Assembly (NCBI RefSeq): GCF_028728065.1
Contig: NZ_CP117812.1
Span: 2,108,001 to 2,172,000, forward strand
Length of the DNA stretch: 64,000 nt
Source: Lentisphaera profundi
GTDB lineage: Bacteria > Verrucomicrobiota > Lentisphaeria > Lentisphaerales > Lentisphaeraceae
Direction of reading: 5' to 3'
Both the position numbers and the translations under genes were made by a program. Shown here one piece after another: positions 1-64,000 of the stretch (positions are counted from its first letter, which is position 1; the number at the start of each line of letters is the position of its first letter). The notes below the pieces were generated by a model. The model searched no databases. It was not told the origin of the DNA and saw only the letters and a list, made by a program, of their open reading frames with translations.

Positions 1-165
1 AGAGCCATTGGCGCTCTGCTTTAACTTTATAAAATCTAAAGCTTTGTTTCTATGATCCTCTGCTATTTCTGGTGGTGGCTCATGATTCACTTTATCTTCA
101 GCAAATAAACGAGGACTCGTAAATTGAACTAGGAACATGATTATTAGTAGATTACTGATCTGCAT
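1..165 (-). CDS. Partial secreted protein, 5' end only
   Basis: This minus-strand gene runs off the left edge of the window, so only its first 55 residues are seen. The ATG at 163-165 is preceded by GGAG six bases upstream, which supports the start. The N-terminus is a typical signal peptide (MQISNLLIIMFLVQF, then a likely cleavage after LFA), followed by a polar, acidic segment with a PPP run. The visible part is too short to assign a family. It lies downstream of the Cys-rich lipoprotein gene but is separated from it by a strong hairpin terminator, so it is probably a separate unit. Confidence 0.55.
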   Translation of the reverse strand, partial: MQISNLLIIMFLVQFTSPRLFAEDKVNHEPPPEIAEDHRNKALDFIKLKQSANGS

Positions 166-196
166 CTGAACTCCATAAAGTGATCTTAGTATATTT

Positions 197-231
197 AAAA
201 AGGCTTTTGCGATCTTCGCAAAAGCCTTTTT
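197..231 (-). terminator. Rho-independent terminator (bidirectional)
   Basis: A perfect 16-bp inverted repeat (197-212 and 216-231) with a 3-base loop. It has A-runs on the left and T-runs on the right, so it can terminate in both directions. It sits just past the stop of the minus-strand Cys-rich lipoprotein gene. Confidence 0.85.
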
Positions 232-252
232 ATTTGAGTTGGATCTACGTGC

Positions 253-399
253 TTATTTAACTTCGCAAGTTCCACACTCACAAGTTCCGCCCGTACACTC
301 ACAGGCACCACTGCTTCCTGGACAAGTACAACTTGATTCACTACTTGAGCAACCCCATACAGAGAGTAATACCGCCGCTACTATTATAATCTTTTTCAT
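253..399 (-). CDS. Small Cys-rich lipoprotein (48 aa)
   Basis: A 48-residue protein with a lipoprotein signal: MKK, a hydrophobic stretch, then a lipobox ending VWGC (lipidated Cys17). The mature part has seven further cysteines, mostly as C-x-C pairs (CTC, CEC, CEC) with a last GTCE. SD-like GGAG lies six bases before the ATG at 397-399, and the stop is followed by a strong hairpin terminator, so it looks like a real single-gene unit. No family was recognised. The C-x-C spacing would suit metal binding or disulfides on the outside of the membrane; that is inference. A second small Cys-rich lipoprotein, without obvious homology, lies at 30463-30630. Confidence 0.7.
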   Translation of the reverse strand: MKKIIIVAAVLLSVWGCSSSESSCTCPGSSGACECTGGTCECGTCEVK

Positions 400-496
400 G
401 AAGTACTCCGTTTTTTAAATAATCTAAATTCTCATCTCTTGAAATCCAAATTATTTATCGGTCTTTTTATATTAGGAATGATTGTAAACCAATCAA

Positions 497-1861
497 TCAC
501 TTAAGCTGTTTTGCTTTTACTCGCAGTTCTTGTGCTACCGTTAAATAATAATTTCGCCCGGTTGCGGTGATTAACTTTTCTGCCAAGATATCTAAAGCAC
601 TCGCTTTTAATAGTAAATATTTTTTATTAGCAGGATTTAAGTAGATAAGGTGATCTGATAATTGGGCACACCATTGAGCTTCATTATTTTGTAAAGCCTG
701 ATGAGCTTTTAGACTCAAAGCCTCTTCTCCTCCTACCAGCCTAGCCATATTTTGAGCCTCTTTCTGAGGACTTAAAGAAAATAAAGTCGTCGGATTACCA
801 TCAAACCAACCTAAGTACCCACTAAAAATAGCTCGGACACTCCATTCTATATTTCCGTAGTACTCTCGTAAATGATCTTTCTCGGCTAATTCCTTAGGTA
901 ATTTAACATATTGAACGAGTTCATCTGGAGTCATACCCTGATTAATACCTTTGACTGATTGATCAAGAACAAAAGCTATTGCTTTTCGATAATCATCTAA
1001 AACTTCCGTCGTTTCTTCTACTCCAATTAAGGGCAATGTATGGCCAGGCACAGTATGATGCGGCTTCTCTTCTATCATCATCGTTAAACTTTCTATCCAT
1101 AATTTCACATCCCTATAATGAGTTCCTCGAATAGCATAGGTATTCGGCCATGATCGATAAAAATTATCCCCTGTGAAAATAACTTTTTCTTCTGGTAACC
1201 AACAGTAAAGCTGATCCGAAGTTTCTCCTGGAGCAGCCACGAGCTCGAACTTAATCCCCGCCACATTATACTCATGTCGACCTTCTGAAAAATTCACACT
1301 AGGAACAATATGCTCCCCCAGAAAAACATTTTTCTCTTTGGGTGGGTAAAAAGCTGGCGCAATGCCATTATTAATACGCTTATTTGGTGGCAATAAAAAA
1401 CCACCTTGGCGAGCACCACGAATTTTATTTTCTTTAATCCCCCCATCCTGAAAATGCTGCCCCTCAGTATTAAAAGGACTACGAGCATAAATAAGCACCT
1501 CTGACTTCTTTCCCTTCTCATGGGTAAATGCCTTAATCCCACCTGTATGATCTCCGTGACCATGAGTTAAAATAACCCCGACGATTGGTAGCTTTGTTAT
1601 TTTTCTGAATTCTTTTAACACCGCCTCGCCATGAGCAGGAAACATCCCACTATCAACAATAAGAATACCACTTACACCAATAATCATTGAAATATTCGCT
1701 GGACTAAAGCCCGTGGCACAATATACAGATTTAGAGACTTGAGTTATTTTTGGAGTCAAAACTTTTGAACGTTCTTTAAGCAATTGAGTTGCTTTTGAAT
1801 CACTTGCCCAAAGTGATATACTTACCAAAGTCATACAAATTAATTTAAAATAGGTTTTCAT
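497..1861 (-). CDS. Alkyl/aryl-sulfatase-like metallo-beta-lactamase-fold hydrolase, secreted
   Basis: Predicted 454-aa exported hydrolase. An N-terminal signal peptide ends near SLWA (residue 19). The metallo-beta-lactamase domain has the THGHGDH metal motif at residues 99-105, GDN at 231-233 and PGH at 272-274. From about residue 345 the sequence matches the alkyl-sulfatase dimerisation domain (GYLGWFDGNPT, GRNYYL). This domain pair is typical of SdsA1/BDS1-type alkyl sulfatases, which cleave alkyl sulfate esters to alcohol and sulfate. The family's C-terminal SCP2-like domain is missing: the protein stops right after the dimerisation domain (454 aa against about 650). Substrate is therefore uncertain. 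It lies 53 bases downstream of the esterase gene on the same strand and may be cotranscribed with it. Confidence 0.85.
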   Translation of the reverse strand: MKTYFKLICMTLVSISLWASDSKATQLLKERSKVLTPKITQVSKSVYCATGFSPANISMIIGVSGILIVDSGMFPAHGEAVLKEFRKITKLPIVGVILTHGHGDHTGGIKAFTHEKGKKSEVLIYARSPFNTEGQHFQDGGIKENKIRGARQGGFLLPPNKRINNGIAPAFYPPKEKNVFLGEHIVPSVNFSEGRHEYNVAGIKFELVAAPGETSDQLYCWLPEEKVIFTGDNFYRSWPNTYAIRGTHYRDVKLWIESLTMMIEEKPHHTVPGHTLPLIGVEETTEVLDDYRKAIAFVLDQSVKGINQGMTPDELVQYVKLPKELAEKDHLREYYGNIEWSVRAIFSGYLGWFDGNPTTLFSLSPQKEAQNMARLVGGEEALSLKAHQALQNNEAQWCAQLSDHLIYLNPANKKYLLLKASALDILAEKLITATGRNYYLTVAQELRVKAKQLK

Positions 1862-1914
1862 AGCCTCGCCTTCTTTATATTTTTGAATACAATCTAACTA
1901 AAAAGCACCTCTTA

Positions 1915-2733
1915 TTACTCTTTATCCGCCTTTTTAAATTCCTTTGAAATAAAAGGCATTTGACGAATGATTGCCGCTTTCCAGTAATCCCAATTATGCG
2001 CTCCGGGATGCTCCTCATAATTGTGCTTCACTCCTTTGGATTTTAGCAGTGTATGTAGGTTGCGATTCACCTTCAGAAAGAAATCTTCTGTGCCACAATC
2101 AATAGAAAGCGCTAAGTCGCCATCTTTTAAGTTCTTGGCAAGTTCAATGACAGTATGATCATCCCAGCGTTTTTTATTAGATGACATTTCACCAAGTCGC
2201 TTCTTAATATCCCAATTATTGGGAAAGGGTCGAATATCCACTCCGCCACTCAAAGGCACCGCAATACTAAAAGTTTGCGGATGTCGCAAAGCAAGATACA
2301 TCGCACCGTGGCCTCCCATACTCAAACCAGAAATAGCTCTAGATTTACGATCTGCCTTTGTCCTATAATTCTTATCTAGATAAGTCACACACTCTTTTGC
2401 AACATGAGTTTCATACTGAAATTTAGGATCGATAGGACTATCAAAATACCAACTTGTCACCGCTCCATCCGGACATAAGACTATCATCCCATATTGATCG
2501 GCTAATGTTGCAATACTCGTAATATTTCTCCAATCCATATGATTGCCGCCCGCTCCGTGAAGTAGGTAAAGAACTGGAAAAGACTTATCACCTTTCATAT
2601 ACTCATCCGGCAAAATGATACTCGCAGGAATATGCTTCTTCATTTTTTCACTGAAAATCTCTAGTGTTTTAACTTCCGCAGATTGCAGTCCGTAAATAAT
2701 TACAAACAAACTAAAAAACATTTTACTCATCAT
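1915..2733 (-). CDS. Secreted esterase, alpha/beta-hydrolase (esterase D / feruloyl-esterase type)
   Basis: A 272-aa alpha/beta hydrolase with a signal peptide (cleavage near residue 19). It has the oxyanion-hole motif HGAGG (59-63), the nucleophile elbow GLSMGG with Ser138, and likely triad partners Asp217 (CGTED) and His246 (GAHNW). The layout matches the putative esterase family that includes acetyl-xylan and feruloyl esterases and S-formylglutathione hydrolase. The signal peptide favours a role on external carbohydrate esters rather than formaldehyde detoxification. AGGAGA lies eight bases before the first of two adjacent ATGs. It precedes the sulfatase-like gene on the same strand, so the pair may process external polymers or detergents; this is inference. 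Confidence 0.85.
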   Translation of the reverse strand: MMSKMFFSLFVIIYGLQSAEVKTLEIFSEKMKKHIPASIILPDEYMKGDKSFPVLYLLHGAGGNHMDWRNITSIATLADQYGMIVLCPDGAVTSWYFDSPIDPKFQYETHVAKECVTYLDKNYRTKADRKSRAISGLSMGGHGAMYLALRHPQTFSIAVPLSGGVDIRPFPNNWDIKKRLGEMSSNKKRWDDHTVIELAKNLKDGDLALSIDCGTEDFFLKVNRNLHTLLKSKGVKHNYEEHPGAHNWDYWKAAIIRQMPFISKEFKKADKE

Positions 2734-2937
2734 TCTAAACTTCTCCTATCAACTAATTATAAATTTTGTCTCTGGCCTAACTATAACTTTGCTACGCTCC
2801 ATTACTTAAGTAACTTACAGCTTTTCAAAGAAAAAAATCTTTATTTTCCTATCATCTTAGTCATCAAACAAAGTCTAATCCCCAACTAAAAACATTCTTT
2901 ACTGGCATTAACTTTAAACTAAACACAAGGAAATATA

Positions 2938-3750
2938 ATGGGCGTATTATTTGGCATCACGGCACTAGCACTTTCTTTAGCTATTGGGATCCCTCTCAAA
3001 AAAAAGCTCAAGCGTCAAAGTTTAATGAAAAAAGACGTGCCTAACGATTGGCGTACGATCCTAAGCGAAGAAGTCCCCTATTTGGATAAATTATCGGATC
3101 CCGACAGAGAAAAACTGTGGGGACTTATACACATTTTCCTCGATGAAGTCGAGTTCATCTCCTGCCAAGACTTAGAACTTACAGATCGCATACGCGTCGC
3201 TATTGCAGCTCAAGCCTGTCTTCTGACTCTAAAAAACCCAACACAAAAGCATTTTGATTCTCTAAATACTATATACGTCTATCCCGATGCATTTAAATCA
3301 AATATCGATCAACAGCAAGGCTCTATCGTTTCTTCCGAAGAATCTATCCGCCTGGGCCAATCCATTCGTGGCAGCATCGTACTTTCTTGGAATAGCTGCA
3401 AACAAGGCGCATCCAACTATCAAGACGGGCAAAACGTGATTTTTCATGAATTCGCCCATCAATTAGATCAAGAACACAATAGTGCTGATGGTGTACCAAC
3501 TCTACAAGAACGCTCGGCTTATCTTGATTGGGGTAAAATCATGTATGCAAAATTCCTTTGGCTTCGGGAAAAGAAAAAAAAGCATCAACACACTTTAATA
3601 GATCCCTATGGTGCACTCAATGAAGCGGAATTCTTTGCCGTCTGCACAGAATGCTTTTTTGAAAAACCAAAACAACTCAAAAGCAAGCATCCGGAAATTT
3701 ATCGAGTCATGCTCGAGTATTATGGCCTAAATCCCATTGAACTTATCTGA
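2938..3750 (+). CDS. mtfA: MtfA-family zinc metallopeptidase
   Basis: A 270-aa protein of the M90 (MtfA) family. After an N-terminal hydrophobic segment (residues 3-20) it carries the zinc site HEFAHQLD at 170-177 and the downstream glutamate motif NEAEFF at 228-233 that supplies the third ligand in this family. In Enterobacteria MtfA is a glucose-regulated peptidase that binds the repressor Mlc; no Mlc homologue is seen here, so only the peptidase role is transferable. The N-terminal anchor is also seen in several MtfA homologues. A clear AAGGAAATATA precedes the ATG. It is monocistronic and divergent from the esterase. Confidence 0.82.
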   Translation: MGVLFGITALALSLAIGIPLKKKLKRQSLMKKDVPNDWRTILSEEVPYLDKLSDPDREKLWGLIHIFLDEVEFISCQDLELTDRIRVAIAAQACLLTLKNPTQKHFDSLNTIYVYPDAFKSNIDQQQGSIVSSEESIRLGQSIRGSIVLSWNSCKQGASNYQDGQNVIFHEFAHQLDQEHNSADGVPTLQERSAYLDWGKIMYAKFLWLREKKKKHQHTLIDPYGALNEAEFFAVCTECFFEKPKQLKSKHPEIYRVMLEYYGLNPIELI

Positions 3751-3950
3751 ATATTGGTCCCTCTTGTAACTTCATTGATTATCCCACGCTTTCCTAAGTA
3801 TATTCTTATTAACCGTAACTAGGCGTATCATGAATTCCCTATAGCTCTTGTTCCTTTGACAACTGGGACCAAAAGACTTTAGGTCGTAAAAGTAAATAAG
3901 AATTTGTAGCAAGCCTGCTCTCTACAAGCAAACTATGCGCATAGACACAA

Positions 3951-3982
3951 AAAGGCCGAGTTTCGTAAGAAACTCGGCCTTT
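3951..3982 (-). terminator. Rho-independent terminator after tRNA-Leu
   Basis: A 14-bp perfect stem (3951-3964 with 3969-3982) and GTAA loop. In the minus direction it is followed by a U-run, immediately downstream of tRNA-Leu. Confidence 0.8.
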
Positions 3983-3986
3983 GAAG

Positions 3987-4067
<81 letters not shown>

Positions 4068-4374
4068 GTTTGCGGTCACAGAAAATGTAGTCATCTAAAG
4101 GATTTTCCAGTTCAAATATAGTTTTTTTTGAGTTTTTTTATTTCTTCACTAATTCAACCACAATTCCGTATCATTATAAAGGGGTTTTACTCAAGAAGAA
4201 CCAAGCTCTCCCCAAATGCATAATTCATCAAAAAAAGACTCCCCGAACAGTCAAAACCCCTATTTACCCATAAGAATCACTACTTTTTTGTGTTTATTCA
4301 CCTAAGTGAACTTCTTTCATTTACTTTACTCACTTATTTTAGATAAAACTTTATAATCTAATAGGAGACTTTTA
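4068..4374. other. Intergenic region between tRNA-Leu and Ala-repeat lipoprotein
   Basis: No gene was found. It must carry the promoters of both divergent units, but no convincing -35/-10 pair was seen. A TATAAT lies at 4352-4357, too close to the start codon to leave a leader. An imperfect palindrome TTCAC-CTAA-GTGAA lies at 4297-4310 and could be an operator for the lipoprotein gene; this is weak evidence. Confidence 0.3.
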
Positions 4375-5484
4375 ATGAAATTTAACCCCCTAAGCCTAAT
4401 CGGCTCAATCCTTTTGTTTTTCTTATTCTCTTGCACCAGTGCAAAACAAGAATCGACAGAAGTGAACGCAAATGACAATACATTACAGATTTACCAGAAT
4501 GGACAAATACGTGACCAATATAAATCTGAGCAAATTGACCGCGAATGCCTTGTCCTAGAAGATGGCCGCACGGTTTTCAAAGGCGAACTAGAATATGCTA
4601 ACACTCACTATAAAGACGCAGAAATCGTAGACCTTAAGGGACGAACCCTTATCCAGTCCGAAAATAATGGACCCTCTGACTTCTCACAGAATATTGACGA
4701 ACAAATCACAGAGATACCTCTCCAGGAACGCGCAAACTTCGCCCTCATCTATACCGATGATCAAGGCGCAAATACAGTAGAACAAATCACTAAAGACGGC
4801 GCCGTTCACTACCAAAAACCAGGACCTAGCCCTGAAGAACTAGCTGTTCAAAAAGCTCAAGAAGAAGAAGACGAAAAAATCGCCGCCGCTAACACCGCCG
4901 CAAAACTTGCTGCTAAAACTGCCGCTGCTGCTGCTGCCGCAATTGTTGCCGCTGACACTAAAGCTGCGGAAGACGCTAAAATCGCTGCTGACACTAAAGC
5001 TGCGGAAGACGCTAAAATTGCTGCTGACGCTAAAGACGCTGAAGAAGCAAAGCTTGCTGCTGACGCTAAAGCTGCTGAAGAAGCCAAACTTGCCGCCGAC
5101 GCTAAGGCAGCGGAAGAAGCAATGAACAAAGCAAACATGCGTAATATCATTACCATCAACTGCAAATCAAGCCTACCTGAAGGCTCAACTCTAGAAGGCA
5201 AAAAAGCTCTCTTACACGCAACTCTCTTTGTTAAAAAATCGAAAGAAGATACTGCTGTGATAGTATCGACCAGAGACGTTGATGATTTTACTACATCAAG
5301 TGAGTTCACTATTGAGTACCACCACAAACAAGCTAACAAAAAATCCATTTATTACGTCGAGATCGAAGTTAAAGAACTCAATAAAGATAATGTCCTTTTC
5401 TCTGCTACTGTTCCTGTAACATGTACTGAAAGCGGTAAATTTGATCAAACAGATATTGAAGCTATCCTAGAGCCAACGATCTAA
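4375..5484 (+). CDS. Lipoprotein with Ala-rich 12-residue coiled-coil repeats
   Basis: A 369-aa lipoprotein: signal peptide with lipobox LFSC (Cys20). Residues about 25-155 form a polar domain that begins with short, YxxG-like repeated segments. This is followed by a highly charged Ala/Glu/Lys segment and five 12-residue repeats of the type AADAKAAEEAKL, predicted as a long helix or coiled coil. Residues about 255-369 form a compact C-terminal domain rich in beta-type sequence and ending in an acidic tail. AGGAGA lies before the ATG and a terminator follows the stop, so it is a single-gene unit. No family was recognised. The helical repeat resembles the stalks of TolA and of other envelope-spanning proteins, but no homology is claimed. 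Confidence 0.75.
   Translation: MKFNPLSLIGSILLFFLFSCTSAKQESTEVNANDNTLQIYQNGQIRDQYKSEQIDRECLVLEDGRTVFKGELEYANTHYKDAEIVDLKGRTLIQSENNGPSDFSQNIDEQITEIPLQERANFALIYTDDQGANTVEQITKDGAVHYQKPGPSPEELAVQKAQEEEDEKIAAANTAAKLAAKTAAAAAAAIVAADTKAAEDAKIAADTKAAEDAKIAADAKDAEEAKLAADAKAAEEAKLAADAKAAEEAMNKANMRNIITINCKSSLPEGSTLEGKKALLHATLFVKKSKEDTAVIVSTRDVDDFTTSSEFTIEYHHKQANKKSIYYVEIEVKELNKDNVLFSATVPVTCTESGKFDQTDIEAILEPTI
4948..5127 (+). repeat. Five 36-bp in-frame repeats (12 aa each)
   Basis: Five tandem 36-bp units encode variants of AADxKxAEEAKL within the lipoprotein gene. The first two units encode the same peptide; the later ones differ mainly in T/A, D/A and I/L substitutions. Confidence 0.8.
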
Positions 5485-5507
5485 GCCTAGTAAACCATCT
5501 TCACTCT

Positions 5508-5538
5508 AAAAGCCTTCCATTTCGGGAGGCTTTTTTTT
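5508..5538 (+). terminator. Rho-independent terminator after Ala-repeat lipoprotein
   Basis: Stem AAAAGCCTTCC with GGGAGGCTTTT around a short loop, then a run of eight T. It lies 23 bases past the lipoprotein stop. Confidence 0.85.
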
Positions 5539-5692
5539 ATGGGGTTCATGTGTATTAAATAAAAATACTGACTTCACATCACCGGCAACAAGAACTGCGC
5601 TTTAAACATGTCAGCTCTAAGCACGAAGGAAGTAATAAGTGATTTGAAGTTATAGAACATAAATCCCTTATAAGCTCTTAACCACGAAAACA

Positions 5693-6322
5693 CTACTTAG
5701 TATTATAGTATTTGGCAAATGTCTCTAAAATAAGCTTAAGATGCTTATTATCCTTCGATTTATCATAGAGCTTTAATAAGGCCAAATCATCTTCCGTAAT
5801 ATCTTTATTTTCAATTATATAAGATAATTTATTCGCATTGCGATCTTGCATCGAGATCCGTAGCCCCTCAGGACGGCGCTCTACATTAGTAAAAAAACTC
5901 GATTCATGATCGTAGACCTTCACACTCACGCTCTCATTTTCCACACGTGTAACGGGGCCTTCACCATCCAGTAATTTCAAAACTTCCATTGTCAAGAGCT
6001 CTAAAGCTCCGCCATTCACTGACTCTAACTGTTCCAAATGACTATCTAAAGCCCGATGCTTTTGAACGGGTGTCATACGATCAAGTTCTTTTTTTTGCTG
6101 TGCTAAAGAATCTGTAATCAGCTCTTCTTTTTTCTTTTGAGTAAGACGCTCTCCTTGCTGATTTTTAACACGAGGGACCTTACTCACTTCATGAGGATTT
6201 GAAGGCTGTTCTTTTTGCCGTAAATCATTACTCGTATTCACCACTGGCTCAAAACCTCCTTTGAGGTAAATAAAGCCAATAATTGCCAAATGTAAAAATA
6301 GACTGAAGACTAGTGCTTTCAT
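5693..6322 (-). CDS. Membrane-anchored protein with TonB/TolA-like N-terminus, unknown function
   Basis: A 209-aa protein. The N-terminus (residues 3-20, FSLFLHLAIIGFIYL) resembles the single inner-membrane helix of TonB/TolA-type proteins. It is followed by a polar, Lys/Glu/Gln-rich and probably helical stretch (about 30-100) and a C-terminal segment ending LILETFAKYYNTK. There is no proline-rich spacer and no recognisable TonB C-terminal domain, so energy transduction is not claimed. The nearby tolB gene makes a Tol-like envelope role possible. It is on the minus strand, 125 bases downstream of the HAD phosphatase gene. Confidence 0.6.
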   Translation of the reverse strand: MKALVFSLFLHLAIIGFIYLKGGFEPVVNTSNDLRQKEQPSNPHEVSKVPRVKNQQGERLTQKKKEELITDSLAQQKKELDRMTPVQKHRALDSHLEQLESVNGGALELLTMEVLKLLDGEGPVTRVENESVSVKVYDHESSFFTNVERRPEGLRISMQDRNANKLSYIIENKDITEDDLALLKLYDKSKDNKHLKLILETFAKYYNTK

Positions 6323-6447
6323 ATAAATATATACTTGGTAGTTAAAGTGTTACAAAAATCAATAAAGCTCTTCGTATCCTTTTTTCCAATAATAACAAAA
6401 AATCTTAGCCTGCATAAACTCGATTATTCACCGATATCCACCAGCGA

Positions 6448-7119
6448 TTAAGTAAACGAGATAACCGGCCAATTATTTAACTCTGCCGCTGCTAATAATT
6501 TCGGCGCTGGATTAACCGCAAAAGGATGACCTACCTGCTCCAAAATAACTACATCTGCAGCACTATCGCCATAATAAGAAGATGACGCTAATGAACCTCC
6601 ATGAATGGCGAAAAAGTCCTTCATCAATGACACTTTGCCATTTCCCAAACAATAGGTCCCACTTGCCTTACCGGTATACTTGTTATCTATCACCTCAAGC
6701 TCACTTGCTATCATATGATCAAAACCTAGATACTCCTTCAAAGCATAGGCAATCACAGAATTTGTTGCCGTAATCAGACAGAGTAATTTCCCCTCTTGCA
6801 TTTGCTGACGAATTTCTTTTTCCGCCTGGGGATAAATTTTATTTTTTACCACCTCGCTAAAATGTTCGCGTGAAAGAACAAGCATTTCTTCAAAGGTCTT
6901 ACCTTTAAATTCCACTAACTGAAAATCCATGAATTCATCTTGATCTAGACAATTATTAAGGTAATCCTGATAAAAATTTTCTGCGAGGTCCATAGCATCC
7001 GATGACGCTACTCCTTTAGCATGTAAAAATTCTTTCCAAGATACATCACAATCATTATTAATAATTGTATGGTCCATGTCCCAAAAATAAACACTCTTTT
7101 GACTCTCTGCTGTTTCCAT
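6448..7119 (-). CDS. HAD-IB family phosphatase (SerB-like)
   Basis: A 223-aa haloacid dehalogenase superfamily hydrolase of the IB subclass. Motif I is DMDHT (Asp14 nucleophile, Asp16 acid/base). Motif II is Thr117 in LITATNS. Motif III includes Lys162 (GNGKVS) and motif IV is GDSAAD at 184-189. The helical cap lies between motifs I and II, as in phosphoserine phosphatase and the TIGR01490-type phosphatases. The substrate is a phosphomonoester that cannot be named from sequence alone. It is divergent from tolB. Confidence 0.85.
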   Translation of the reverse strand: METAESQKSVYFWDMDHTIINNDCDVSWKEFLHAKGVASSDAMDLAENFYQDYLNNCLDQDEFMDFQLVEFKGKTFEEMLVLSREHFSEVVKNKIYPQAEKEIRQQMQEGKLLCLITATNSVIAYALKEYLGFDHMIASELEVIDNKYTGKASGTYCLGNGKVSLMKDFFAIHGGSLASSSYYGDSAADVVILEQVGHPFAVNPAPKLLAAAELNNWPVISFT

Positions 7120-7242
7120 GTCTTTTATATCGCCTTTTATTGAAGCTTTAAGCTAATTTTATTATTTTTCCGATTGCATAGCTAATAATCTCATTCAATC
7201 TTAGACATTGTCGGATCAAATCAACTTACAGGGTTTAAAAAA

Positions 7243-8466
7243 ATGAAAGTTTTCGTGTCAGTACTCCTCAGCTTTTTCTCAATGCTCACTTTTGCACAGA
7301 TAGACATCACTAAAAGTGCTCAGCTATCCAATCCACGCCTCTATCTCGAAACATCATCAATTTCTTCTGAACTCTCCACCGAGATCAAAAGAAAACTCAT
7401 CTATTCTGACTGGTTTCTTATGAGCTCTAACAAAACCGAAACTGAATATAAACTAAAAGTAAGCGGTTATCCGAAAGTTCAAGTACGCCTATACGACAAA
7501 CTTAATCAAGCCGTCGATAACTGTAGCTTTGATATTAACCTACAGAAAGTAGGTAAGCAATGGCAAGCAGCAATGATTGTTGATCAAGTCTTAACACGCT
7601 TCTTCAAGAGCTCCCGTTTCCCACAGCCCGCTTTAAGCACCAGCCAAATTGCCTTTTGCGCGCGCTCAAACGGAAAAAAAGAGATTTACTTATGTGATTT
7701 AGATGGTAGTAACTTAAGAAAAAAAACTAACTTCAAAAGTATCACCGCACTTCCCCGCTGGTCACCTGATAACCGCTACTTAGTCTATACTGTCTATGGC
7801 AAAGCCTCCACCAATATTTTCCAAACTGATCTTAAGACCAATAAACACCGCATTCTATCTCACTACCGTGGCATGAATACAGGCGCAACCTTCCGCCCTA
7901 CTGGCAACGCCATCGTCATGACCCTCTCCAAAGGCAACTCAGTCGACATGTACTGGATGGACCTCAATAATATTGGTAAACTTGGGCGCTTAACAAAAAC
8001 TTCTAGCCTCGAAAGCTCACCTGTATTTTCTCCAAAAGGTTCTCAGATCTGCTATGTTTCCTCAAGCGTCTCCTCCTCAGGTAAAGTGAGCACACCTAGA
8101 CTCCATCTAATGAATGCCTCAAAACTAACCTCTACGCCATTGTTTAGTGACCGCTCAGAACGCGTCAGCCCAGATTGGTCAAAAGCTAGCAATTTACTTG
8201 TATACTCTAAAAGAATCGGTCGTCAGTACGTCATCGCTACCTGCGACCCAAAGAACCCCAAAGGTACTGAGGCTATAATCAGTAAAACTTCAGGCCACTG
8301 GGAAGATCCTTCCTGGGCACCAGACGGTCGACACATTGTATGCACACGAGATACTGGCGGAGAAAAACACTTGTATATAGTCGACACCCTATACAATACT
8401 GCTCGCAAAATCAATACTACGCTCAAAACCTGTAGCTCACCTTCTTGGTCTAATTTATACAAGTAA
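7243..8466 (+). CDS. tolB: TolB-like periplasmic beta-propeller protein
   Basis: A 407-aa exported protein with a signal peptide ending TFA (residue 18). Residues about 20-130 resemble the TolB N-terminal domain. The rest consists of repeated propeller blades with the PD40 pattern (PRWSPDNRYLVYT, PVFSPKGSQICYV, PDWSKASNLLVYS, PSWAPDGRHIVCT, PSWSNLYK). In Gram-negatives TolB links Pal to the Tol inner-membrane complex during outer-membrane constriction. No tolQ, tolR or pal is in the window, so the Tol role is inferred. The stop codon overlaps the recombinase start by one base (TAATG), which implies translational coupling. Confidence 0.8.
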   Translation: MKVFVSVLLSFFSMLTFAQIDITKSAQLSNPRLYLETSSISSELSTEIKRKLIYSDWFLMSSNKTETEYKLKVSGYPKVQVRLYDKLNQAVDNCSFDINLQKVGKQWQAAMIVDQVLTRFFKSSRFPQPALSTSQIAFCARSNGKKEIYLCDLDGSNLRKKTNFKSITALPRWSPDNRYLVYTVYGKASTNIFQTDLKTNKHRILSHYRGMNTGATFRPTGNAIVMTLSKGNSVDMYWMDLNNIGKLGRLTKTSSLESSPVFSPKGSQICYVSSSVSSSGKVSTPRLHLMNASKLTSTPLFSDRSERVSPDWSKASNLLVYSKRIGRQYVIATCDPKNPKGTEAIISKTSGHWEDPSWAPDGRHIVCTRDTGGEKHLYIVDTLYNTARKINTTLKTCSSPSWSNLYK

Positions 8467-9344
8467 TGCTTTCTAAGTTTAAACTCTATCTCTCTTTAGA
8501 ACGAGGTTTAAGCAAAAATAGTGTCGATGCCTACCTCAATGACCTAAAAGATTTTCACCTATACAAAGACTCCAGTTTGACGCGCGAGTATTGCGACATC
8601 AGCAAATCGGATCTCTTGGATTATTTTGAAAACTGTAAAGAGCGAGGCTTTGTTGATAGCACAATTTCGCGTCGCTTAGTTAGCCTAAAAATTTTCTTTC
8701 GTTTTCTCTATCAAGAAAAAGTCATCACTAAAGATATTGGCGAGCATTTAGAAAGCGCTCGTTTGACCAAACTCTTACCTGATTATCTGAGCCTAGCAGA
8801 AATCGAAAAACTTTTAAATCTCTACGATGAAGAAATTAACTTAGAGTTCCGCAACAAATTTATCATTGAGTTACTCTATTCATGCGGACTGCGCATTAGT
8901 GAATTATGCGGACTTCGCAGTGATAGCTTCAATTATGAAAGTGGTTTTCTTCGCGTTAAAGGAAAGGGTTCAAAAGAGCGCTCCATCCCCTTTGGCACAA
9001 AAGTTGCCGACATGAGTCGCAAATACCTAAGCCAAATCAGGCCTCAACTCTGCAAAAAAAACAACCCTCCCGAACTCATCGTTTCAATCAACGGCCTCGC
9101 TTTGACTCGCGCAAGGGTTTGGCAATTCCTTAAAGAAGCGGCACAAAAAGCGGAGATCACTAAAAACCTTCACCCTCATGTACTCAGACATTCATTCGCA
9201 AGCCACCTTTTAGCTAATGATGCCGACTTACGAGTCATTCAAGAATTACTCGGGCATGCGGATATCGCAACAACCGAGCGCTACACTCATGTCGAAAAAT
9301 CACGCCTTAAAAACATCCACCAAAAATTCTTTCCAAGAGCTTAA
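8466..9344 (+). CDS. Tyrosine recombinase, XerC/XerD type
   Basis: A 292-aa site-specific recombinase of the length typical for XerC/XerD. The N-terminal SAM-like core-binding domain covers about residues 1-90. The catalytic domain has Arg143 (GLRISELCGL), Lys167 (KGKGSKER), His238 and Arg241 (HVLRHSFASHLL), His264 (LLGHADI) and nucleophile Tyr273 (ERYTHV). The complete active site and absence of mobile-element borders suggest chromosome dimer resolution at dif rather than an integrase. XerC and XerD cannot be separated by eye. It is coupled to tolB by a one-base overlap and followed immediately by a lipoprotein gene. Confidence 0.92.
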   Translation: MLSKFKLYLSLERGLSKNSVDAYLNDLKDFHLYKDSSLTREYCDISKSDLLDYFENCKERGFVDSTISRRLVSLKIFFRFLYQEKVITKDIGEHLESARLTKLLPDYLSLAEIEKLLNLYDEEINLEFRNKFIIELLYSCGLRISELCGLRSDSFNYESGFLRVKGKGSKERSIPFGTKVADMSRKYLSQIRPQLCKKNNPPELIVSINGLALTRARVWQFLKEAAQKAEITKNLHPHVLRHSFASHLLANDADLRVIQELLGHADIATTERYTHVEKSRLKNIHQKFFPRA

Positions 9345-9345
9345 T

Positions 9346-10659
9346 ATGAAAACATACCTACTCACATCCGTACTTCTTTTACTGATCTCCTCTTGTAAAG
9401 AAGACACGCCCGAAGATTCATTAGCACGACTACGCATGCCCCCCAATCAACAAATATCTATTGTAACAGAAGACCAACTTACCGGCGAAACAAATAAACT
9501 CACCATGAAGAGCACCAATGGTGGCATCCTAGTTTATGGAATAGAAGAAGACAATAGCAGTGAAGCCATACCCAATTATACTGATTTAGTATCACAACTC
9601 ATTGGCGGCAAGAACAAAAAGAAAACCGACTCAAAAAAGCAAGTCGTCCCACTTAAATTAGGCGACTTCATCATTATAAAATGGCCCAAGGCCGAGGACC
9701 ACCAAAGTCGCCTTAAGTATCAGTGGCAAAACCCCAAACACCCTCAACTCATAAAATTAATTAAAGATGAGCAAATTGAAAATATCATCGATAATAAAGA
9801 TGAGGTCCAAAAATTTCTCGCTCTAAATAACTGGACGCGTGCCCAATGGCAACCAGGAAGTCCAAAAATCTACCCACCGTGGAATGCCAATACTATCCTG
9901 CAAATGATTCGCCAAAAACGTACGGGAGGCTTTTGTGGTCAATACACCCAAGTCTTAGCACAAACTCTCACGGCACTCGGCTACAACACTCGCTATTTAT
10001 GGCTCAATGCCCATTTCTCCATGGAGGTTTATTCTAATACTCTAAATAAATGGATTATCATTGATCCATTCTACCACTGCGTCCTAAAAAAAGGCGATCA
10101 ATATCTAAATGCCTATGAGACCTATAAACTCTTAGAAGTCGATCTAGACAACAAGGAAATCCAGATTATCGACTCATCAAATCAAAATGAGCTCATTGGT
10201 GAAGTAAGGAACAATATCTTAAAGGCCTACGAGAACTTCGTGATTGATTTAAAAATGAATCACCTCGAAGAAAACAAAGGGGGCACTTCATACGTGCTCA
10301 ATTACTGGAAACACTCTGCAATGCTCGCTGAAAAGAAAAACCTTGAATTCGATTTTGTCTCCATCCCACCGCTTTTAACTCCATGGCCACAAGATTTATA
10401 TGCTAAGCAAAACCAAACAGCCTTTAAAGTACTTGCACTCAATGACAAGTTCATAAGCTTTGAACTAAACACTAACACCCCCTTCCACACTAAGTTTGAA
10501 GCGAGGGTCGCAGATCAGCAATACCGCAAAATCTCTGACAATAAACTAAATATTCAAATAAATGAGGGCTCACACACAATCTCTGTGCGCTCGATCAACA
10601 ATTGCGGTATTCCTGGCCCAAGCTCAGAATTTACTTACGAATACAAAAAACGCCCCTGA
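9346..10659 (+). CDS. Lipoprotein with transglutaminase-like cysteine-protease domain
   Basis: A 437-aa protein starting at the ATG two bases after the recombinase stop; a longer in-frame ORF begins at 9217, but this start gives a proper lipoprotein signal (LLISSC, Cys17). The central region has the transglutaminase-like catalytic set: Cys197 in GGFCGQY, His223 in AHFSMEV and Asp240 in IIDPFY. Residues about 365-437 look like a beta-sandwich domain ending in EFTYEYKKRP. Such domains act as peptidases, deamidases or cross-linkers on peptides; the target is unknown. The lipid anchor places it in the envelope. It is last in the tolB - xer - lipoprotein operon. Confidence 0.75.
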   Translation: MKTYLLTSVLLLLISSCKEDTPEDSLARLRMPPNQQISIVTEDQLTGETNKLTMKSTNGGILVYGIEEDNSSEAIPNYTDLVSQLIGGKNKKKTDSKKQVVPLKLGDFIIIKWPKAEDHQSRLKYQWQNPKHPQLIKLIKDEQIENIIDNKDEVQKFLALNNWTRAQWQPGSPKIYPPWNANTILQMIRQKRTGGFCGQYTQVLAQTLTALGYNTRYLWLNAHFSMEVYSNTLNKWIIIDPFYHCVLKKGDQYLNAYETYKLLEVDLDNKEIQIIDSSNQNELIGEVRNNILKAYENFVIDLKMNHLEENKGGTSYVLNYWKHSAMLAEKKNLEFDFVSIPPLLTPWPQDLYAKQNQTAFKVLALNDKFISFELNTNTPFHTKFEARVADQQYRKISDNKLNIQINEGSHTISVRSINNCGIPGPSSEFTYEYKKRP

Positions 10660-10763
10660 AAAGCCCTCTTTTGCCAATCTCATCAAGAAAAGCTCAAAAA
10701 TCGCTAAATCTGTGCTTGACGTACAAAATCTCAGCTCTATTATATCCACGTACAACCAAAAGC

Positions 10764-10853
10764 GGAGAGATGGCTGAGTGGTTGAAAGCGCGTCCCTGCT
10801 AAGGATGTGTACTCGCAAGGGTACCGAGAGTTCGAATCTCTCTCTCTCCGCCA
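10764..10853 (+). tRNA. tRNA-Ser (anticodon GCT)
   Basis: 90-nt class II tRNA starting GGAGAGATGGCTGAGTGG and ending TCTCTCC-G-CCA. The 7-bp acceptor pairs perfectly; the anticodon loop CTGCTAA gives GCT; a long variable arm precedes a GAGAG-TTCGAAT-CTCTC T-arm. The 3' CCA is encoded, unlike the other two tRNAs here. Confidence 0.96.
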
Positions 10854-10864
10854 TTCATTTTCTT

Positions 10865-10896
10865 AAAGCCGATAAGTTTAACTTATCGGCTTTTTT
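10865..10896 (+). terminator. Rho-independent terminator after tRNA-Ser
   Basis: Stem AAAGCCGATAAG with CTTATCGGCTTT around TTTAA, followed by a T-run, 11 bases past the tRNA end. Confidence 0.88.
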
Positions 10897-11076
10897 ATTC
10901 TAAATAAGCCTAAAAATCTTAATGAATATTTAACAAAAAAAAGTGTCTAAATGCTTAGAAACTAGTGTTTAGAACAAAAAACACCTTATTGAAAACATTT
11001 CCCTATTACATCTCTTGACAGAAAGAAACTTTGCTCCTATGATTACTTCTATCTCCATCTAAATAAGCCTATTACA

Positions 11077-12348
11077 ATGAACCAACGCACTGCCATCATT
11101 ATCATTTTAGTCATAATGACTTTAACAATGAATGCCGACGTAACACCCAGAGCCCAAAAGCGCCTGATTCAACAGGAAGTAAGCCTTGAGTCATTCAACT
11201 ATAAATTTGGGGACCTTTATTATACACCTACTTTCTATACAGGCCTTGGCTATGACTCTAACTCGAACAACTCAACCACCTCTGACAAAGATAATGGCTA
11301 CTATACTGAAACAGCCCTTGGCTTAGATTTCTTTAATCAACCTTTTAGAGGACTCACACTCGATACTAATTTCATCATTGGCTACCGCGAAGGCTTTGGC
11401 AATAACCGTAATAGCGGTTTAATTCTAGGTTCTGAAAATGGCAACGCCACCATTGGGTTTGATTATGATCTTAACGAAAAAACGACTCTAACTTTTGTCA
11501 ATTCCGCCTCAATTGGAATGGATAAAATTTCTGATGCTAGAGATAATCAAAATAGTGATAGTCGTCAATATTGGGATAATGACTTGGGCGTCCAAATTCA
11601 TAGAGAGATAACTGATGACACTGGCATAGCTGTTAAAATCGGCATCGAAACTCGACGAGACCTAAAAGACAATTCGCCCGAAGAAGAATATGACGAAACT
11701 TATTTCGGCTTAACTTTAGATCACATCGTTAATTCCAAGCTCTCCATAAATCCCTACTTTAACTACGGTGAACGTGACTGGAAGGATGACACTCGAAATA
11801 ATGATGCTGACATTACTGAATTTGGTTTTACCTCAAACTATATCATCAGCGATCAAATCAACTTAAGCCTCGACTTAGCTTACCAAGAACTTGATTTTGA
11901 CAATACAGCTATCCTTAAAAGTAAATCTTCTAGTAAACAAGACGGCTTTGCCGGAGGTTTCATCCTCTCACATATTGCCACTGAAAAGTTCACCCACTCC
12001 ATCCGCGGCTCCTTTAACAACCAAGCCACAACCGTTGCAATCTCAAATGTAAGTGAAGAGACACAATTAGGGTATAGTTCTGTATATTTAGTTAATGAAA
12101 AGCTATCATTTTCCGCAAGCTTTGACTGGTTGCATGGAGAAGATCAAGGAAATACAGCCAATAGCTTCGAGGAAACATACGACATCTATATGCCAGCCCT
12201 TGGCGCTAAATACAATTTTACAGAGAGGCAGTCAATAGACATCAAATGTGAATATCAAAACAAAACTTCTGACGCAAAAAGCTTTAATGGCAATGCTAAT
12301 GAATATGAAAGAACCAATATTTTCATTAATTATACTTACATTTTTTAA
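11077..12348 (+). CDS. Outer-membrane beta-barrel protein
   Basis: A 423-aa protein with a signal peptide (cleavage near MNA, residue 22). The remainder is a series of alternating amphipathic segments ending in aromatic residues (DTNFIIGY, DLAYQEL, ASFDWLHG), and the last strand ends NYTYIF, the C-terminal aromatic signature for outer-membrane insertion. It resembles the large beta-barrel proteins (BBP2/EpsL-like) that accompany polysaccharide export genes. The next gene, 77 bases downstream, encodes a Wza-like export protein, which fits an exopolysaccharide exit role. This is inferred from context and topology, not from a sequence-specific motif. Confidence 0.7.
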   Translation: MNQRTAIIIILVIMTLTMNADVTPRAQKRLIQQEVSLESFNYKFGDLYYTPTFYTGLGYDSNSNNSTTSDKDNGYYTETALGLDFFNQPFRGLTLDTNFIIGYREGFGNNRNSGLILGSENGNATIGFDYDLNEKTTLTFVNSASIGMDKISDARDNQNSDSRQYWDNDLGVQIHREITDDTGIAVKIGIETRRDLKDNSPEEEYDETYFGLTLDHIVNSKLSINPYFNYGERDWKDDTRNNDADITEFGFTSNYIISDQINLSLDLAYQELDFDNTAILKSKSSSKQDGFAGGFILSHIATEKFTHSIRGSFNNQATTVAISNVSEETQLGYSSVYLVNEKLSFSASFDWLHGEDQGNTANSFEETYDIYMPALGAKYNFTERQSIDIKCEYQNKTSDAKSFNGNANEYERTNIFINYTYIF

Positions 12349-12425
12349 GAACTATCATAAGTTTATTATAATTATATCCTCACCTTTCAAAAAATATCCA
12401 TCCACATAATCCACATGGTGTCTCT

Positions 12426-13283
12426 ATGAATAAAGTTTTCCTAATTATATTTTTTATACTTACGACTCTATCTTCCAATGAGAAATCAACTCAACTTATC
12501 GGTTATGGTGACCTAGTTCATGTAAGCATGAAAGAAGACCTAGAAGTTGTTTACACTGGTGAAGTAAGTACAAATGGCTTTATAACACTACCCTATTTAG
12601 GGGCTATTAAAATTTCTGGTCTAAATGAAACTGAAGCTGAAGCTACGCTTAAAAAATCATTAGAAAAAGATCTATACCAGAAAGCTACCATGAGTGTCGT
12701 AGTGGTTAGAAAAGCCGTAGGACATATCTACATCTATGGAGCAGTCTCTAAGCCCGGAAAAGTGGAGATACCCCTTGAAGGTGAAATTAGCCTCGCTCAA
12801 TCTATCTCTGAAGTTGGAGGATTCTCTAAATGGGCAGATCCAAAAAAAGCCTACATCATCAAAAAAATGACTCCGACCAGTGAACTCAAACAACAGTTCG
12901 TTGATTTTGAAGCTGTTTATAATAATTTAGCTAGCCAGGCAAATTTAAACCTACAAAAAAATGATATTATTGTCATTCCTTCATTAGCGGATGGCGCAGT
13001 GACCCCTGGCTCAATAGAAGTCATTGTCGAAGGCAAAGTAGAAAACCCTGGGACAGTTTTATTCGAACCCGGAGAACGCCCTACTCTAGTCCGAGCCATT
13101 ATTAAAGCTGGGAATTTCAATAAATTTGCTGATAAACGTGATGTCCGACTCGTCCGTCGTGCCAATGGTAAGACTACAATAATCCAAGTTGATGTTTTGG
13201 AAATGCTTGAGAAAGGACAAATCCACAAAGACATCAAACTCCAATCCGGCGATTTAATCATTATTGATGAATCCTGGCTTTGA
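12426..13283 (+). CDS. Polysaccharide export protein, Wza-like (Poly_export plus SLBB domains)
   Basis: A 285-aa exported protein with a signal peptide (cleavage near residue 16). An N-terminal polysaccharide-export domain (GYGDLVHV, then GFITLPYLGAI, residues about 25-105) is followed by two SLBB beta-grasp repeats: IYIYGAVSKPGKVEIP near 110 and VIVEGKVENPGTVLFEPG near 205. This is the organisation of the Wza/OtnA family of exopolysaccharide translocons. Unlike Wza it has no lipobox Cys and no clear C-terminal amphipathic barrel helix. With the beta-barrel gene upstream it forms a two-gene export module; no glycosyltransferases are adjacent. Confidence 0.87.
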   Translation: MNKVFLIIFFILTTLSSNEKSTQLIGYGDLVHVSMKEDLEVVYTGEVSTNGFITLPYLGAIKISGLNETEAEATLKKSLEKDLYQKATMSVVVVRKAVGHIYIYGAVSKPGKVEIPLEGEISLAQSISEVGGFSKWADPKKAYIIKKMTPTSELKQQFVDFEAVYNNLASQANLNLQKNDIIVIPSLADGAVTPGSIEVIVEGKVENPGTVLFEPGERPTLVRAIIKAGNFNKFADKRDVRLVRRANGKTTIIQVDVLEMLEKGQIHKDIKLQSGDLIIIDESWL

Positions 13284-13396
13284 GCTACTTTCCATAAGCC
13301 TCATTAAAAGAGATTTTTCCATTACTTTATCCATTCATTGCAAATACACGCTGACGGGATAATATTTACTATATAATAAATCTTTAGGAATTTCAG

Positions 13397-14011
13397 ATGG
13401 CCGTAACTTACATGACTAGCATTGGCAACCCCAAGCAGCTAGACACCCTTTTAAAAGACAATGTCTTAGATGGAAAATCAGAAAAGCGCACTGTCTTTGC
13501 GGGTCGCTCCAATGCGGGAAAAAGCTCCCTTTTAAATAGCTTAACTCACAGTAAAATTGCACAAATCTCACGTGAGCCTGGCAAGACTCGTAAAGTTAAT
13601 TTATTCTTCTGCACTTACCACAAGCGCGTTTTAACTGATTTACCTGGCTATGGCTTTGCCAAGCGCAATAAAACCGAGCGCAAGTTATGGGAAGAACTCA
13701 TCACGAGTTACTTAAATGCGGACAGAGCAAATATCGAGCGCATTATTTTAGTTACTGACTGCCGCCATGGACCCTCCGATTCTGATTTAGAAGCCATGGA
13801 ATTTTTTCAAAGCCTCGATTTTAATGTCACACTGGTTTTATCAAAATCTGATAAGCTCAATCAAAAAGCTATGTCAGCACGAAGAAAAGAAATTAAAGAA
13901 ATTATCAAAGACAATAAACCCGAAAAAACTTTTTGGATTTCTAGTCTCAAGGGAACAGGAGTTCGTGAATTAAGTAGAGATATACTCAATGACTCGCCAA
14001 GAACTGATTAA
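13397..14011 (+). CDS. engB: Ribosome-biogenesis GTPase EngB/YsxC/YihA
   Basis: A 204-aa TrmE-Era-EngA-EngB-type GTPase of standard length. G1 is GRSNAGKSS, G2 lies in the GKTRKVN region, G3 is DLPGYGFA, G4 is SKSD in place of the more usual TKAD, and G5 is SSLKGTG. The family acts in late assembly of the large ribosomal subunit. Its 3' end overlaps the next gene by 23 bases in another frame, so the two are probably cotranscribed. Confidence 0.95.
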   Translation: MAVTYMTSIGNPKQLDTLLKDNVLDGKSEKRTVFAGRSNAGKSSLLNSLTHSKIAQISREPGKTRKVNLFFCTYHKRVLTDLPGYGFAKRNKTERKLWEELITSYLNADRANIERIILVTDCRHGPSDSDLEAMEFFQSLDFNVTLVLSKSDKLNQKAMSARRKEIKEIIKDNKPEKTFWISSLKGTGVRELSRDILNDSPRTD

Positions 14012-16907
14012 ATTCCTAGAAAACTCTGCGCGTAAGCAAAGTTTTTCTGCTCTTCATCGAGCCTTGTGGAAGTTTTTGGCCCTGTCAATTACTTTTGCAA
14101 TCGTATTTATCATCATTGATCATTCCTTTCACGCCTCCACGCCCTTTCGCTGGGCGGCCTTTTGTCTTTTCTTTGTCTATATAATCTATTTCATCCAAGA
14201 CCAATTAAAACAGTCACAACGCAAGCTTAACACGCTTTATTTAGCTCGCGAAATAGAAAAACATCAGCCAAAACTAAACTCCTGCTTAAGCCATAGCCTG
14301 AGTAGCCAGCAAGATAAACTCATTGAGCACATTAAGATCAGTGATTTAATCTTCCCGAAGACAAAGAGCTCACAGCTCCCTTTAATCCTCATTGCTCTTG
14401 CGACTACTGCTTACATAAGCCTTAGTCCATACCCAAGTAAATTATCTTTACAGCGATTATTCTTGCCATGGAAAACCTTAGCTAGTCCCACGAAGACACT
14501 CATCGATACTATTTCACCTAATCCTGGCTCAGTCAGTTACCAAACAAACAACTGGTTTCTCAATGTTAAGATCCAAGGACTCGCCCCTAAACACGGCCAG
14601 ATAAAATATAGTTTTGACGCACAAATCCCCGTCAGTGAATGGCAGCAATCTCCTCTCTTACAAGAATCCAAAAACGAATTTCTTGCAGAACTGCCCGCAA
14701 TCCAAAGTCGCTTCTACATAAAAGTTTTTCTAGGAGATGCTGTGAGTGATTTATTTCATATAGATATTAAACTTCCTCCTACGGTTCAAGAGATCGAGTA
14801 CTTCATAAGTCCTCCAGATTATCTAAAGAAAAAAAACTACACCAGCCAGGGACCAGATCTAGAAATACTCAAAGGATCTTCTCTTGATATCAAAGTTAAC
14901 TTTGATAGACCCCTGCTTACGACTCAGATAAAACTAAACAACAAAAACCTCAGCTTAATCCTTCGCAATAAGACCGCACACATCAACAAATTAAACATTG
15001 ATCAAGACTCGTCTTTTACCCTCATCAGCAAAGAATCTGAGCTTGCACCTTATGTAGAAAGTCAAAAATATAAAATCAAAATCCTAGAAGACTTGCCTCC
15101 AAGACTAAGCTTCCCCAATTTTCAAAAAGAAATCTCATTAAAAGAGAACGCCTCGCAAGTGCCGATCGAAATTCATGCCTCTGATGACTGGGGGCTAAAA
15201 TCACTTACATTTAAAATCAAAGAACGTTTTTCTCAAAAACTTATCACAAAAGATATTTATGATGGCTTCTCTCGACAAAAAGTACTTGAGCTAAAGGCCT
15301 CGATCCCGCTACGGAAACTTTTCCCTGCTTTTCGTGCTAATGAAACTTATCAAATTTATTTTGAAGCCACGGATTCAAAAGATCAAAAATCTCAAAGCCC
15401 TGTTTTCTCCATTCATATCACTCCTCCATCCAAAGTTGATAAGCAAATTCCTCAGAAACAGGAGCAGCCACAAACCGGGGAGCAGACTGGTGAACAGACT
15501 GGAGAGCCAACTGGGGAACCTACTGGAGAGCCAACTGGGGAACCTACTGGAGAGCCAACTGGGGAACCTACTGGAGAGCCAACTGGGGAACCTACTGGAG
15601 AGCCAACTGGGGAACCTACTGGAGAGCCAACTGGGGAACCTACTGGAGAGCCAACTGGGGAACCTACTGGAGAGCCAACTGGGGAACCTACTGGAGAGCC
15701 AACTGGAGAGCCAACTGGAGAGCCAACTGGGGAACCTACTGGAGAGCCAACTGGGGAACCTACTGGAGAGCCAACTGGAGAGCCAACTGGGGAACCAACT
15801 GGAGAGCCAACTGGGGAACCTACTGGAGAGCCAACTGGAGAGCCAACTGGGGAACCAACTGGGGAACCTACTGGAGAGCCAACTGGGGAACCTACTGGAG
15901 AGCCAACTGGAGAGCCAACTGGGGAACCTACTGGAGAGCCAACTGGGGAACCAACTGGGGAACCAACTGGGGAACCAACTGGGGAACCAACTGGGGAACC
16001 AACTGGGGAACCAACTGGGGAACCAACTGGGGAACCAACTGGGGAACCAACTGGGGAACCAACTGGGGAACCAACTGGGGAACCAACTGGGGAACCAACT
16101 GGGGAACCAACTGGGGAACCAACTGGGGAACCAACTGGGGAACCAACTGGGGAACCAACTGGGGAACCAACTGGGGAACCAACTGGGGAACCAACTGGGG
16201 AACCAACTGGGGAACCAACTGGGGAACCAACTGGGGAACCAACTGGGGAACCAACTGGGGAACCAACTGGGGAACCAACTGGGGAACCAACTGGGGAACC
16301 AACTGGGGAACCAACTGGGGAACCAACTGGGGAACCAACTGGGGAACCAACTGCAGAGCCAGGAACTCAACCAGGAACTCAACCAGGAACTCAACCAGGA
16401 TCTCAACCAGGATCTCAACCAGGATCTCAACCAGGATCTCAACCAGGATCTCAACCGGGATCTCAGCCAGGATCTCAACCGGGTTCTCAACCGGGTTCTC
16501 AGCCAGGATCTCAACCGGGTTCTCAACCAGGCCCAGGAGGCGATGGCAGTATTGATCAAGGCCCCGGTCAAGAGTTCACAAATCCTACAGAGAAATCTGC
16601 TGATGAAGCCCTTGCTAATAACTCCAAAAAATCTAATGCTAAACTCGACACCATTGGCAATAAGGGGCAAGAGCAAACACTCGATCCCAATGAATCCTCT
16701 GCTAAAAACCAAGAAAATGATTCATCACCCACACTCAAAAGTCCTGTTAAAAAACAAGAAATTGATATCCAAGGAAACGAAGAAAAACTAGAGCAAAGAC
16801 AACAGGAAATTGATGATGATACACAAAATATCAGCCCTGAGAATCAAAAAATTATTGATAACTACCGCAAGGCACTACAAAAATATAAAAAATCTCAGAA
16901 GAAATAG
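13989..16907 (+). CDS. Membrane protein with giant TGEP repeat domain (DUF4175-like N-terminus)
   Basis: A 972-aa protein. Transmembrane segments occur at about residues 28-45, 55-72 and 130-145, followed by a large extracytoplasmic beta-rich region (to about residue 485) with the look of PVC DUF4175-type proteins. A short Gln-rich linker leads into two TGEQ units, 71 TGEP units, one TAEP and 14 (GTQP/GSQP) units (residues about 496-847). The C-terminal 125 residues are charged, and the end is helical (EEKLEQRQQEIDDD, ALQKYKKSQKK). The repeats resemble Pro/Thr/Gly wall-spanning or glycosylated linkers. The start overlaps engB by 23 bases; no better SD-supported start was found. Confidence 0.7.
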   Translation: MTRQELIKFLENSARKQSFSALHRALWKFLALSITFAIVFIIIDHSFHASTPFRWAAFCLFFVYIIYFIQDQLKQSQRKLNTLYLAREIEKHQPKLNSCLSHSLSSQQDKLIEHIKISDLIFPKTKSSQLPLILIALATTAYISLSPYPSKLSLQRLFLPWKTLASPTKTLIDTISPNPGSVSYQTNNWFLNVKIQGLAPKHGQIKYSFDAQIPVSEWQQSPLLQESKNEFLAELPAIQSRFYIKVFLGDAVSDLFHIDIKLPPTVQEIEYFISPPDYLKKKNYTSQGPDLEILKGSSLDIKVNFDRPLLTTQIKLNNKNLSLILRNKTAHINKLNIDQDSSFTLISKESELAPYVESQKYKIKILEDLPPRLSFPNFQKEISLKENASQVPIEIHASDDWGLKSLTFKIKERFSQKLITKDIYDGFSRQKVLELKASIPLRKLFPAFRANETYQIYFEATDSKDQKSQSPVFSIHITPPSKVDKQIPQKQEQPQTGEQTGEQTGEPTGEPTGEPTGEPTGEPTGEPTGEPTGEPTGEPTGEPTGEPTGEPTGEPTGEPTGEPTGEPTGEPTGEPTGEPTGEPTGEPTGEPTGEPTGEPTGEPTGEPTGEPTGEPTGEPTGEPTGEPTGEPTGEPTGEPTGEPTGEPTGEPTGEPTGEPTGEPTGEPTGEPTGEPTGEPTGEPTGEPTGEPTGEPTGEPTGEPTGEPTGEPTGEPTGEPTGEPTGEPTGEPTGEPTGEPTGEPTGEPTGEPTGEPTGEPTGEPTGEPTGEPTGEPTGEPTGEPTGEPTAEPGTQPGTQPGTQPGSQPGSQPGSQPGSQPGSQPGSQPGSQPGSQPGSQPGSQPGSQPGPGGDGSIDQGPGQEFTNPTEKSADEALANNSKKSNAKLDTIGNKGQEQTLDPNESSAKNQENDSSPTLKSPVKKQEIDIQGNEEKLEQRQQEIDDDTQNISPENQKIIDNYRKALQKYKKSQKK
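15498..16349 (+). repeat. 71-copy 12-bp minisatellite encoding TGEP
   Basis: 852 bp made of exactly 71 twelve-base units. Three unit variants occur: ACTGGAGAGCCA, ACTGGGGAACCT and ACTGGGGAACCA, all encoding TGEP. The first 37 units (15498-15941) mix the variants, mostly alternating as a 24-bp higher-order repeat. The last 34 units (15942-16349) are identical copies of the third variant. Because the unit is a multiple of three, copy-number change preserves the frame. Confidence 0.97.
16362..16529 (+). repeat. 14-copy 12-bp repeat encoding GTQP/GSQP
   Basis: 168 bp of tandem 12-base units: three encode GTQP, then eleven encode GSQP. Units differ at GGA/GGG/GGT and CCA/CCG wobble positions, so this array is older or less homogenised than the neighbouring TGEP array. 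Confidence 0.92.
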
Positions 16908-16973
16908 CACAGTTTTTTGATTTTTATTGCTTGAAAGCTCGGTCTTTTCACCTATTATCTAGCACCTAATCAA

Positions 16974-17047
16974 GGGCGATTAGCTCAGTTGGCTAGAGCG
17001 CTTCGTTGACATCGAAGAGGTCGCTGGTTCGAGTCCAGTATTGCCCA
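16974..17047 (+). tRNA. tRNA-Val (anticodon GAC)
   Basis: 74-nt tRNA starting GGGCGATTAGCTCAGTTGG. Acceptor GGGCGAT pairs with ATTGCCC (one G-U); anticodon stem CTTCG/CGAAG encloses TTGACAT, giving GAC; the T-arm is CTGG-TTCGAGT-CCAG. Discriminator A; no encoded CCA. Confidence 0.95.
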
Positions 17048-17057
17048 CTTACAAATC

Positions 17058-17087
17058 AAGCACTTACAGCAATGTAAGTGCTTTTTT
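17058..17087 (+). terminator. Rho-independent terminator after tRNA-Val
   Basis: Stem AAGCACTTACA with TGTAAGTGCTT around GCAA, followed by a T-run, 10 bases past the tRNA. Confidence 0.88.
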
Positions 17088-17219
17088 GTGTCTTGGAGTG
17101 ATCGTACTTGAGCATGAAGTCCCAGTTAAAATATTACGATACTGAATATAATAACGCCATTTTAACTGTGATGAGGAAAACATTTATTTTGAATACGCTA
17201 GCGTATTTTATGAAATTAA

Positions 17220-18422
17220 CTAAGCTTTAAGGATGAGGCTTTCCATTTGTCGGAAGGCCACGTGCTTCTGCCAGCTTACTACCTGATCTTTTTGCGCGAA
17301 GCGCAAATGAGGAAATGCTTTCAGCAATTTCTCAAGGGAAATTGCGCCTTCCATACGTGCTAAATAGGCACCTGTACACAAATGCTTGCCGAAGCCAAAA
17401 CTTAAGTGCTTATTCGGCGAACGATCTATTCTAAATTCACTGGGATGATCAAAGACTTGAGGATCTCTATTCGCGGCATTGATGAATGGCACGACTTTTT
17501 GACCTTTTTTTATTGTTACTCCGCCTAAGATATAATCTGCTGTCGCCACTCGGGCTAAATTTTGTACAGGTGATTCAAAACGCAAAATTTCTTCCACCGC
17601 ACTATCAATCAAAGAAAAATCCATCATCAACTTTTCTTTTTCATTAGGGTGACGTAATAAAGTATAAATTCCATTGACAATGAGTTGTGTGGTCGTTTCA
17701 TGACCTGCCACTAACATCAAGGTCAAAGTCGATATGATTTCTTTTTCACTGAGTCCACTATCGAATAAACTCTTTGCTAGAGAGCCTTCTAGCAAAAGCT
17801 CTGGCGTCGCTAGTAATTTTTTCAAAAACTCCGTGATTTCCACTGCAGCAACAAGGCAACGTTTTGCACATTCAGGATCTGGATTACTCGCCAAATTAAA
17901 AACTTGACTCAAATCTCCTGAGACAGCCTTAAACCAATCAACTTTATCATCAGGGACACCGAGGATCCAAGCAATCAGTGTAGCAGGAAAGGGATAGGCA
18001 AAATCAGTAACGAGGTCAAATTCATCTTTCTTTGCCATCTCCGCAATGAGTTCATCGCAAATCTCTTCGATGCGCCTGCGCATACTCTCGCTAAAAGATG
18101 TGGTAAAAGTCTTATTTAAAACTGTTCTTATACGCTTATGATCATCGCCATCTAGCATAATCGCCCAATAACGCATATTCTCCAAAATGGGAGACATCGC
18201 CTTTTGCTGTTCAGGACTCAAGCGATTAAAGAGTAGATTGAGCTTATCAGAGGAAAAAACACTCGACATCGCCACTTCTTTCACAAGCTCGTAAGAGGTG
18301 ATTACCCAACCATCGAAAGCCTCACTCCAATGAACGGGCTCATTCGCTCTCAACTTATCAAAATGTGGATAAGGATTATCGAAAAAATCCCCTTTCCAAG
18401 GATTAAAACTTTCTAGCTTCAT
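17220..18422 (-). CDS. Cytochrome P450
   Basis: A 400-aa soluble bacterial P450. It has the I-helix oxygen-activation motif AGHETT (239-244), the K-helix ExxR (Glu278-Arg281) and the heme-binding loop FGFGKHLCTG, with Cys349 as thiolate ligand. The ORF extends to an upstream TTG, but the ATG at 18420-18422 is chosen. Sequence alone does not give the substrate; it needs external ferredoxin/reductase partners, none of which are adjacent. It lies eight bases after the PhnA gene stop, as the last gene of the TauE/SafE - PhnA - P450 group. Confidence 0.93.
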   Translation of the reverse strand: MKLESFNPWKGDFFDNPYPHFDKLRANEPVHWSEAFDGWVITSYELVKEVAMSSVFSSDKLNLLFNRLSPEQQKAMSPILENMRYWAIMLDGDDHKRIRTVLNKTFTTSFSESMRRRIEEICDELIAEMAKKDEFDLVTDFAYPFPATLIAWILGVPDDKVDWFKAVSGDLSQVFNLASNPDPECAKRCLVAAVEITEFLKKLLATPELLLEGSLAKSLFDSGLSEKEIISTLTLMLVAGHETTTQLIVNGIYTLLRHPNEKEKLMMDFSLIDSAVEEILRFESPVQNLARVATADYILGGVTIKKGQKVVPFINAANRDPQVFDHPSEFRIDRSPNKHLSFGFGKHLCTGAYLARMEGAISLEKLLKAFPHLRFAQKDQVVSWQKHVAFRQMESLILKA

Positions 18423-18430
18423 CAAAAACT

Positions 18431-19042
18431 CTAATTACTCTTTTTCAAGAAGCAGGCTTTTAAAACAATTTTTGTTCCGCTAACGCGCCCTTCTACATGC
18501 TCTGGATTGGTACATAAATGAATATTTTTCACTGCCGTTCCACGCTTAGCTGTAAAACTTGCGCCGCGAACATCTAAATCTTTTATAATATGAACTGAGT
18601 CACCTTCAAATAAGGGATCATTATTACTATCGAAATGAGTCGCTTTTTTCTTTGTGCCATCATCTTCAGCCCATTCAAGAACTTCTTCCTCTAGGTAAAG
18701 CTGTTCTTTTAAATCTTGCGCCCAGCTTTCTGCTTTGAGATGACCTAACAAACGCCAAATCAAAACCTGTACCGCCGGCTCTTCAGTCCATGCCGTTTCA
18801 TTGAGGCAATGCCAGTGGTTCACATTAATTTCAGCTGGGTCCTCCACTTGCGTTTTACAAACTTCACAGATCATTGCGCATTTCGCATACTCTGGATCAG
18901 CCACTGGAGCAACTTCAAAAATTTCTAAACTGGTGCTCTCACCACAGAGCTCACATAAAGACTTGCAGCGACGCGCCAAATCTTTACCATATAAACTTAC
19001 GACTTGCTTACGTGCTTCGAATTCATCTTTTCCCTTAGCCAT
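18431..19042 (-). CDS. PhnA/YjdM family zinc-ribbon protein
   Basis: A 203-aa protein. The N-terminal half has paired Cys-x2-Cys zinc-ribbon motifs (CELC near 35, CEVC near 60). The C-terminal 70 residues match the PhnA domain: DSNNDPLFEGDSVHIIKDL, KRGTAVKNIHL, VSGTKIVLKACFLKK. The protein is longer than typical PhnA/YjdM (about 110 aa) because of an inserted acidic, Trp-containing middle region. Despite its name, PhnA has no proven role in phosphonate breakdown; the biochemical function is unknown. Gene order places it between the TauE/SafE transporter and P450 genes. Confidence 0.85.
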   Translation of the reverse strand: MAKGKDEFEARKQVVSLYGKDLARRCKSLCELCGESTSLEIFEVAPVADPEYAKCAMICEVCKTQVEDPAEINVNHWHCLNETAWTEEPAVQVLIWRLLGHLKAESWAQDLKEQLYLEEEVLEWAEDDGTKKKATHFDSNNDPLFEGDSVHIIKDLDVRGASFTAKRGTAVKNIHLCTNPEHVEGRVSGTKIVLKACFLKKSN

Positions 19043-19077
19043 GAGCGGGTTCTCCTTATAATATTATTTTCTTGACT

Positions 19078-19851
19078 CTACCCAAAGATAAGCTTTAAAC
19101 AAGAGGCAAAGACAAGTATTTGAACCATGATGCGGAATTTATCCTCTGGGATCAAATTCACGAGACGTACGCCGAGAAAACTTCCAATCAGTACCGCGGG
19201 AATTAATTTCGCATTTAAAATAAGTGTCTGAGTATTAATTGAATTCGCACCAAAAATCATCAGTGGGATTTTGACGTAATTAATAATCAGAAAAAACCAA
19301 GCCTTGGTTCCTATAAAAGTTTTTTTCGGCAACTTCATCATCAAGAAATATATAGCCATGATTGGCCCCGCCGCATTGGCTAGCATACTAGTAAAACCTG
19401 CCGCTACCCCTGCTATCCCTGCGGAAGTTTTACTCGTGGGGACTTCTTTGTGATTTTTACGCCATAAGCCAAAAGCCTGAACTAAGAGTACGATAACTCC
19501 CATGCTCGGCTTCATACTCGTACGAATGAAATCTCCTAAGAAGGTCCCTTCCTGCCTCCCAAAATAATAAATAAGTGTGGCACTCAGTAGACCAATTGCC
19601 ACCCATGGCATCAAACGCCAAATCTGCTTCCAATCAGCATGGTTCCGGTAATAAAAAACCGCAATCAAATCGGCTACACACAAGACGGGAAGTAATAAGC
19701 CCGCTGATTTCTCAGCAGGAAAAACCATCGCAAAAAGAGGCACGGCCAAAATCCCAATTCCTGTAATACCCGTCTTTGCAAAGCCTACAATCAGGGCACT
19801 CACATAAAGGATAATCCAATCCGAACCCGATAAGCTCTCAATAAAAGACAT
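19078..19851 (-). CDS. TauE/SafE-family (TSUP) membrane transporter
   Basis: A 257-aa integral membrane protein with about eight hydrophobic helices and the TauE/SafE pattern (early GFAKTGITGIG loop; AAGFTSMLANAAGPIMAIY in the middle repeat). The family moves sulfite, sulfoacetate or related organic sulfur anions. The direction and substrate cannot be told from sequence. It is the first gene of the three-gene minus-strand group with PhnA and P450, 35 bases upstream of the PhnA gene. Confidence 0.88.
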   Translation of the reverse strand: MSFIESLSGSDWIILYVSALIVGFAKTGITGIGILAVPLFAMVFPAEKSAGLLLPVLCVADLIAVFYYRNHADWKQIWRLMPWVAIGLLSATLIYYFGRQEGTFLGDFIRTSMKPSMGVIVLLVQAFGLWRKNHKEVPTSKTSAGIAGVAAGFTSMLANAAGPIMAIYFLMMKLPKKTFIGTKAWFFLIINYVKIPLMIFGANSINTQTLILNAKLIPAVLIGSFLGVRLVNLIPEDKFRIMVQILVFASCLKLIFG

Positions 19852-21447
<1,596 letters not shown>

Positions 21448-21470
21448 TAAATAGTTTAACTATTTAGCCC

Positions 21471-21504
21471 AAAGGCTTCTTTCTTCGGAAAGAAGCCTTT
21501 TTTT
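21471..21504 (+). terminator. Rho-independent terminator of eno
   Basis: Stem AAAGGCTTCTTT with AAAGAAGCCTTT closing a CTTCGG loop, then a T-run. Confidence 0.92.
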
Positions 21505-21545
21505 GTTTCCGACTTATGATTTTTATTGTACATAAACGGTCATTC

Positions 21546-21579
21546 AAAAAGTCACTTCCAAAGGAAGTGGCTTTTTTTT
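21546..21579 (-). terminator. Bidirectional terminator of the signalling operon
   Basis: Stem AAAAAGTCACTTCC with GGAAGTGGCTTTTT around a short loop. It lies immediately past the stop of the minus-strand receiver-kinase gene and has A and T runs on opposite sides, so it can also back up the eno terminator. Confidence 0.85.
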
Positions 21580-23695
21580 ATTCAGGGTCGATGACCATCG
21601 TTTTAAATGTATCAGACATGGCTTCAGAATATTCCTTATTATCCTTCAAGTCCACATACTCTGACCACCAATCTTTCGCAATTTGGCCGCCCCAATCATC
21701 TAAAGGAATCTTGTTTAACTCATCATACAAAATCCCCGCTGACTGTGGTCGCTTTTGAGGATCTTTCTCCAAACACCTCATTAAAATATCGGCAAACGCT
21801 TCTGGCATGTCAAAGCCTGCTGCCTCTCGGATATCTACGGGTTTATCTTGAATATGCTTTAGCATAACTGCCATCGGTGTTGGGGCATCAAAAACATGTG
21901 ATCCGGTTAAAGCTACATAAAATGTACACGCTAAGGAATAAATGTCCGCTAGGCCACTAAGCTCTTTACTCATTGCCGTCTCGGGCGCCATAAAGTTCGG
22001 CGTGCCTATAGGCTGTCCATTGGTCAAATTACTATCTTCGACTCCTGCATTTGAAACAATACCAAAATCCAAAACCTTTAAGAAGTCATATTCTTCTCCT
22101 AGCTTTGCGATAAAGAGATTATCCGGTTTAATATCTCGATGCACCATTCCTAAACGATGCGCTTCGGCTAAACTGCGGCAAGTTTGCTTCATGAGATAGA
22201 TTGCTCGACTTGACTTGATGGCTCCAAATTTATTGATTAATTCACCCAAACTCAAACCCTCAAGTAATTCCATTACATAATAGAATTCACCCATATCAGT
22301 GACACCATAATCATATAAAGTCACCGTGTGAGGCGATCGTAAATTCGCCGTAGATCTCGCCTCTCTATGAAAGCGCTGCAATAAAGTTTCTTTACTCAAC
22401 AATGCCGAATCCAAATTTTTGATGAGCTTTATCGCTGCCGGACGCGCCAATAATTTGTGCATCCCACGCCAAACCTCTCCCATCCCACCATCACCTAACA
22501 TCCCATCTAATTTGTAGGCACCAATGGTTTGCTCTCCCTCCAAGTCTTCTTTACTAATCTCTAAATAATTAGAGTCACTTTTAAAAACCGCTCTTTCAAT
22601 TAAATTCTCTAACTCACCAATATCTCCAGGCCAAGAATACTGAACCAGATTCTCAACACTATCTTTACTTAGGCCATCAATAGTCTTAGCTAATTTCAGA
22701 CCATACTTATTCGCATAGAATTTTGAAATTGCCTCAATATCGGAAGCGCGCTCATGCAGTCGTGGAATTTGAATGAAATTATCACATAAATACTCTATTA
22801 AATCGGAACTGATTTCCTTTTTTTCATAATCTCTATTCGTATGAAAAATAACTAAGCCTTCTTCAATATTTTTACGCGTCCAGTGATTTTTTATATATCC
22901 GATAATTCCTTGCTGTTTATCTAAAGGTAACTTATCTATTTGTTCAAAATAAATACATCCACCTTTAGCAAGGTCAAATTTTTCAAGGAGCTCATTATCG
23001 CTCTGTAAAACTTCAGACTCCCTTTGGTACATCAAGGCACAGTTTAACTGCACAAATGCTCGCTCATTAAACTTCGAGGCCTGATGAATTTCTCTCGCAA
23101 TTACATTTTCGCCACAACTAGGCTTACCTAATAACATCAGTGGCTTAGCCATAATCCCTGAGTGTTCAATCTTTTCTTTTAAATCCTGTAAAACCAGGCT
23201 ATCACCAAGCAATGGACCACTGAGTTCACGCTGAGCCTCTTTACCTAAATACTTGATTCGCTTTAACTCTTCTTCCAATAAGGAATTTTTGGCTTTTAAC
23301 TTTTCACTCAAATTCCTTAGACGCAGCTGTGTCTTAACTCGTGAAATAACCTCCTCTGCCTGAAAGGGCTTAGTAATGAAATCTACCGCTCCAAGATCCA
23401 AGCCTTTGACCTTATCCTCTACTTGACCTAATGCCGATAAAAAGATAATGGGAATATCTTTCGTCTCTTCTTCAGCCTTTAACTCCGCACAAACTGTATA
23501 ACCATCTTTATCTGGCATCATTACATCTAACAAAATGATGGATGGCTTTACTTTCTCCACGGTTGCAAGTGCCTGGACTCCGCCTTTTGCAATCAGTATT
23601 TTTTTGCCTAAAACCTGTAAAGTCTTGAATAAAACCTGTAAATTGTTAGCATTATCATCGACAATCAAGATCACTTCTTCGTCAACATCACTCAC
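21578..23695 (-). CDS. Response regulator: receiver + degenerate sigma-54-type AAA+ + Ser/Thr protein kinase
   Basis: A 705-aa three-domain protein. Residues about 5-125 form a receiver with acidic pair Asp13/14, phospho-acceptor Asp57 (LLDVMMP) and Lys109 (TKP). Residues about 160-385 align with the sigma-54 activator AAA+ domain (GPLLGDSLVLQDL, WPGDIGELENLIERAV), but the Walker A lysine is Glu (GKPSCGEN, 190-197), Walker B is FEQI instead of LDEI, and no GAFTGA loop is seen. Residues 394-675 form a complete Ser/Thr kinase (Lys423, HRDIKPDN 519-526, DFG 543-545). The GTG start at 23695 is chosen because AGAGG lies six bases upstream; an ATG at 23716 has no SD. It overlaps the histidine kinase gene by 8 bases, so phosphotransfer between the two is likely. 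Confidence 0.88.
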   Translation of the reverse strand: MSDVDEEVILIVDDNANNLQVLFKTLQVLGKKILIAKGGVQALATVEKVKPSIILLDVMMPDKDGYTVCAELKAEEETKDIPIIFLSALGQVEDKVKGLDLGAVDFITKPFQAEEVISRVKTQLRLRNLSEKLKAKNSLLEEELKRIKYLGKEAQRELSGPLLGDSLVLQDLKEKIEHSGIMAKPLMLLGKPSCGENVIAREIHQASKFNERAFVQLNCALMYQRESEVLQSDNELLEKFDLAKGGCIYFEQIDKLPLDKQQGIIGYIKNHWTRKNIEEGLVIFHTNRDYEKKEISSDLIEYLCDNFIQIPRLHERASDIEAISKFYANKYGLKLAKTIDGLSKDSVENLVQYSWPGDIGELENLIERAVFKSDSNYLEISKEDLEGEQTIGAYKLDGMLGDGGMGEVWRGMHKLLARPAAIKLIKNLDSALLSKETLLQRFHREARSTANLRSPHTVTLYDYGVTDMGEFYYVMELLEGLSLGELINKFGAIKSSRAIYLMKQTCRSLAEAHRLGMVHRDIKPDNLFIAKLGEEYDFLKVLDFGIVSNAGVEDSNLTNGQPIGTPNFMAPETAMSKELSGLADIYSLACTFYVALTGSHVFDAPTPMAVMLKHIQDKPVDIREAAGFDMPEAFADILMRCLEKDPQKRPQSAGILYDELNKIPLDDWGGQIAKDWWSEYVDLKDNKEYSEAMSDTFKTMVIDPE

Positions 23696-25172
23696 CTGAA
23701 ACCTCTTTATAATCATCTATTATTTTTTGTATCGCATCAAAATCAAAGGCATTAGCTTTTTCTAAAATAATTTCTTTTAAGCTCGCTTCACTGACTTGAT
23801 CACTCAGCTTCATTGCCAAGGTCTCTAATTCACTAAAGTCACCCAAGATGGTGGCTTGCTCTAAGTCTTTCAACCAAGCTTGATCTAAGGAAAGTTCTTT
23901 CATTTCCAAAACTGGAACTCCATGAGCTACTTCTTCCAAGCTCACCTTAGCTAAGGAGCCCTCGGTTTTTTCTCCTAGCTTAGCGACTCCTTCAAATTTA
24001 GCGGGGTGCGTAAACCAAAAACTACTGCCCTTGCCCTCTTCACTTTCCAAACCGATCTCGCCACCTAATGCTTCCACTAGCTTCACACAGATCGCTAGAC
24101 CTAAACCGGTCCCACCTTCTTTCCTTCCTCCCTCATCCTGCCTAAAGGCCTCAAAAACTCTTTTTTGTTTCTCTGCGGGAATTCCTATCCCGGTATCGAT
24201 CACTAAAAACTTAAGATATTGACCTTGGATTTCAACTTTGAGATCCACACTGCCTGTCGATGTATATTTAACGGCATTCCCTACTAAGTTAACTAAAATC
24301 TGCCGTAACTTAGTCACGTCAGACTGAATATATTGCGGTATCTCTGGATTAAGAGAATGACCTAAACTCAAGTTTTTCTCTAAAGCTTTGTACCTTAAAA
24401 TATCCTCAGTCTCATTGACGATCCTACTGATATCTACCTCGTCATAAAAAAGTTCTAATTTGCCTGCTTCAATTTTTGAGATATCTAAAATATCATTAAT
24501 CACCGTCAGCAAATGCTCACCACAATTCATTATCCCCTTCAAACTGCTTTGGTACTTAGTCTGGAGGTCCGGGGAATTTTGCAATACTTGGGTATAACCC
24601 AACACTCCATTTAAAGGGGTTCGTAATTCATGACTCATATTTGACAAAAATTGACTCTTTTCCACATTCGCTTTTTCCGCTTCGGCTCGTGCTTTCTCGG
24701 CTTCTTGTGTTCGTTGAAAAACTTTCTCTTCTAATAAAGTTCCATGATCAGCTAGCTCAGCATTCTTGTGCTCCAATTCTAACAATAGCTCCTCTACGGT
24801 TTTCTTGTTGAAGCTTCCACGGATACCTTCGACTTCTTGCTCAATCATCTGGAAGTCAGTCCCCAAAAAATCTTTCAAAATCAGCTTGTCGCCCTTATCA
24901 CAAACTTCTGTGAAAAAGACTTCAAAAGGGAGATTCAATTTGTTTTCTCGGCTTAATTCTAAACATAAGTAGGCACCCATCGACTGCCTCTCAATTTTTA
25001 TTAAAAGCTCAGTTTTGCAATCCAATTGCCTGAGTAATTCCGAGAGGAAACTCACTTTGCGTGAACAGCAAACTTCCTCAAAAGCAAACATTTTAAAAAG
25101 CGTATAGAATTTTTTCCTCAAAGCCAAAACACAGGCTTCCGCTTTCACCGTCACATTGCCTAATACAATCAT
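23688..25172 (-). CDS. Sensor histidine kinase of the stressosome operon
   Basis: A 494-aa soluble histidine kinase without transmembrane helices. Residues about 1-115 may be a degraded RsbT/anti-sigma-type ATPase fold (the pattern FLSELLRQL resembles RsbT's SELAxNI). A coiled coil (130-170) leads to the HisKA domain with His181 (SHELRTPLNG), then HATPase_c with N-box VNLVGNAVKYT, DTGIGIP and GGTGLGLAI. A C-terminal helical tail of about 95 residues ends the protein. The chosen ATG (25170-25172) overlaps the RsbX-like stop as ATGA, with AGGGG upstream. There is no receiver domain of its own; the next gene supplies one. Confidence 0.88.
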   Translation of the reverse strand: MIVLGNVTVKAEACVLALRKKFYTLFKMFAFEEVCCSRKVSFLSELLRQLDCKTELLIKIERQSMGAYLCLELSRENKLNLPFEVFFTEVCDKGDKLILKDFLGTDFQMIEQEVEGIRGSFNKKTVEELLLELEHKNAELADHGTLLEEKVFQRTQEAEKARAEAEKANVEKSQFLSNMSHELRTPLNGVLGYTQVLQNSPDLQTKYQSSLKGIMNCGEHLLTVINDILDISKIEAGKLELFYDEVDISRIVNETEDILRYKALEKNLSLGHSLNPEIPQYIQSDVTKLRQILVNLVGNAVKYTSTGSVDLKVEIQGQYLKFLVIDTGIGIPAEKQKRVFEAFRQDEGGRKEGGTGLGLAICVKLVEALGGEIGLESEEGKGSSFWFTHPAKFEGVAKLGEKTEGSLAKVSLEEVAHGVPVLEMKELSLDQAWLKDLEQATILGDFSELETLAMKLSDQVSEASLKEIILEKANAFDFDAIQKIIDDYKEVSGE

Positions 25173-25738
25173 ATTTTCACCCCTAAGCACCCCATATCAT
25201 CAGTCATTTTACCAAAGTCGCGCACTGCCCGATGTACTATCGCATCTATATTTTCATGCTCTAATATGAGCAATCGTTTATTATTCAAATTCTTTATGCC
25301 ATCAGTGTGTAATAATAAAACATCATTCTCCATTAGCTTAACTGATTGTGTGAAATAGCTGCCTTTCCTATGCCCCAACATGCCATCTTTTGACACAAAA
25401 CTTTTACTCACTCCGTTTAAAAAATAGTGGCACAATACATTACCCATTGCAGAGAAATGTAATTTATTATTCATGTCAATAATTAAAACACCTGCAGCAC
25501 AACCCACTGTTCCAGAACAAATATCATTAAGTTCATCTAAGTAATTCTCTACTGTTTTACTCTCTTCAAAAACCATGAGATTTTTAATTTTATCCACGAG
25601 CAGAGCCGCAAGTTCTCCATGCCCAGTAACATCAATCAAAATGGCAACTTGACTCCCATTCTCAAATTCTTCATGATGACCCCAGTCTCCACATCGGCGC
25701 TCTCCCATTAAAGCTTGAGTTTTTATGGCGAATTTCAT
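25169..25738 (-). CDS. RsbX-like PP2C-family phosphatase
   Basis: A 189-aa SpoIIE/PPM-type phosphatase of RsbX size and position. Metal-binding motifs are GD at 17-18, IDVTGHG with Asp36, HTDG at 144-147 and the final Asp pair in MTDDMGCLGV (180-181). In Bacillus, RsbX dephosphorylates RsbR and RsbS and so resets the stressosome. It is directly coupled at both ends: its ATG overlaps the RsbT stop (ATGA), and its stop overlaps the histidine kinase start (ATGA). Confidence 0.85.
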   Translation of the reverse strand: MKFAIKTQALMGERRCGDWGHHEEFENGSQVAILIDVTGHGELAALLVDKIKNLMVFEESKTVENYLDELNDICSGTVGCAAGVLIIDMNNKLHFSAMGNVLCHYFLNGVSKSFVSKDGMLGHRKGSYFTQSVKLMENDVLLLHTDGIKNLNNKRLLILEHENIDAIVHRAVRDFGKMTDDMGCLGVKI

Positions 25739-26130
25739 AAGGACTTCTCTGCGGTAATTGTAACTCCACAGCCTTCTTCTGATTCTATCTCCAAATGATC
25801 CATAATCCGCTTAATCCCGGGTAAACCGAGACCCAAACTACCAGACGTACTATAATTATCACATAAAGCATTCTCTATATCTGCGATACCTGGCCCATGG
25901 TCTTTTGAGTATACTTGTAAGTACTCACCATGACTATTTTGAGTAATGGTCAAGGATATTTTTCCTCTATCAGCATATTTATTGATATTTTGTGCGAGTT
26001 CAGAAAAAACAGTTAAAAACAAACTTTGCGAATGTTTATCTTTGATACATAAGCCCAACCACTCTTTTGCCTCAATAATACCAGTCGCGACTGATACATC
26101 ATCATATATATAACAATTAAGCTTATCCAT
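25735..26130 (-). CDS. rsbT: RsbT-like serine kinase / switch protein
   Basis: A 131-aa GHKL ATPase that matches RsbT over its full length: N-box SELAQNINKYA (43-53), G1 DHGPGI (77-82), and the RsbT-specific block CDNYSTSGSLGLGLPGIKRIMD (90-111). RsbT phosphorylates RsbR and RsbS in the stressosome; on release it activates a partner, which is the phosphatase RsbU in Bacillus. No rsbU gene is present. The downstream histidine kinase is the obvious candidate partner here; that is inference. It overlaps rsbS by 8 bases and the RsbX-like gene by 4. Confidence 0.94.
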   Translation of the reverse strand: MDKLNCYIYDDVSVATGIIEAKEWLGLCIKDKHSQSLFLTVFSELAQNINKYADRGKISLTITQNSHGEYLQVYSKDHGPGIADIENALCDNYSTSGSLGLGLPGIKRIMDHLEIESEEGCGVTITAEKSL

Positions 26131-26476
26131 TATTATTCACAATCGCTAAAGCCGCCTCGAGACTACCCGTAAATCGCATGCCTTTAAAATCATCAACTAA
26201 TTCCACCAAGGCACTGACCACTCCTGCATTTAAACCATGATTAATAACTGCAACGCCCATGATTTGCACTTTCCTCACCAAGGCACTACAACGCTCGTAC
26301 TCTGTTTTATCCATAACTTGATAGGCTGAATAATCTAAAATTAAATACTTCATATCATGCTCATCCAACTCTTTGAGTAGAAACTTACTGAATTCTAAAA
26401 AATCACTCTCCGGCAAATCACTCGGCATCGCATAGAGTAAATAATTATTGATAAAATGACCTGGAACTTGATTCAT
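26123..26476 (-). CDS. rsbS: RsbS-like STAS-domain stressosome scaffold
   Basis: A 117-aa single STAS-domain protein of RsbS size, lying between RsbR-like and RsbT-like genes. The fold pattern is retained (LILDYSAYQVMD, MGVAVINHG, AALVE-like helix), but the usual RsbS phosphosite segment VDSF reads MDKT (Asp56-Lys57-Thr58): the phosphorylated Ser position is Lys, with Thr next to it. In Bacillus, Ser59 of RsbS must be phosphorylated by RsbT to release RsbT. The change may shift phosphorylation to Thr58 or remove this control. The gene order, spacing and size still support rsbS. Confidence 0.82.
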   Translation of the reverse strand: MNQVPGHFINNYLLYAMPSDLPESDFLEFSKFLLKELDEHDMKYLILDYSAYQVMDKTEYERCSALVRKVQIMGVAVINHGLNAGVVSALVELVDDFKGMRFTGSLEAALAIVNNNG

Positions 26477-26486
26477 AAAGGCCCCC

Positions 26487-27389
26487 TTAACTCTTTACAA
26501 TTCCAATGCCTTGACTCGTAAGCGCATGATTTAAAGCATCTTTTAAGTTGGAGTTTGTTCGTATACTTCCGACATCAATACCAAGCTCAACAATGGTTTG
26601 TGCAATCGCGGGAGAAATACCTGAAAAAGTACATTCACAGCCCATGAGACGAGTCGCTTTACTTATCTTAATCAAGTGATTGGCAACGGCAGTATCAACC
26701 ACTGCGACACCACTAATATCCAAAATACAGATTCGCGCTTGTGTCTGCGCTATTTTGGATAAAATTGAATTCATCACATCCTGACTTCTCTTGGAATCGA
26801 TAATCCCGACTAAGGGCAACATCAATATATCATCCCAAATCTCAGTCACGGGAGTCGACATTTCCATCAGTGCTTGACTTTGTTTAGAAATTGTTTTGTT
26901 GGTCATAAAGCTAAAGGCTTCGACTACAATCATCGTATCGAGATGAACCATTTTCGTAAAGGCTCGACAAACTGCATCTAAATCTTGTTTGCATTTAGAT
27001 GCTAAAATCCTTTTTATCCATAAAAATAAGGAATGATCTACGGCTACAAAGTACGCAGATAGCGACAAGCCTATTCTCGCATGAGTCAAGCCTATCTTTT
27101 CACGACTCAGAACATAGTCCTCATCAATTTTGGCCAACAAAAATTCCTGCCAATACCTACGCTGCATATTTTTAACTTGCTGTAAAAGTTGCTTGTCTGA
27201 GAAAAATATCGTGAACTCTTGCGACTTTTCTAACCACACATAAAAGTCAGCAATAAAGTCATCTAAATGATCCGCTAAGTCTTTACCTGCTGCTTGAATC
27301 AGTTCGATATCTTCCGAACTTATCTGAAAAAGCTCCAGTAATTCTTGCGATTTATAATTACAAATGGTGTCACTATGCTTACTAATCAT
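26487..27389 (-). CDS. rsbR: RsbR-like sensor with heme-globin domain and STAS domain
   Basis: A 300-aa protein. Residues about 10-165 form a globin-coupled-sensor domain: LFQISSEDIELI, then MQRRYWQEFLL, and the proximal-His helix KIGLTHARIGLSLSAYF with His103 as likely heme ligand. Residues about 181-296 form an RsbR-type STAS domain with the phospho-threonine segment VVDTAVA (Thr233) and the second site SIRTNSNL (Thr278). RsbR paralogues form the stressosome core with RsbS; globin versions in Vibrio and Chromobacterium bind heme and oxygen. The ORF opens at an upstream TTG, but the ATG at 27389, preceded by GGGGAT, is chosen. It is first in the six-gene operon. Confidence 0.9.
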   Translation of the reverse strand: MISKHSDTICNYKSQELLELFQISSEDIELIQAAGKDLADHLDDFIADFYVWLEKSQEFTIFFSDKQLLQQVKNMQRRYWQEFLLAKIDEDYVLSREKIGLTHARIGLSLSAYFVAVDHSLFLWIKRILASKCKQDLDAVCRAFTKMVHLDTMIVVEAFSFMTNKTISKQSQALMEMSTPVTEIWDDILMLPLVGIIDSKRSQDVMNSILSKIAQTQARICILDISGVAVVDTAVANHLIKISKATRLMGCECTFSGISPAIAQTIVELGIDVGSIRTNSNLKDALNHALTSQGIGIVKS

Positions 27390-27814
27390 TTCTATCCCCA
27401 ATTATTTAAATATCTCACACTATATCCTCTGCTAGTTGAGAAGAAGCTTCTATCATAATTACAGAAGCAACAATTCATTGACTTTTTATTAAATCTGAGA
27501 TAAATGCATTAAAAAACCCCCCCTCATGATCAAGCTTAGATACTCTTAAGTATTGAGCAAGTAGTTCAGGAATTTTATTTTTACACGAATAAAACAGCAT
27601 CGATCATTGTAATTGTGTCACCATTAGCAAGTAAAAATCAACTTATCACTCAGATAAAAAGGCCTCTCGAAAAACGCTAAGCTTTATTAATCGCCCCTCA
27701 AAAACTCACTTAATTTTTCATTCAAATATTTAGTGGTGATTTGGTGTTGATAATCCCTTGCTTTTCATTACATTGTGCGGAAACTAATTGATCTATTTTA
27801 AAGGAATAAATATT
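27390..27814. other. Divergent regulatory region between stressosome operon and argG
   Basis: No gene was found in these 425 bases. It carries the divergent promoters. A candidate argG promoter is listed separately. On the stressosome side no clean -35/-10 pair was seen; a palindrome AGAAGCTTCT lies at about 27442-27451. An A6C7 tract at about 27511-27523 is notable but unexplained. Confidence 0.4.
27747..27774 (+). promoter_or_regulatory. Candidate sigma-70 promoter for argG
   Basis: TTGATA at 27747-27752 and TACATT at 27769-27774 with 16-base spacing. It would give a leader of about 35 bases before the argG ATG, which has AAAGGAATA upstream. Confidence 0.4.
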
Positions 27815-29050
27815 ATGTTGCTCAAAGACTTAAAAGGCAAAAAAATCGGCATCTGTGTATCAGGTGGACTCGATTCAAAAACTGTTACAAAAAGACTCAT
27901 GGAAGAAGGCCTCGACGTTATCTGCTTCAGTGCTGACCTCGCCCAGCCTGATGAAAAAGACATTAACGATATCATCACCAAGATGGAACCTTGTGGCGCT
28001 CCAACATATATCGTTGACGTTAAAGATGACATGGCTGAAATCTGCTACGAAACTATTAAAGCTTCTGCTACTTATGACGGTGGCTACTGGAACACAACTG
28101 GTATTGCTCGTGCTGTAACAGTTCGTGGTATCGTTCGCGCCATGCAAGAGCATGGTGTTGAGGTTCTTTGTCACGGTGCAACGGGTCGTGGCAATGATCA
28201 AATGCGTTTCGAACGTTACACTCGTGCTCTCGCACCAGAAATGGGCGTTTACGCTCCTTGGCGTGATCCTGAGCTCCTTGAACAATTCCCTGGCCGTACA
28301 GAAATGGCTGACTACTTAGCTCAATTCGACATCCCTGCAGTCATTGGCATGAAGAAAAAATACTCCACTGATGCAAATCTTGCAGGACTTTCACACGAAG
28401 CAGAAGACCTCGAAGAACTCGAAACATCTTGCCTTATCGTGGAACCAACTATGGGCGTATGGCCCGCTGACGCTCCCGATAAAATCGAAAATGTCACACT
28501 CACTTTTCAGCATGGCTATTGCACGACAATCAATGGCGAGAAAGTCTCACCATTGCAAGCCATGGAAAAAGCCAATGAAATCGCTGGCCGCAATGGCGTT
28601 TGGATGAAAAATGCTTTAGAGAATCGTATCATTGGTACTAAATCTCGCGGTGTTTACGAAGCTCCTGGAATGGTACTTCTCCACGCTGGCCTAGAGAATA
28701 TCCTTCAAGCCACTCTTGATCGCAATTCCTTCTCACTCTACAAGCAAATGGGAGATTTAATCTCTAACCTTGTCTATGATGGTCGTTACTACGATAAATC
28801 ATGCCAAGCTGCTCGCGCGGCTATCGACACTCTCACTGAGTCTGCTGAAGGCGAAGTTACACTAGGTCTTTACAAAGGAAATGTCTTTTTCCAGAGTATG
28901 ACCGATATCTACGCTTCACTTTACAATGAAGCTGATAGCTCAATGGAAGCTTCTGACGGATTAAATCCTGCTTCGAGTCAAGGTTTTGCAGATATCATTT
29001 CTGTGGAAACTGCGGCCCTCGCAAAAGCTGGTCAATTCGACGACTGCTAA
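27815..29050 (+). CDS. argG: Argininosuccinate synthase
   Basis: A 411-aa ATP-pyrophosphatase-type ligase that joins citrulline and aspartate in arginine synthesis. The N-terminal PP-loop is VSGGLDSKT (15-23), where most homologues have AYSGGLDTS; GRGNDQMRFE supplies the citrulline/aspartate site. The remainder matches the family through FGRYY-like VYDGRYYDKSC. The start is the ATG at 27815, which has a good SD, rather than the TTG at 27788. A CoaB-like gene follows after three bases and is probably cotranscribed. Confidence 0.95.
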   Translation: MLLKDLKGKKIGICVSGGLDSKTVTKRLMEEGLDVICFSADLAQPDEKDINDIITKMEPCGAPTYIVDVKDDMAEICYETIKASATYDGGYWNTTGIARAVTVRGIVRAMQEHGVEVLCHGATGRGNDQMRFERYTRALAPEMGVYAPWRDPELLEQFPGRTEMADYLAQFDIPAVIGMKKKYSTDANLAGLSHEAEDLEELETSCLIVEPTMGVWPADAPDKIENVTLTFQHGYCTTINGEKVSPLQAMEKANEIAGRNGVWMKNALENRIIGTKSRGVYEAPGMVLLHAGLENILQATLDRNSFSLYKQMGDLISNLVYDGRYYDKSCQAARAAIDTLTESAEGEVTLGLYKGNVFFQSMTDIYASLYNEADSSMEASDGLNPASSQGFADIISVETAALAKAGQFDDC

Positions 29051-29053
29051 TTT

Positions 29054-29710
29054 ATGAGTCTCGCTGGAAAAAATATTCTCGTCACGGCCGGGCCCACTTG
29101 GACTGCCGTTGATCGTGTACGAGTCCTCACCTCGGTTTTTTCCGGTGAAACAGGTTTACGCATTGCCCGCTCTCTTAAGGATCAAGGTGCAAAAGTCACA
29201 CTCTTTATGGGACCGGGCCGCGCAAAATTTCAGACCACAGACTGGACTGAAATGAATATTGAACAATTCTTTTACTACGACGAACTCGATAGCTTACTCA
29301 AAACTACTGAGCTTAAACAATTTGATGCTATCTTGCATTCATCTGCCGTATCTGACTTCCAATCAAGTGATGTTTACCAAGGCAAAAAGAGTTCAAAAAG
29401 CGGATTTAACATCCCCTTAATCCCCACAGAAAAACTCGTCGATAAAATTCGCACGGCGAGTCCAGATAGCTTCTTAGTAAAATTCAAACTTCAGGTCGGC
29501 CTAAGCCGCCAAGAGCTCCACGACATTGCCCTTAATTCACTCAAAGCCTCCGATGCACAACTCATTGTCGCTAACAATTTGGATGAAATGGATGGCGAAA
29601 CTCATCAAACTTACCTGATTGATCCTCAAGGGCAATCAACTCCTGCGTCCACAAAAACGAGTCTTTGCGAACATTTAATCTCTCGTTTAATTAGCGCACT
29701 TAATCACTAA
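29054..29710 (+). CDS. CoaB-like phosphopantothenoylcysteine synthetase domain protein
   Basis: A 218-aa protein with the DFP/CoaB fold: LVTAGPTWTAVDRVRVLTS at the nucleotide-binding N-terminus, SSAVSDF in the middle, and KFKL...ADAQLIVANNLDEM at the 4'-phosphopantothenate/CTP region. In most bacteria this domain is fused to CoaC (phosphopantothenoylcysteine decarboxylase); here it stands alone. The role would be ligation of Cys to phosphopantothenate in coenzyme A synthesis, provided coaC is elsewhere. It follows argG by three bases. Confidence 0.82.
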   Translation: MSLAGKNILVTAGPTWTAVDRVRVLTSVFSGETGLRIARSLKDQGAKVTLFMGPGRAKFQTTDWTEMNIEQFFYYDELDSLLKTTELKQFDAILHSSAVSDFQSSDVYQGKKSSKSGFNIPLIPTEKLVDKIRTASPDSFLVKFKLQVGLSRQELHDIALNSLKASDAQLIVANNLDEMDGETHQTYLIDPQGQSTPASTKTSLCEHLISRLISALNH

Positions 29711-29909
29711 GCTCGCAAAAAACCTAATCCTTCAGTGATTACTGTCCGCTTTCTAAGGGGCACTTTTTTCAGCAAGCTTATAAATTTACTAAGTAGCTAA
29801 GATATCGACTTGAAGCATCTTAGGCAGGCACTTATTCTAATAATCAATTGAATGAGCTTTTATGGCTCACTAATAAGACAACGATCAAAACCACTTGGAG
29901 GATCATAAC

Positions 29910-30392
29910 ATGTCTAACGAAAAAATTTACGTCGGCGGTGCCAAGGAAACTAACGGTAATTTCGGTTCATTTCACCGTATCTCATTTTCTAAAGCTGATT
30001 TAGATATTCTAATGAGTAATCTAAACGCCAAAGGTTACGTTAACCTCAATATGAATAAGCGTCGCCAGCCTAGTCAATATGGACAAACTCATAGCTTAAC
30101 TATCGATACTTGGGAACCTAATCAAGGCCAAGGACAAGCCCAGGGACAAGGTTTCCAACAAGCAGCTCCACAGGCTCAAGGTTTTCAACAAGCAGCTCCA
30201 CAGGCTCAAGGCTTTCAACAAGCAGCTCCGCAAGCCCAAGGTTTTCAACAAGCAACTCCACAAAATCAAGGTTTTCAGCAAGCAGCTCCACAAAGCTCAA
30301 ATGACATGGCTGACCTCAACCATTCACGTCCCCCAGTGAGTGACATGCCTAATTTTGATGATATCAATGATCCTGAAGACTGCCCGTTCTAA
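29910..30392 (+). CDS. Small protein with Gln/Pro repeats and SSB-like acidic C-terminal tail
   Basis: A 160-aa protein starting at the ATG preceded by GGAGG (the longer ORF begins 15 bases earlier). Residues 1-66 form a compact domain of unknown family (GSFHRISFSKADLDILMSN, THSLTIDTW). Residues 67-130 are Gly/Gln-rich with five GFQQAAPQAQ-type repeats. The C-terminus is DDINDPEDCPF, an acidic tail ending in Pro-Phe like the DDDIPF tip by which SSB recruits DNA repair and replication proteins. The domain order (compact N-domain, disordered linker, acidic tip) is that of SSB, but no SSB OB-fold signature was recognised. It is a single gene with its own terminator. Confidence 0.75.
   Translation: MSNEKIYVGGAKETNGNFGSFHRISFSKADLDILMSNLNAKGYVNLNMNKRRQPSQYGQTHSLTIDTWEPNQGQGQAQGQGFQQAAPQAQGFQQAAPQAQGFQQAAPQAQGFQQATPQNQGFQQAAPQSSNDMADLNHSRPPVSDMPNFDDINDPEDCPF
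30150..30299 (+). repeat. Five 30-bp in-frame repeats (GFQQAAPQAQ)
   Basis: Five tandem 30-bp units, about 80-95% identical, encoding GFQQAAPQAQ and variants (GFQQATPQNQ, GFQQAAPQSS) in the linker of the SSB-tailed protein. Confidence 0.9.
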
Positions 30393-30410
30393 GAATCTTT
30401 TCATTATCAT

Positions 30411-30445
30411 AAAAAAAGCAGATCATAATGATCTGCTTTTTTTTT
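30411..30445 (+). terminator. Rho-independent terminator after SSB-tailed protein
   Basis: Stem AAAAAGCAGATCA with TGATCTGCTTTTT, then a long T-run. The A-run on the left also makes it usable by the convergent minus-strand lipoprotein gene. Confidence 0.88.
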
Positions 30446-30462
30446 GTCTCTGTAGAATATAC

Positions 30463-30630
30463 TTACTCTTGATCCTTAGCCTTAGCACAACATTCTTTTG
30501 TGCAATCCTCTGAACAAGTACTTTGATGTTCTTTTTCACAGGATCTAAATGGGCACGATTCACAACTTGTCATTAAAGTCGACATAGTAACTAATGACAC
30601 CATTAGCGCTAACTTAGTAAAATATTTCAT
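30463..30630 (-). CDS. Small Cys-rich lipoprotein (55 aa)
   Basis: A 55-aa protein; the longer ORF begins at 30711, but the ATG at 30628-30630 is preceded by AAGGGA and gives a clear lipoprotein signal (lipobox LMTSC, Cys23). The mature peptide has six further cysteines (CPF, SC, TC, DC, ECC) and many Lys/Glu. It resembles the 48-aa lipoprotein at 253-399 in size and design, although the Cys spacing differs. The family is unknown; metal binding is possible. It shares a bidirectional terminator with the converging gene. Confidence 0.68.
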   Translation of the reverse strand: MKYFTKLALMVSLVTMSTLMTSCESCPFRSCEKEHQSTCSEDCTKECCAKAKDQE

Positions 30631-30779
30631 AATAAAAATCCCTTGCTCTGGTTTAGATGAAATAATAAAAGACGAGGAGAGAGACAAGTCAAATATTATT
30701 TGACTCAACAATGGATTTATTCATTCGCCAATACTGGCGCACATCAACTCAATAAAGAATCTTGCTCAATAACGTAAGC

Positions 30780-32342
30780 TTAACCCTTGAGGATTTTATA
30801 CTCAATGGCATCAATCAAAGCTTTCCAAGTAGCCTCAATTAGGTTAGCAGAGACTCCTAAAGTCCCCCAAGTCTTTTTGCCATCAGTCGTCTCAATCAAG
30901 ACGCGAACATTGGAAGAGGTTCCTTTTTCAGAATTAAGGACACGCACTTTATAATCAGTTAGAAATGTCGAGCTAAGCTGTGGGAAATGAACTTCGAGAA
31001 CTTTGCGTAAAGCTTTATTCAAGGCATCCACTGGACCTTCACCTTCTGCCGCCGTATGATAAATCGTGCCATTGACATCTACTTTTACCGTAGCTTCAAC
31101 GATCACTTCTTCATCATGACCTCGCTTCTCGTCAATCACTCGAAAACCCAACAACTCAAAAGAGCGATCAAATAAACCAAGTTTACGACGCATCAAGAGT
31201 TCAAAACTAGCTTCACCCTCTTCGAAAGTGAAACCCATCTTCTCTAGTTCTTTGGTGCGCTGAACGAGCGATTTTAGCTTCGGATCCTTGGGGTCAATTT
31301 CGATTCCAAATTTCTCTGCTTTATAAATTAAGTTTGATAAGCCACTCTGATCAGAGATCGTCACTTCCTGCTTATTACCCACTAATTCCGGACGAATATG
31401 TTCGTATGTTTCGGGGTTCTTCAAAATGGCAGAAACGTGAACTCCACCTTTATGGGCAAAGGCATTTTTTCCAACATAGGCCTGGCTATCAATAGGTGAC
31501 AAATTCGCGATTTCGTAAACGTGATGAGACAAAGAGCTTAAAGCCTGCAATTGCTCATCACTTACAATATCCGCACCCATTTTTAATTTCAGTGAAGGAA
31601 TAATAGAACACAAATTAGCATTGCCACAACGCTCACCAAAACCATTTATCGTGCCCTGAACTTGTACCGCACCATGTTTCACCGCCGTCAAAGAATTAGC
31701 TACCGCTAACTCACAATCATTATGTGCATGAATCCCTAGAGCTGTACTAAGCTGTGGCTTAATCGCTTCTATGATTTCTGATACTTCAAAAGGCATCGTT
31801 CCACCATTGGTATCACACAGAACCAAGACTTCAGCTCCACCTGCTTCCGCTGCCTGAAGACATTTGATTGCATATTCAGGATTGCGTTTATAACCATCAA
31901 AAAAGTGCTCTGCATCAAAGAAAACTTCTAATCCTGATTTCTTTAAGTAGGCAATCGAACTCTCAATCACATCTAAATTTTCTTCGAGACTGATCTTCAA
32001 AGCTTCATGAACATGCAAATCCCAGCTCTTGCCAAAGATGCAGGCTACCGGAGCGCCAGATTGAACGATTTTATTAAGAAAAACATCTTCTTCCGCTGAG
32101 TTACTCGCGCGACGTGTAGAACCAAAAGCCACCATCTTAGCATTTTTTAATTCAACATTCTTAATCTCTTTAAAAAAGGCTTCCACTTTGGGGCTGGCTC
32201 CTGGCCAACCACCCTCAATATAGCTCACTCCATTCGCATCAAGAAGTTTAGCAATCTTGATCTTATCTTCTACGGTAAATGAAATTCCTTTTCCTTGCTG
32301 ACCATCTCTGAGTGTCGTATCGAATATTTTTACGTCGTGCAT
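30780..32342 (-). CDS. cimA: (R)-citramalate synthase
   Basis: A 520-aa enzyme of the citramalate/isopropylmalate synthase family. The N-terminal TIM barrel starts FDTTLRDGQQGKGISFT, has IEGGWPGASPK, HAHNDCELA (metal ligands) and GTINGFGERCGNANL; from about residue 385 it carries the LeuA-type C-terminal regulatory domain (SSTFLTDYKVRVL, IEATWKAL). GGWPG and its overall length point to the CimA type, which condenses acetyl-CoA and pyruvate to (R)-citramalate, an entry to isoleucine, rather than LeuA. A single-gene unit on the minus strand. Confidence 0.92.
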   Translation of the reverse strand: MHDVKIFDTTLRDGQQGKGISFTVEDKIKIAKLLDANGVSYIEGGWPGASPKVEAFFKEIKNVELKNAKMVAFGSTRRASNSAEEDVFLNKIVQSGAPVACIFGKSWDLHVHEALKISLEENLDVIESSIAYLKKSGLEVFFDAEHFFDGYKRNPEYAIKCLQAAEAGGAEVLVLCDTNGGTMPFEVSEIIEAIKPQLSTALGIHAHNDCELAVANSLTAVKHGAVQVQGTINGFGERCGNANLCSIIPSLKLKMGADIVSDEQLQALSSLSHHVYEIANLSPIDSQAYVGKNAFAHKGGVHVSAILKNPETYEHIRPELVGNKQEVTISDQSGLSNLIYKAEKFGIEIDPKDPKLKSLVQRTKELEKMGFTFEEGEASFELLMRRKLGLFDRSFELLGFRVIDEKRGHDEEVIVEATVKVDVNGTIYHTAAEGEGPVDALNKALRKVLEVHFPQLSSTFLTDYKVRVLNSEKGTSSNVRVLIETTDGKKTWGTLGVSANLIEATWKALIDAIEYKILKG

Positions 32343-32537
32343 AATCTTGAACCTAAAATTTTTGCGGAGTTCGCGAAAGTTGAAATTTTTCTCGCGTATA
32401 ATAGCACATATTCTAAAAAGGGCGAATTAATCACCCCGTCTATCGACTCTTAGGAAAGACTAAATTCTTCTCAAAAATTTTGCGATTCATTGTCAATTAT
32501 ACATTATTTTATACGTAGTAGAAAAAAAGGATTAGTC

Positions 32538-33980
32538 ATGGCTTCCAAATTTCCCAAGCTTCAAAAACTCACCTATAAAGTCCTCGGCGAACCGCCTTCC
32601 GTTGCTAAAAATGTTTTCGAACAAGTCGCTACGCGCAATGCCTATGAAATATTAGGTCAGAGTGCCCACATGAACGATGACGATTTTCTCGATAAAGTTT
32701 CTCGTGCATGTTTTGAATTTTTCTGGCATGAAGCTTCCCCGATCACGGGTATCACTGCCGATAATTTAAACCGACCCGTGACTTATAGTACTGCCTCCAT
32801 AGGCTTTGGCCTTAGTGCGATGATTGTCGCTGCTGAACGTGGCTATCGAAGTCGGAGCGATATTGAGCAGCGCGTAGAAACCACCATGGAATCCTTAAGT
32901 AAAACATTAACCAAAGATGGCATGTTTTATCATTTTCTTGATGAAAATTCTCAGCCTACTACCGATGGCTATGAGACCGCTATTTCTACAGTCGACACAG
33001 GCCTATTACTCATGGGAGCCATCACTGTTGGCGAGTACTTTGGAGGAAAGATAAAAGATTATGCGGAGCAACTCCTCGAGCAATGTAACTGGTCGGCTTT
33101 TACTGATCACGAACATAAACAAGTATTTATGGCATGGGAACCAGACTCCAAAGAAGAACTCGATGGCATAGGAAAGTTTCATCCTGTTCGTTGGGATTAT
33201 TTTAGTGATGAAGCCATGATTTGTAATTTATTAGGAAGCGCCAATCCAAACAAAGACTTTGCGCTCCCCGCAGAGTATTTTTATCATTGGGAACGGAATA
33301 AGGGACAGTACCACCCCGCTACTCCAGGCTATGAATCTACCGATGAATTCGTCTATAGTTACAGTGGCGCACTTTTTACCTATCAATTCGCCCACCTTTG
33401 GGTGAACTTTCAAGAACTTGGCGCCGATCAACCTCAAAAATTTAATCTCCCAGATGTTCCCGCAATTAATTGGTACGACAACTCTTCAGCGGCAACGCAA
33501 GCGGCATGGCTTGTAGCCCTAGACAATGCTCAAGCCTCTAAAACTTACGGACCCTTTGGCTGGGGTTTCACTGCCCACACTTCGCTTCAAGGCTACAATG
33601 TCGGTGCTATACTACCCCGTGGCGAGCAGAACCTACCCTTTTTACTCAATGGAGAAATCGCCCCCTACGGAGCAGGAACATGTATCATGTTTGATCCTGA
33701 GAAAGTTATTAAGACGCTGCGTTACTATTATGGCTTACAGGATGATTCAGGAAAAAAAGTCGTATGGAATGATTCCGACCACAAGCCCTATGGCTTCTAT
33801 GACGCCTTTAATTTGGACAATGGTTATGTCGCCCAACAATATTTAGGTATTGACCTAGGCCCCATGCTTTTAGCGATTGAAAACCATCGCAGTGGTCTCA
33901 TTCAAAAAACCTTCATGAAGAATAAACATATTCAGCGATCCCTCAAAGCCATTGGATTCGCCAATTTAAGTCAGGATTAA
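32538..33980 (+). CDS. GH144-like glucoamylase-family protein (probable beta-1,2-glucan hydrolase)
   Basis: A 480-aa protein that matches the glycoamylase Pfam family (PF10091): FEFFWHEASPITGIT, TASIGFGLSAMIVAAERGY, FYHFLDENS and the aromatic-rich KTYGPFGWGFTAHTS / YGFYDAFNLDNGYV blocks of an (alpha/alpha)6 barrel. Characterised relatives include GH144 and GH162 beta-1,2-glucanases. No signal peptide is evident, so it would act inside the cell. The ORF opens at a TTG 48 bases upstream; the ATG with AAGGA is chosen. It converges with the AraC/PAS regulator, the two stops overlapping by four bases. Confidence 0.82.
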   Translation: MASKFPKLQKLTYKVLGEPPSVAKNVFEQVATRNAYEILGQSAHMNDDDFLDKVSRACFEFFWHEASPITGITADNLNRPVTYSTASIGFGLSAMIVAAERGYRSRSDIEQRVETTMESLSKTLTKDGMFYHFLDENSQPTTDGYETAISTVDTGLLLMGAITVGEYFGGKIKDYAEQLLEQCNWSAFTDHEHKQVFMAWEPDSKEELDGIGKFHPVRWDYFSDEAMICNLLGSANPNKDFALPAEYFYHWERNKGQYHPATPGYESTDEFVYSYSGALFTYQFAHLWVNFQELGADQPQKFNLPDVPAINWYDNSSAATQAAWLVALDNAQASKTYGPFGWGFTAHTSLQGYNVGAILPRGEQNLPFLLNGEIAPYGAGTCIMFDPEKVIKTLRYYYGLQDDSGKKVVWNDSDHKPYGFYDAFNLDNGYVAQQYLGIDLGPMLLAIENHRSGLIQKTFMKNKHIQRSLKAIGFANLSQD

Positions 33981-34699
33981 ATATATTTTTTTCGATAAGC
34001 CCCAGGGGTTAAACCCTGTTGTTTTTTGAATTGACGTGTGAATACACTCTGATCATAAAAACCTACTTTTAAAGCGACTTCAGAGATTCCCATTTTTGAC
34101 TTCAGCAAATAATTACAAGCATGCTGAATACGTGTCTTCATGATATAATCTTGTGGGCTTGTCAGGAAAGTTTTTTTGAATTTTCGCTCAAATTGGCGCA
34201 CCGATAAATGGGAAAGATCGGCACATATTTCTACAGAAAAACTTTTCATGTAGTTATTTTCCATGTACTCCACGCCAGGAGCTATATCCAAATAAGGCTG
34301 CAGATTTTTTTGGGATTTCCCAAAATTTTGGCTCGTCCCCATTAAGCCCACCAAATCACCCTGATGACTAAATAAGGGGATCTTTGTTGTCACCACCCAT
34401 TCTACTCTACCATGGCGATTCCGTACTAATTCAATGATATTTGTCTGAGGTACCTTTTCCCTAAAAAGGTCTTCATCGGATTTTATATAATTTTCCGCCA
34501 ACTTCGGCCCAAAGACTTCATGATCCGTACGCCCCAGAACTTCCTCCAGCTTAGATGCGCCATAAGCCTGTATCGCTTCATCATTTACATGCATAAAACG
34601 CCCCTGCATATCCTTGACAAAAACTTGTACACCAGGCAAATTATTAAATAATAGCTTTATTGATTCGTCTAACTTTACTCGATCCCAAAAACTATCCAT
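33977..34699 (-). CDS. AraC-family transcription regulator with PAS sensor domain
   Basis: A 240-aa regulator. Residues about 5-120 form a PAS domain (VFVKDMQGRFMHVNDEAIQAYG, then GRVEWVVTTKIPLF). Residues 135-240 form an AraC-type double helix-turn-helix (LSVRQFERKFKKTF, ISEVALKVGFYDQSVFTRQFKKQQGLTPGAYRKKY). The PAS fusion is unusual, as most AraC regulators have a cupin effector domain. It is divergent from the Gfo/Idh/MocA and isomerase genes, 145 bases apart, so it probably controls that pair. Confidence 0.88.
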   Translation of the reverse strand: MDSFWDRVKLDESIKLLFNNLPGVQVFVKDMQGRFMHVNDEAIQAYGASKLEEVLGRTDHEVFGPKLAENYIKSDEDLFREKVPQTNIIELVRNRHGRVEWVVTTKIPLFSHQGDLVGLMGTSQNFGKSQKNLQPYLDIAPGVEYMENNYMKSFSVEICADLSHLSVRQFERKFKKTFLTSPQDYIMKTRIQHACNYLLKSKMGISEVALKVGFYDQSVFTRQFKKQQGLTPGAYRKKYI

Positions 34700-34770
34700 A
34701 ATTACCTAACTAAAATTAACCAGTATAAAAAACATGCGTAAATGTCGGCATCATACAAAAAAACGCCTTC

Positions 34771-34800
34771 TTACAACAATAATATGGCTTCTAGTAGTAT
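34771..34800 (+). promoter_or_regulatory. Candidate promoter of the oxidoreductase - isomerase operon
   Basis: TTACAA at 34771-34776 and TAGTAT at 34795-34800 with 18-base spacing, in the divergent region opposite the AraC/PAS gene. Only a moderate consensus match. Confidence 0.3.
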
Positions 34801-34844
34801 TACACTCGTAAAGATAACAAAAATTCCTAAATATGGAGAATAAC

Positions 34845-35990
34845 ATGAGAAAAATTCGCATGGGCATGGTCGGCGGTGGTCGCGGGGCTTTTATTGGTGC
34901 CGTTCATAGAATCGCAGCTGCCATTGATCAACAAATAGAATTAGTATGTGGTGCTTTTAGTTCAACTCCCGAGAAATCAAAATTATCTGGACAAGATTTT
35001 TTCCTGCCCGAGGAGCGTTGCTACGCTAATTACGAAGAAATGATTCTCACCGAAAAAACTCTTCCCGAAGGCGAACGCATGGACTTCGTTGCGATTGTAA
35101 CTCCCAATCACATGCATTTTGCGCCTGCAAAAATGGCTATCGAAAATGGATTTCACGTACTTTCAGATAAGCCTGCCTGTTTCAACACTGAACAAGCTGA
35201 AGAACTTGAAGCCATCGTTGCTCAATCTGGCCTTCTTTATGGACTCACTCATAACTACACGGGCTACCCACTTGTAAAGCAAGCCAAAGAAATGATTGCC
35301 GATGGTAAACTTGGCGAGATTCGCAAAGTCATTGTTGAATATCCACAAGGCTGGCTGGCAACAAAAGTAGAAGACGATACAGAGCAAAAACAAGCGGCTT
35401 GGCGTACTGATCCTACAAAGAGTGGTGCCGCTGGTTGCGTTGGCGACATCGGGACTCATGCTGAAAATCTTGCAGAATACATCACCGGCCTCAGCATCAA
35501 AGAGCTGGCGGCAGACATCACTGCTTTTGTCGATGGTCGTTTACTCGATGATGATGCTAATATTCTACTTCGTTTTGATAATGGCGCCAAAGGCATTTTA
35601 CATGCATCACAAATTGCTGTCGGCGATGAAAATAACCTCAATATTCGTATCTACGGAGAAAAAGGTGGCTTAGAATGGCGCCAGCTAGAGCCTAACACCA
35701 TGATTGTTAAATGGCTTGAAGAGCCTATGCAAATCTATCGCACTGGAATGGGCTACCTCGGTGAAGCGGCAAGTAACGCAAGTCGTACTCCTGCTGGCCA
35801 TCCAGAAGGTTACCTCGAGGCTTTTGCCAACACTTACTTAAATTTCATCAGTCAAATTCGTGAATTCCAAAAAGGTAATAAAGAAATCAAGTTTGAGTAC
35901 CCCACTATCGCCGATGGTGTTCGTGGAATGAAATTCATTGATGCCGTAGTTGGAAGTTCAAAAAATAACGCAGCATGGACTGCACTGTAA
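34845..35990 (+). CDS. Gfo/Idh/MocA-family oxidoreductase
   Basis: A 381-aa NAD(P)-dependent sugar or cyclitol dehydrogenase. The Rossmann motif [16 protein letters not shown] starts near residue 7, and the family EKP-like motif is SDKPACFN near 110. The C-terminal half has the alpha/beta domain with [16 protein letters not shown]. The substrate is unknown. The start is the ATG preceded by GGAGAATAAC rather than the first ATG 12 bases earlier. The isomerase gene follows after 18 bases, and the operon is divergent from an AraC/PAS regulator; relatives act in inositol or oxidised-sugar degradation. Confidence 0.9.
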
Positions 35991-36008
35991 TCTAATAGGA
36001 GATATATA

Positions 36009-37046
36009 ATGGCTAGAACAGTATTTCACGCAAGTATTGAGGGCGCTCAACACGGAGCTAAAACTCTCGAAGAATTAGTGATTTTTGCAAAAGAATCCGG
36101 CGCGGCTGGAGTGGGTCCATCTAACTACCACATTGAAAAGGGCGACGGTTTCATGTCAGCTGCTGAAATCAAAGCGGTCTTTGACAAGCACGGCATGAAG
36201 CTTGACGGCATTTCATGTCACTGTCCATTCTGGGTTCACACTACTGCTTGGACTGGTTCAAAAACTATACGACCTTTCCTCCCGAAAAGCGTTTGGGAAA
36301 AATCTCCCGAAGAAATTGAAGCTTGGTGCGAAAAATACATCCTCGATTTCCTCGAACTCATGGCTGAGCTCAATTCAAAAATCATCCCTATGTTCTGGGG
36401 TATTTCTCACGGTTTCGAAATGGCTACTGGTTATCCTTTCGGCTTTTTCTCTGGTCCAGAGTACGACCTCATCAAGGAAGGCAATGAACGCTTTGCTGAA
36501 AAGACGGCTAAAATTCGTGCGAAAGCTAACGAACTCGGCATCTACCTCTGCCACGAAATCCATCCGAATTCTGCCGCACTTTGCGCCGACGACTTCAATG
36601 AACTCGTTAAAGCATGTGACGGCGACAAATGCTTAGGTGTGACTGCTGACCCATCTCACTGTTGGGAAGGTGAAGATTTCGAAACTCGTTTCCGTAAAGT
36701 CGGTGATCGCATCTACTCTGTAGCGGTTAAAAACTTTTTTGTTCGCCCAGGCATTAACCTTCGTTCTATGACTGGCGACTGGCGTAAACGTGCTATGCAA
36801 TTTTGTGACATCCCAAGTGGTGACATGAATATGATGCGCTTCACTGAACTGATGATTGATCTTGGATACGTGGAACGCTACTGCAGTATCATGGGCACTG
36901 AAACAGCACCTCTAGTGACCGAGGCTGAATCAGCCTACCGTGACCTTGATGCAACTAGTGCAAATGCCATTCAATATGCAGCCGAGCACTTAGTTTTCCC
37001 TATTGCTGAAGGTTCATTTGAAGACGGGATGGGTTCTGACGATTAA
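36009..37046 (+). CDS. Sugar phosphate isomerase/epimerase (xylose-isomerase-like TIM barrel)
   Basis: A 345-aa AP-endonuclease-2/xylose-isomerase-like TIM barrel. Metal-ligand-type segments are ISCHCPFW, CHEIHPNSAAL (Glu) and GVTADPSHCWEGED (Asp/His), plus the late SVAVKNFF strand. Members catalyse isomerisation, epimerisation or dehydration of sugars and inosose. It lies 18 bases after the Gfo/Idh/MocA gene, so the two enzymes probably act in sequence. The exact substrate is unknown. AGGAG precedes the ATG. Confidence 0.87.
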   Translation: MARTVFHASIEGAQHGAKTLEELVIFAKESGAAGVGPSNYHIEKGDGFMSAAEIKAVFDKHGMKLDGISCHCPFWVHTTAWTGSKTIRPFLPKSVWEKSPEEIEAWCEKYILDFLELMAELNSKIIPMFWGISHGFEMATGYPFGFFSGPEYDLIKEGNERFAEKTAKIRAKANELGIYLCHEIHPNSAALCADDFNELVKACDGDKCLGVTADPSHCWEGEDFETRFRKVGDRIYSVAVKNFFVRPGINLRSMTGDWRKRAMQFCDIPSGDMNMMRFTELMIDLGYVERYCSIMGTETAPLVTEAESAYRDLDATSANAIQYAAEHLVFPIAEGSFEDGMGSDD

Positions 37047-37070
37047 TTAAAAAATCGTACTAATTCATTG

Positions 37071-37100
37071 AAAAGGCCGGAAATTTATTTCCGGCCTTTT
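37071..37100 (+). terminator. Rho-independent terminator after isomerase
   Basis: Stem AAAAGGCCGGAAA with TTTCCGGCCTTTT around a short loop, 25 bases past the isomerase stop. Confidence 0.85.
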
Positions 37101-37168
37101 GCATTCCTTGAGAAAGCCCCATAAGTTCGCATTATTAAAATTTATTACATTTCAAGGAATATTGATTT

Positions 37169-37339
37169 ATGAAACTCGTCATGCTCACAGTCTTTACCTG
37201 CATGTTATTTTCTTGTGCAAATTCTACACAGCCCAAACTCAAAAGTAGTACTTCCAGCGTGGAGACTGAGCCTGAAAAAATTAATACTGAAGATGAAAAG
37301 CCAAAAGCAGTATCCAGCAATGGCGGATTGGACCTTTAA
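37169..37339 (+). CDS. Small lipoprotein (56 aa)
   Basis: A 56-aa protein with a lipoprotein signal (MKLVMLTVFTCMLFSC, Cys16) followed by a polar, Ser/Glu/Lys-rich disordered tail ending NGGLDL. AAGGA lies before the ATG. It has no recognisable domain. It is in the gap between the isomerase terminator and the zinc-ribbon membrane protein. Confidence 0.6.
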   Translation: MKLVMLTVFTCMLFSCANSTQPKLKSSTSSVETEPEKINTEDEKPKAVSSNGGLDL

Positions 37340-37387
37340 TATCATGTCTAAATTCATTTATTCTAGACAGTCCTAGGGGGGATTAAA

Positions 37388-38266
37388 ATGGAACATTCAT
37401 CGAGTGGGCGACTTAAAAAAATGGGATTCAATCCAGATGCCCCAAAAGCACCTGAATCCAAGACAGAAGAAGAGAGTAGCAATGGAGCTGAAGAAGCCCA
37501 TGAAGATATTTCTGAAACAAATAAACTGCGTCTTGCACGTAAACCCACTCAAGTTGATATAGATCTCGAAAACACCGATGCGCTCGAATGCCCTAGCTGT
37601 GGAAAAACCATGGAACTGGGCATCATCATTTGCCTCGAATGCGAAATGAATATTAAAACTGGTAAAAAACTAAAAACTAAAATAAAAACGAGTCGCAAAG
37701 GGCGCAATGCCTATGCCGCACCAGATTCGACTAATGACCTAGCAAACGTAGAGGATTTTGGTGGTTTCGGCAGAGGCAAGTACTGGTTACTCGCCTTTAT
37801 TACTGGCCTCATTGGCCAAGGCATTACTCTTGCGATAACTGGATTCGATGCGATCGGGAAGGCTAATGCCTATGAAGGACTCTCGACCCCTAAAACAATA
37901 GGGCTTGTACTAATCACTCTCATTTCATTTATCATCGCTGCAATTTTACAAGTTGGCCGCCTCAGAAATCTCAATATGTCAGGCTGGCGCTACCTTCACC
38001 AATTCCTTATTTTCTTCGGCCTTTTAGGCTACCTGGCTCACTGGAGTATCGGAACACTTATTACTCTGGCGGCACTGTTTTATTTCATTCGTTATTATTA
38101 TTGGATCCTTATCTGCCCAAGTGGTTATGAAGGACACCGTAAGCTCGACAAAAGTGGTAAGGTCTTACTCTCAGGACTCATTGTAATACTTTTATTGACC
38201 ATTGCCGCTAGTGCTTTTGCGGTTTTCGCAATCATCAACGAGACTACATCCTCGGGCTCAATGTAG
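37388..38266 (+). CDS. Zinc-ribbon protein with DUF805-like membrane domain
   Basis: A 292-aa protein. Residues 1-60 are polar and probably disordered. Residues about 64-85 form a zinc-ribbon-like pair (CPSCGK, then CLECEM). Residues 120-290 contain four or five transmembrane helices with the DUF805-type motif VGRLRNLNMSGWRYL. The function is unknown. GGGGG lies before the ATG. A lipoprotein gene lies 48 bases upstream and may be in the same transcript. Confidence 0.72.
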   Translation: MEHSSSGRLKKMGFNPDAPKAPESKTEEESSNGAEEAHEDISETNKLRLARKPTQVDIDLENTDALECPSCGKTMELGIIICLECEMNIKTGKKLKTKIKTSRKGRNAYAAPDSTNDLANVEDFGGFGRGKYWLLAFITGLIGQGITLAITGFDAIGKANAYEGLSTPKTIGLVLITLISFIIAAILQVGRLRNLNMSGWRYLHQFLIFFGLLGYLAHWSIGTLITLAALFYFIRYYYWILICPSGYEGHRKLDKSGKVLLSGLIVILLLTIAASAFAVFAIINETTSSGSM

Positions 38267-38447
38267 TTCATAATTCATTTAGCTTTCATTGACTGCTTTA
38301 CTTGGATTCGCTCAACACATATCTAAGGATAAATTCTTTTAGCAATCATCGCTTTTTAGACTTTACATAGAGGTTGAACTTTATTTGAAAAAGTGTCCTG
38401 TAGCAGGATTCATTTTTATAACTTTCAAGTAATAGGAAAATACCACT

Positions 38448-39566
38448 ATGCCTTTTGACAATGGCCCCCTTTCATTTTGCGTTTACCGTCTAGATGAAGA
38501 TTTACCCGAAAACATCCTCGAACTCTTTGCAGAAAATGCTGCTTTACCTCTCAACCAAGTAAAAGACGAAAGCTCCAATGGTTGGACGGCTCGTCATCTC
38601 CTTGAAAGAGAATTCACAGACGAGACCTGTATGATCGAAGATTTTGTACAAGTTCACTTTCGCTCTTCAGAACTCAAAGTTTCCGCACCCATTCTCAAAG
38701 CAAAATGTGCTCAAGTTGAATTCCAGACTATGCAAGAAGAAAACTTAAGTGGGATCAACAGAAAACGCAAAAAAGAAATCAAAGAAAACATCGTTGATGA
38801 ATTGCTTGCGAACACACAGCCCTCTATCAAAGGTTTCCCTTTGGTTCTTGACCCCACAAACAAACTTCTTTATGCTGCCACCTCATCGGCAAAAAGTGCG
38901 GATTCCGCACTTGCACTTTTAGTGGAAACTACTGGCCTAAGCCCTATCCCGCTCACACCTCAAACATACATGTCTGAGCAACTTGGTTCACTCGCATCTT
39001 CCTATGATTCGATCAAATTAACCGATAGCCAAGACGAAGCTGGCGAAATCTGGCCTGGTAGAGATTTTTTGACCTGGTTATGGTACTTAAGTGAATACGA
39101 AGAAGCTGAATTCACCGTCCCTGATCTTGGCGTATTTGCTTTCTCTGTCGATGGCCCACTCAATTTCATCACCGAATTAAATGGCGCACGTGAATCTGTA
39201 GTCAAAAAAGGTATTCCTACACTGAGCCCAGAGGCCGATTCCGCACTCAAAGATGGTAAAAAACTTAAAACTGCTAAAATTGCTATTGCTCGCGGTGATG
39301 AAACTTGGACTTTCACTCTGGATGCCGACTTCTTTTGCTTCAAAAGCATGAAGTTGCCTGATGGTACTGAATTTCAGTATAAAGCTCGTTTCATCGAAAG
39401 ACTTGAATCACTCTTTGTCTTCCAAGAAGCTTTTTACTCTTTATTTAAAGAATTTCTCACTCGTTTCAGTGGCGATCAGCGCGAAGACAATGTTCAAAAA
39501 ATGCGCACATGGCTCAACGAACGCGAAGCCAATGTAATTAGAACTGAGGTTTTTGACGTCAAGTAA
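38448..39566 (+). CDS. RdgC-like protein (putative recombination-associated)
   Basis: A 372-aa protein that recalls RdgC: a CVYRLDEDL N-terminus, VSAPILKAKCAQVEFQT, a charged RKRKKEIKENIVDELL helix, then PLVLDPTNKLLYAATSSAKSADSALALL followed by PIPLTP. This matches the order of RdgC's central and tip domains. RdgC forms a DNA-encircling dimer that restrains RecA. The C-terminal half (FLTWLWYLSEY, DADFFCF, then a helical end) is longer than E. coli RdgC (303 aa). The assignment was made by eye only. Its stop abuts the dtd ATG (TAA-ATG). Confidence 0.55.
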   Translation: MPFDNGPLSFCVYRLDEDLPENILELFAENAALPLNQVKDESSNGWTARHLLEREFTDETCMIEDFVQVHFRSSELKVSAPILKAKCAQVEFQTMQEENLSGINRKRKKEIKENIVDELLANTQPSIKGFPLVLDPTNKLLYAATSSAKSADSALALLVETTGLSPIPLTPQTYMSEQLGSLASSYDSIKLTDSQDEAGEIWPGRDFLTWLWYLSEYEEAEFTVPDLGVFAFSVDGPLNFITELNGARESVVKKGIPTLSPEADSALKDGKKLKTAKIAIARGDETWTFTLDADFFCFKSMKLPDGTEFQYKARFIERLESLFVFQEAFYSLFKEFLTRFSGDQREDNVQKMRTWLNEREANVIRTEVFDVK

Positions 39567-40022
39567 ATGAAAGCACTTATCCAACGTGTGAGTTCTGCTT
39601 CCGTTCAGTCAGGCGATGAAGTCTTAGGCAAAATCGAACAAGGCTTAGTTGTCTTACTGGGAGTGGAACAAAACGATCAAGCACACGATGGACAAGTCCT
39701 TGCAAAGAAACTCGCAGATTTACGTATTTTCTCCAATGATGAAGGGAAATTTGATTATTCCCTCCGAGATATAAAAGGAGAAATCCTCATCATCTCTCAA
39801 TTCACTTTGTGTGCCGATTATAAAAAAGGACGTCGCCCGAGCTTCACTCAGGCCGCCTCACCAAATGACGCCAAAGAACTTTACTTAGATTTCATTAAAA
39901 TATTTCAAAATGACCCACAAATTAGCCATGTCGCAACGGGTCGCTTTGCCGCCGACATGCAAGTAACCATCAATAATAACGGCCCTGTCACTATGCAACT
40001 TGACAGTGCACAACTCAAATAG
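39567..40022 (+). CDS. dtd: D-aminoacyl-tRNA deacylase
   Basis: A 151-aa DTD-family enzyme that removes D-amino acids (and glycine from tRNA-Ala) from mischarged tRNA. Both signature motifs are present: SQFTLCAD near residue 77 and the C-terminal NNGPVTMQLDS with its Gly-cisPro loop; the N-terminal MKALIQRVSSASV is typical. It starts directly after the RdgC-like stop, and the TPR protein follows after eight bases, so the three form an operon. Confidence 0.96.
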   Translation: MKALIQRVSSASVQSGDEVLGKIEQGLVVLLGVEQNDQAHDGQVLAKKLADLRIFSNDEGKFDYSLRDIKGEILIISQFTLCADYKKGRRPSFTQAASPNDAKELYLDFIKIFQNDPQISHVATGRFAADMQVTINNNGPVTMQLDSAQLK

Positions 40023-40030
40023 GAAACAAT

Positions 40031-42055
40031 ATGGATTTTCTTAAAAAAATGTTTGGGCGCCCAGAAGATAGCCCTATCACCTCTAATCCAGAAGCTAGTG
40101 ATTTTATCCCAGAACCAGTTTTCAATGATAAGCTCTTAGAGAATGCTGAAAAAATTAAAGCCAACTTACCCGAAACTATAAAAACCCTAGATAAGCTCGG
40201 TCGTCGCGTAGAAATTAATCGCGCTAAATGGGCCGAAACGAATCTCCCGAAAATGCTTAAAGACGCTTGGGATAAGCCTGGCTCACTTTACCAAGTTATT
40301 AGCATGGGAATTGATGCAGCTTGCTTCACAGAAGTCCAAGAAGCCGCTGAGCATCTCTCTAAAACTGACACCAACCCCGAACGCGGAGCGGTAGTTTACT
40401 CCACTGCGCTCAGTCTAAATGGTGATTACAACACTGCCGTCTCAGTCCTTGAAAACTATATCAAAGATGATGAGCACTCCCCAGATGCGCTAACCGCTTT
40501 AGCACGTATTCAGCTCATGGCTGAAGATAAAGAAGCGGCCGCTAAACTCTTGGATAAGAGCATAAATCTGAATCCTAACCAAGAGCAAGCTATGGCTTGG
40601 CATCTTGACCTCATCAAACAAAAAGACGGTGAAGAAGCGATAGATACTGAACTCAAACGTCTTAGCGAATACGAAGATAGCTGGTTCCCACAATTAATCC
40701 TTGGGCAAAGATTCATGCTCGCTGACAAAACTGATGATGCCATAAGCTACTATGAGAAAGCTCTCGATAGGTCAGATAATAACGCCAATGTGCTTGCAAC
40801 GGCAACGGGTGATTTGGGCAATAAAAAAATGACCAAAGAGCTCATCAGTATTTTCATGCCACGCTACAATCCTGATACTCAAGGACCCCTCCCAGGCCTC
40901 AACTTTGTTCAGTCCTTAATTGTGGAAGCTCAAATTGATGTTGCTAAAGAACTCTTGCATAGAATCGCTCTGTTTGATCAAGCTAACATTCGCCAGCACG
41001 TTCTCAAACTCTCTGCACAAATTGCTCATATCGATCGCCAAGCTTTTGCAAAAGCTAGAGCGGATCAGCCGAGCACAAGTACACCCGAAGTCGAGTTCAT
41101 GAAAATCAGCATGCCTTTATGGTTTTACCCTCTTGGAGAACCCTACTGGCTTGAACCAGCGAAAAATGAAGACGCGAAACGCATTTACTTTTCTGCTCTT
41201 CACGTAGATAATGATCCCTCAGTAAAACTCGCACCTGAACTTCAAAATGTCGTTGCTGGCTTGTGCACTGCCGTACCTCTCTTTTTTAAAGAAGCCGTAA
41301 CTTCTCGACTTGATATCCGCACAGCAACCTTAGTCCCAGTCATGAAAGACCAAGGACCAGTAATGAGAAGAGCTGAGTGGCCTCAAGAGCAAAAACAGAA
41401 AATTGCTAATTTAGATGAGATCAAACCAGATTATCTAGTTACAGGCGGAATTAAATTTGAGGGTGTAGATAAAATTGCAGAACTCAATCTTTACCTCAAT
41501 GATTTAGATGGTAATATTGTTAAAACAATTTCAGAGAAAGCTCCTGCAAAAGATCTTCATCTCGTCATCACTAGAGCCTTTAACCGTCTCTATGAAGAAG
41601 TTAGTGGCAATACGGAAGCCATTTTCCCTAAAGATATCCAAGCTCCCTTGATCCAAGGCTATATCCAAGCCCTAGGCCATCAACTCGCCTATTTCATGAC
41701 TTGGAAAGGTATCTTGCCAGTAGAGGCCCTCTTCAATCGTCGTGAACTACTAGAGTCACTTTATGCTTTTGCTGTAAACTCCGGCCCCGCTGAAATGCCT
41801 AAAGTATTCTACTTTGCCTCCCTCGCTTACGATCGTTATTTAGCAGGAAAAACTTTTATGGAGCAAGGCCCACGAGCTTTTGCCTTAGCACAATCTGCGC
41901 CTCAAGGCACTGCTTTTCACCAAGTTGCTCCCATTGTACTTCCCATTTACAACCGCTTAGAGCAACTCGAAGACATCGTAAAACAAATTCCAAAAGATGA
42001 AGCTCCCGCTCCATACATCAATTGGATGGAAGGATTAAAAAACCTTTTCACTTAA
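40031..42055 (+). CDS. TPR-repeat protein of unknown function
   Basis: A 674-aa soluble protein. Residues about 115-260 contain TPR-like helical hairpins (ALSLNGDYNTAVSVLENYI, ALARIQLMAEDKEAAAKLLDKSI, GQRFMLADKTDDAISYYEKAL). The middle (about 350-530) has mixed alpha/beta sequence (PLWFYPLGEPYWLEP) and the rest is mainly helical. No enzymatic motif was recognised. It follows dtd by eight bases and ends in a good terminator. Confidence 0.65.
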   Translation: MDFLKKMFGRPEDSPITSNPEASDFIPEPVFNDKLLENAEKIKANLPETIKTLDKLGRRVEINRAKWAETNLPKMLKDAWDKPGSLYQVISMGIDAACFTEVQEAAEHLSKTDTNPERGAVVYSTALSLNGDYNTAVSVLENYIKDDEHSPDALTALARIQLMAEDKEAAAKLLDKSINLNPNQEQAMAWHLDLIKQKDGEEAIDTELKRLSEYEDSWFPQLILGQRFMLADKTDDAISYYEKALDRSDNNANVLATATGDLGNKKMTKELISIFMPRYNPDTQGPLPGLNFVQSLIVEAQIDVAKELLHRIALFDQANIRQHVLKLSAQIAHIDRQAFAKARADQPSTSTPEVEFMKISMPLWFYPLGEPYWLEPAKNEDAKRIYFSALHVDNDPSVKLAPELQNVVAGLCTAVPLFFKEAVTSRLDIRTATLVPVMKDQGPVMRRAEWPQEQKQKIANLDEIKPDYLVTGGIKFEGVDKIAELNLYLNDLDGNIVKTISEKAPAKDLHLVITRAFNRLYEEVSGNTEAIFPKDIQAPLIQGYIQALGHQLAYFMTWKGILPVEALFNRRELLESLYAFAVNSGPAEMPKVFYFASLAYDRYLAGKTFMEQGPRAFALAQSAPQGTAFHQVAPIVLPIYNRLEQLEDIVKQIPKDEAPAPYINWMEGLKNLFT

Positions 42056-42077
42056 GTTTTACTTGACTTAGGATTTA

Positions 42078-42118
42078 GCCACAAATCAATTTCTCTAAAA
42101 TTGCTCTGTGGCTTTTTT
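42078..42118 (+). terminator. Rho-independent terminator after TPR gene
   Basis: Outer stem GCCACA/TGTGGC enclosing an inner CAATTT/AAATTG stem, followed by six T. Confidence 0.75.
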
Positions 42119-42285
42119 GTGCTTCACCCCATCTCACTAAGATCCCTCAAGCCATCTACATAAGTCACACATTTCATGGTTTTATATGCCTAAAAGAGCT
42201 AATCACTGGTCTCTCATTATACTTATAATCTCTGTACCATAAACATGCCTATCAGTGACTTATGTGTTTTTTACGAAAGGTGAAC

Positions 42286-42314
42286 TTGCTATCCATTAAA
42301 GTTAGTACTATACT
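42286..42314 (+). promoter_or_regulatory. Candidate sigma-70 promoter of prepilin-like gene
   Basis: TTGCTA at 42286-42291 and TATACT at 42309-42314 with 17-base spacing; the start would lie about 20 bases before the SD of the prepilin-like gene. Confidence 0.5.
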
Positions 42315-42345
42315 AGTATTATAATATAACAAAAAAGGAAGCATG

Positions 42346-43047
42346 ATGACAAACTTAAAAAAATTCACACTGATTGAACTTTTAGTTGTCATTGCCATAA
42401 TTGGCATCCTGCTATCCCTACTCGTTCCTGTACTTAGTAAAGCGAGAGAGGCGGCACGAGATGCCTCATGTAAAAATCAAAGTAAACAATGGGGCATGGC
42501 CACTTATCTGTATACGGATGACTGGGACTCGCATCTTCCAGCTTCTTTTTCAACATCTCGTAAGTATTGGTATCAGGTCATGGAATCTTACATACAAGGA
42601 GATTCCACAGACGGTAAAGGTCGTTATAGAATCCGTACCTGCCCTTCAGAGGCTGCGGCAAAAGGTTCAAAATTCCTAACTTATGCCTCTAACAACGAAA
42701 TGTTAAAACATACAAATTTTGGCGCCTCTGAGTTTAGAATCAAAATATCTAATGTCACCTATCCAAGCGATGCCATCATTATTGCTGATGCCTATGCTGG
42801 TTTTGCAGGTGGCATTGAAGCTTTTCCCTTTATTCGTGGACCTGAACCCGAATATCTTCATGGGAAAAATTGGAATCTTTACGATGCCGGAGATTATCTA
42901 GCTCCCTATGACGATCAAAGTGGCGTTTTAGGAATTCGCTTTAGACATAATGGAGATAAAAGCGCTAATATGCTTATGGTCGATGGTCATGTTGAGGGGA
43001 AAAGAATGTTGCAGATGCAGGGAAAAAACATTTATGATTATGAGTAA
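42346..43047 (+). CDS. Prepilin-type N-terminal methylation domain protein (PVC type, H-X9-DG-like)
   Basis: A 233-aa pseudopilin-like protein with the processing site [26 protein letters not shown], in which Lys replaces the usual Gly before Phe. The mature part follows the large PVC pattern ([35 protein letters not shown]) and has the C-terminal VDGHVEG motif typical of these proteins. They are abundant in Planctomycetes, Verrucomicrobia and Lentisphaerae; the function is unclear. Two adjacent ATGs occur; the second (42346) is better spaced from AAGGA. It is a single gene with a candidate promoter. Confidence 0.85.
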
Positions 43048-43247
43048 ATTATCATAATTCCTGATTCAACTTATTTGTTCCAAACGCCATTTAGCATTCA
43101 CATCTTAAAAAAGAATTGCATCACACTCCCTCAAAGCCTCTTTTTAAGCAAGACCATCTATCCAGTTTCCCCTGCTCATAAATAGTTATTTGCGGAGAGC
43201 GCATTATATTTGCGCGTTTATAAAAATAATTAATCTGAGCAAATTTA

Positions 43248-44270
43248 ATGATCGATGATATCAACAAAATTGTCGCTGAATTCACTGACAAAGTGAAAGC
43301 AGAAGGCGACCTCCAGGCCCTTGAGCAAATCAAAGCAGCCTACATGGGTAAGAAAGGACCTCTTACAGGCATACTCAAAAACCTTCGTAACATGAATCCC
43401 GAAGAAAAAATCGAAGTCGGCCAAGCCGCGAACAAAGCTAAGAATGCCATGCAAGAAGCCATGGAAAACCGTCGTAAGGGAATCATTCGCGCACAAATTG
43501 ATGAAAAAGTTGCGAGTGAATGGGTCGACCTTTCCTTAGATCAAGAGAGTCAACCCATTGGCTCAATTCATCCCGTTTCACAAATGCAGTATGAAATTGA
43601 AGATATCTTCACTGGCCTTGGTTTCACTGTACAAGATGGCCCTCATTGTGAATTAGATTTCTATAATTTTGAAGCACTCAATATCCCAAAAGATCACCCT
43701 GCTCGTGATATGCAGGATACTTTTTACTTTGAGAATGGTGCTATTCTTCGTACTCATACTTCCGCCATTCAGGCACGTGCAATGGAACGCATTGAACCAC
43801 CTTTCAAAATTATCGGTCCTGGTAAAGTATTTCGCGTCGAAAGATGTGACGCCTCTCACGAATCGGCCTTTCACCAACTAGAAGGTATGGTTGTCGATGA
43901 AGATATTTCTGTGGCGAACTTGATTCACACAATGAAAACTCTTCTTTCAGAAATCTTTCAAAAAGATACTCAAATACGCTTACGCCCTGGATTCTTCCCC
44001 TTTGTTGAGCCTGGCTTTGAATTAGATATTGCTTGCCAAATTTGTAATGGCAAAGGTTGTTCCGTTTGTAAACAAACTGGCTGGCTAGAGCTCATGCCAT
44101 GCGGCATGGTACATCCGAATGTACTTAAAGCTGGTGGTATTGATACCGAAAAATTCACTGGATTTGCTTTTGGCCTCGGCCTCGATCGCCTCGTCATGAT
44201 GCGCCATAAAATTGAAGATATTCGCCACCTGCACAGCGGTGACCTTCGTTTCTCAACTCAGTTTAAATAA
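43248..44270 (+). CDS. pheS: Phenylalanyl-tRNA synthetase alpha subunit
   Basis: A 340-aa class II synthetase subunit. The N-terminal coiled coil (1-95) is followed by the catalytic core with HPVSQMQYEIEDIF, motif 2 (GKVFRVERCDASHESAFHQLEGMVVDE) and motif 3 (GFAFGLGLDRLVMMRHKIEDIR). It includes a four-cysteine insert CQICNGKGCSVCK (about residues 262-274). Charges tRNA-Phe with PheT. pheT follows after 12 bases. Confidence 0.97.
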   Translation: MIDDINKIVAEFTDKVKAEGDLQALEQIKAAYMGKKGPLTGILKNLRNMNPEEKIEVGQAANKAKNAMQEAMENRRKGIIRAQIDEKVASEWVDLSLDQESQPIGSIHPVSQMQYEIEDIFTGLGFTVQDGPHCELDFYNFEALNIPKDHPARDMQDTFYFENGAILRTHTSAIQARAMERIEPPFKIIGPGKVFRVERCDASHESAFHQLEGMVVDEDISVANLIHTMKTLLSEIFQKDTQIRLRPGFFPFVEPGFELDIACQICNGKGCSVCKQTGWLELMPCGMVHPNVLKAGGIDTEKFTGFAFGLGLDRLVMMRHKIEDIRHLHSGDLRFSTQFK

Positions 44271-44282
44271 GGACAATCAATA

Positions 44283-46709
44283 ATGAAAATCTCACTAAAC
44301 TGGATTAAAGAATTCGTTGATTACAAACTCGATCGCAAGGCTCAAGCCTTAGGCGACTTTATTTCGCTCTCAGTTGCCGAAGTTGAAGAAGTCGAAGAAA
44401 TCGGTGCTGCCTTAGCTCAAGTCAAAGCGGTGAAAGTACTCTCTTGTGCTCCACATCCCGAAGCCGATCGCCTACAACTGGCTACTATTAACACCGGATC
44501 AGAGGAACGCACTATTGTTTGCGGCGCTAGCAATTGCCGCCCAGGTATTACTGTTCCTTTTGCTGACTTAGGGGCTAAACTCCCTATCACAGATAAAGAA
44601 GGCAAGCCTACTATACTCGAGATCAAAAAAGCGAAAATTCGTGGTTTTGAAAGTACTGGCATGCTTTGTTCAGAAGCCGAACTTGGCCTTGCTGATAGCG
44701 CAGAAGGTATTCTCGAAATGGATGAGTCCATTGCCGCGGGAACTTACCTCAATACTCTAGCTCAATACGCGGGCATGGAAGATATTGTTTTCGAAATCGA
44801 CAACAAGTCATTAACTCACCGCCCTGACCTTTGGGGCCATTATGGTTTTGCTCGTGAATTTAGTGCAATGTTTGATCTCGACCTAAAACCCTATCCAGGA
44901 CAAAAAATTGACCTTGCTGATAATGGTTTCTCGATTGCTATTGATAGCGATGACTGTCGTCGTTATTCTTCTTTAAGAATTAAAAATGTTAAAGTTGAAG
45001 ATTCTCCTCAATGCTTGCAAGATCGTTTAAGTAAATCAGGAATCAATCCAATCAACAACATTGTTGACCTGACAAACCTGCTATTACTTGAACTCGGTCA
45101 ACCGATGCATGCCTTTGATGTGAATAAATGTAAAGCTACAGATATACTTGTGCGCAATGCGCAAAGTGGTGAATCCTTCAAAGCTCTTGATGAGAATGAC
45201 TATACTTTAAGCGAAGAAGACATGGTCATCTCAATTGGTGGCCAAGCTGAAGCTCTCGCCGGAGTTATCGGTGGTGACTCAAGTTCTATTGATGAGAATT
45301 CAAATGAAATCCTTATTGAGTGTGCCTCTTTTAATGCCTCTGCTGTGAGACGCTCCGCTACTCGTCATGGTATTCGCACCGACTCTTCTAGTCGTTTTGA
45401 AAAATCACTCGACCCTGAAAACACACCTCTTGCACTCGCTAGAATTTGGCAGCTCATCAAAGAGCTTTGTCCTCAAGCTGAGCTTGTTGGTGGCATGGGT
45501 GACCTCTTCACTCAAGCCTACCCAGATAAATCAATTGATACCAGTATCGAATTTATCGAAAAGGCACTTGGTTGTGCTGTTGGCGCCGATTTTATCACCA
45601 GTCGCTTAGCGCGCCTAGGCTTTGCTATTGAAGGCAACCTGAAGCTCGCTATCCCATCGTGGAGAAACACTAAAGACATCGCCATTCAAGAAGATATTGT
45701 TGAAGAAATTGGTCGTCTCTATGGTTTTGATAACATCACTCCAGAAACTCTGAATACAGAGGATAAAGTTCCACAAGCCAACCAAGCTCGTATTTTAGAA
45801 CGTCGCTTCAAAGACATTCTTTCCAATGGCTACGGTTTTAGCGAAATCATGACTTACCCATGGTGTGGTAAAGATGAGTTAAAAGCTTTTGGCTTGAGTT
45901 CAGAAGGCTTAATGAAGCTGATCAATCCAGTGAGTGAAGATGCCACGTATATGAAGCCTCACAATATGCCAAAAATCATTAAGGCCATCTCCGAAAATCT
46001 AAAGCACTACAACTCAGTTAAGCTTTATGATTTCAACCGGATTTACGATACGAGTCAAATGATTAAAGAACTTTTACCCACCGAGCGAGTCCAATTCTGT
46101 GGTGCTTTAGTTCCCGCTCCTGCAGGTAAGAAAAACTTGCAAACAGAAGCTTTTTATGAACTTAAATCTACTGTTTCAAATCTACTCAAAGTCGCAGGTA
46201 TCAATACTTGGCAGCTCAGTGAATACAAAGACGCGCCAGAATGGGTTCATCCAGGTATTTCTTGTCAGTTCCGCCGTGGACGTGTGGTTTTAGCTGAAAT
46301 CTTTAAACTTCATCCTGCCGTTGCTGAACAAAATAAAATTAAGTCCAATGCCTACCTCTTCTGCATCAATTTTGATGAATTAGCTAAGAGCAAACGTAAA
46401 CTTAAGTATGAGCAGATCTCTAAGTTCCCTGCTGTTCCTTTCGATATCACTGTCCAAGCACCTAAAAAGGCGCTTGCTGGTGATATCCAAGGACTTATCC
46501 GCAAAGGCGGAGGAAAGAGCTTAGTCGACTTAGAAGTATTCTCTGTCTACGAACGAGACGAAGACAAAACCGTTTCCTTTCGCATGCACTTTGCGGCCAA
46601 GGATCACACCCTTGTCCATGATGAAATTCATCAACTACAAAGAAATGTAGTCGCCGCAATTCTCAAAGGGAAATACGAGATCCCAAATCTCCCTGATGAC
46701 CTGAAATAG
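44283..46709 (+). CDS. pheT: Phenylalanyl-tRNA synthetase beta subunit
   Basis: An 808-aa beta subunit of normal length. Landmarks in order: N-terminal domain; tRNA-binding EMAP/OB domain (VLSCAPHPEADRLQLATINTG); B3/4 editing domain (SGINPINNIVDLTNLLLLELGQPMHAFD); B5 domain (RRSATRHGIRTDSSSRFEK region and beyond); class II-like core; and a C-terminal anticodon-binding FDX-ACB domain (FPAVPFDITVQAPKKALAGD). It forms an alpha2-beta2 enzyme with PheS. It is followed by a strong terminator. Confidence 0.97.
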   Translation: MKISLNWIKEFVDYKLDRKAQALGDFISLSVAEVEEVEEIGAALAQVKAVKVLSCAPHPEADRLQLATINTGSEERTIVCGASNCRPGITVPFADLGAKLPITDKEGKPTILEIKKAKIRGFESTGMLCSEAELGLADSAEGILEMDESIAAGTYLNTLAQYAGMEDIVFEIDNKSLTHRPDLWGHYGFAREFSAMFDLDLKPYPGQKIDLADNGFSIAIDSDDCRRYSSLRIKNVKVEDSPQCLQDRLSKSGINPINNIVDLTNLLLLELGQPMHAFDVNKCKATDILVRNAQSGESFKALDENDYTLSEEDMVISIGGQAEALAGVIGGDSSSIDENSNEILIECASFNASAVRRSATRHGIRTDSSSRFEKSLDPENTPLALARIWQLIKELCPQAELVGGMGDLFTQAYPDKSIDTSIEFIEKALGCAVGADFITSRLARLGFAIEGNLKLAIPSWRNTKDIAIQEDIVEEIGRLYGFDNITPETLNTEDKVPQANQARILERRFKDILSNGYGFSEIMTYPWCGKDELKAFGLSSEGLMKLINPVSEDATYMKPHNMPKIIKAISENLKHYNSVKLYDFNRIYDTSQMIKELLPTERVQFCGALVPAPAGKKNLQTEAFYELKSTVSNLLKVAGINTWQLSEYKDAPEWVHPGISCQFRRGRVVLAEIFKLHPAVAEQNKIKSNAYLFCINFDELAKSKRKLKYEQISKFPAVPFDITVQAPKKALAGDIQGLIRKGGGKSLVDLEVFSVYERDEDKTVSFRMHFAAKDHTLVHDEIHQLQRNVVAAILKGKYEIPNLPDDLK

Positions 46710-46716
46710 AATCACT

Positions 46717-46747
46717 AAAAAGGCCGGATGTTTATCCGGCCTTTTTT
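46717..46747 (+). terminator. Rho-independent terminator of pheST
   Basis: Stem AAAAAGGCCGGAT with ATCCGGCCTTTTT around GTTT. It lies between convergent units and has A-runs on the left, so it may act for glgE as well. Confidence 0.88.
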
Positions 46748-46776
46748 ATACTCTTTAGAAAAACTAAATTCTTTTC

Positions 46777-48741
46777 TTAGAATACTCTGAAGATATGTAT
46801 TGGAGCGGCTCTATCTGAGATCTCTACAAAGTTCTCCACGCCAGACCAATCATAAACTTGATCCGTAATTAAGTCATGCATTTTGTATTGGTGATCGTTA
46901 TTAAATCCTAATTCATGTAGGGGGAGATGAACCATTCCACCCTGACTATGCAATGGGTCAAGGCTTACTACGATAAGCAAAGTATTATCCTCAACACGTT
47001 TGAGATAAGCGATTAACTTCTCATTATTCACATTACAAAATTGAAGATTATTTTGAATCTGAAGCGCTGGATTTTCACGGCGAATCATATTGAGTTTCTT
47101 TACAAATGGCGCAATACTTCCCGCATCCTCGTAGTCCCTCACTTTAAGTTCATACTTCTCCGAGTCCATTAATTCATCACGTGGACCCACAGGAATATTT
47201 TCGCATAATTCATAGCCTGTATACATCCCGTAAACAGGAGATAAGGTGACAGCTAAAGCATGACGTATTCTAAACATCTGTGCGGAGGCATTCTGTAAAT
47301 GCTTCGGCAAAATATCTGGCGTTGTCGTAAAAACGTTACAGGTCATGTAATCAACCGCATCCGAATTGTGTAGATACTTGAAGTATTCCGTCAATTCTTC
47401 TTTACTTTCTCTCCAAGTAAAATACCCATAAGATTGGGTAAATCCATTCTTAGCTAAGAGTTCCATTAAACGCGGACGAGTGAAGGCTTCAGATAAAAAG
47501 ATAACATCATTATATTTCTCATGAACCTCGGCAATACACCAATTCCAAAAGCTAATAGGTTTTGTATGGGGATTATCCACTCGGAAGGTTTTTACTCCAT
47601 GACTGGCCCAAAATAAAAAGATATCTCTTATCTCGGCCCATAAATTTTTGCGATCTTCGCACTCAAAATTTAAAGGATAAATATCTTCGTACTTCTTAGG
47701 TGGATTCTCTGCATATTTGATGGATCCGTCCGGGCGACGGTAGAACCAATCGGGATGATCTTTTAAATACGGGTGATCTGGCGAACAATTGAGTGCAAAA
47801 TCCAAGGCAATTTCAATATCTTTTTTAGCGCAAGCTTTCACTAAATGATCAAAATCATCCATCGTTCCAAGCTCAGGGTGAACCGCAAAGTGCCCCCCTG
47901 CTTCGGATCCAATTGCATAAGGACTACCAGGCTCTCCTTTTTGTGCTTCAAGAGAGTTATTCTTCCCTTTGCGCTTCGAAAATCCTATGGGATGAATGGG
48001 TGCAAAATAGAGTACATCAAAACCAAGGTCATCAATATAAGGCAGCATTTTTTCTACATCAGCAAACGTTCCGTGCACACCTTCTTTTCCAGAACATGAA
48101 CGAGGAAAAACTTCATACCAAGAGGCAAATTCTGCGCGTCGACGATCACATCGAACCGAATAAACACCACTTGTAGCAGTGTTAAATGACTTTCTATCCG
48201 GAAGTGAGGCCGCCAAATCTTTCAATTCAGCTTCCATCATTCTATAAAATTTCTGTGCCATATCTTTGCTAGCTTCTAGCTCTTTGATAATGGCTTCCAT
48301 ATTCTTTGCGATGGTTTTATTCGCACGTGATTGACACTCTTTGAGTAAGCCAACACCCTCGATCAGCTCAGAACTGATTTCTTCGCCAGCCTGGAATTTT
48401 TTTTCCACGCCATGTGCCCAGTTATGATAAAAATCTGCGTAAGCAAAAATTTTAAACTCATAAAGGCCGACTTTTTCAGCTTTGAATTTCGCTGTATATA
48501 AATCTAAACCCGCATTTTCACAGTCCATCGTAATAGTCTGCCAACGCTTTTCGCTTTTATGCTTAAAATTAAGTTCTGCTGATAAGCCATCATGTCCCTG
48601 TTGTAAAATCTCAGCACTAACTTCTAAGTCATCTCCCTGCCTGCGTTTAACGGGATATAAACCGCCATCGACTGCGGGTTTTACATTCTGGATATAAACG
48701 TAATGGCTATTGCAATCCGTCTTTAGTAGCTGTTGAATCAT
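46777..48741 (-). CDS. glgE: Alpha-1,4-glucan:maltose-1-phosphate maltosyltransferase (GlgE)
   Basis: A 654-aa GH13_3 protein. The N-terminal DUF3416-type domain (VYIQNVKPAVDGGLYPVKRRQGD) and long helical insert are followed by a TIM barrel with YFAPIHPIGFSKRKGKNN, ALDFALNCSPDHP, FRVDNPHTKP (Asp nucleophile) and FLSEAFTRP (Glu acid/base), then GYELCENIPVG. GlgE extends alpha-1,4-glucans using maltose-1-phosphate made by the TreS/Pep2 route; none of those genes is nearby. It overlaps the 3' end of the kinase gene by 35 bases. The ATG at 48741 is chosen over 48753, which has its AGGAG directly adjacent to it. Confidence 0.93.
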   Translation of the reverse strand: MIQQLLKTDCNSHYVYIQNVKPAVDGGLYPVKRRQGDDLEVSAEILQQGHDGLSAELNFKHKSEKRWQTITMDCENAGLDLYTAKFKAEKVGLYEFKIFAYADFYHNWAHGVEKKFQAGEEISSELIEGVGLLKECQSRANKTIAKNMEAIIKELEASKDMAQKFYRMMEAELKDLAASLPDRKSFNTATSGVYSVRCDRRRAEFASWYEVFPRSCSGKEGVHGTFADVEKMLPYIDDLGFDVLYFAPIHPIGFSKRKGKNNSLEAQKGEPGSPYAIGSEAGGHFAVHPELGTMDDFDHLVKACAKKDIEIALDFALNCSPDHPYLKDHPDWFYRRPDGSIKYAENPPKKYEDIYPLNFECEDRKNLWAEIRDIFLFWASHGVKTFRVDNPHTKPISFWNWCIAEVHEKYNDVIFLSEAFTRPRLMELLAKNGFTQSYGYFTWRESKEELTEYFKYLHNSDAVDYMTCNVFTTTPDILPKHLQNASAQMFRIRHALAVTLSPVYGMYTGYELCENIPVGPRDELMDSEKYELKVRDYEDAGSIAPFVKKLNMIRRENPALQIQNNLQFCNVNNEKLIAYLKRVEDNTLLIVVSLDPLHSQGGMVHLPLHELGFNNDHQYKMHDLITDQVYDWSGVENFVEISDRAAPIHIFRVF

Positions 48742-51037
48742 ACTTCCACCCATCTCCTAAAATTGTATCTAATTTTTGTTGAATATTATTTAGTTCACTT
48801 GGAAAAAGTTCTGTGACCTGTAGAAGCTTCATCCCGCTTTCACGCGCTCGGCTTTGAAGATTATTTTTTAAGTAATTATTAATCACATTATAGCGATTAA
48901 AAACATAATGATTAAAAACCACCGCAAGCATATCAGGATCCGCATCATTCTCTATGGCTTCTGAAAATTGTAAAGCACACAAAGCATAGGCGGCATAGAG
49001 TTTATCATCATCTTTAATTGGATAAATTGTTTGATACAGGTACTTCTGCTGAATCATTGGCAATTGGGGGATTTTATACGTTTTACCAAAGCTATCTTCA
49101 AGTTCTACACTACCCTCATCAGTATTATACACACTTATGGATATATCTTCCAAGTCGCCTCCAGGTAACAATAAATCTTGTCCTTCAAGTAAGCTCAAAC
49201 CTTGAGCAAATTTGAGTTGATACTCCTGCGCTTTGCCAATAAGCTTTTCTAAATCTTCCACTTCACTTAAATACACACCAAAAAGATTGCTTTTTTGCGC
49301 TGAAATCAAGGATAAAGCTAAGCGTGGCTTCCAGTAATAAACTTCTTTAAAACTACTCATTAATATTTTTGTTTTAGTTTCAGTCCATAACTTTTCCAAC
49401 ATGATCGCATCGTTAAAAAGAAGCTGCGGAACTTCATCCACTTGCTCTTCAGTGATGGTCTCTTGAGTAAGAATTTCTTTTGATTTATTAATATCACTAA
49501 GAACATGCGTATATAAATCTTCTTTAGTTCGCAAGGCTCTTTTTTCTTGCCTCACTTCATTAATTAATATGGCTTTTTCACGTACAATATGATTAAGTTT
49601 TTCTGAACTCTTGTCGAGCTTAGCTTGGAGAGCTTTTTGCTCCTGTTGACCCACTTCATTTAAAACGGAGAGAAGCTTTGCTTTCAGAGACATTTCTCTT
49701 GCATTTCCTTCTTCAGGTAGTCCTTGCAAGGCCTTTTCTAATTCAAGCCTTGTCCTCGCTATCTGTAAACTTCCCTGTTGAATACGGTCGAGTAAATTTT
49801 CAGCTTCAACTTCATATACTTTTTTTGATGGACTCGAAAAAATAGAAACCATTAGGGCTGCCGTCACAGCTGTAATGGCGATTAAATTAGTCCAAAATAT
49901 ATTTGAGGTCGAGTTTTGACCTTCACTCATAATAAAAGCTTCCGCGTCATGATAATCATCATTTGCACTTAAGCTGCGGATTTTTTTACGAGGTAGAGAG
50001 TCGAGTGAATTGGTTTCTTTCTTTTTCCCACCAAGCTGTAGATCTCCAATATCTTTTCGATTAAAGGAGATGGTGTGAATCCCAGGAACCATGCTCGGGT
50101 CCTTGCTTAAGCTTTTTCGGACTCGAACAATTTCTTTAATTAAAGCTTCATGATCAAGAAACCTTTTTTCAGGTGACTTCTCCATCATTTTAGTAATGAG
50201 CTTACGCACATCCAGCGGTAAATCTACGCGCCGATTATTAAACACAACCGGATCTTGAATATGTTGACGAGCCAATTCACTGACGTTTTCTGAATCGAAG
50301 GGTAAAACACCTGTAACGGAGTGATACAAAACAACTCCCAAGCTATAAATATCAGCTCGACAATCCATCGGATCTTTTAAAAATTGCTCTGGATTCATGT
50401 ATGCTGGTGTCCCAGATACTTCTTGTACATCCTGTAAATCTCTTTGCTGACGAGCTAAACCCATATCCGTCAGCTTCACCCAACCGTCAGCGGTAATCAT
50501 AATGTTGTCGGGCTTAATATCACGGTGAATTAAAGAATCTTTTTCCCAAGCATAATGCAAGCCTTCCGTCACTTGTTGTATTATACCTAAGGCTTCACTG
50601 ACATCTAGTTTTCCGTTTTTCTCTAAACGATGACCTAGGGTGTCGCCTTCTACATACTCCATCGCAAGATAGAGATCACTCTCATCCACCCCAAATGCAA
50701 AAACTTGCACAAGGTTTCCGTGAATCATTGAAGCTACCGATTGCGCTTCACGCAAAAATTCTTGGCGGAATTTATTATCTGCCGAATACCTTCGCAATAA
50801 AACTTTTAAAGCAATAGGGCGGTCTAGACTGATTTGCCTAGCCAAAAACACTGTTCCCATTCCACCTACACCAACAACTTTTTCAATAGAAAAGTCTTGG
50901 CCTATCACCCTTCCTGGATCATAAATTTTTCTAGGAACAACAATTTTTTTTGAGCATGTCGGACAATTTTTACTAGTACCAAGCTCTAAACTCTCAGCTT
51001 GATAAGTCGACTTACATAGAACGCACTGGAATTTCAT
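48707..51037 (-). CDS. Membrane Ser/Thr protein kinase with N-terminal zinc ribbon
   Basis: A 776-aa kinase. Residues 1-35 form a CxxC-x16-CxxC zinc ribbon (Cys5, 8, 25, 28). The kinase domain (about 49-310) has GVGGMG, Lys78, HRDIKPDN (171-178) and TDMGLAR, in which DMG (191-193) replaces DFG, and looks active. A transmembrane helix lies at 381-401, followed by a long Gln/Glu/Leu-rich coiled coil and an external or sensory C-terminal domain of unknown type. It starts in overlap with the hemW stop (TAATG) and overlaps glgE, so the ftsB-hemW-kinase-glgE genes are coupled. The two tandem proteins at 53.3-60.1 kb have the same N-terminal ribbon but dead kinase sites. Confidence 0.9.
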   Translation of the reverse strand: MKFQCVLCKSTYQAESLELGTSKNCPTCSKKIVVPRKIYDPGRVIGQDFSIEKVVGVGGMGTVFLARQISLDRPIALKVLLRRYSADNKFRQEFLREAQSVASMIHGNLVQVFAFGVDESDLYLAMEYVEGDTLGHRLEKNGKLDVSEALGIIQQVTEGLHYAWEKDSLIHRDIKPDNIMITADGWVKLTDMGLARQQRDLQDVQEVSGTPAYMNPEQFLKDPMDCRADIYSLGVVLYHSVTGVLPFDSENVSELARQHIQDPVVFNNRRVDLPLDVRKLITKMMEKSPEKRFLDHEALIKEIVRVRKSLSKDPSMVPGIHTISFNRKDIGDLQLGGKKKETNSLDSLPRKKIRSLSANDDYHDAEAFIMSEGQNSTSNIFWTNLIAITAVTAALMVSIFSSPSKKVYEVEAENLLDRIQQGSLQIARTRLELEKALQGLPEEGNAREMSLKAKLLSVLNEVGQQEQKALQAKLDKSSEKLNHIVREKAILINEVRQEKRALRTKEDLYTHVLSDINKSKEILTQETITEEQVDEVPQLLFNDAIMLEKLWTETKTKILMSSFKEVYYWKPRLALSLISAQKSNLFGVYLSEVEDLEKLIGKAQEYQLKFAQGLSLLEGQDLLLPGGDLEDISISVYNTDEGSVELEDSFGKTYKIPQLPMIQQKYLYQTIYPIKDDDKLYAAYALCALQFSEAIENDADPDMLAVVFNHYVFNRYNVINNYLKNNLQSRARESGMKLLQVTELFPSELNNIQQKLDTILGDGWKYDSTATKDGLQ

Positions 51038-52161
51038 TATTCACTAATTCCTTGTGCATATTCCACAAGCACAGACGCAATTTCATCCGCAAAAAGTAAA
51101 CCTTGCTGCGTCGCTCTTATAGAACTTTTTGTCTCTTCTAATAATCCTTGAGTCATTAGTGTATCCAATATCTCTTTATACTCAATTAAAACATCAATAC
51201 CGTATAATGAATGCAATCGCTCTTTTTTCCAACCCAATTTTGTACGGAATCCAAAAGCTAAGACCTCTGCGGAACGCTCTTTTTGAGGGATTTGGTCATA
51301 TTCAGCTTGTTCACCCTTTATCCATGCTTTCAAATCGGCCTTTTCTGTCCAACGCAATACTCCATCAAATGAAGCCGCCGCAGGACCTAAACCGAGGTAT
51401 CTCGCCCCTAGCCATATATCTAAATTATGTCGACATTCCTGTCCCGGAACCGCATAATTGGAAACTTCATAACGCTCTAAGCCCGCTTCCTTCAGTAAAT
51501 CTTCACAAAGATGATACATCTCCACCGCTAAGTCATCATCGGTTTCATGAATTCTTTTTGACAATTCTGAACCCTCTTCCAAAATCAAACTATATGCAGA
51601 AAAATGACGTATTCCACGTTTCAGTACTTGCTCTACGTCAAACTGCCAATCCGCCAAAGTCTGTCCAGGTACGCCATAGATCAAATCTACATTAATACGC
51701 GTAAAACCTACCTTTTGAGCCAGATCAATAGCGCTGAACAACTCCATATCACCTGTCCTTCTACCCAGCATCTTTCTTGTCTTACGTGAAGTAGATTGTC
51801 CGCCAAAGCTCAAGCGAGTTACGCCCTTACTGTACATCATCTCTAGTTTAGCTTGATCGACAGATGAAGGATTACATTCGATTGTGAACTCATCTTGAGG
51901 GGATAAACCCTGCAATAATTTTATCAGCCTCTCTAAATCTTCAAACGATAATGCACTAGGAGTTCCGCCACCAACAAATATTGTCTTGAGCGAATTTAAC
52001 TGTTTTGAGGCTTGATTAAGATCACTCTCGAGTTTATCCAAATAGGCTTTTCGCACCTCTCTCGAGTTCTCTACTACGGAATACAGGATGCAATAATCGC
52101 ATATATTTTTGCAGAAGGGCACATGAACGTAAAGTGAGTCAAACTCAACTAATGAAGACAT
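51037..52161 (-). CDS. hemW: HemW-like radical SAM heme chaperone
   Basis: A 374-aa radical-SAM enzyme of the HemW (HemN-like) family. The iron-sulfur motif is Cys17-x3-Cys21-x2-Cys24 (PFCKNICDYC), followed by IFVGGGTPSAL, ECNPSSV, the catalytic-domain INVDLIYGVPGQT and the C-terminal HemN_C domain. HemW binds heme and inserts it into respiratory proteins; it is not a coproporphyrinogen oxidase. Its ATG lies one base after the ftsB-like stop, and its stop overlaps the kinase start. Confidence 0.92.
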   Translation of the reverse strand: MSSLVEFDSLYVHVPFCKNICDYCILYSVVENSREVRKAYLDKLESDLNQASKQLNSLKTIFVGGGTPSALSFEDLERLIKLLQGLSPQDEFTIECNPSSVDQAKLEMMYSKGVTRLSFGGQSTSRKTRKMLGRRTGDMELFSAIDLAQKVGFTRINVDLIYGVPGQTLADWQFDVEQVLKRGIRHFSAYSLILEEGSELSKRIHETDDDLAVEMYHLCEDLLKEAGLERYEVSNYAVPGQECRHNLDIWLGARYLGLGPAAASFDGVLRWTEKADLKAWIKGEQAEYDQIPQKERSAEVLAFGFRTKLGWKKERLHSLYGIDVLIEYKEILDTLMTQGLLEETKSSIRATQQGLLFADEIASVLVEYAQGISE

Positions 52162-52162
52162 A

Positions 52163-52465
52163 TTATCTAGCTAGTTGCTCGCGATATAGGTCTTCGTCTT
52201 TAAAAATGATTACTCGTTCACCCTTCCTACACAAGCCAAACTTCTCTCTGGCAACTCGTTCTACTGCAGAAGGCTTCACTGTCAAATCGTGAAGTGATTC
52301 ACGATGACTTTGCACATCAGACTCAAGATACATAACTTCTCTCTCGGTCTTCTCTAAGTCAGTTTGTGCACGGTTATATTTAATATACTTAGGCACCATG
52401 ATGTAAGTCCCACTCACCACGATGAGTAGAAATAAAAAAACACCTGTAAGTTTTGCAAATTCCAC
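52163..52465 (-). CDS. FtsB/DivIC-family cell-division protein
   Basis: A 100-aa protein with one N-terminal transmembrane helix (residues 7-24), a coiled coil (30-65) and the C-terminal PSAVERVAREKFGLCRKGERVIIF signature of septum-formation initiators. FtsB bridges FtsL and FtsQ in the divisome. The start codon is GTG. It is the first gene of the hemW - kinase - glgE group. Confidence 0.85.
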   Translation of the reverse strand: MEFAKLTGVFLFLLIVVSGTYIMVPKYIKYNRAQTDLEKTEREVMYLESDVQSHRESLHDLTVKPSAVERVAREKFGLCRKGERVIIFKDEDLYREQLAR

Positions 52466-52576
52466 AAAGCCCCAATTCTATTGACGATATTATAAATATA
52501 CTATATTATAATAAGCAACTATCTATTAACAACCCCCAAAACCTTACGGCTTACGTAATTTTATAAAAAAAATCTA

Positions 52577-53230
52577 ATGTTTTATACTTTTTTGAAAAAC
52601 CTCCTCCTTTCGCCTCTCCTTATAATCGCTACTGGTTTAAATTTTTTCTCCATATTTTTACTCGTTAAGGCGCATAGCTTATCATCTTCCTCAGCTTGGT
52701 TTCTTGCTGGATTTATTGCTGGATTGATTACCTTCAAATTTCTATGCCGGTTCGAAGTTGTTTATGTTTTTGGTCATGAAATGGCGCATTGGTTAGCGGC
52801 TAAAATTTGTTGTAAAAAAACGGGGAAATTCAGTTTCGGATTCAAGTCAGGATCCGTAGAAGTCGAAAAGCCCAATACTTTTATTATGTTAGCACCCTAC
52901 TTTTTCCCCACACTTACGGTCGTACTACTACCACTCTATTTCCTGCTTCCTTTACTCAAACACCAAGATCAGGCCACCATCTTATTCACTTTCTTAATTG
53001 GCAGTTCTTTTGCTCATCATATATATATGAATGCTCGTTTGATTATTAAAACTAAACAAAGTGACTTCGACAAGCCCGGCCACTTTTTCTCCGCCACCCT
53101 ATTAGCTTTTATCAATTCGTTTATTGTCTTTGGTATCTTTGTTTTTTTTACGTCCTCTTTTGGGAATCTCGGTATTTTCATACAAGCGTGCACAACGGTC
53201 TTCCACAAAGCCTCATCTATACTGAAGTGA
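52577..53230 (+). CDS. M50-like membrane metallopeptidase homologue
   Basis: A 217-aa integral membrane protein with five or six hydrophobic segments and a zinc-peptidase HEMAH motif (His67-Glu68-His71) within FGHEMAHWLAAK, as in site-2-protease/M50 and M50B-like families. The usual downstream NxxPxxPLDG motif is not seen, so activity is uncertain. No clear SD precedes the ATG. It is divergent from the ftsB-like operon and 95 bases upstream of the first pseudokinase gene. Confidence 0.7.
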   Translation: MFYTFLKNLLLSPLLIIATGLNFFSIFLLVKAHSLSSSSAWFLAGFIAGLITFKFLCRFEVVYVFGHEMAHWLAAKICCKKTGKFSFGFKSGSVEVEKPNTFIMLAPYFFPTLTVVLLPLYFLLPLLKHQDQATILFTFLIGSSFAHHIYMNARLIIKTKQSDFDKPGHFFSATLLAFINSFIVFGIFVFFTSSFGNLGIFIQACTTVFHKASSILK

Positions 53231-53325
53231 TACTCTGATAAATTAATACAATTTTAACTCTAAAATATTTCGGTTCATTTCTCCCGGATCATACTTTAGA
53301 AGCAACAATTGTAGGAAACACCCCC

Positions 53326-56300
53326 TTGGCGAACTTTACTGTAACATGCAAAAACTGTTTATCTCAAATTGAATTAGATCTATCTAATTCAATCGAACAC
53401 TACCCTTGTCTTAATTGTCAACAGGAAATACCTCTGCGCCCTAATAGTATGGGAGAGAATGTTGAACTCAATTCACACATTTCGACTCTTTATGAAATAA
53501 ACGATGATGGCTATAGTAAATTATTTATCGGCTATGATAGCGATGAAAAACAAATGTGTTTAATTCGCGTCTTTGACAAAACTTTATATACCTCAGTCAG
53601 CTCTCCAGATGAATTAAAAAACATTATGGAAGCAGCGGCCGTACATGTCGGATCAAGCCATCTCCCCATAATTTCATCTGCTTATTTTGAAGAATATCTT
53701 TATCAAATAATGCCATACATTAAACTTGAATCGCTGGAACAAATCATTGACAACGCCTATTTATGGAGCCCACTTCAAGCACTGGACTTATGCTACAACA
53801 TCTTAGAATCTTTAGAGAAGGCCTACACCATAACCGGTAGTGGCCACTTCAATCTCAACCCTCATAATATCTTTATTACTAATGATGGCGAAGTAAAATT
53901 CATCGGCTTCACATTAGCTCCTCAACTACTACAAGACACTAAGTTCATCTCATCTCCATTTAATATATTTGATATTTATTACACGGCTCCTGAACTTAGC
54001 ATGGGACTTCATTACCCAAACCAGAGCAGTGACCTCTATTCCCTGGGCTTGTGCTTATACTATATGCTCAGCGGACTGACACCTTTTGGGGATGCTGAAG
54101 ACAAAAGTGAAATCGTCTATCAAGACCTTTCTTTCCCTGAAAATATACTTGCGGATTTCGACGAAGACTTCATGACTATTTTTACAACTATGACCCATCA
54201 CGATCGGAATCATCGCTACCAATCGTATAAACAAGCATTAGATGCCTTCAAGCAATATTATAACTCTTGTGGCCATACTCAACTCAAACAAATGGAAGGG
54301 GAAAAAACTCAATTATTTCAAAGTCAGCATTTTATACAGCATATAATGCCTATCCTTCAGAAAAAACCAAAATCTCTTAAACTCAAAAGTAAGCAAAACT
54401 ATAACTCCGAAGTCATTCGACAAAGAATTTCTACAGAAGTTCGCCTCCCTAGAGAATTCAAAACCAAAATTCATCAGCCTCGTCAAAATAATAACCGCCG
54501 CCTAGTACAAAGAAGCAACTCGAAATTACTCCAAAGCTCCACGAGAGTTCCCCATCAGAAAAAAACCAACAACATTTTAGTATTTGGCATCGCTCTCGCA
54601 CTTTGTCTACTCACCCTGATTTTATGCCTTATTAGCTATAGCGTTCTTAGTGCAAAATCAAACGACGACATCCCTAGCGAGGACCTCACGACCCTCGAAC
54701 GTAATAATACAAAAGTAAACAACACTGCAATTTCAGAGAGCCATCCTCAACCAATCAAAAAAAATGATAAACAAAGACATATTGAAACATCGTGGTACGA
54801 TACAGAACTTGATAAATCAGAGCCAAACTTTACACAAATAAATAAAAAAATAGCCACTGACCTAAGCACCAGAAATCTTGATACGGAAAAAACATTATTA
54901 CTGGTAGACAAGCTCACCCCTCCTGTCACTGCTTTACAAGACTTAAAAACACTTGCCGCAATTCCTCCTCCAATCAACGAGGAATTTCAGCTCTTAGCCC
55001 TACAACTTATCAATGCTGACCTTAGCGCTGCTAAAATGACTCTGCTTGACCTGAAAACAGAAAACATTAACACCAAGCTAGACACGCTTATGGAGCTCAT
55101 AAAAGACTCGAGCCATGAACAACTATTCAAAAGTATTTTTATCAAAATACTTAGCTCTGATGAACCCATAATCGCTATCAACTACGAAGGACAATTAATA
55201 GACGCAGAACTTAATTCCTATAATTTAAAACAAGGCACCATCTCTGTGAAATCCTATATCAAGGGTGCCAATATCAATCTGCAAATTCCTTACACAGATT
55301 TAGATCCTCGATACTTAGTCACTTGGCTTAACAGAAATGATAAAGATAGTGAAACTTTTTTAAGGTTTATGTTCCTCATTCAAAGCAACGATTTCACGGA
55401 GGCCTATCGCTACTTAAAACCTTATAATGGCGCTCTTGCTAAATCTTTAAAACCCCTTGTCCAGAAATACTTGAATTCAGAAGCAGAGTCAACTCTAGAA
55501 ATAACCCTTCTACACTTCCATCAAAAACTGGGCTCCAAAATCAACCCCCTAACTATAACATCCAATAACTCTTTCGCCTTACTTGCTCTCATCCAGCAAA
55601 TCAAAAGCCAATACTCATTTTCCGATTTCACTATCGAAAATCAGAAACTAATGGACTCCTACATGGCTCAACTAAAGTCTATTCAAAGAGAAAATCACCC
55701 TAACACTCTTATTGTTGGCCCTGATAATCAATTCCAATTACCGCGCCTATCAATCAGCCTTAAAAGCCCAAACAAAATCATCCGACTACTTCCTGGAATT
55801 TATACTGCTCCCATTATTATCGATCACGCAAACACCGTGATTATCGGCTGTACAGGAGTTAAAATCCTATCCGATATTGTTGTTAACTCATCTTCTTGCT
55901 CATTGGATAACCTTACTATGACCAAGGGGAACCTTATTATCAATGAAAATTTAAAATCAATTAACATCTCCAATTGTGACTTGAAAAATGGCTATATACA
56001 GATTTTTAATAAGTCTCAACAAATAAGCATTAATAATTGTATCATTAAGGGCTTAATAACTGCCGACACCGCAACAAAACTGAGCATTCAAAACTCTTTA
56101 TTACTTCCGAGTGAGAGTCATTCAACGGTATTATCTGGATCTCCTAAACGAACACAATTTTTAAACTGTATTTTCAGTTCTTACGGTCCTCCCATTTTTT
56201 CAAATTTAAAAAGGACTAATGATATCAGGTTTCGTTATTGTTTATTTTCTACTGACTACCACCTAACGAAAAGCCCCTTCCAAACTTATATAAACTTAGA

Positions 56301-56475
56301 TGACTTAGGTCCTCTTTTTTCTGACTTAAATTTCTGCATATACAAAAAAGCCATCTTCATAAATGAAGTAAAAGGAGACTTGCGTTTAAGTAGCAAATCA
56401 CCCGGTTATTTAAAAGGGCACAAAACTCAATCCATTGGCGTTCAGATGAATGAAAAACAGCTCCTACAGCTCTAA
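53326..56475 (+). CDS. Membrane pseudokinase with zinc ribbon and C-terminal beta-helix
   Basis: A 1049-aa protein with a TTG start, supported by AGGAA upstream and by alignment with its tandem paralogue (MNFSLTCLNC). A zinc ribbon (Cys8, 11, 28, 31) is followed by a kinase fold (about 54-310) with APE retained, but Arg81 replaces the ATP-binding Lys, HRDxxxxN reads HFNLNPHN (174-181) and DFG reads IGF (193-195), so it is a pseudokinase. One transmembrane helix (416-441) precedes a helical spacer. From about residue 788, RLLPGIYTAPIIIDHANTVIIGC and repeated SINISNC-type rungs suggest a right-handed beta helix outside the membrane. It has no known function. Confidence 0.8.
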   Translation: MANFTVTCKNCLSQIELDLSNSIEHYPCLNCQQEIPLRPNSMGENVELNSHISTLYEINDDGYSKLFIGYDSDEKQMCLIRVFDKTLYTSVSSPDELKNIMEAAAVHVGSSHLPIISSAYFEEYLYQIMPYIKLESLEQIIDNAYLWSPLQALDLCYNILESLEKAYTITGSGHFNLNPHNIFITNDGEVKFIGFTLAPQLLQDTKFISSPFNIFDIYYTAPELSMGLHYPNQSSDLYSLGLCLYYMLSGLTPFGDAEDKSEIVYQDLSFPENILADFDEDFMTIFTTMTHHDRNHRYQSYKQALDAFKQYYNSCGHTQLKQMEGEKTQLFQSQHFIQHIMPILQKKPKSLKLKSKQNYNSEVIRQRISTEVRLPREFKTKIHQPRQNNNRRLVQRSNSKLLQSSTRVPHQKKTNNILVFGIALALCLLTLILCLISYSVLSAKSNDDIPSEDLTTLERNNTKVNNTAISESHPQPIKKNDKQRHIETSWYDTELDKSEPNFTQINKKIATDLSTRNLDTEKTLLLVDKLTPPVTALQDLKTLAAIPPPINEEFQLLALQLINADLSAAKMTLLDLKTENINTKLDTLMELIKDSSHEQLFKSIFIKILSSDEPIIAINYEGQLIDAELNSYNLKQGTISVKSYIKGANINLQIPYTDLDPRYLVTWLNRNDKDSETFLRFMFLIQSNDFTEAYRYLKPYNGALAKSLKPLVQKYLNSEAESTLEITLLHFHQKLGSKINPLTITSNNSFALLALIQQIKSQYSFSDFTIENQKLMDSYMAQLKSIQRENHPNTLIVGPDNQFQLPRLSISLKSPNKIIRLLPGIYTAPIIIDHANTVIIGCTGVKILSDIVVNSSSCSLDNLTMTKGNLIINENLKSINISNCDLKNGYIQIFNKSQQISINNCIIKGLITADTATKLSIQNSLLLPSESHSTVLSGSPKRTQFLNCIFSSYGPPIFSNLKRTNDIRFRYCLFSTDYHLTKSPFQTYINLDDLGPLFSDLNFCIYKKAIFINEVKGDLRLSSKSPGYLKGHKTQSIGVQMNEKQLLQL

Positions 56476-56618
56476 ATTATTCAATTTCATAGTAATTGAG
56501 GAGTCAAATCAGCTAAAAAATCCAGAATTTTCACATACTTAAGCTAATTAAACAAGTTTTAACAGATTTAGTGTTTTATATTTTTTATTATAACACACAT
56601 TCAAATAAAAAGATTATT

Positions 56619-57239
56619 ATGAATTTTTCTCTAACCTGTTTAAATTGCTCCCAAAAGATAGATATAGACGCTGCTGCTTCTGTAGAAAGTTTACAATGCC
56701 CCCATTGCCATGACACTATTAAATTGCGCAGAGGCCGTATGAATATCGGAGAGAAAATTAATGGCCGATATAAAAGTTTATATAAAGTAAGTGATGATGG
56801 CTTCAGTGGATACTTTGCCGCTCTAGATGAGAAATCTGAAAAAATCAAACTCTTACGAGTTTTTGATAAGACCTTAACATTTTCTCTACAACAACCTGAG
56901 GCTTTTATTGAAACTGCTGAATCTTTCAGCCCCTATGGCGGTAAATGCCAACTCCCTATATATGAAACTGGAATTGATAATGATTTCATCTATCAGCTTA
57001 TGCCATTCGCCAAAATTGAAAGCTTAGAGAAATTAATCGAGTGTGGCTATATATGGGAGCCTATACAAGCATTAGATCTAATCTATGAGCTTTTATTATC
57101 ACTGGACGAAGCTTACATAGCAACCAAAAGTGGTCATTTTAGTTTAACACCTAGAAATATATTTATTGACGATCAAGGCCGCCTACTATACAATGACTTC
57201 GGCTTAGCCCCCACCTCTTACAGGATCAACGTTTCGTGA
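56619..57239 (+). pseudogene. Second pseudokinase/beta-helix paralogue, 5' part (frame-broken)
   Basis: The 5' part (206 aa) of a paralogue of the preceding gene; the ATG at 56619 matches the paralogue's start. It has a zinc ribbon (Cys7, 10, 27, 30), Arg80 instead of the kinase Lys, HFSLTPRN (173-180) with Ser in place of the catalytic Asp, and an intact DFG (193-195). It then reads LAPT and a 12-residue tail to a stop at 57237. In the -1 frame the sequence reads LAPHLLQD, matching LAPQLLQD in the paralogue, and continues into the next ORF. The break maps to the C5 tract at 57208-57212. A one-base deletion, phase-variable tract or sequencing error are the simplest explanations. Confidence 0.75.
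57208..57212 (+). other. C5 tract at site of -1 frame change
   Basis: Five C. With six C the two ORFs would join in frame and encode LAPHLLQDQRFV, which aligns with LAPQLLQDTKFI in the paralogue. Confidence 0.7.
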
Positions 57240-60106
57240 AATCCCAGATGCAGATCTTTGATATCTACTATATAGGCCCTGAAATCACCTACAGTGACAA
57301 ATTCCCCAATGAGGCAAGTGATGTTTATAGCTTAGGTATGCTGCTTTACTATTTAATCACAGGTATAACTCCACACAGTAATGCCTCTGGTGGATTTGAT
57401 CCCAAAGAACTTGTCCTGCCTAAACGCGTAGAAGTAGAATTAAGTGAAGACTTTTTATTTCTATTCAAAAATATGTCGAAACGTATGCCCATTCAACGAA
57501 TGCATTCATATCGGCAAGTACTGAAAATGATCGAAAATTTCTACCAAAATGCGAATCACTCACATACGACTCAAATGACTGGTCAAAAAAGTGAAATCTA
57601 TGAAAAAAAAGATTTTTTAAATCGCGTAGCTCCTTTTCTATCTAAGCACTCTTCATCCTCTTCATCTGTTTATAATACAAAACCATTGAGTGTCGAAGCC
57701 ATACAGGATAGAATTAAAACTTCAATTGATTTAGGCATCTCAAAAGACGCTCATAAAAAATTGAGCAGCAACAAAAGAATAAATAAAAAGAGAACGGTAG
57801 CTTCGAATCCAAGCTCCAGTAAAAAGCATGCAACCCCTCCTAGCGTCTCTAAGAAAAACACGGCACAAAGAAAACACAATCATGACTCTGCACGCCCTCT
57901 TCACAAGAAAAAACAACGACATGTCCCCAAGAAAAAACCCAGCTCCGCTCCTATCATAATATGCCTCACTACACTTTTTCTTGTTATCCTTTCAGGCGTA
58001 CTATTTATCGTCACCAGGTCCTCAGATGATGAGAACCCTCTAGCATCAAACAACAAGCTAGCCAACACTCAACTGACTACTGAAAATAAAAGTCTTGATT
58101 CGGCAGTAGTCAGCGATAAGGAAAGCCTTGATTCGGCAGTAGTCAGCGATAAGGAAAGCCTTGATTCAGCTATCGTCAGCGATAAGGAAAGTCTTGATTC
58201 TCAAGTGGTAGAGGATGAGAAAAAGATCATTATGAAAGAAAAAATCACACTTGATCGCAATTGGTATTTAGATGCGCTTAAGGAAGCTGAACCAGATTTC
58301 ACAAGTATAGATACGCAATTTAAAAATGATCAAGATAATGCCAAAGACGGTCAAACCAACACAATAAATTTCATCTCTAATGAAATAAATGACGCTAAAA
58401 CTAATCGCATCAGACGCATCCTCATAGAATTAAAAAGCGAAGTCAACACTCTCGTATTCCAAGAAAAATACTCCGATGCAATCGGTATATATAAAGATTA
58501 TAACGGGCCTCTTTCTATAGAAAGCCTAGAACCACGCAAAGCATTAATCGCCAATCTTAACACTGCTATACAAGATGTAGAACAACTCAAAGAGCATGAA
58601 ATCACTGGACAAAAAGAACTATTGGCATCAGCTATTTTTAAACTAGACACCGATCTTATCGATGAATATTTGTTGGCGCTCTCTACTAGCCCAGACATTG
58701 CTGAACTAAAAGAAATAAGAACTTTGATTAATCTTGAAAAGATCCAGGACAATATCCTCAATAACTTCGCACTCTCTGAAGACGAGCAATTCACGCTAAG
58801 CATCAACAACAACAACACTTTAACTGCTAAAATAGTCAGCTGTGATTTAGATGAAAAAAGCATTCAGATCACCAGCCATTTCCAAGGAAGAAGTTTAAAA
58901 CAAAGTGTTGACTTAAATGCTTTTGATTTCCAAACTCTAATTCAGCATATTAAACTCCCGACTGACAACGAAAGCCACTTTGCAAGGTTTATGTATTGCT
59001 TATTTAACGAAAATGAGGTCATTGCACTCCAGTCGATTAATAATTACTCAGGACCACTATCTAAAGATCTACAAAGCCTTCTAAACAACAAAGTTGACCT
59101 GCTCGCCGAAGAAAAGACAATGGCTATCTTTAATATCTTCAATCTAATCCCTGGGGACGAGATCACCGCTAATTCACTCCCAGAAAATGACGCAATAGTT
59201 CTACATCTATTACTTTCTAATATTAAAAAAGATTTTAAAGACACTACTTATATCAACGACGTAGGCAGTCCTATACTTAGCGCTCTTACTCAACTTAAGT
59301 TAATTATTAAGTCAGATTACAATAATGATATTTTCATCGGCCCCAACATCCAAAATAAGTACCCTCACGTTGACTCCTTCATTTTCCCCAGTAATAGCAC
59401 TCTACGCTTGTTACCGGGGACATACGAAGAAAGTATTATCTTCCAAGCTAAAAAATCTAAATTGATTGGTACACAGGGTATTAAGTTGCTCAATTCACTC
59501 ATCATTCAAGGCAGTGATTTACACGTAAGTAATTTATATTTTGAAGAGGGTGATATAAATATTAAAAACGACTCAAAGGCAATAGTAATCAAAAATTGCT
59601 TTACCAGTAACGGCGGCATAAAACTGCTCGGAAAAACATCCAACATATTGATTCAAAATAGCTTTTTAAGGTACATCAATTCAAATTCCTCTGCTCAAAA
59701 AACACAAATCATTACTTCCACTATATGTGCCAAAGAAAAAGCTGGATCCAATCTTATTTCTAATCTCCATAAAGCTATCATTACCGATTCGATTTTATAC
59801 AGTGAGAAAAAAGCTATCTTTGCCTCCTCTCAAAGCAAAGCTTCCATAAAAATCAAAAACTGCTTACTATCTGGCATTGGTCCCTTAGCGCTCCTAAAAA
59901 ACGCTCCAAGCTACTCCTTAGAAGAGCTAGATGACGCTCTAGATGACGTAAAAAAATCCTTGAAAGCAAACGTAGACTTTAAAGATATAAAGAAACATGA
60001 TTATCGTATAAAAGATTTCTCTCCTGGCTTCAATGCCGCAAGTGATGGCAAATCTATTGGTGCTACCTTTAGCGATTCCTTACAGCTACGCGACGATATC
60101 AGGTAA
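57236..60106 (+). CDS. Second pseudokinase/beta-helix paralogue, 3' part
   Basis: A 956-aa ORF in the -1 frame relative to the 5' part; a GTG at 57236 is its first possible start, but the homology continues upstream. It contains the end of the kinase fold (IFDIYYIGPEIT, DVYSLGMLLYYLITG), a Lys/Ser-rich basic segment, a transmembrane helix (about 238-260), three 11-residue SLDSAVVSDKE repeats, a helical spacer and a C-terminal beta-helix-like region (RLLPGTYEESIIFQAKK, then rungs such as IVIKNCF and ILIQNSF). The domain order matches the preceding gene. Whether the joined protein is made is unknown. Confidence 0.7.
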   Translation: MKSQMQIFDIYYIGPEITYSDKFPNEASDVYSLGMLLYYLITGITPHSNASGGFDPKELVLPKRVEVELSEDFLFLFKNMSKRMPIQRMHSYRQVLKMIENFYQNANHSHTTQMTGQKSEIYEKKDFLNRVAPFLSKHSSSSSSVYNTKPLSVEAIQDRIKTSIDLGISKDAHKKLSSNKRINKKRTVASNPSSSKKHATPPSVSKKNTAQRKHNHDSARPLHKKKQRHVPKKKPSSAPIIICLTTLFLVILSGVLFIVTRSSDDENPLASNNKLANTQLTTENKSLDSAVVSDKESLDSAVVSDKESLDSAIVSDKESLDSQVVEDEKKIIMKEKITLDRNWYLDALKEAEPDFTSIDTQFKNDQDNAKDGQTNTINFISNEINDAKTNRIRRILIELKSEVNTLVFQEKYSDAIGIYKDYNGPLSIESLEPRKALIANLNTAIQDVEQLKEHEITGQKELLASAIFKLDTDLIDEYLLALSTSPDIAELKEIRTLINLEKIQDNILNNFALSEDEQFTLSINNNNTLTAKIVSCDLDEKSIQITSHFQGRSLKQSVDLNAFDFQTLIQHIKLPTDNESHFARFMYCLFNENEVIALQSINNYSGPLSKDLQSLLNNKVDLLAEEKTMAIFNIFNLIPGDEITANSLPENDAIVLHLLLSNIKKDFKDTTYINDVGSPILSALTQLKLIIKSDYNNDIFIGPNIQNKYPHVDSFIFPSNSTLRLLPGTYEESIIFQAKKSKLIGTQGIKLLNSLIIQGSDLHVSNLYFEEGDINIKNDSKAIVIKNCFTSNGGIKLLGKTSNILIQNSFLRYINSNSSAQKTQIITSTICAKEKAGSNLISNLHKAIITDSILYSEKKAIFASSQSKASIKIKNCLLSGIGPLALLKNAPSYSLEELDDALDDVKKSLKANVDFKDIKKHDYRIKDFSPGFNAASDGKSIGATFSDSLQLRDDIR
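58091..58189 (+). repeat. Three 33-bp in-frame repeats (SLDSAVVSDKE)
   Basis: Three tandem 33-bp units encode SLDSAVVSDKE or SLDSAIVSDKE; a fourth diverged unit follows (SLDSQVVEDEK). The first two units are nearly identical in DNA. Confidence 0.9.
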
Positions 60107-60444
60107 AGCTTTATCTATTCTCGTACGATTCAATTTAGACTAGCCACTAGTCCTTGGAAAAGCTTGTCATTAATAATTCAAAAGAGTTCTGTAAAAATGA
60201 GTCGTTACGCCATTCATTTACTCTACCTTAAAAGTTTGGCTCATAGTCTGAACTGCCCGTTCGCAAAACGGCGTGAGTTCCACTAGCTTATTTGGGTCAA
60301 CACCACTCTGCCATTCTTTTAGTTTATTAGCAATAAACGCTAATTACTGAAAAAGATTTGGACATTCACAGAAGAACTGGGACACTACCTGGTTTGTGGG
60401 CCCAGTGTCTCAGCAAGAACGGCTGCTACTAGCGCACTTGAGGC
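60107..60444. other. Intergenic region with possible gene remnant
   Basis: No intact gene. An imperfect inverted repeat CTGGGACACT (60377-60386) / AGTGTCTCAG (60404-60413) occurs, without a T-run. On the minus strand a 41-codon open stretch, ending at about 60230, encodes EWQSGVDPNKLVELTPF and similar, without a start codon; it could be the tail of a decayed gene. No terminator for the upstream gene was recognised. Confidence 0.3.
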
Positions 60445-62088
60445 TTACTGAGACAAGTCAAGTATTTCATGATCAAGAAATTTTATCATTTCGTTTAGTA
60501 GTCTTGACAGGTCAAGTGGTTTACACAGGTAACCACTACACAGCTCTCTCAAGACGATCTCTTCAGCTTTTAATGCCGAGGCGGTCAGGGCTATAATTGG
60601 AATATTCGCCAATTCTTGATCATTTCTAATAATGCCGGTAGCCTCATAGCCATTCATTTTCGGCATTATCATATCCATGAATATCAAGTCTGGGCGCTGT
60701 ATTTTAGCCTGCTCAACAGCCTCGAAACCATCGTGTGCCTCATAAAACTCAAAGTGATAAGGCTCTAAAAAACTGCGCAACAATTCGCGATTAAAGTCCA
60801 TATCATCGACAATGAGGATTTTGGCCGGTGCAAAGTTCACGGTATCAGGCTCAAGTCGTACTGCCTCAATTTCACGATCATCGATTGTCACAATTTCTAC
60901 TCCGAACAACTCAAGTTGAAAAATGCTCCCTTTGCCAAGTTCACTCTCGACTTTGATTCTACCTCCCATCATTTCCATCAGACTCTTGGAAATAGACAAG
61001 CCTAGACCCGTACCACCATACTCCGTGACACCTTGTCCATGAGCCTGTCCAAAGGCCTCAAAAATATCATCCACTTGGTCCTGTGCAATTCCAATTCCAC
61101 TATCTTCTACTGTGATCGTTAAGTCAACTCGATTTTCTTGCGGGTCATCTTGAGGAGTAGATGACTTTATATCTAGATGAATGTAGCCCTCGGAGGTGAA
61201 CTTTGTCGCATTACTTAAGATATTAACCAAGACCTGACGCAGGCGACCTTCATCGTACATTAAAAGTTTTGGTACATGCTCATCGATCTCAAGCTTAAAC
61301 GCCACACCATACTCGATAATTTTCTGCTCAAACAGACAACGGATTTCTTCAAGAAGTACCCGTGGTTCCGCCGGCGTGCAATGTATTTTAAGCTTGCCCG
61401 CCTCCACTTTAGCAAGGTCCAAGATCTCATTAATCAAGTTCAACAAAGATTTTCCGCTGCTGCGAATACGTTTGACGAACTGTTGTGATTTATCATCAAG
61501 GTCCATCCTTTCCATGAGCTCAGAAAACCCTAGGATAGCATTCATCGGCGTACGAATTTCATGACTCATATTAGCCAGAAACTCACTCTTGGATCGATTC
61601 GCATAGTTGGCTTTTTCAGTCTGTTGCTGCAACTTTAGGTTGGAGCGCCGCAGTTCGGCGCTTTGGGCTTCCAGCTGATCTGTGCGCTCCCTGACTTTCA
61701 CCTCCAGTATCCTGTTGGCATCTACTATCGCCGGAATTTCCAAAGCTTTTGGTACAAACTTGAATATGACAATAACGGCAATAATAGAAACAATTGCTGT
61801 AATGACCTTCATCACCCCTCCCAGAGGATAGATGGGGTACCAGAAAATGATAGCCTCGATCAGATGCGTCAATCCGCATGCACAAAACATTGCTATTATA
61901 AAAAGGTATAAGAGTGCGGGGCACTTCCATTCTTTACGCTTGCGAATGAAGATAATAATCAGGGTAGGAATGGCAAAATAAGCGAGGGCCGTAAGCACAT
62001 CACTAATAATGTGCATCCAACCAAGATACTCAGGCCAAGTACCACAATTCCAGCGCGCTGGGAAGCGACTGATATCAAAAAAATTCAT
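60445..62088 (-). CDS. Hybrid histidine kinase with ethylene-receptor-like sensor domain
   Basis: A 547-aa hybrid kinase. Residues about 24-115 form three transmembrane helices with the ethylene-receptor pattern: Asp30 in [14 protein letters not shown], and Cys71 and His75 in [10 protein letters not shown], the residues that bind copper in plant ETR1 (LCGATHL). A coiled coil leads to HisKA with His176 ([10 protein letters not shown]), HATPase_c ([21 protein letters not shown]) and a C-terminal receiver with the phospho-acceptor in FMDMIMP. The ATG at 62088 is chosen; the ORF opens at a TTG. There is no adjacent response regulator or HPt gene. Such kinases occur in many bacteria, and the ligand in each case is mostly unknown. 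Confidence 0.88.
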
Positions 62089-62506
62089 CAAGGTTTTTTA
62101 ATCTCTACTACTAAAGGATTACAAATCAAATAATTACAGTAATAATATACTCGTCTACCTTAGGATTCCTAATAAATGAATTGCTGTTCAGCGGCAAAGA
62201 CTTATAAGAATAATTAAGGGGCAGGCTTTTTATAATTCTTTGGCCGAGCTTAATCGAGGCTTCCTCGCTTGCCCAGAAACACTCATAAGTACCATCGGAT
62301 TCAATTTGGAGAAGCGCTGCCAGTTATCATGTCAAATAGAGCTTAAAGTCGCTGCATAGAATGTCGGAGCACATCTTGCGATTCGGATTGACTTCCCCTT
62401 GATCGGGGTGATATTCGCCTCTTTCAGCCGAGGGGTTTTCCAGCTTTGCTGGGCAAACAAAAAAAGCCCTCACAAAGGAGGGCTTTCGAATAGATCTTAA
62501 GTATGA
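62089..62506. other. Intergenic region between ethylene-receptor-like kinase and nrfA
   Basis: No intact gene was found in these 418 bases. Short open stretches on the minus strand (about 62330-62450) could be fragments of decayed genes. It contains the nrfA terminator and must hold the kinase promoter, which was not recognised. Confidence 0.35.
62463..62486 (-). terminator. Rho-independent terminator of nrfA
   Basis: Stem AAAGCCCTC (62463-62471) with GAGGGCTTT (62478-62486); the A-run at 62459-62465 gives a U-run in the minus direction. It lies 20 bases past the nrfA stop. Confidence 0.85.
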
Positions 62507-63988
62507 TTATTTATACTGACTTTCACGTTCTTCAGTTTTCTTCTTCCAGACGGGTAAAACTTTTTCTTTGAATACTTCTTTCTCTGCATTCATTTTTTTC
62601 ATATCATAGCCTAAGTATGCTTGGGCTTTAGCCTTGGTGGATACATCTGGCATTGGCACTTCATCTGTATGACCTAATGCATTGAGTACACGGACTAATT
62701 TCAAACGAGCATCTGCCGCTTTTAATATACCTGTGGAAACAACTCGACCCATTTCAATAGGTGCATGAAAACTTCCGCCATGACTCGCCGCTACAAAATC
62801 CCAACGCCATTGGGCATGACGAATATCTTGTAAAATCGGCTTCATATCAACTTCTTTAGCTCCTTTTTTCCATGCAAAGGCGGCTTCAATATGCGCTTTC
62901 ACTAATAGACCTTCTAACTGCTGACGATTCTCAAGAATTTTATCCTGACGTTCATATACATTTTGGTAGAATTCACTCTCGCTCTCGCGGTGACAAACTT
63001 GGCAAGTATTTTGTACATTAGCCAAAGGACTACGAATTTGGTGGTCAGAAAACTTAACTCCACCTTCAGTCGTATAAGGCATGTGACAATCAGCACAGGA
63101 AACTCCACGTTGACCGTGAATACCCATCATGTGTACTTCATAGCCAGGATGCTGAGCCTTCAACATCGGCGCTTTTGAGAGAGGGTGTATCCAGTCATGA
63201 AAATTAATTTCATCATAATACTTTTCCATATCTTCTACAGAAAAACCATTATCCCAAGGAAAAGTCAAATAGTTACCATCTTTCGCAAAATAGTATTCAA
63301 CGTGACACTGAGCACACACAAGTGAACGCATTTCTTGATGTGTTGCATCCTCGATATCTCTACCTTGACGTTCAAAGGCTTCAACTAAAGCAGGACGAGT
63401 AATTGTTAGCTTCATCGTCTTTTCATCATGACAGTCAGCACAGCCAATAGGATTAGCTATCTCGTGACCTTTATCATGCCACTTACCTTTATAAAACTCT
63501 TTGGCTCCGGTCACATTCATCACACGAGGAACATCTGGGCTTTTACAGGCCCAACAAGTTGCTGGCATCGGTCCGTCACCTTCTTTCATTGGCGCACCTG
63601 TTCTCAAGGTATCCTGAATATCTTCTACCGCATGCATATGTCCACGAGGTGAGTTATAATCTTTAGAGAAGCCATAGCCGGCCCAAAGAATCACAAACGC
63701 AGGGTTTTCAGCAAGCATATCAACTTGATCACTACCATTGTGTTTAGTTTTAACATCGCCCTTCATAGTGGCTTTCCAACCCTCATATTGCTTAGGATAG
63801 TTTTTTGCCCATTTCTCACTTCTAGGTTCATAAGGCATCACATCTGCCCCCACCATATTCATGCGCACAGCTTCTACCTTGCGTTCATTAATATTTGAGA
63901 ACAATAGGCCTGCAATAACAACAAGAACTGCTGTTAGCACAAAAACAATCCAGGGATTAAACCCCTTTTCGCTTCCTTCATTACTCAT
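62507..63988 (-). CDS. nrfA: Cytochrome c nitrite reductase, ammonia-forming (NrfA)
   Basis: A 493-aa pentaheme cytochrome c552. It has the active-site heme motif CWACK (145-149), with Lys as proximal ligand, and four CxxCH motifs: CADCH (183-187), CAQCH (225-229), CADCH (298-302) and CQVCH (329-333). It reduces nitrite to ammonium in six electrons during respiratory DNRA. Residues 12-30 form an N-terminal transmembrane anchor or uncleaved signal. AGGAGA precedes the ATG. The partner nrfH is expected beyond the right edge of the window. Confidence 0.96.
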   Translation of the reverse strand: MSNEGSEKGFNPWIVFVLTAVLVVIAGLLFSNINERKVEAVRMNMVGADVMPYEPRSEKWAKNYPKQYEGWKATMKGDVKTKHNGSDQVDMLAENPAFVILWAGYGFSKDYNSPRGHMHAVEDIQDTLRTGAPMKEGDGPMPATCWACKSPDVPRVMNVTGAKEFYKGKWHDKGHEIANPIGCADCHDEKTMKLTITRPALVEAFERQGRDIEDATHQEMRSLVCAQCHVEYYFAKDGNYLTFPWDNGFSVEDMEKYYDEINFHDWIHPLSKAPMLKAQHPGYEVHMMGIHGQRGVSCADCHMPYTTEGGVKFSDHQIRSPLANVQNTCQVCHRESESEFYQNVYERQDKILENRQQLEGLLVKAHIEAAFAWKKGAKEVDMKPILQDIRHAQWRWDFVAASHGGSFHAPIEMGRVVSTGILKAADARLKLVRVLNALGHTDEVPMPDVSTKAKAQAYLGYDMKKMNAEKEVFKEKVLPVWKKKTEERESQYK

Positions 63989-64000
63989 ATTTTCTCCTAT

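Follow-up and report, generated by a model that had tools for sequence, protein, structure and literature searches.

Globin-type stressosomes of Vibrio are the closest described relatives of the system analyzed here. Heinz et al. reported in 2022 that the RsbR, RsbS, RsbT and RsbX genes (RSTX) are followed by histidine kinase (HK) and receiver genes in Lentisphaerae, Bacteroidetes, Proteobacteria, and Cyanobacteria; they noted the absence of RsbU_N from most of the downstream proteins and found no contact between RsbT and an HK (PMC9237108). For V. vulnificus, an interaction of RsbT with the HK VvD1 was not seen in an aerobic assay that also missed RsbT-RsbR and RsbT-RsbS, and the N-terminal domain of VvD1 went unrecognized in that work (PMC9237108). 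For Gram-negative stressosomes, the route by which a signal leaves a system devoid of RsbU_N has been explicitly posed as an open question, to which the RsbT-like module described below offers an answer.

In the window, a 64,000-nucleotide stretch of the genome of the marine bacterium Lentisphaera profundi, positions 21578-27389 of the minus strand hold a tight operon of six genes, encoding a globin-type RsbR, RsbS, RsbT, RsbX, an HK, and a protein composed of a receiver, a degenerate AAA domain and a Ser/Thr kinase (STK). The initial annotation had described the stressosome genes, the HK and the receiver-STK as one coupled operon; indeed, all six are found on the minus strand, and their order is kept in Lentisphaera. 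Genes overlap at rsbS/rsbT (8 nt), rsbT/rsbX (4 nt) and rsbX/HK (4 nt), and at HK/STK by 8 nt if GTG 23695 is taken as the STK start (29 nt with the listed ATG 23716); rsbR and rsbS are separated by a 10-nt gap. Between the operon end and the enolase gene (20155-21447) lies a terminator-like hairpin of 14 bp with T-runs (21546..21576). The presumed promoter site is the intergenic region 5' of the operon (27402..27787, minus strand), in which a promoter scan gave no match exceeding shuffle expectation.

The stressosome core and its conservation

The first gene (26487..27389, minus strand) encodes a 300-residue protein with a protoglobin sensor, a linker and a STAS domain, identified by domain match, solved-chain match and alignment with HemAT. 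Its assignment as RsbR is strong, judging from the protoglobin-STAS architecture together with the match to V. vulnificus RsbR (7o0i_B; 51% identity, E=1e-92). The heme-ligand residue His103 aligns with HemAT His123 and the distal Tyr50 with HemAT Tyr70, as in a globin-coupled RsbR, and the residues equivalent to the VvRsbR phosphosites Ser199 and Thr233 are kept. The V. brasiliensis homologue is reportedly active at low oxygen (PMC4976288). From these residues and the Vibrio data, RsbR would be a heme-globin oxygen sensor, a point absent from the initial annotation.

RsbS (26123..26476, minus strand; 117 aa) is a single-STAS scaffold protein; a Pfam search gave no match, and the solved RsbS chains 3zxn, 6qcm and 7o0i are matched with E values of 3e-5 to 4e-4. 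The canonical phospho-Ser position (B. subtilis Ser59, Listeria Ser56), located by means of the solved chains of Listeria and Moorella, is occupied by Lys, Lys and Arg in the three Lentisphaera proteins, so that the phosphorylatable Ser is missing, which the initial annotation did not mention. It is also absent from Vibrio, planctomycete and Flammeovirga RsbS, and its non-conservation in V. brasiliensis has been published (PMC4976288); the loss is therefore typical of globin-type stressosomes. RsbT (25735..26130, minus strand; 131 aa) is a switch kinase whose N, G1 and G2 boxes are all intact; it has no Arg equivalent to R19 of B. subtilis RsbT. RsbX (25169..25738, minus strand; 189 aa) is a single-domain SpoIIE/PP2C phosphatase (38.8 bits). 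All four components of an RSTX module are thus encoded together.

The six-gene order is found in 3/3 Lentisphaera genomes (including L025 and L052), a recurrence well beyond chance. Synonymous change is saturated among them and dN is 0.1-0.34, which indicates purifying selection on each of the six genes. None of three genomes from the family's other genera has the order, and a related RSTX-HK set occurs in just two other members of the class, with differing outputs. Conservation across Lentisphaerota, the check proposed with the initial annotation, is thus borne out for the genus and not for the phylum.

An RsbT-like domain at the N terminus of the histidine kinase

The HK (23688..25172, minus strand; 494 aa) consists of an N-terminal domain, a coiled-coil linker, HisKA with an intact phospho-acceptor His181, HATPase, and a C-terminal tail. 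Residues 1-105 (24858..25172, minus strand) form a lid-less, degenerate input domain of RsbT/RsbW fold; residues 106-174 (24651..24857, minus strand) form a short helix and then a long coiled-coil linker with a conserved K[ST]xxEL motif. The domain is not RsbU_N, a four-helix bundle: it has no Pfam match, and its predicted fold is alpha/beta instead (AF2, pLDDT 85.7). The closest solved folds are RsbW (Z 10.5 over 96 residues, 2.7 A), UsfX, SpoIIAB, and SiaB; folds other than GHKL/switch-kinase score below Z 6, except Leptospira LvrC at 6.9. The planctomycete protein, modeled likewise, matches RsbW with Z 10.6.

Sequence profiles point the same way. With hhalign, 11 degenerate N-domains match 24 RsbT sequences with P=94%, E=1.3e-7 and a score of 47; shuffling the columns 30 times gave scores of at most 15.6, and reversing the profile gave 12.5. 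Single lineages match RsbT weakly (E 1e-3 to 2e-5), so it is the pooled profile, together with the fold and the intermediates, that carries the case. A profile of the N-domain built without any RsbT had matches, among 388 genomes, confined to those with stressosomes, where they are HK N termini or RsbT itself. Intact RsbT-like domains stand at the equivalent HK position in Deinococcus, Paraburkholderia, Phaeobacter, and Verrucomicrobiota. The N-box Asn, G1 and G2 are missing from 11/11 degenerate N-domains and from the Flammeovirga protein, so the domain does not qualify as an active switch kinase. By the agreement of profiles, predicted model and intact versions, the previously unannotated HK N terminus is a catalytically dead, lid-less RsbT-like domain plus coiled coil. 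We regard it as the best clue to the wiring of stressosome to HK, and one that the initial annotation missed. Within the genus it is one of the more variable regions of the HK (49-58% identity vs 90-92% for the DHp). When the domain alone was searched against plasmids with tblastn, no match was found, as expected given its divergence.

Arg19 of the N-domain is invariant (12/12 sequences) and aligns with R19 of B. subtilis RsbT, which has been implicated in the binding of RsbU (PMC12143880). The RsbTs of systems with degenerate N-domains form one clade (98/94), which rules out repeated independent loss of Arg19 from RsbT; the exchange of this Arg between RsbT and HK is thus a single evolutionary event, not a repeated correlation.

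The same module plus linker opens the gene directly after RsbX in an HK in Lentisphaera and Vibrio, in a GAF-HD-GYP protein in planctomycetes, and in a PP2C protein in Flammeovirga (Bacteroidota), where the match scores 45.7 bits vs 13.4 for the best of 5000 shuffles. Output enzymes of three different kinds carry it, and it spans at least four phyla; one genome scan with RsbR, which used patterns of the globin part, yielded six loci only, making this taxonomic breadth a lower bound. We think it quite probable that this is a modular stressosome-effector input domain, unrecognized so far: a lid-less RsbT-like pseudo-switch-kinase with a coiled coil, which replaces RsbU_N on HKs, HD-GYP proteins and PP2C phosphatases right after RsbX and would couple them to the stressosome, either as a partner of RsbT or by taking its place there.

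Proteins of the RsbT/RsbW fold commonly dimerize, and a captive copy could act as a dimerizer. The N-domain might then be a dimerization domain only, with RsbT controlling the HK by transient phosphorylation without stable docking. Heinz et al. themselves suggested transient phosphorylation for Vibrio, and the negative RsbT-VvD1 two-hybrid result agrees with it (PMC9237108). A generic dimerizer, however, would have no need to resemble RsbT, to retain a single invariant surface Arg amid decay, or to occur solely at stressosome loci with outputs as different as HK, HD-GYP and PP2C. We consider this explanation unlikely and prefer a docking role for the domain.

The output protein and alternative routes

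The last gene (21578..23695, minus strand; 705 aa from the GTG start) encodes a receiver, a degenerate sigma54-type AAA domain and a Ser/Thr protein kinase, without a DNA-binding domain. The receiver residues Asp13/14, Asp57 (the phospho-acceptor) and Lys109 are invariant, as in a response regulator, and the kinase has its catalytic Lys, Glu, HRD, DFG and APE. In the shortened AAA domain the Walker A Lys is replaced and the GAFTGA region deleted, and the lid domain is still detectable; the initial annotation missed this degeneration. With Walker A Lys, GAFTGA and a Fis/DNA-binding domain all missing, an active sigma54 activator is ruled out. The protein was not invented in this operon: full-length homologues (39-42% identity) adjoin or lie near dCache/PAS/YfiR hybrid HKs in same-class relatives in which no RsbT was detected. 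REC-AAA-STK is a reused part that also exists beside ordinary sensor HKs in stressosome-free relatives. The combination of genes had been called unusual, which stands for the protein-kinase output and not for the remainder, since RsbRSTX followed by HK and receiver is a common published layout (PMC9237108). The kinase is the sole unusual element of the plan; the outputs listed in the legend to Figure 3 of Heinz 2022 include no protein-kinase domain (PMC9237108).

It is conceivable that a common promoter is all that links the stressosome genes to the two-component genes and that the two sets serve separate pathways, the N-domain of the HK sensing another signal and the STK belonging to that pathway. 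Co-transcription is no proof of contact, and the REC-AAA-STK family does pair with unrelated sensor HKs elsewhere. Yet in Vibrio, deletion of RSTX and deletion of the HK give similar phenotypes (PMC10014275). Moreover, the input domain of the HK has a stressosome-family fold confined to stressosome genomes, and the overlapping order is kept by three species. Separate pathways thus appear distinctly improbable to us.

The operon holds neither RsbU nor a sigma factor, as the initial annotation stated, and no RsbU_N was found in the genome. The genome has one other SpoIIE protein, a GAF-SpoIIE at C1:463130, and about 86 sigma-70 region-2 matches, which speak for a scheme in which RsbT acts on an RsbU/RsbV/RsbW/sigma partner elsewhere and the HK branch is secondary. 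However, neither a stand-alone RsbW-type kinase nor a clear RsbV was found in the genome (further STAS matches were limited to two frames of SulP size and a weak one of 165 aa), and RsbT lacks the Arg implicated in RsbU binding. Output through sigma-B (RsbU-RsbV-RsbW-SigB) is rejected on these grounds, and we judge the broader scheme extremely improbable.

Proposed signaling route and comparison with known systems

On balance we favor, with somewhat less assurance than the input module itself, an oxygen-gated stressosome that acts through a two-component system, with a Ser/Thr protein kinase at its end, and that is read through the RsbT-like N-domain of the HK. The signal would run from oxygen through RsbR/RsbS, RsbT, the RsbT-like domain and the receiver to the Ser/Thr kinase. 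RsbR, carrying heme, and RsbS would together make up the scaffold on which the switch kinase RsbT is held; upon a drop in oxygen, RsbT would phosphorylate RsbR and be released, and RsbX would reset the scaffold. The HK would sense the state of RsbT through its own dead, lid-less N terminus on the coiled coil, which may pair with RsbT as a pseudo-RsbT partner (slightly preferred) or fill the place of RsbT on the STAS core. Changed occupancy of this domain would alter the coiled coil and with it HK activity, and the HK would phosphorylate the receiver of the last protein, switching the Ser/Thr kinase on or off.

Counted against the mechanism were the negative RsbT-VvD1 result, the single-event Arg exchange, the weak single-lineage matches, the less conserved N-domain, and the restriction of the operon to one genus.

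The fused RsbT-like domain may be what has been missing from the connection of stressosomes to their effectors. A decayed RsbT copy at the effector N terminus is a concrete docking hypothesis, open to test through one domain and one arginine; if true, it would account for the way in which a single stressosome core can be plugged into HKs, c-di-GMP enzymes or phosphatases.

The last protein shares the order REC then sigma54-AAA with NtrC-type regulators (REC-AAA-Fis); unlike them, it has a Ser/Thr kinase where the DNA-binding domain stood, a shortened AAA and no Walker A Lys. The HK N-domain shares its fold with the switch kinases RsbW, SpoIIAB, UsfX, and SiaB (Z 7.8-10.5), but it has no nucleotide boxes or lid, is fused to an HK, and is no anti-sigma factor. 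The RsbU_N effectors (B. subtilis RsbU, Moorella MtG and proteobacterial RsbU_N-HKs) likewise combine an N-terminal stressosome-input module and a helical linker with interchangeable outputs (PP2C, GGDEF, HK). There, however, the module is a four-helix-bundle dimerizer that binds RsbT, whereas in Lentisphaera it is itself an RsbT-fold pseudo-kinase. The V. vulnificus and V. brasiliensis RsbRSTX-VvD1-VvD2 systems share with Lentisphaera the globin RsbR (51% identity), the R-S-T-X-HK-receiver order, an RsbS without the canonical Ser, and the lack of sigma-B. They also share the RsbT-like HK N-domain, as judged from the VvD1 operon's close orthologue in V. zhanjiangensis (L027). They differ in the HK, which in Vibrio is a PAS hybrid carrying Hpt and in Lentisphaera a simple HK, and in the output, which is REC-HD-GYP (c-di-GMP) in Vibrio and REC-pseudoAAA-Ser/Thr kinase in Lentisphaera. 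With this kinase the Lentisphaera operon would add a new endpoint, connecting oxygen to Ser/Thr phosphorylation by way of a phosphorelay.

Organization and conservation of the stressosome operon

The six genes span 27389-21578, all on the minus strand: rsbR (26487-27389; Pfam Protoglobin and STAS), rsbS (26123-26476; no Pfam match), rsbT (25735-26130; HATPase), rsbX (25169-25738; SpoIIE), a histidine kinase (HK) gene (23688-25172; HisKA and HATPase) and a receiver-AAA-Ser/Thr kinase (STK) gene (21578-23695; Response_reg, Sigma54_activat and Pkinase). A 10-nt gap follows rsbR, and the successive overlaps from rsbS to the STK gene are 8, 4, 4 and 8 nt. RsbS was recognized by alignment to solved RsbS proteins (E about 1e-4). 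These coordinates, domains and alignment bear out the tightly overlapping stressosome-HK-receiver-STK operon of the initial annotation. The STK gene begins with GTG; both relatives begin at the equivalent of 23695, which makes a longer version from the ATG at 23716 less likely. A 14-bp hairpin (21546-21576) lies between the operon and a convergent enolase gene.

The complete order, with the same enolase neighbor, is found in Lentisphaera marina and in a third Lentisphaera species, whose RsbR was called from an internal start. Among these operons dN is 0.10-0.34 against saturated synonymous sites, and therefore each gene is under purifying selection. An RsbT profile search found the gene in 3/3 Lentisphaera genomes and in 0/3 genomes of other genera in the family, so that the conservation looked for by the initial annotation is seen in the genus and not in these three other members of the family. 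Among the 198 genomes of the class searched, only two more, G040 and G164, have a strong RsbT match in an rsbR-rsbS-rsbT-rsbX (RSTX)-HK locus. In G040 the HK is followed by CheY-like proteins; in G164 it is a hybrid HK, with a divergent receiver-HD-GYP gene. These outputs differ, and therefore the STK output is Lentisphaera-specific among the stressosome loci seen.

The RsbR encoded here shares 51% identity with Vibrio vulnificus RsbR and retains the equivalents of its Ser199 and Thr233; His103 and Tyr50 align with the HemAT heme ligand His123 and distal Tyr70. RsbS has Lys at the phospho-Ser position of canonical RsbS. That Ser is also missing from the RsbS of Vibrio, planctomycetes and Flammeovirga, and is retained in G040 and G164.

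Elsewhere in the window, a 972-aa open reading frame (13989-16907, plus strand) carries a low-complexity PT-type repeat (15486-16531; a 24-bp unit repeated 36 times at 95% match, beyond which lies a second, 12-bp array) and probably encodes a disordered surface or spacer protein. At 30147-30300 (plus strand), a 30-bp repeat (QGFQQAAPQA) occurs five times in the tail of a small protein, and its copy number differs in the third Lentisphaera species. The 5.5-Mb genome has about 86 sigma-70 region-2 matches, mostly ECF-sized.

A decayed RsbT-like domain in the histidine kinase

HK residues 1 to 105-175 match no Pfam family. In stressosome operons of Deinococcus, Paraburkholderia, Phaeobacter and Verrucomicrobiota, the HK after RsbX opens with an intact RsbT-like GHKL domain (best E = 1e-40 against the RsbT profile). 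The same position in Lentisphaera, Vibrio, G040 and G164 holds a decayed version, in which the N-box Asn, G1 box and G2 box are lost throughout. When a profile of 11 decayed domains was aligned to one of 24 RsbT sequences (hhalign), the result was P 94%, E 1.3e-7 and a score of 47.3, compared with 12.5 for the reversed profile, at most 15.6 for 30 column shuffles and 9.4 for RsbS. Across 388 genomes of the phylum, a decayed-only profile matched ten places, all in genomes with stressosome-type RsbT or RsbT-HK; three of the ten were RsbT itself.

An AlphaFold2 model built from decayed sequences only (pLDDT 85.7) has the predicted topology beta-alpha-alpha-beta-beta-(short loop)-beta-beta-alpha, followed by a helix of 48 residues. 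Its nearest solved folds in Foldseek are RsbW, UsfX and SpoIIAB, with VIA-align Z scores of 10.5-8.4; SiaB scores 7.8, Leptospira LvrC 6.9 and the rest <6.

This N-module, the lid-less domain with its coiled-coil linker, is also found on other outputs. In three planctomycete loci (L028-L030), an RsbT-X fusion is followed by a GAF-HD-GYP protein bearing it (RsbW Z 10.6 in a separate model). In Flammeovirga (Bacteroidota) the protein at the corresponding position, a SpoIIE/PP2C phosphatase, bears it: with a profile built without this protein it scored 45.7 bits (E 3.7e-16), whereas the highest-scoring of 5000 shuffles reached 13.4. A K[ST]xxEL linker motif is common to these modules. Some stressosome operons (L036, L017, L020 and L094) have three successive RsbT-like domains: a stand-alone RsbT, a PP2C-fused one and an HK N-terminal one.

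Arg19 is the one charged residue invariant in 12/12 N-modules. It aligns with Arg19 of B. subtilis RsbT, and with SpoIIAB Arg20, a contact residue. RsbT Arg19 is implicated in binding RsbU (PMC12143880). In the stand-alone RsbT of all decayed systems this Arg is replaced by Gly, Val or Gln, but it is retained in the 12 RsbTs that come from other systems. A single clade (98/94) unites the RsbTs of decayed systems, so the Arg was lost from RsbT in one event. Read most simply, this means that the face formerly offered by RsbT is now borne by the effector.

The receiver-pseudoAAA-Ser/Thr kinase output

The receiver and kinase residues of the last protein are intact; its AAA domain lacks the Walker A Lys, GAFTGA and a DNA-binding domain. 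Two genomes of the class in which RsbT was not found encode full-length homologs (39-42%). These homologs adjoin hybrid HKs whose sensors are of dCache/HAMP/PAS or YfiR-like type, or lie near a PAS HK, so this protein is a class output that normally follows a sensor HK. Receiver-pseudoAAA-STK proteins are an unusual response-regulator family of Lentisphaeria, and in Lentisphaera the stressosome module replaces the conventional sensor of the HK. The same pairing supports a path from HK through receiver to STK. At the homologous loci (L095, L096 and L097, in G147 and G126), where the genes lie beside dCache or YfiR-like hybrid HKs, one is a tandem duplicate. The L. profundi genome encodes >20 other STKs, two of them in the window: 48707-51037 (minus strand), between GlgE-type maltosyltransferase and HemN-like radical-SAM genes, and 53326-56475 (plus strand).

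Signaling and comparison with known stressosomes

We propose that the O2 state of RsbR would lead RsbT to phosphorylate RsbR and be released. The HK N-module would then engage a partner, putatively RsbT or the STAS core, and the resulting coiled-coil change may set HK activity, which in turn would drive receiver phosphorylation and STK activity; RsbX would reset the system. Against a stable RsbT:HK pair, a two-hybrid assay saw no binding between RsbT and the V. vulnificus HK, although it also missed RsbT-RsbR/S (PMC9237108).

Globin-RsbR RSTX modules are known in Proteobacteria, Lentisphaerae, Bacteroidetes and Cyanobacteria and are followed by eleven architectures, HK/receiver phosphorelays among them; RsbU_N is missing from most downstream proteins, those of V. 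vulnificus included, and the route from RsbT to these proteins was left open (Heinz et al. 2022, PMC9237108). Signaling by V. brasiliensis RsbR/S/T is O2-dependent and reported active at low O2 (PMC4976288), and in V. vulnificus RSTX deletion and HK deletion give similar phenotypes (PMC10014275). In this analysis, related RSTX-HK loci also turned up on Xanthomonas, Paraburkholderia, Phaeobacter and Deinococcus plasmids. Stressosome, HK and receiver together are therefore not new; what stands of the unusual combination claimed by the initial annotation is the STK output, which among the stressosome loci examined is limited to Lentisphaera. We found no description of an RsbT-like input module in the literature searched, the full text of many journals being outside reach; such a module makes the route from RsbT to its effector testable. 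Compared with these systems, the Lentisphaera operon is a new form of globin stressosome with a two-component output.

Follow-up and report, generated by a model that had tools for sequence, protein, structure and literature searches.

The window, a 64,000-nucleotide stretch of the Lentisphaera profundi genome, carries a block of six genes on the reverse strand (21578-27401) in the order globin-RsbR, RsbS, RsbT, RsbX, histidine kinase and, last, a fusion of a receiver, an AAA domain and a Ser/Thr kinase. The first gene (26487..27401) encodes an RsbR-type sensor of 304 aa with a protoglobin and a STAS domain (Pfam Protoglobin 3e-27, STAS 1e-15). Its best solved relative is 7o0i_B (E 1e-92), listed as 'Anti-anti-sigma factor', which we take to be the RsbR of the Vibrio vulnificus stressosome; the FY and HARIGL motifs of the two proteins align and are putative heme-binding residues. 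The second gene (26123..26476) encodes an RsbS-like STAS scaffold of 117 aa, for which Pfam gave no match and phmmer found 6qcm (E 4e-5) and 7o0i_a (E 4e-4). An RsbT-like GHKL switch kinase of 131 aa (25735..26130; HATPase_c 2e-10, HATPase_c_2 6e-7) and an RsbX-like PP2C/SpoIIE phosphatase of 189 aa (25169..25738; SpoIIE 1e-9) follow, and the four genes make up a globin RSTX module: globin-STAS RsbR, STAS RsbS, GHKL RsbT and PP2C RsbX, in that order. The fifth gene (23688..25190) encodes a histidine kinase of 500 aa (HisKA 9e-21, HATPase_c 2e-29) with a proposed RsbT-like docking domain at its N-terminus. The rsbT gene overlaps rsbS by 8 nt, rsbX overlaps rsbT by 4 nt and the histidine kinase gene overlaps rsbX by 22 nt; taking a GTG start for the fusion, the last five genes of the block all overlap, by 4-22 nt. 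No rsbU, rsbV, rsbW or sigB was found among the ORFs of the block. A terminator-like hairpin with a 14-pair stem and a T tail (21546..21576) lies between the operon and a convergent enolase gene; the region holds 6 such sites against 4.2 expected in shuffles, and only its position backs this hairpin. A promoter scan of the region gave 17 sites against 17.3 expected, and we claim no promoter. The first-pass annotation of this DNA omits the upstream genes, and the globin RSTX operon with its histidine kinase is the most informative part of the locus.

The arrangement resembles the globin stressosome of V. vulnificus and V. brasiliensis, which, in the excerpts of PMC9237108 and PMC4976288 that describe it, has the same RSTX order followed by two-component genes (VvD1-VvD2). 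The likeness extends to RsbR itself, given its closeness to 7o0i_B, and an excerpt of PMC9237108 names Lentisphaerae among the taxa with such RSTX modules. The window departs from the Vibrio system in RsbS, where alignment places a Lys opposite the phospho-Ser (the Ser of DSF) of solved RsbS proteins; this position is Lys in congener G208, Arg in congener G293 and Ala in G967, a genome in the same phylum group as a Pirellulales MAG. Since these RsbS proteins do not have the phospho-Ser, release of RsbT cannot run by the textbook phosphorylation of that residue. The RsbS reading frames compared (window 26123-26476 on the reverse strand, L039:4823-5182, L053:5376-5735 and the L165 frame 11958-13403) read Lys, Lys, Arg or Ala. 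The output differs as well: it ends here in the receiver-AAA-kinase fusion, whereas the legend of Figure 3 in PMC9237108, which covers eleven downstream architectures, gives abbreviations that include neither a Ser/Thr protein kinase nor an AAA domain.

The fusion gene (21578..23716, reverse strand) encodes a receiver (REC), a long helix, a degenerate sigma54-activator-type AAA domain (psiAAA) and a Ser/Thr kinase (STK), as read from Pfam, a motif table, AlphaFold and Foldseek. The ORF yields 712 aa from its ATG and 705 aa from an in-frame GTG at 23695, where the first-pass annotation had already begun the gene. This GTG is probably the real start, because it corresponds to the first residue of both congener proteins. 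Residue numbers below follow the ATG start, in which the phospho-acceptor of the receiver is Asp64 (Asp57 in GTG numbering). Pfam matches, all above curated cut-offs, were Response_reg at 16-127 (5e-25), Sigma54_activat at 170-277 (2e-9), Sigma54_activ_2 at 170-319 (6e-9), AAA_lid_14 at 322-388 (6e-13) and Pkinase at 401-663 (6e-42, 144 bits). With phmmer, NtrC1 (4l4u, 1ny5) aligned over residues 16-386 and PknA/PknB over 397-667, and NtrX-, NtrC- and PknB-type models of NCBIfam matched the protein's parts under their equivalog cut-offs. The receiver retains Asp20, Asp21, Asp64 and Lys116, which are invariant in the alignment. The kinase retains Lys430, Glu452, the HRD Asp528, Asn533 and the DFG Asp550, and has all the Hanks-type features (Gly loop, VAIK Lys, HRD, DFG and APE). 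A receiver, a sigma54-activator AAA+ domain and an intact Ser/Thr kinase had been read in one chain by the first-pass annotation, and the order of the Pfam domains and the catalytic residues bear this out; the joining of a His-Asp receiver to a Hanks-type (eukaryotic-type) kinase likewise holds as a domain architecture.

In the middle segment, the AAA+ sigma54-interaction fold is present by profile (PF00158, 37.8 bits against a cut-off of 20.2; PF25601, 48.8 bits against 27). The Walker A site reads GKPSCGEN, with Glu replacing Lys, and Walker B reads IYFEQI, with EQ replacing DE; the GAFTGA loop is deleted and the sensor-II Arg is gone (GDIGEL). The earlier motif reading (Walker A Glu, FEQI at Walker B, no GAFTGA) was exact. 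The Pfam scan detected no HTH as a C-terminal DNA-binding domain, and Pkinase follows the lid. An AlphaFold model, built on an alignment of 26 proteins (the window protein and related loci) that included canonical NtrC rows, showed a confident REC, a helix at 120-166 and an AAA domain with pLDDT 76-94 across most of 171-390, dipping at 231-240 and 281-290; the kinase part, with only one homologous row in the alignment, was of low confidence. In Foldseek, NtrC1 (4l4u, 1ny5) and NtrX ranked first, with VpsR and FleQ among the closest. As the canonical rows bias the model towards an AAA fold, it supports that fold but does not prove it; the HMM results are independent of the model. Profile matches, phmmer and Foldseek place the segment with the sigma54-activator-type AAA+ domains, on the very point on which the earlier reading had been made to depend. 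The protein shares the REC-helix-AAA order and fold with NtrC1/NtrX-type bEBPs, but has no intact Walker A/B, GAFTGA or DNA-binding domain, and carries a kinase instead. VpsR, FleQ and NtrX are regulators of the bEBP fold that depart from the standard scheme and end in DNA-binding domains; all three are among the Foldseek matches of the model, whereas the window protein ends in a kinase.

The six-gene block is found in the same order in 3/3 genomes of the genus searched (the window's, G208 and G293, the RsbR ORF of the last being called with a late start). The same order occurs in G967, where the flanking genes are different. In that phylum group 11 RsbR loci were found, spread over 10 of 362 genomes, and a psiAAA-STK gene adjoins only the one in G967, so the stressosome link beyond the genus rests on one genome. 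The window's own class, too, has RSTX modules with no fusion in view (L216, L217). A same-strand histidine kinase gene adjoins 12 of the 15 REC-bearing fusions, the neighbour motifs and residues of relatives being spotted by simple patterns. The fusion in L158 has no such gene in 16 kb, and none was spotted on the 6-7 kb contigs of L153 and L156.

Pfam found no named domain in the first 150 residues of the window histidine kinase. A related N-terminal domain opens the gene after RSTX in G967, G302, G040, L229 and L231. In hhalign with six sequences, this N-terminus matched the first half of RsbT (E 4.5e-5, Prob 69), with controls (reversed, RsbS, RsbX and the histidine kinase catalytic part) at E 0.3-0.6; with four sequences the match was unconvincing (Prob 2.8, E 0.016), and only 4 of 36 pairwise comparisons exceeded z 3. 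An AlphaFold model of the histidine kinase alone was unusable (mean pLDDT 40). The profile comparison makes an RsbT-like N-terminus likely. Histidine kinases that follow RSTX in L238 and L237 carry Pfam HATPase_c_2 (3e-16 and 1e-7), and we infer from such sequences that RSTX-linked histidine kinases may dock through an RsbT-derived domain. This would be an alternative to the view in an excerpt of PMC9237108, which proposes that RsbT phosphorylates the downstream kinase; according to the same source, as excerpted, some proteins downstream of RSTX have an RsbU_N domain and most have none. As further fusions beside RST genes, L238:2947-4764 (forward strand) joins an RsbT-like domain to a histidine kinase, and L233:3342-4352 and L234:3386-4396 are RsbT-RsbX fusions.

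From the gene order and domains we propose a wiring in which a globin stressosome signals through the histidine kinase to the receiver, and the dead AAA domain serves as a dimer or oligomer scaffold that switches on the kinase; we lean towards this pathway, with modest confidence. By homology to the Vibrio complexes, globin RsbR and RsbS would form a stressosome that holds RsbT, and the signal of a globin-type stressosome would be oxygen or redox, with REC-psiAAA-STK as its output. The adjacent histidine kinase would then receive the signal from the stressosome or RsbT at its RsbT-like N-terminus, a step for which the sequence evidence is weak. Adjacency, gene overlap and intact residues suggest that the histidine kinase would phosphorylate the receiver Asp. 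The phosphorylated receiver would rearrange the REC-helix-psiAAA part, in which an NtrC1-like fold appears to be kept and the residues for the usual ATP binding and hydrolysis or for sigma54 contact appear to be missing. Dimerisation can activate STKs, and a psiAAA dimer or oligomer could bring the kinase domains together for trans-autophosphorylation. The active kinase would phosphorylate its targets, and RsbX would reset the stressosome.

Another arrangement, which we regard as unlikely, is that the histidine kinase and REC-psiAAA-STK form an ordinary two-component pair and that the upstream stressosome genes are co-transcribed and signal elsewhere. Fusions of family f5 and of G1288 do adjoin other histidine kinases with no stressosome in view, and the f5 genomes gave no RsbR homologue at E 1e-25. 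Against such a pair, the block is conserved between the genus and G967 despite the different flanks, the related N-terminal domain is also found on the gene after RSTX in L216, L217, L229 and L231, and histidine kinases after RSTX in L237 and L238 carry the Pfam HATPase_c_2 domain.

In the sampled genomes we found 23 X-psiAAA-STK proteins, the window protein included. With the latter as query, an AAA-STK fusion in one frame was present in 3 of the 288 phylum-sample genomes and in 5 of 197 genomes of the class, two samples that overlap; the five comprise the genus's three genomes, G126 (one such protein) and G290 (four). When L060 was the query, fusions were found in 5 of 329 genomes of the phylum group of L060's own genome, in 6 of 199 (seven proteins) of that of the Pirellulales MAG, in 2 of 199 of that of an Acidobacteria MAG, and in 0 of 195 of the Myxococcus phylum, a set that had no positive control. 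L060 alone, among the 80 loci listed in a scan of genome contigs, combined AAA and kinase motifs in a single ORF; its genome is labelled uncultured proteobacterium, and the phylum placement follows that label only. An additional tandem fusion protein in L167 brought the family to 23; at this locus (L167:7046-12806) two tandem REC-psiAAA-STK genes are followed by a REC-histidine kinase.

The inputs of the 23 proteins are REC (15), GAF (3: L060, L150 and L152), protoglobin (2: L154 and L155), PAS (1: L160) and a membrane-type N-terminus (2: L151 and L161). Pfam was run on 14 of them, and for the other 9 the input was assigned from their sequences and the alignment. L161's input was judged by eye only, and that of L151 has no Pfam domain. 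All five kinase catalytic residues are present in 23/23, and REC Asp64 and Lys116 in 15/15 REC-bearing members. The AAA motifs fared differently: GAFTGA is present in 0/23 and the FRED Arg in 3/23. Because Sigma54_activat, AAA_lid_14 and Pkinase pass their cut-offs in 14/14 scanned members despite the lost catalytic residues, the profiles speak for a retained psiAAA fold. Since 22 other proteins have this domain order and almost identical losses, the domain combination is not a chance one. As GAF, PAS and globin domains also drive the AAA-STK core, the receiver is just one of several inputs; at the level of architecture, the core appears to be a general module that takes REC, GAF, PAS or globin domains as grafted inputs. 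In L154:907-3162 and L155:901-3045 (both on the reverse strand) a protoglobin is fused straight to psiAAA-STK, making a one-protein route from globin to kinase. With protoglobin there in place of REC, globin input recurs by two routes.

In an AAA tree built without the motif columns, the 23 fusion AAA domains fell on one side of a branch and 70 canonical ones on the other (SH-aLRT 90, below the starred level). The 70 segments were a random draw from 75, the remaining five being in neither AAA tree; two other degenerate bEBPs of the window's genome, which sat on very long branches in a first tree, were left out of this one. In the kinase tree, which included eight STKs of the window's own genome, the fusion kinases and some membrane-sensor kinases formed one clade (99/97). 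The membrane-sensor Hanks-type STKs L181 and L207-L210 belong to this clade and differ from the fusions in that no AAA domain separates their sensor from their kinase; L207 and L208 nest among the fusions. A single fusion clade was not rejected either (AU p 0.38). An earlier tree built without L207 and L208 recovered the fusions as one clade (support 89); it held 21 of 30 own-genome STK loci, with the focal locus excluded and eight having no ORF that bears the motif at the site. On these trees, the psiAAA-STK core may have arisen once, with the AAA domain lost in places, or may have arisen more than once.

What the dead domain does is best read as a relay, and we offer this as a reading rather than as a result. 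A relay or scaffold role is more likely than decay, because the architecture recurs in several bacterial groups. We consider it improbable that psiAAA is instead a nucleotide or second-messenger sensor, whose degraded P-loop pocket would bind a ligand and gate the kinase together with the receiver, in the manner of VpsR and FleQ with c-di-GMP. These two are among the closest folds, with entry titles that name c-di-GMP binding, and the Walker A Lys is kept in 2/23 proteins (L060, L150) and the Walker B DE in 1/23 (L156); the Lys is, however, replaced by residues as diverse as E, A, D, S, H, L, M and Q, and no common pocket is evident. Equally little credence goes to a passive remnant, left when a REC-AAA-HTH activator lost its DNA-binding part and gained a kinase, with the AAA domain as a weakly constrained spacer. 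Among congeners psiAAA (63-70% identity) varies more than REC (84-92%) or STK (80-91%), which also fits a loosely constrained linker (dS was saturated in all comparisons except one, and we give no ratio), and the AAA-free sensor kinases L207 and L208 are close relatives. Such a remnant is at odds with the recurrence of psiAAA with different inputs in several groups, its fold kept, and with the grouping of all 23 AAA domains. It is very improbable that psiAAA binds to intact bEBP rings in its own cell, for the kinase to phosphorylate them or the protein to poison mixed rings: canonical Sigma54_activat domains do occur in the window's genome, with five strong matches (E 2e-40 or better), but the fusions lack GAFTGA and most of them also the FRED Arg.

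The architecture itself, real and conserved, combines known parts in a new way. Our literature search found, in the portions of the sources it covered, no description of a sigma54-type AAA domain fused to a Ser/Thr kinase. According to an excerpt of PMC11032199, 307 STK architectures were counted in Planctomycetota and outgroups and tabulated in its supplement, where the AAA-STK combination may be listed without comment. More tentatively, X-psiAAA-STK could be an undescribed class of kinases in which a dead sigma54-activator adaptor turns many inputs into Ser/Thr kinase activity and which, in some lineages, is the output of an oxygen-sensing stressosome via a histidine kinase with an RsbT-derived docking domain; we hold this fuller proposal to be credible but somewhat doubtful. 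If it is true, partner switching, His-Asp relay and eukaryotic-type phosphorylation would work in series from one operon, and a chain running straight from receiver to Ser/Thr kinase would be a simple link between the two main bacterial phosphorylation systems. The outputs of Gram-negative stressosomes are mostly unproven, and the operon names a concrete, assayable candidate with its own histidine kinase; the one-piece globin-psiAAA-STK proteins L154 and L155 could open the route to study with far fewer parts. The family also offers a repeated example from nature of an AAA+ domain that has outlasted its ATPase residues, useful for asking what the bEBP fold does without ATP.

Other kinases and degenerate activators were seen as well. 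The window's genome (G000, 5.46 Mb) has 95 Pkinase matches, and besides the focal one the window holds two, at about 50141-50890 (reverse strand) and 53578-54234 (forward strand). In L166:7108-11982 a REC-psiAAA-STK gene is convergent with genes that by eye encode an apparent anti-sigma antagonist, an RsbW-type kinase and a GAF-PP2C phosphatase. Two loci of the window's genome encode degenerate proteins of the activator type. L041:3406-4839 (reverse strand) is a degenerate bEBP with Arg for the Walker A Lys, KN at Walker B and a weak HTH_8 match. L042:2561-4213 (forward strand) joins FHA, GAF and a degenerate sigma54-type AAA domain; Pfam shows no DNA-binding domain in it, and its FHA domain could read Ser/Thr phosphorylation.
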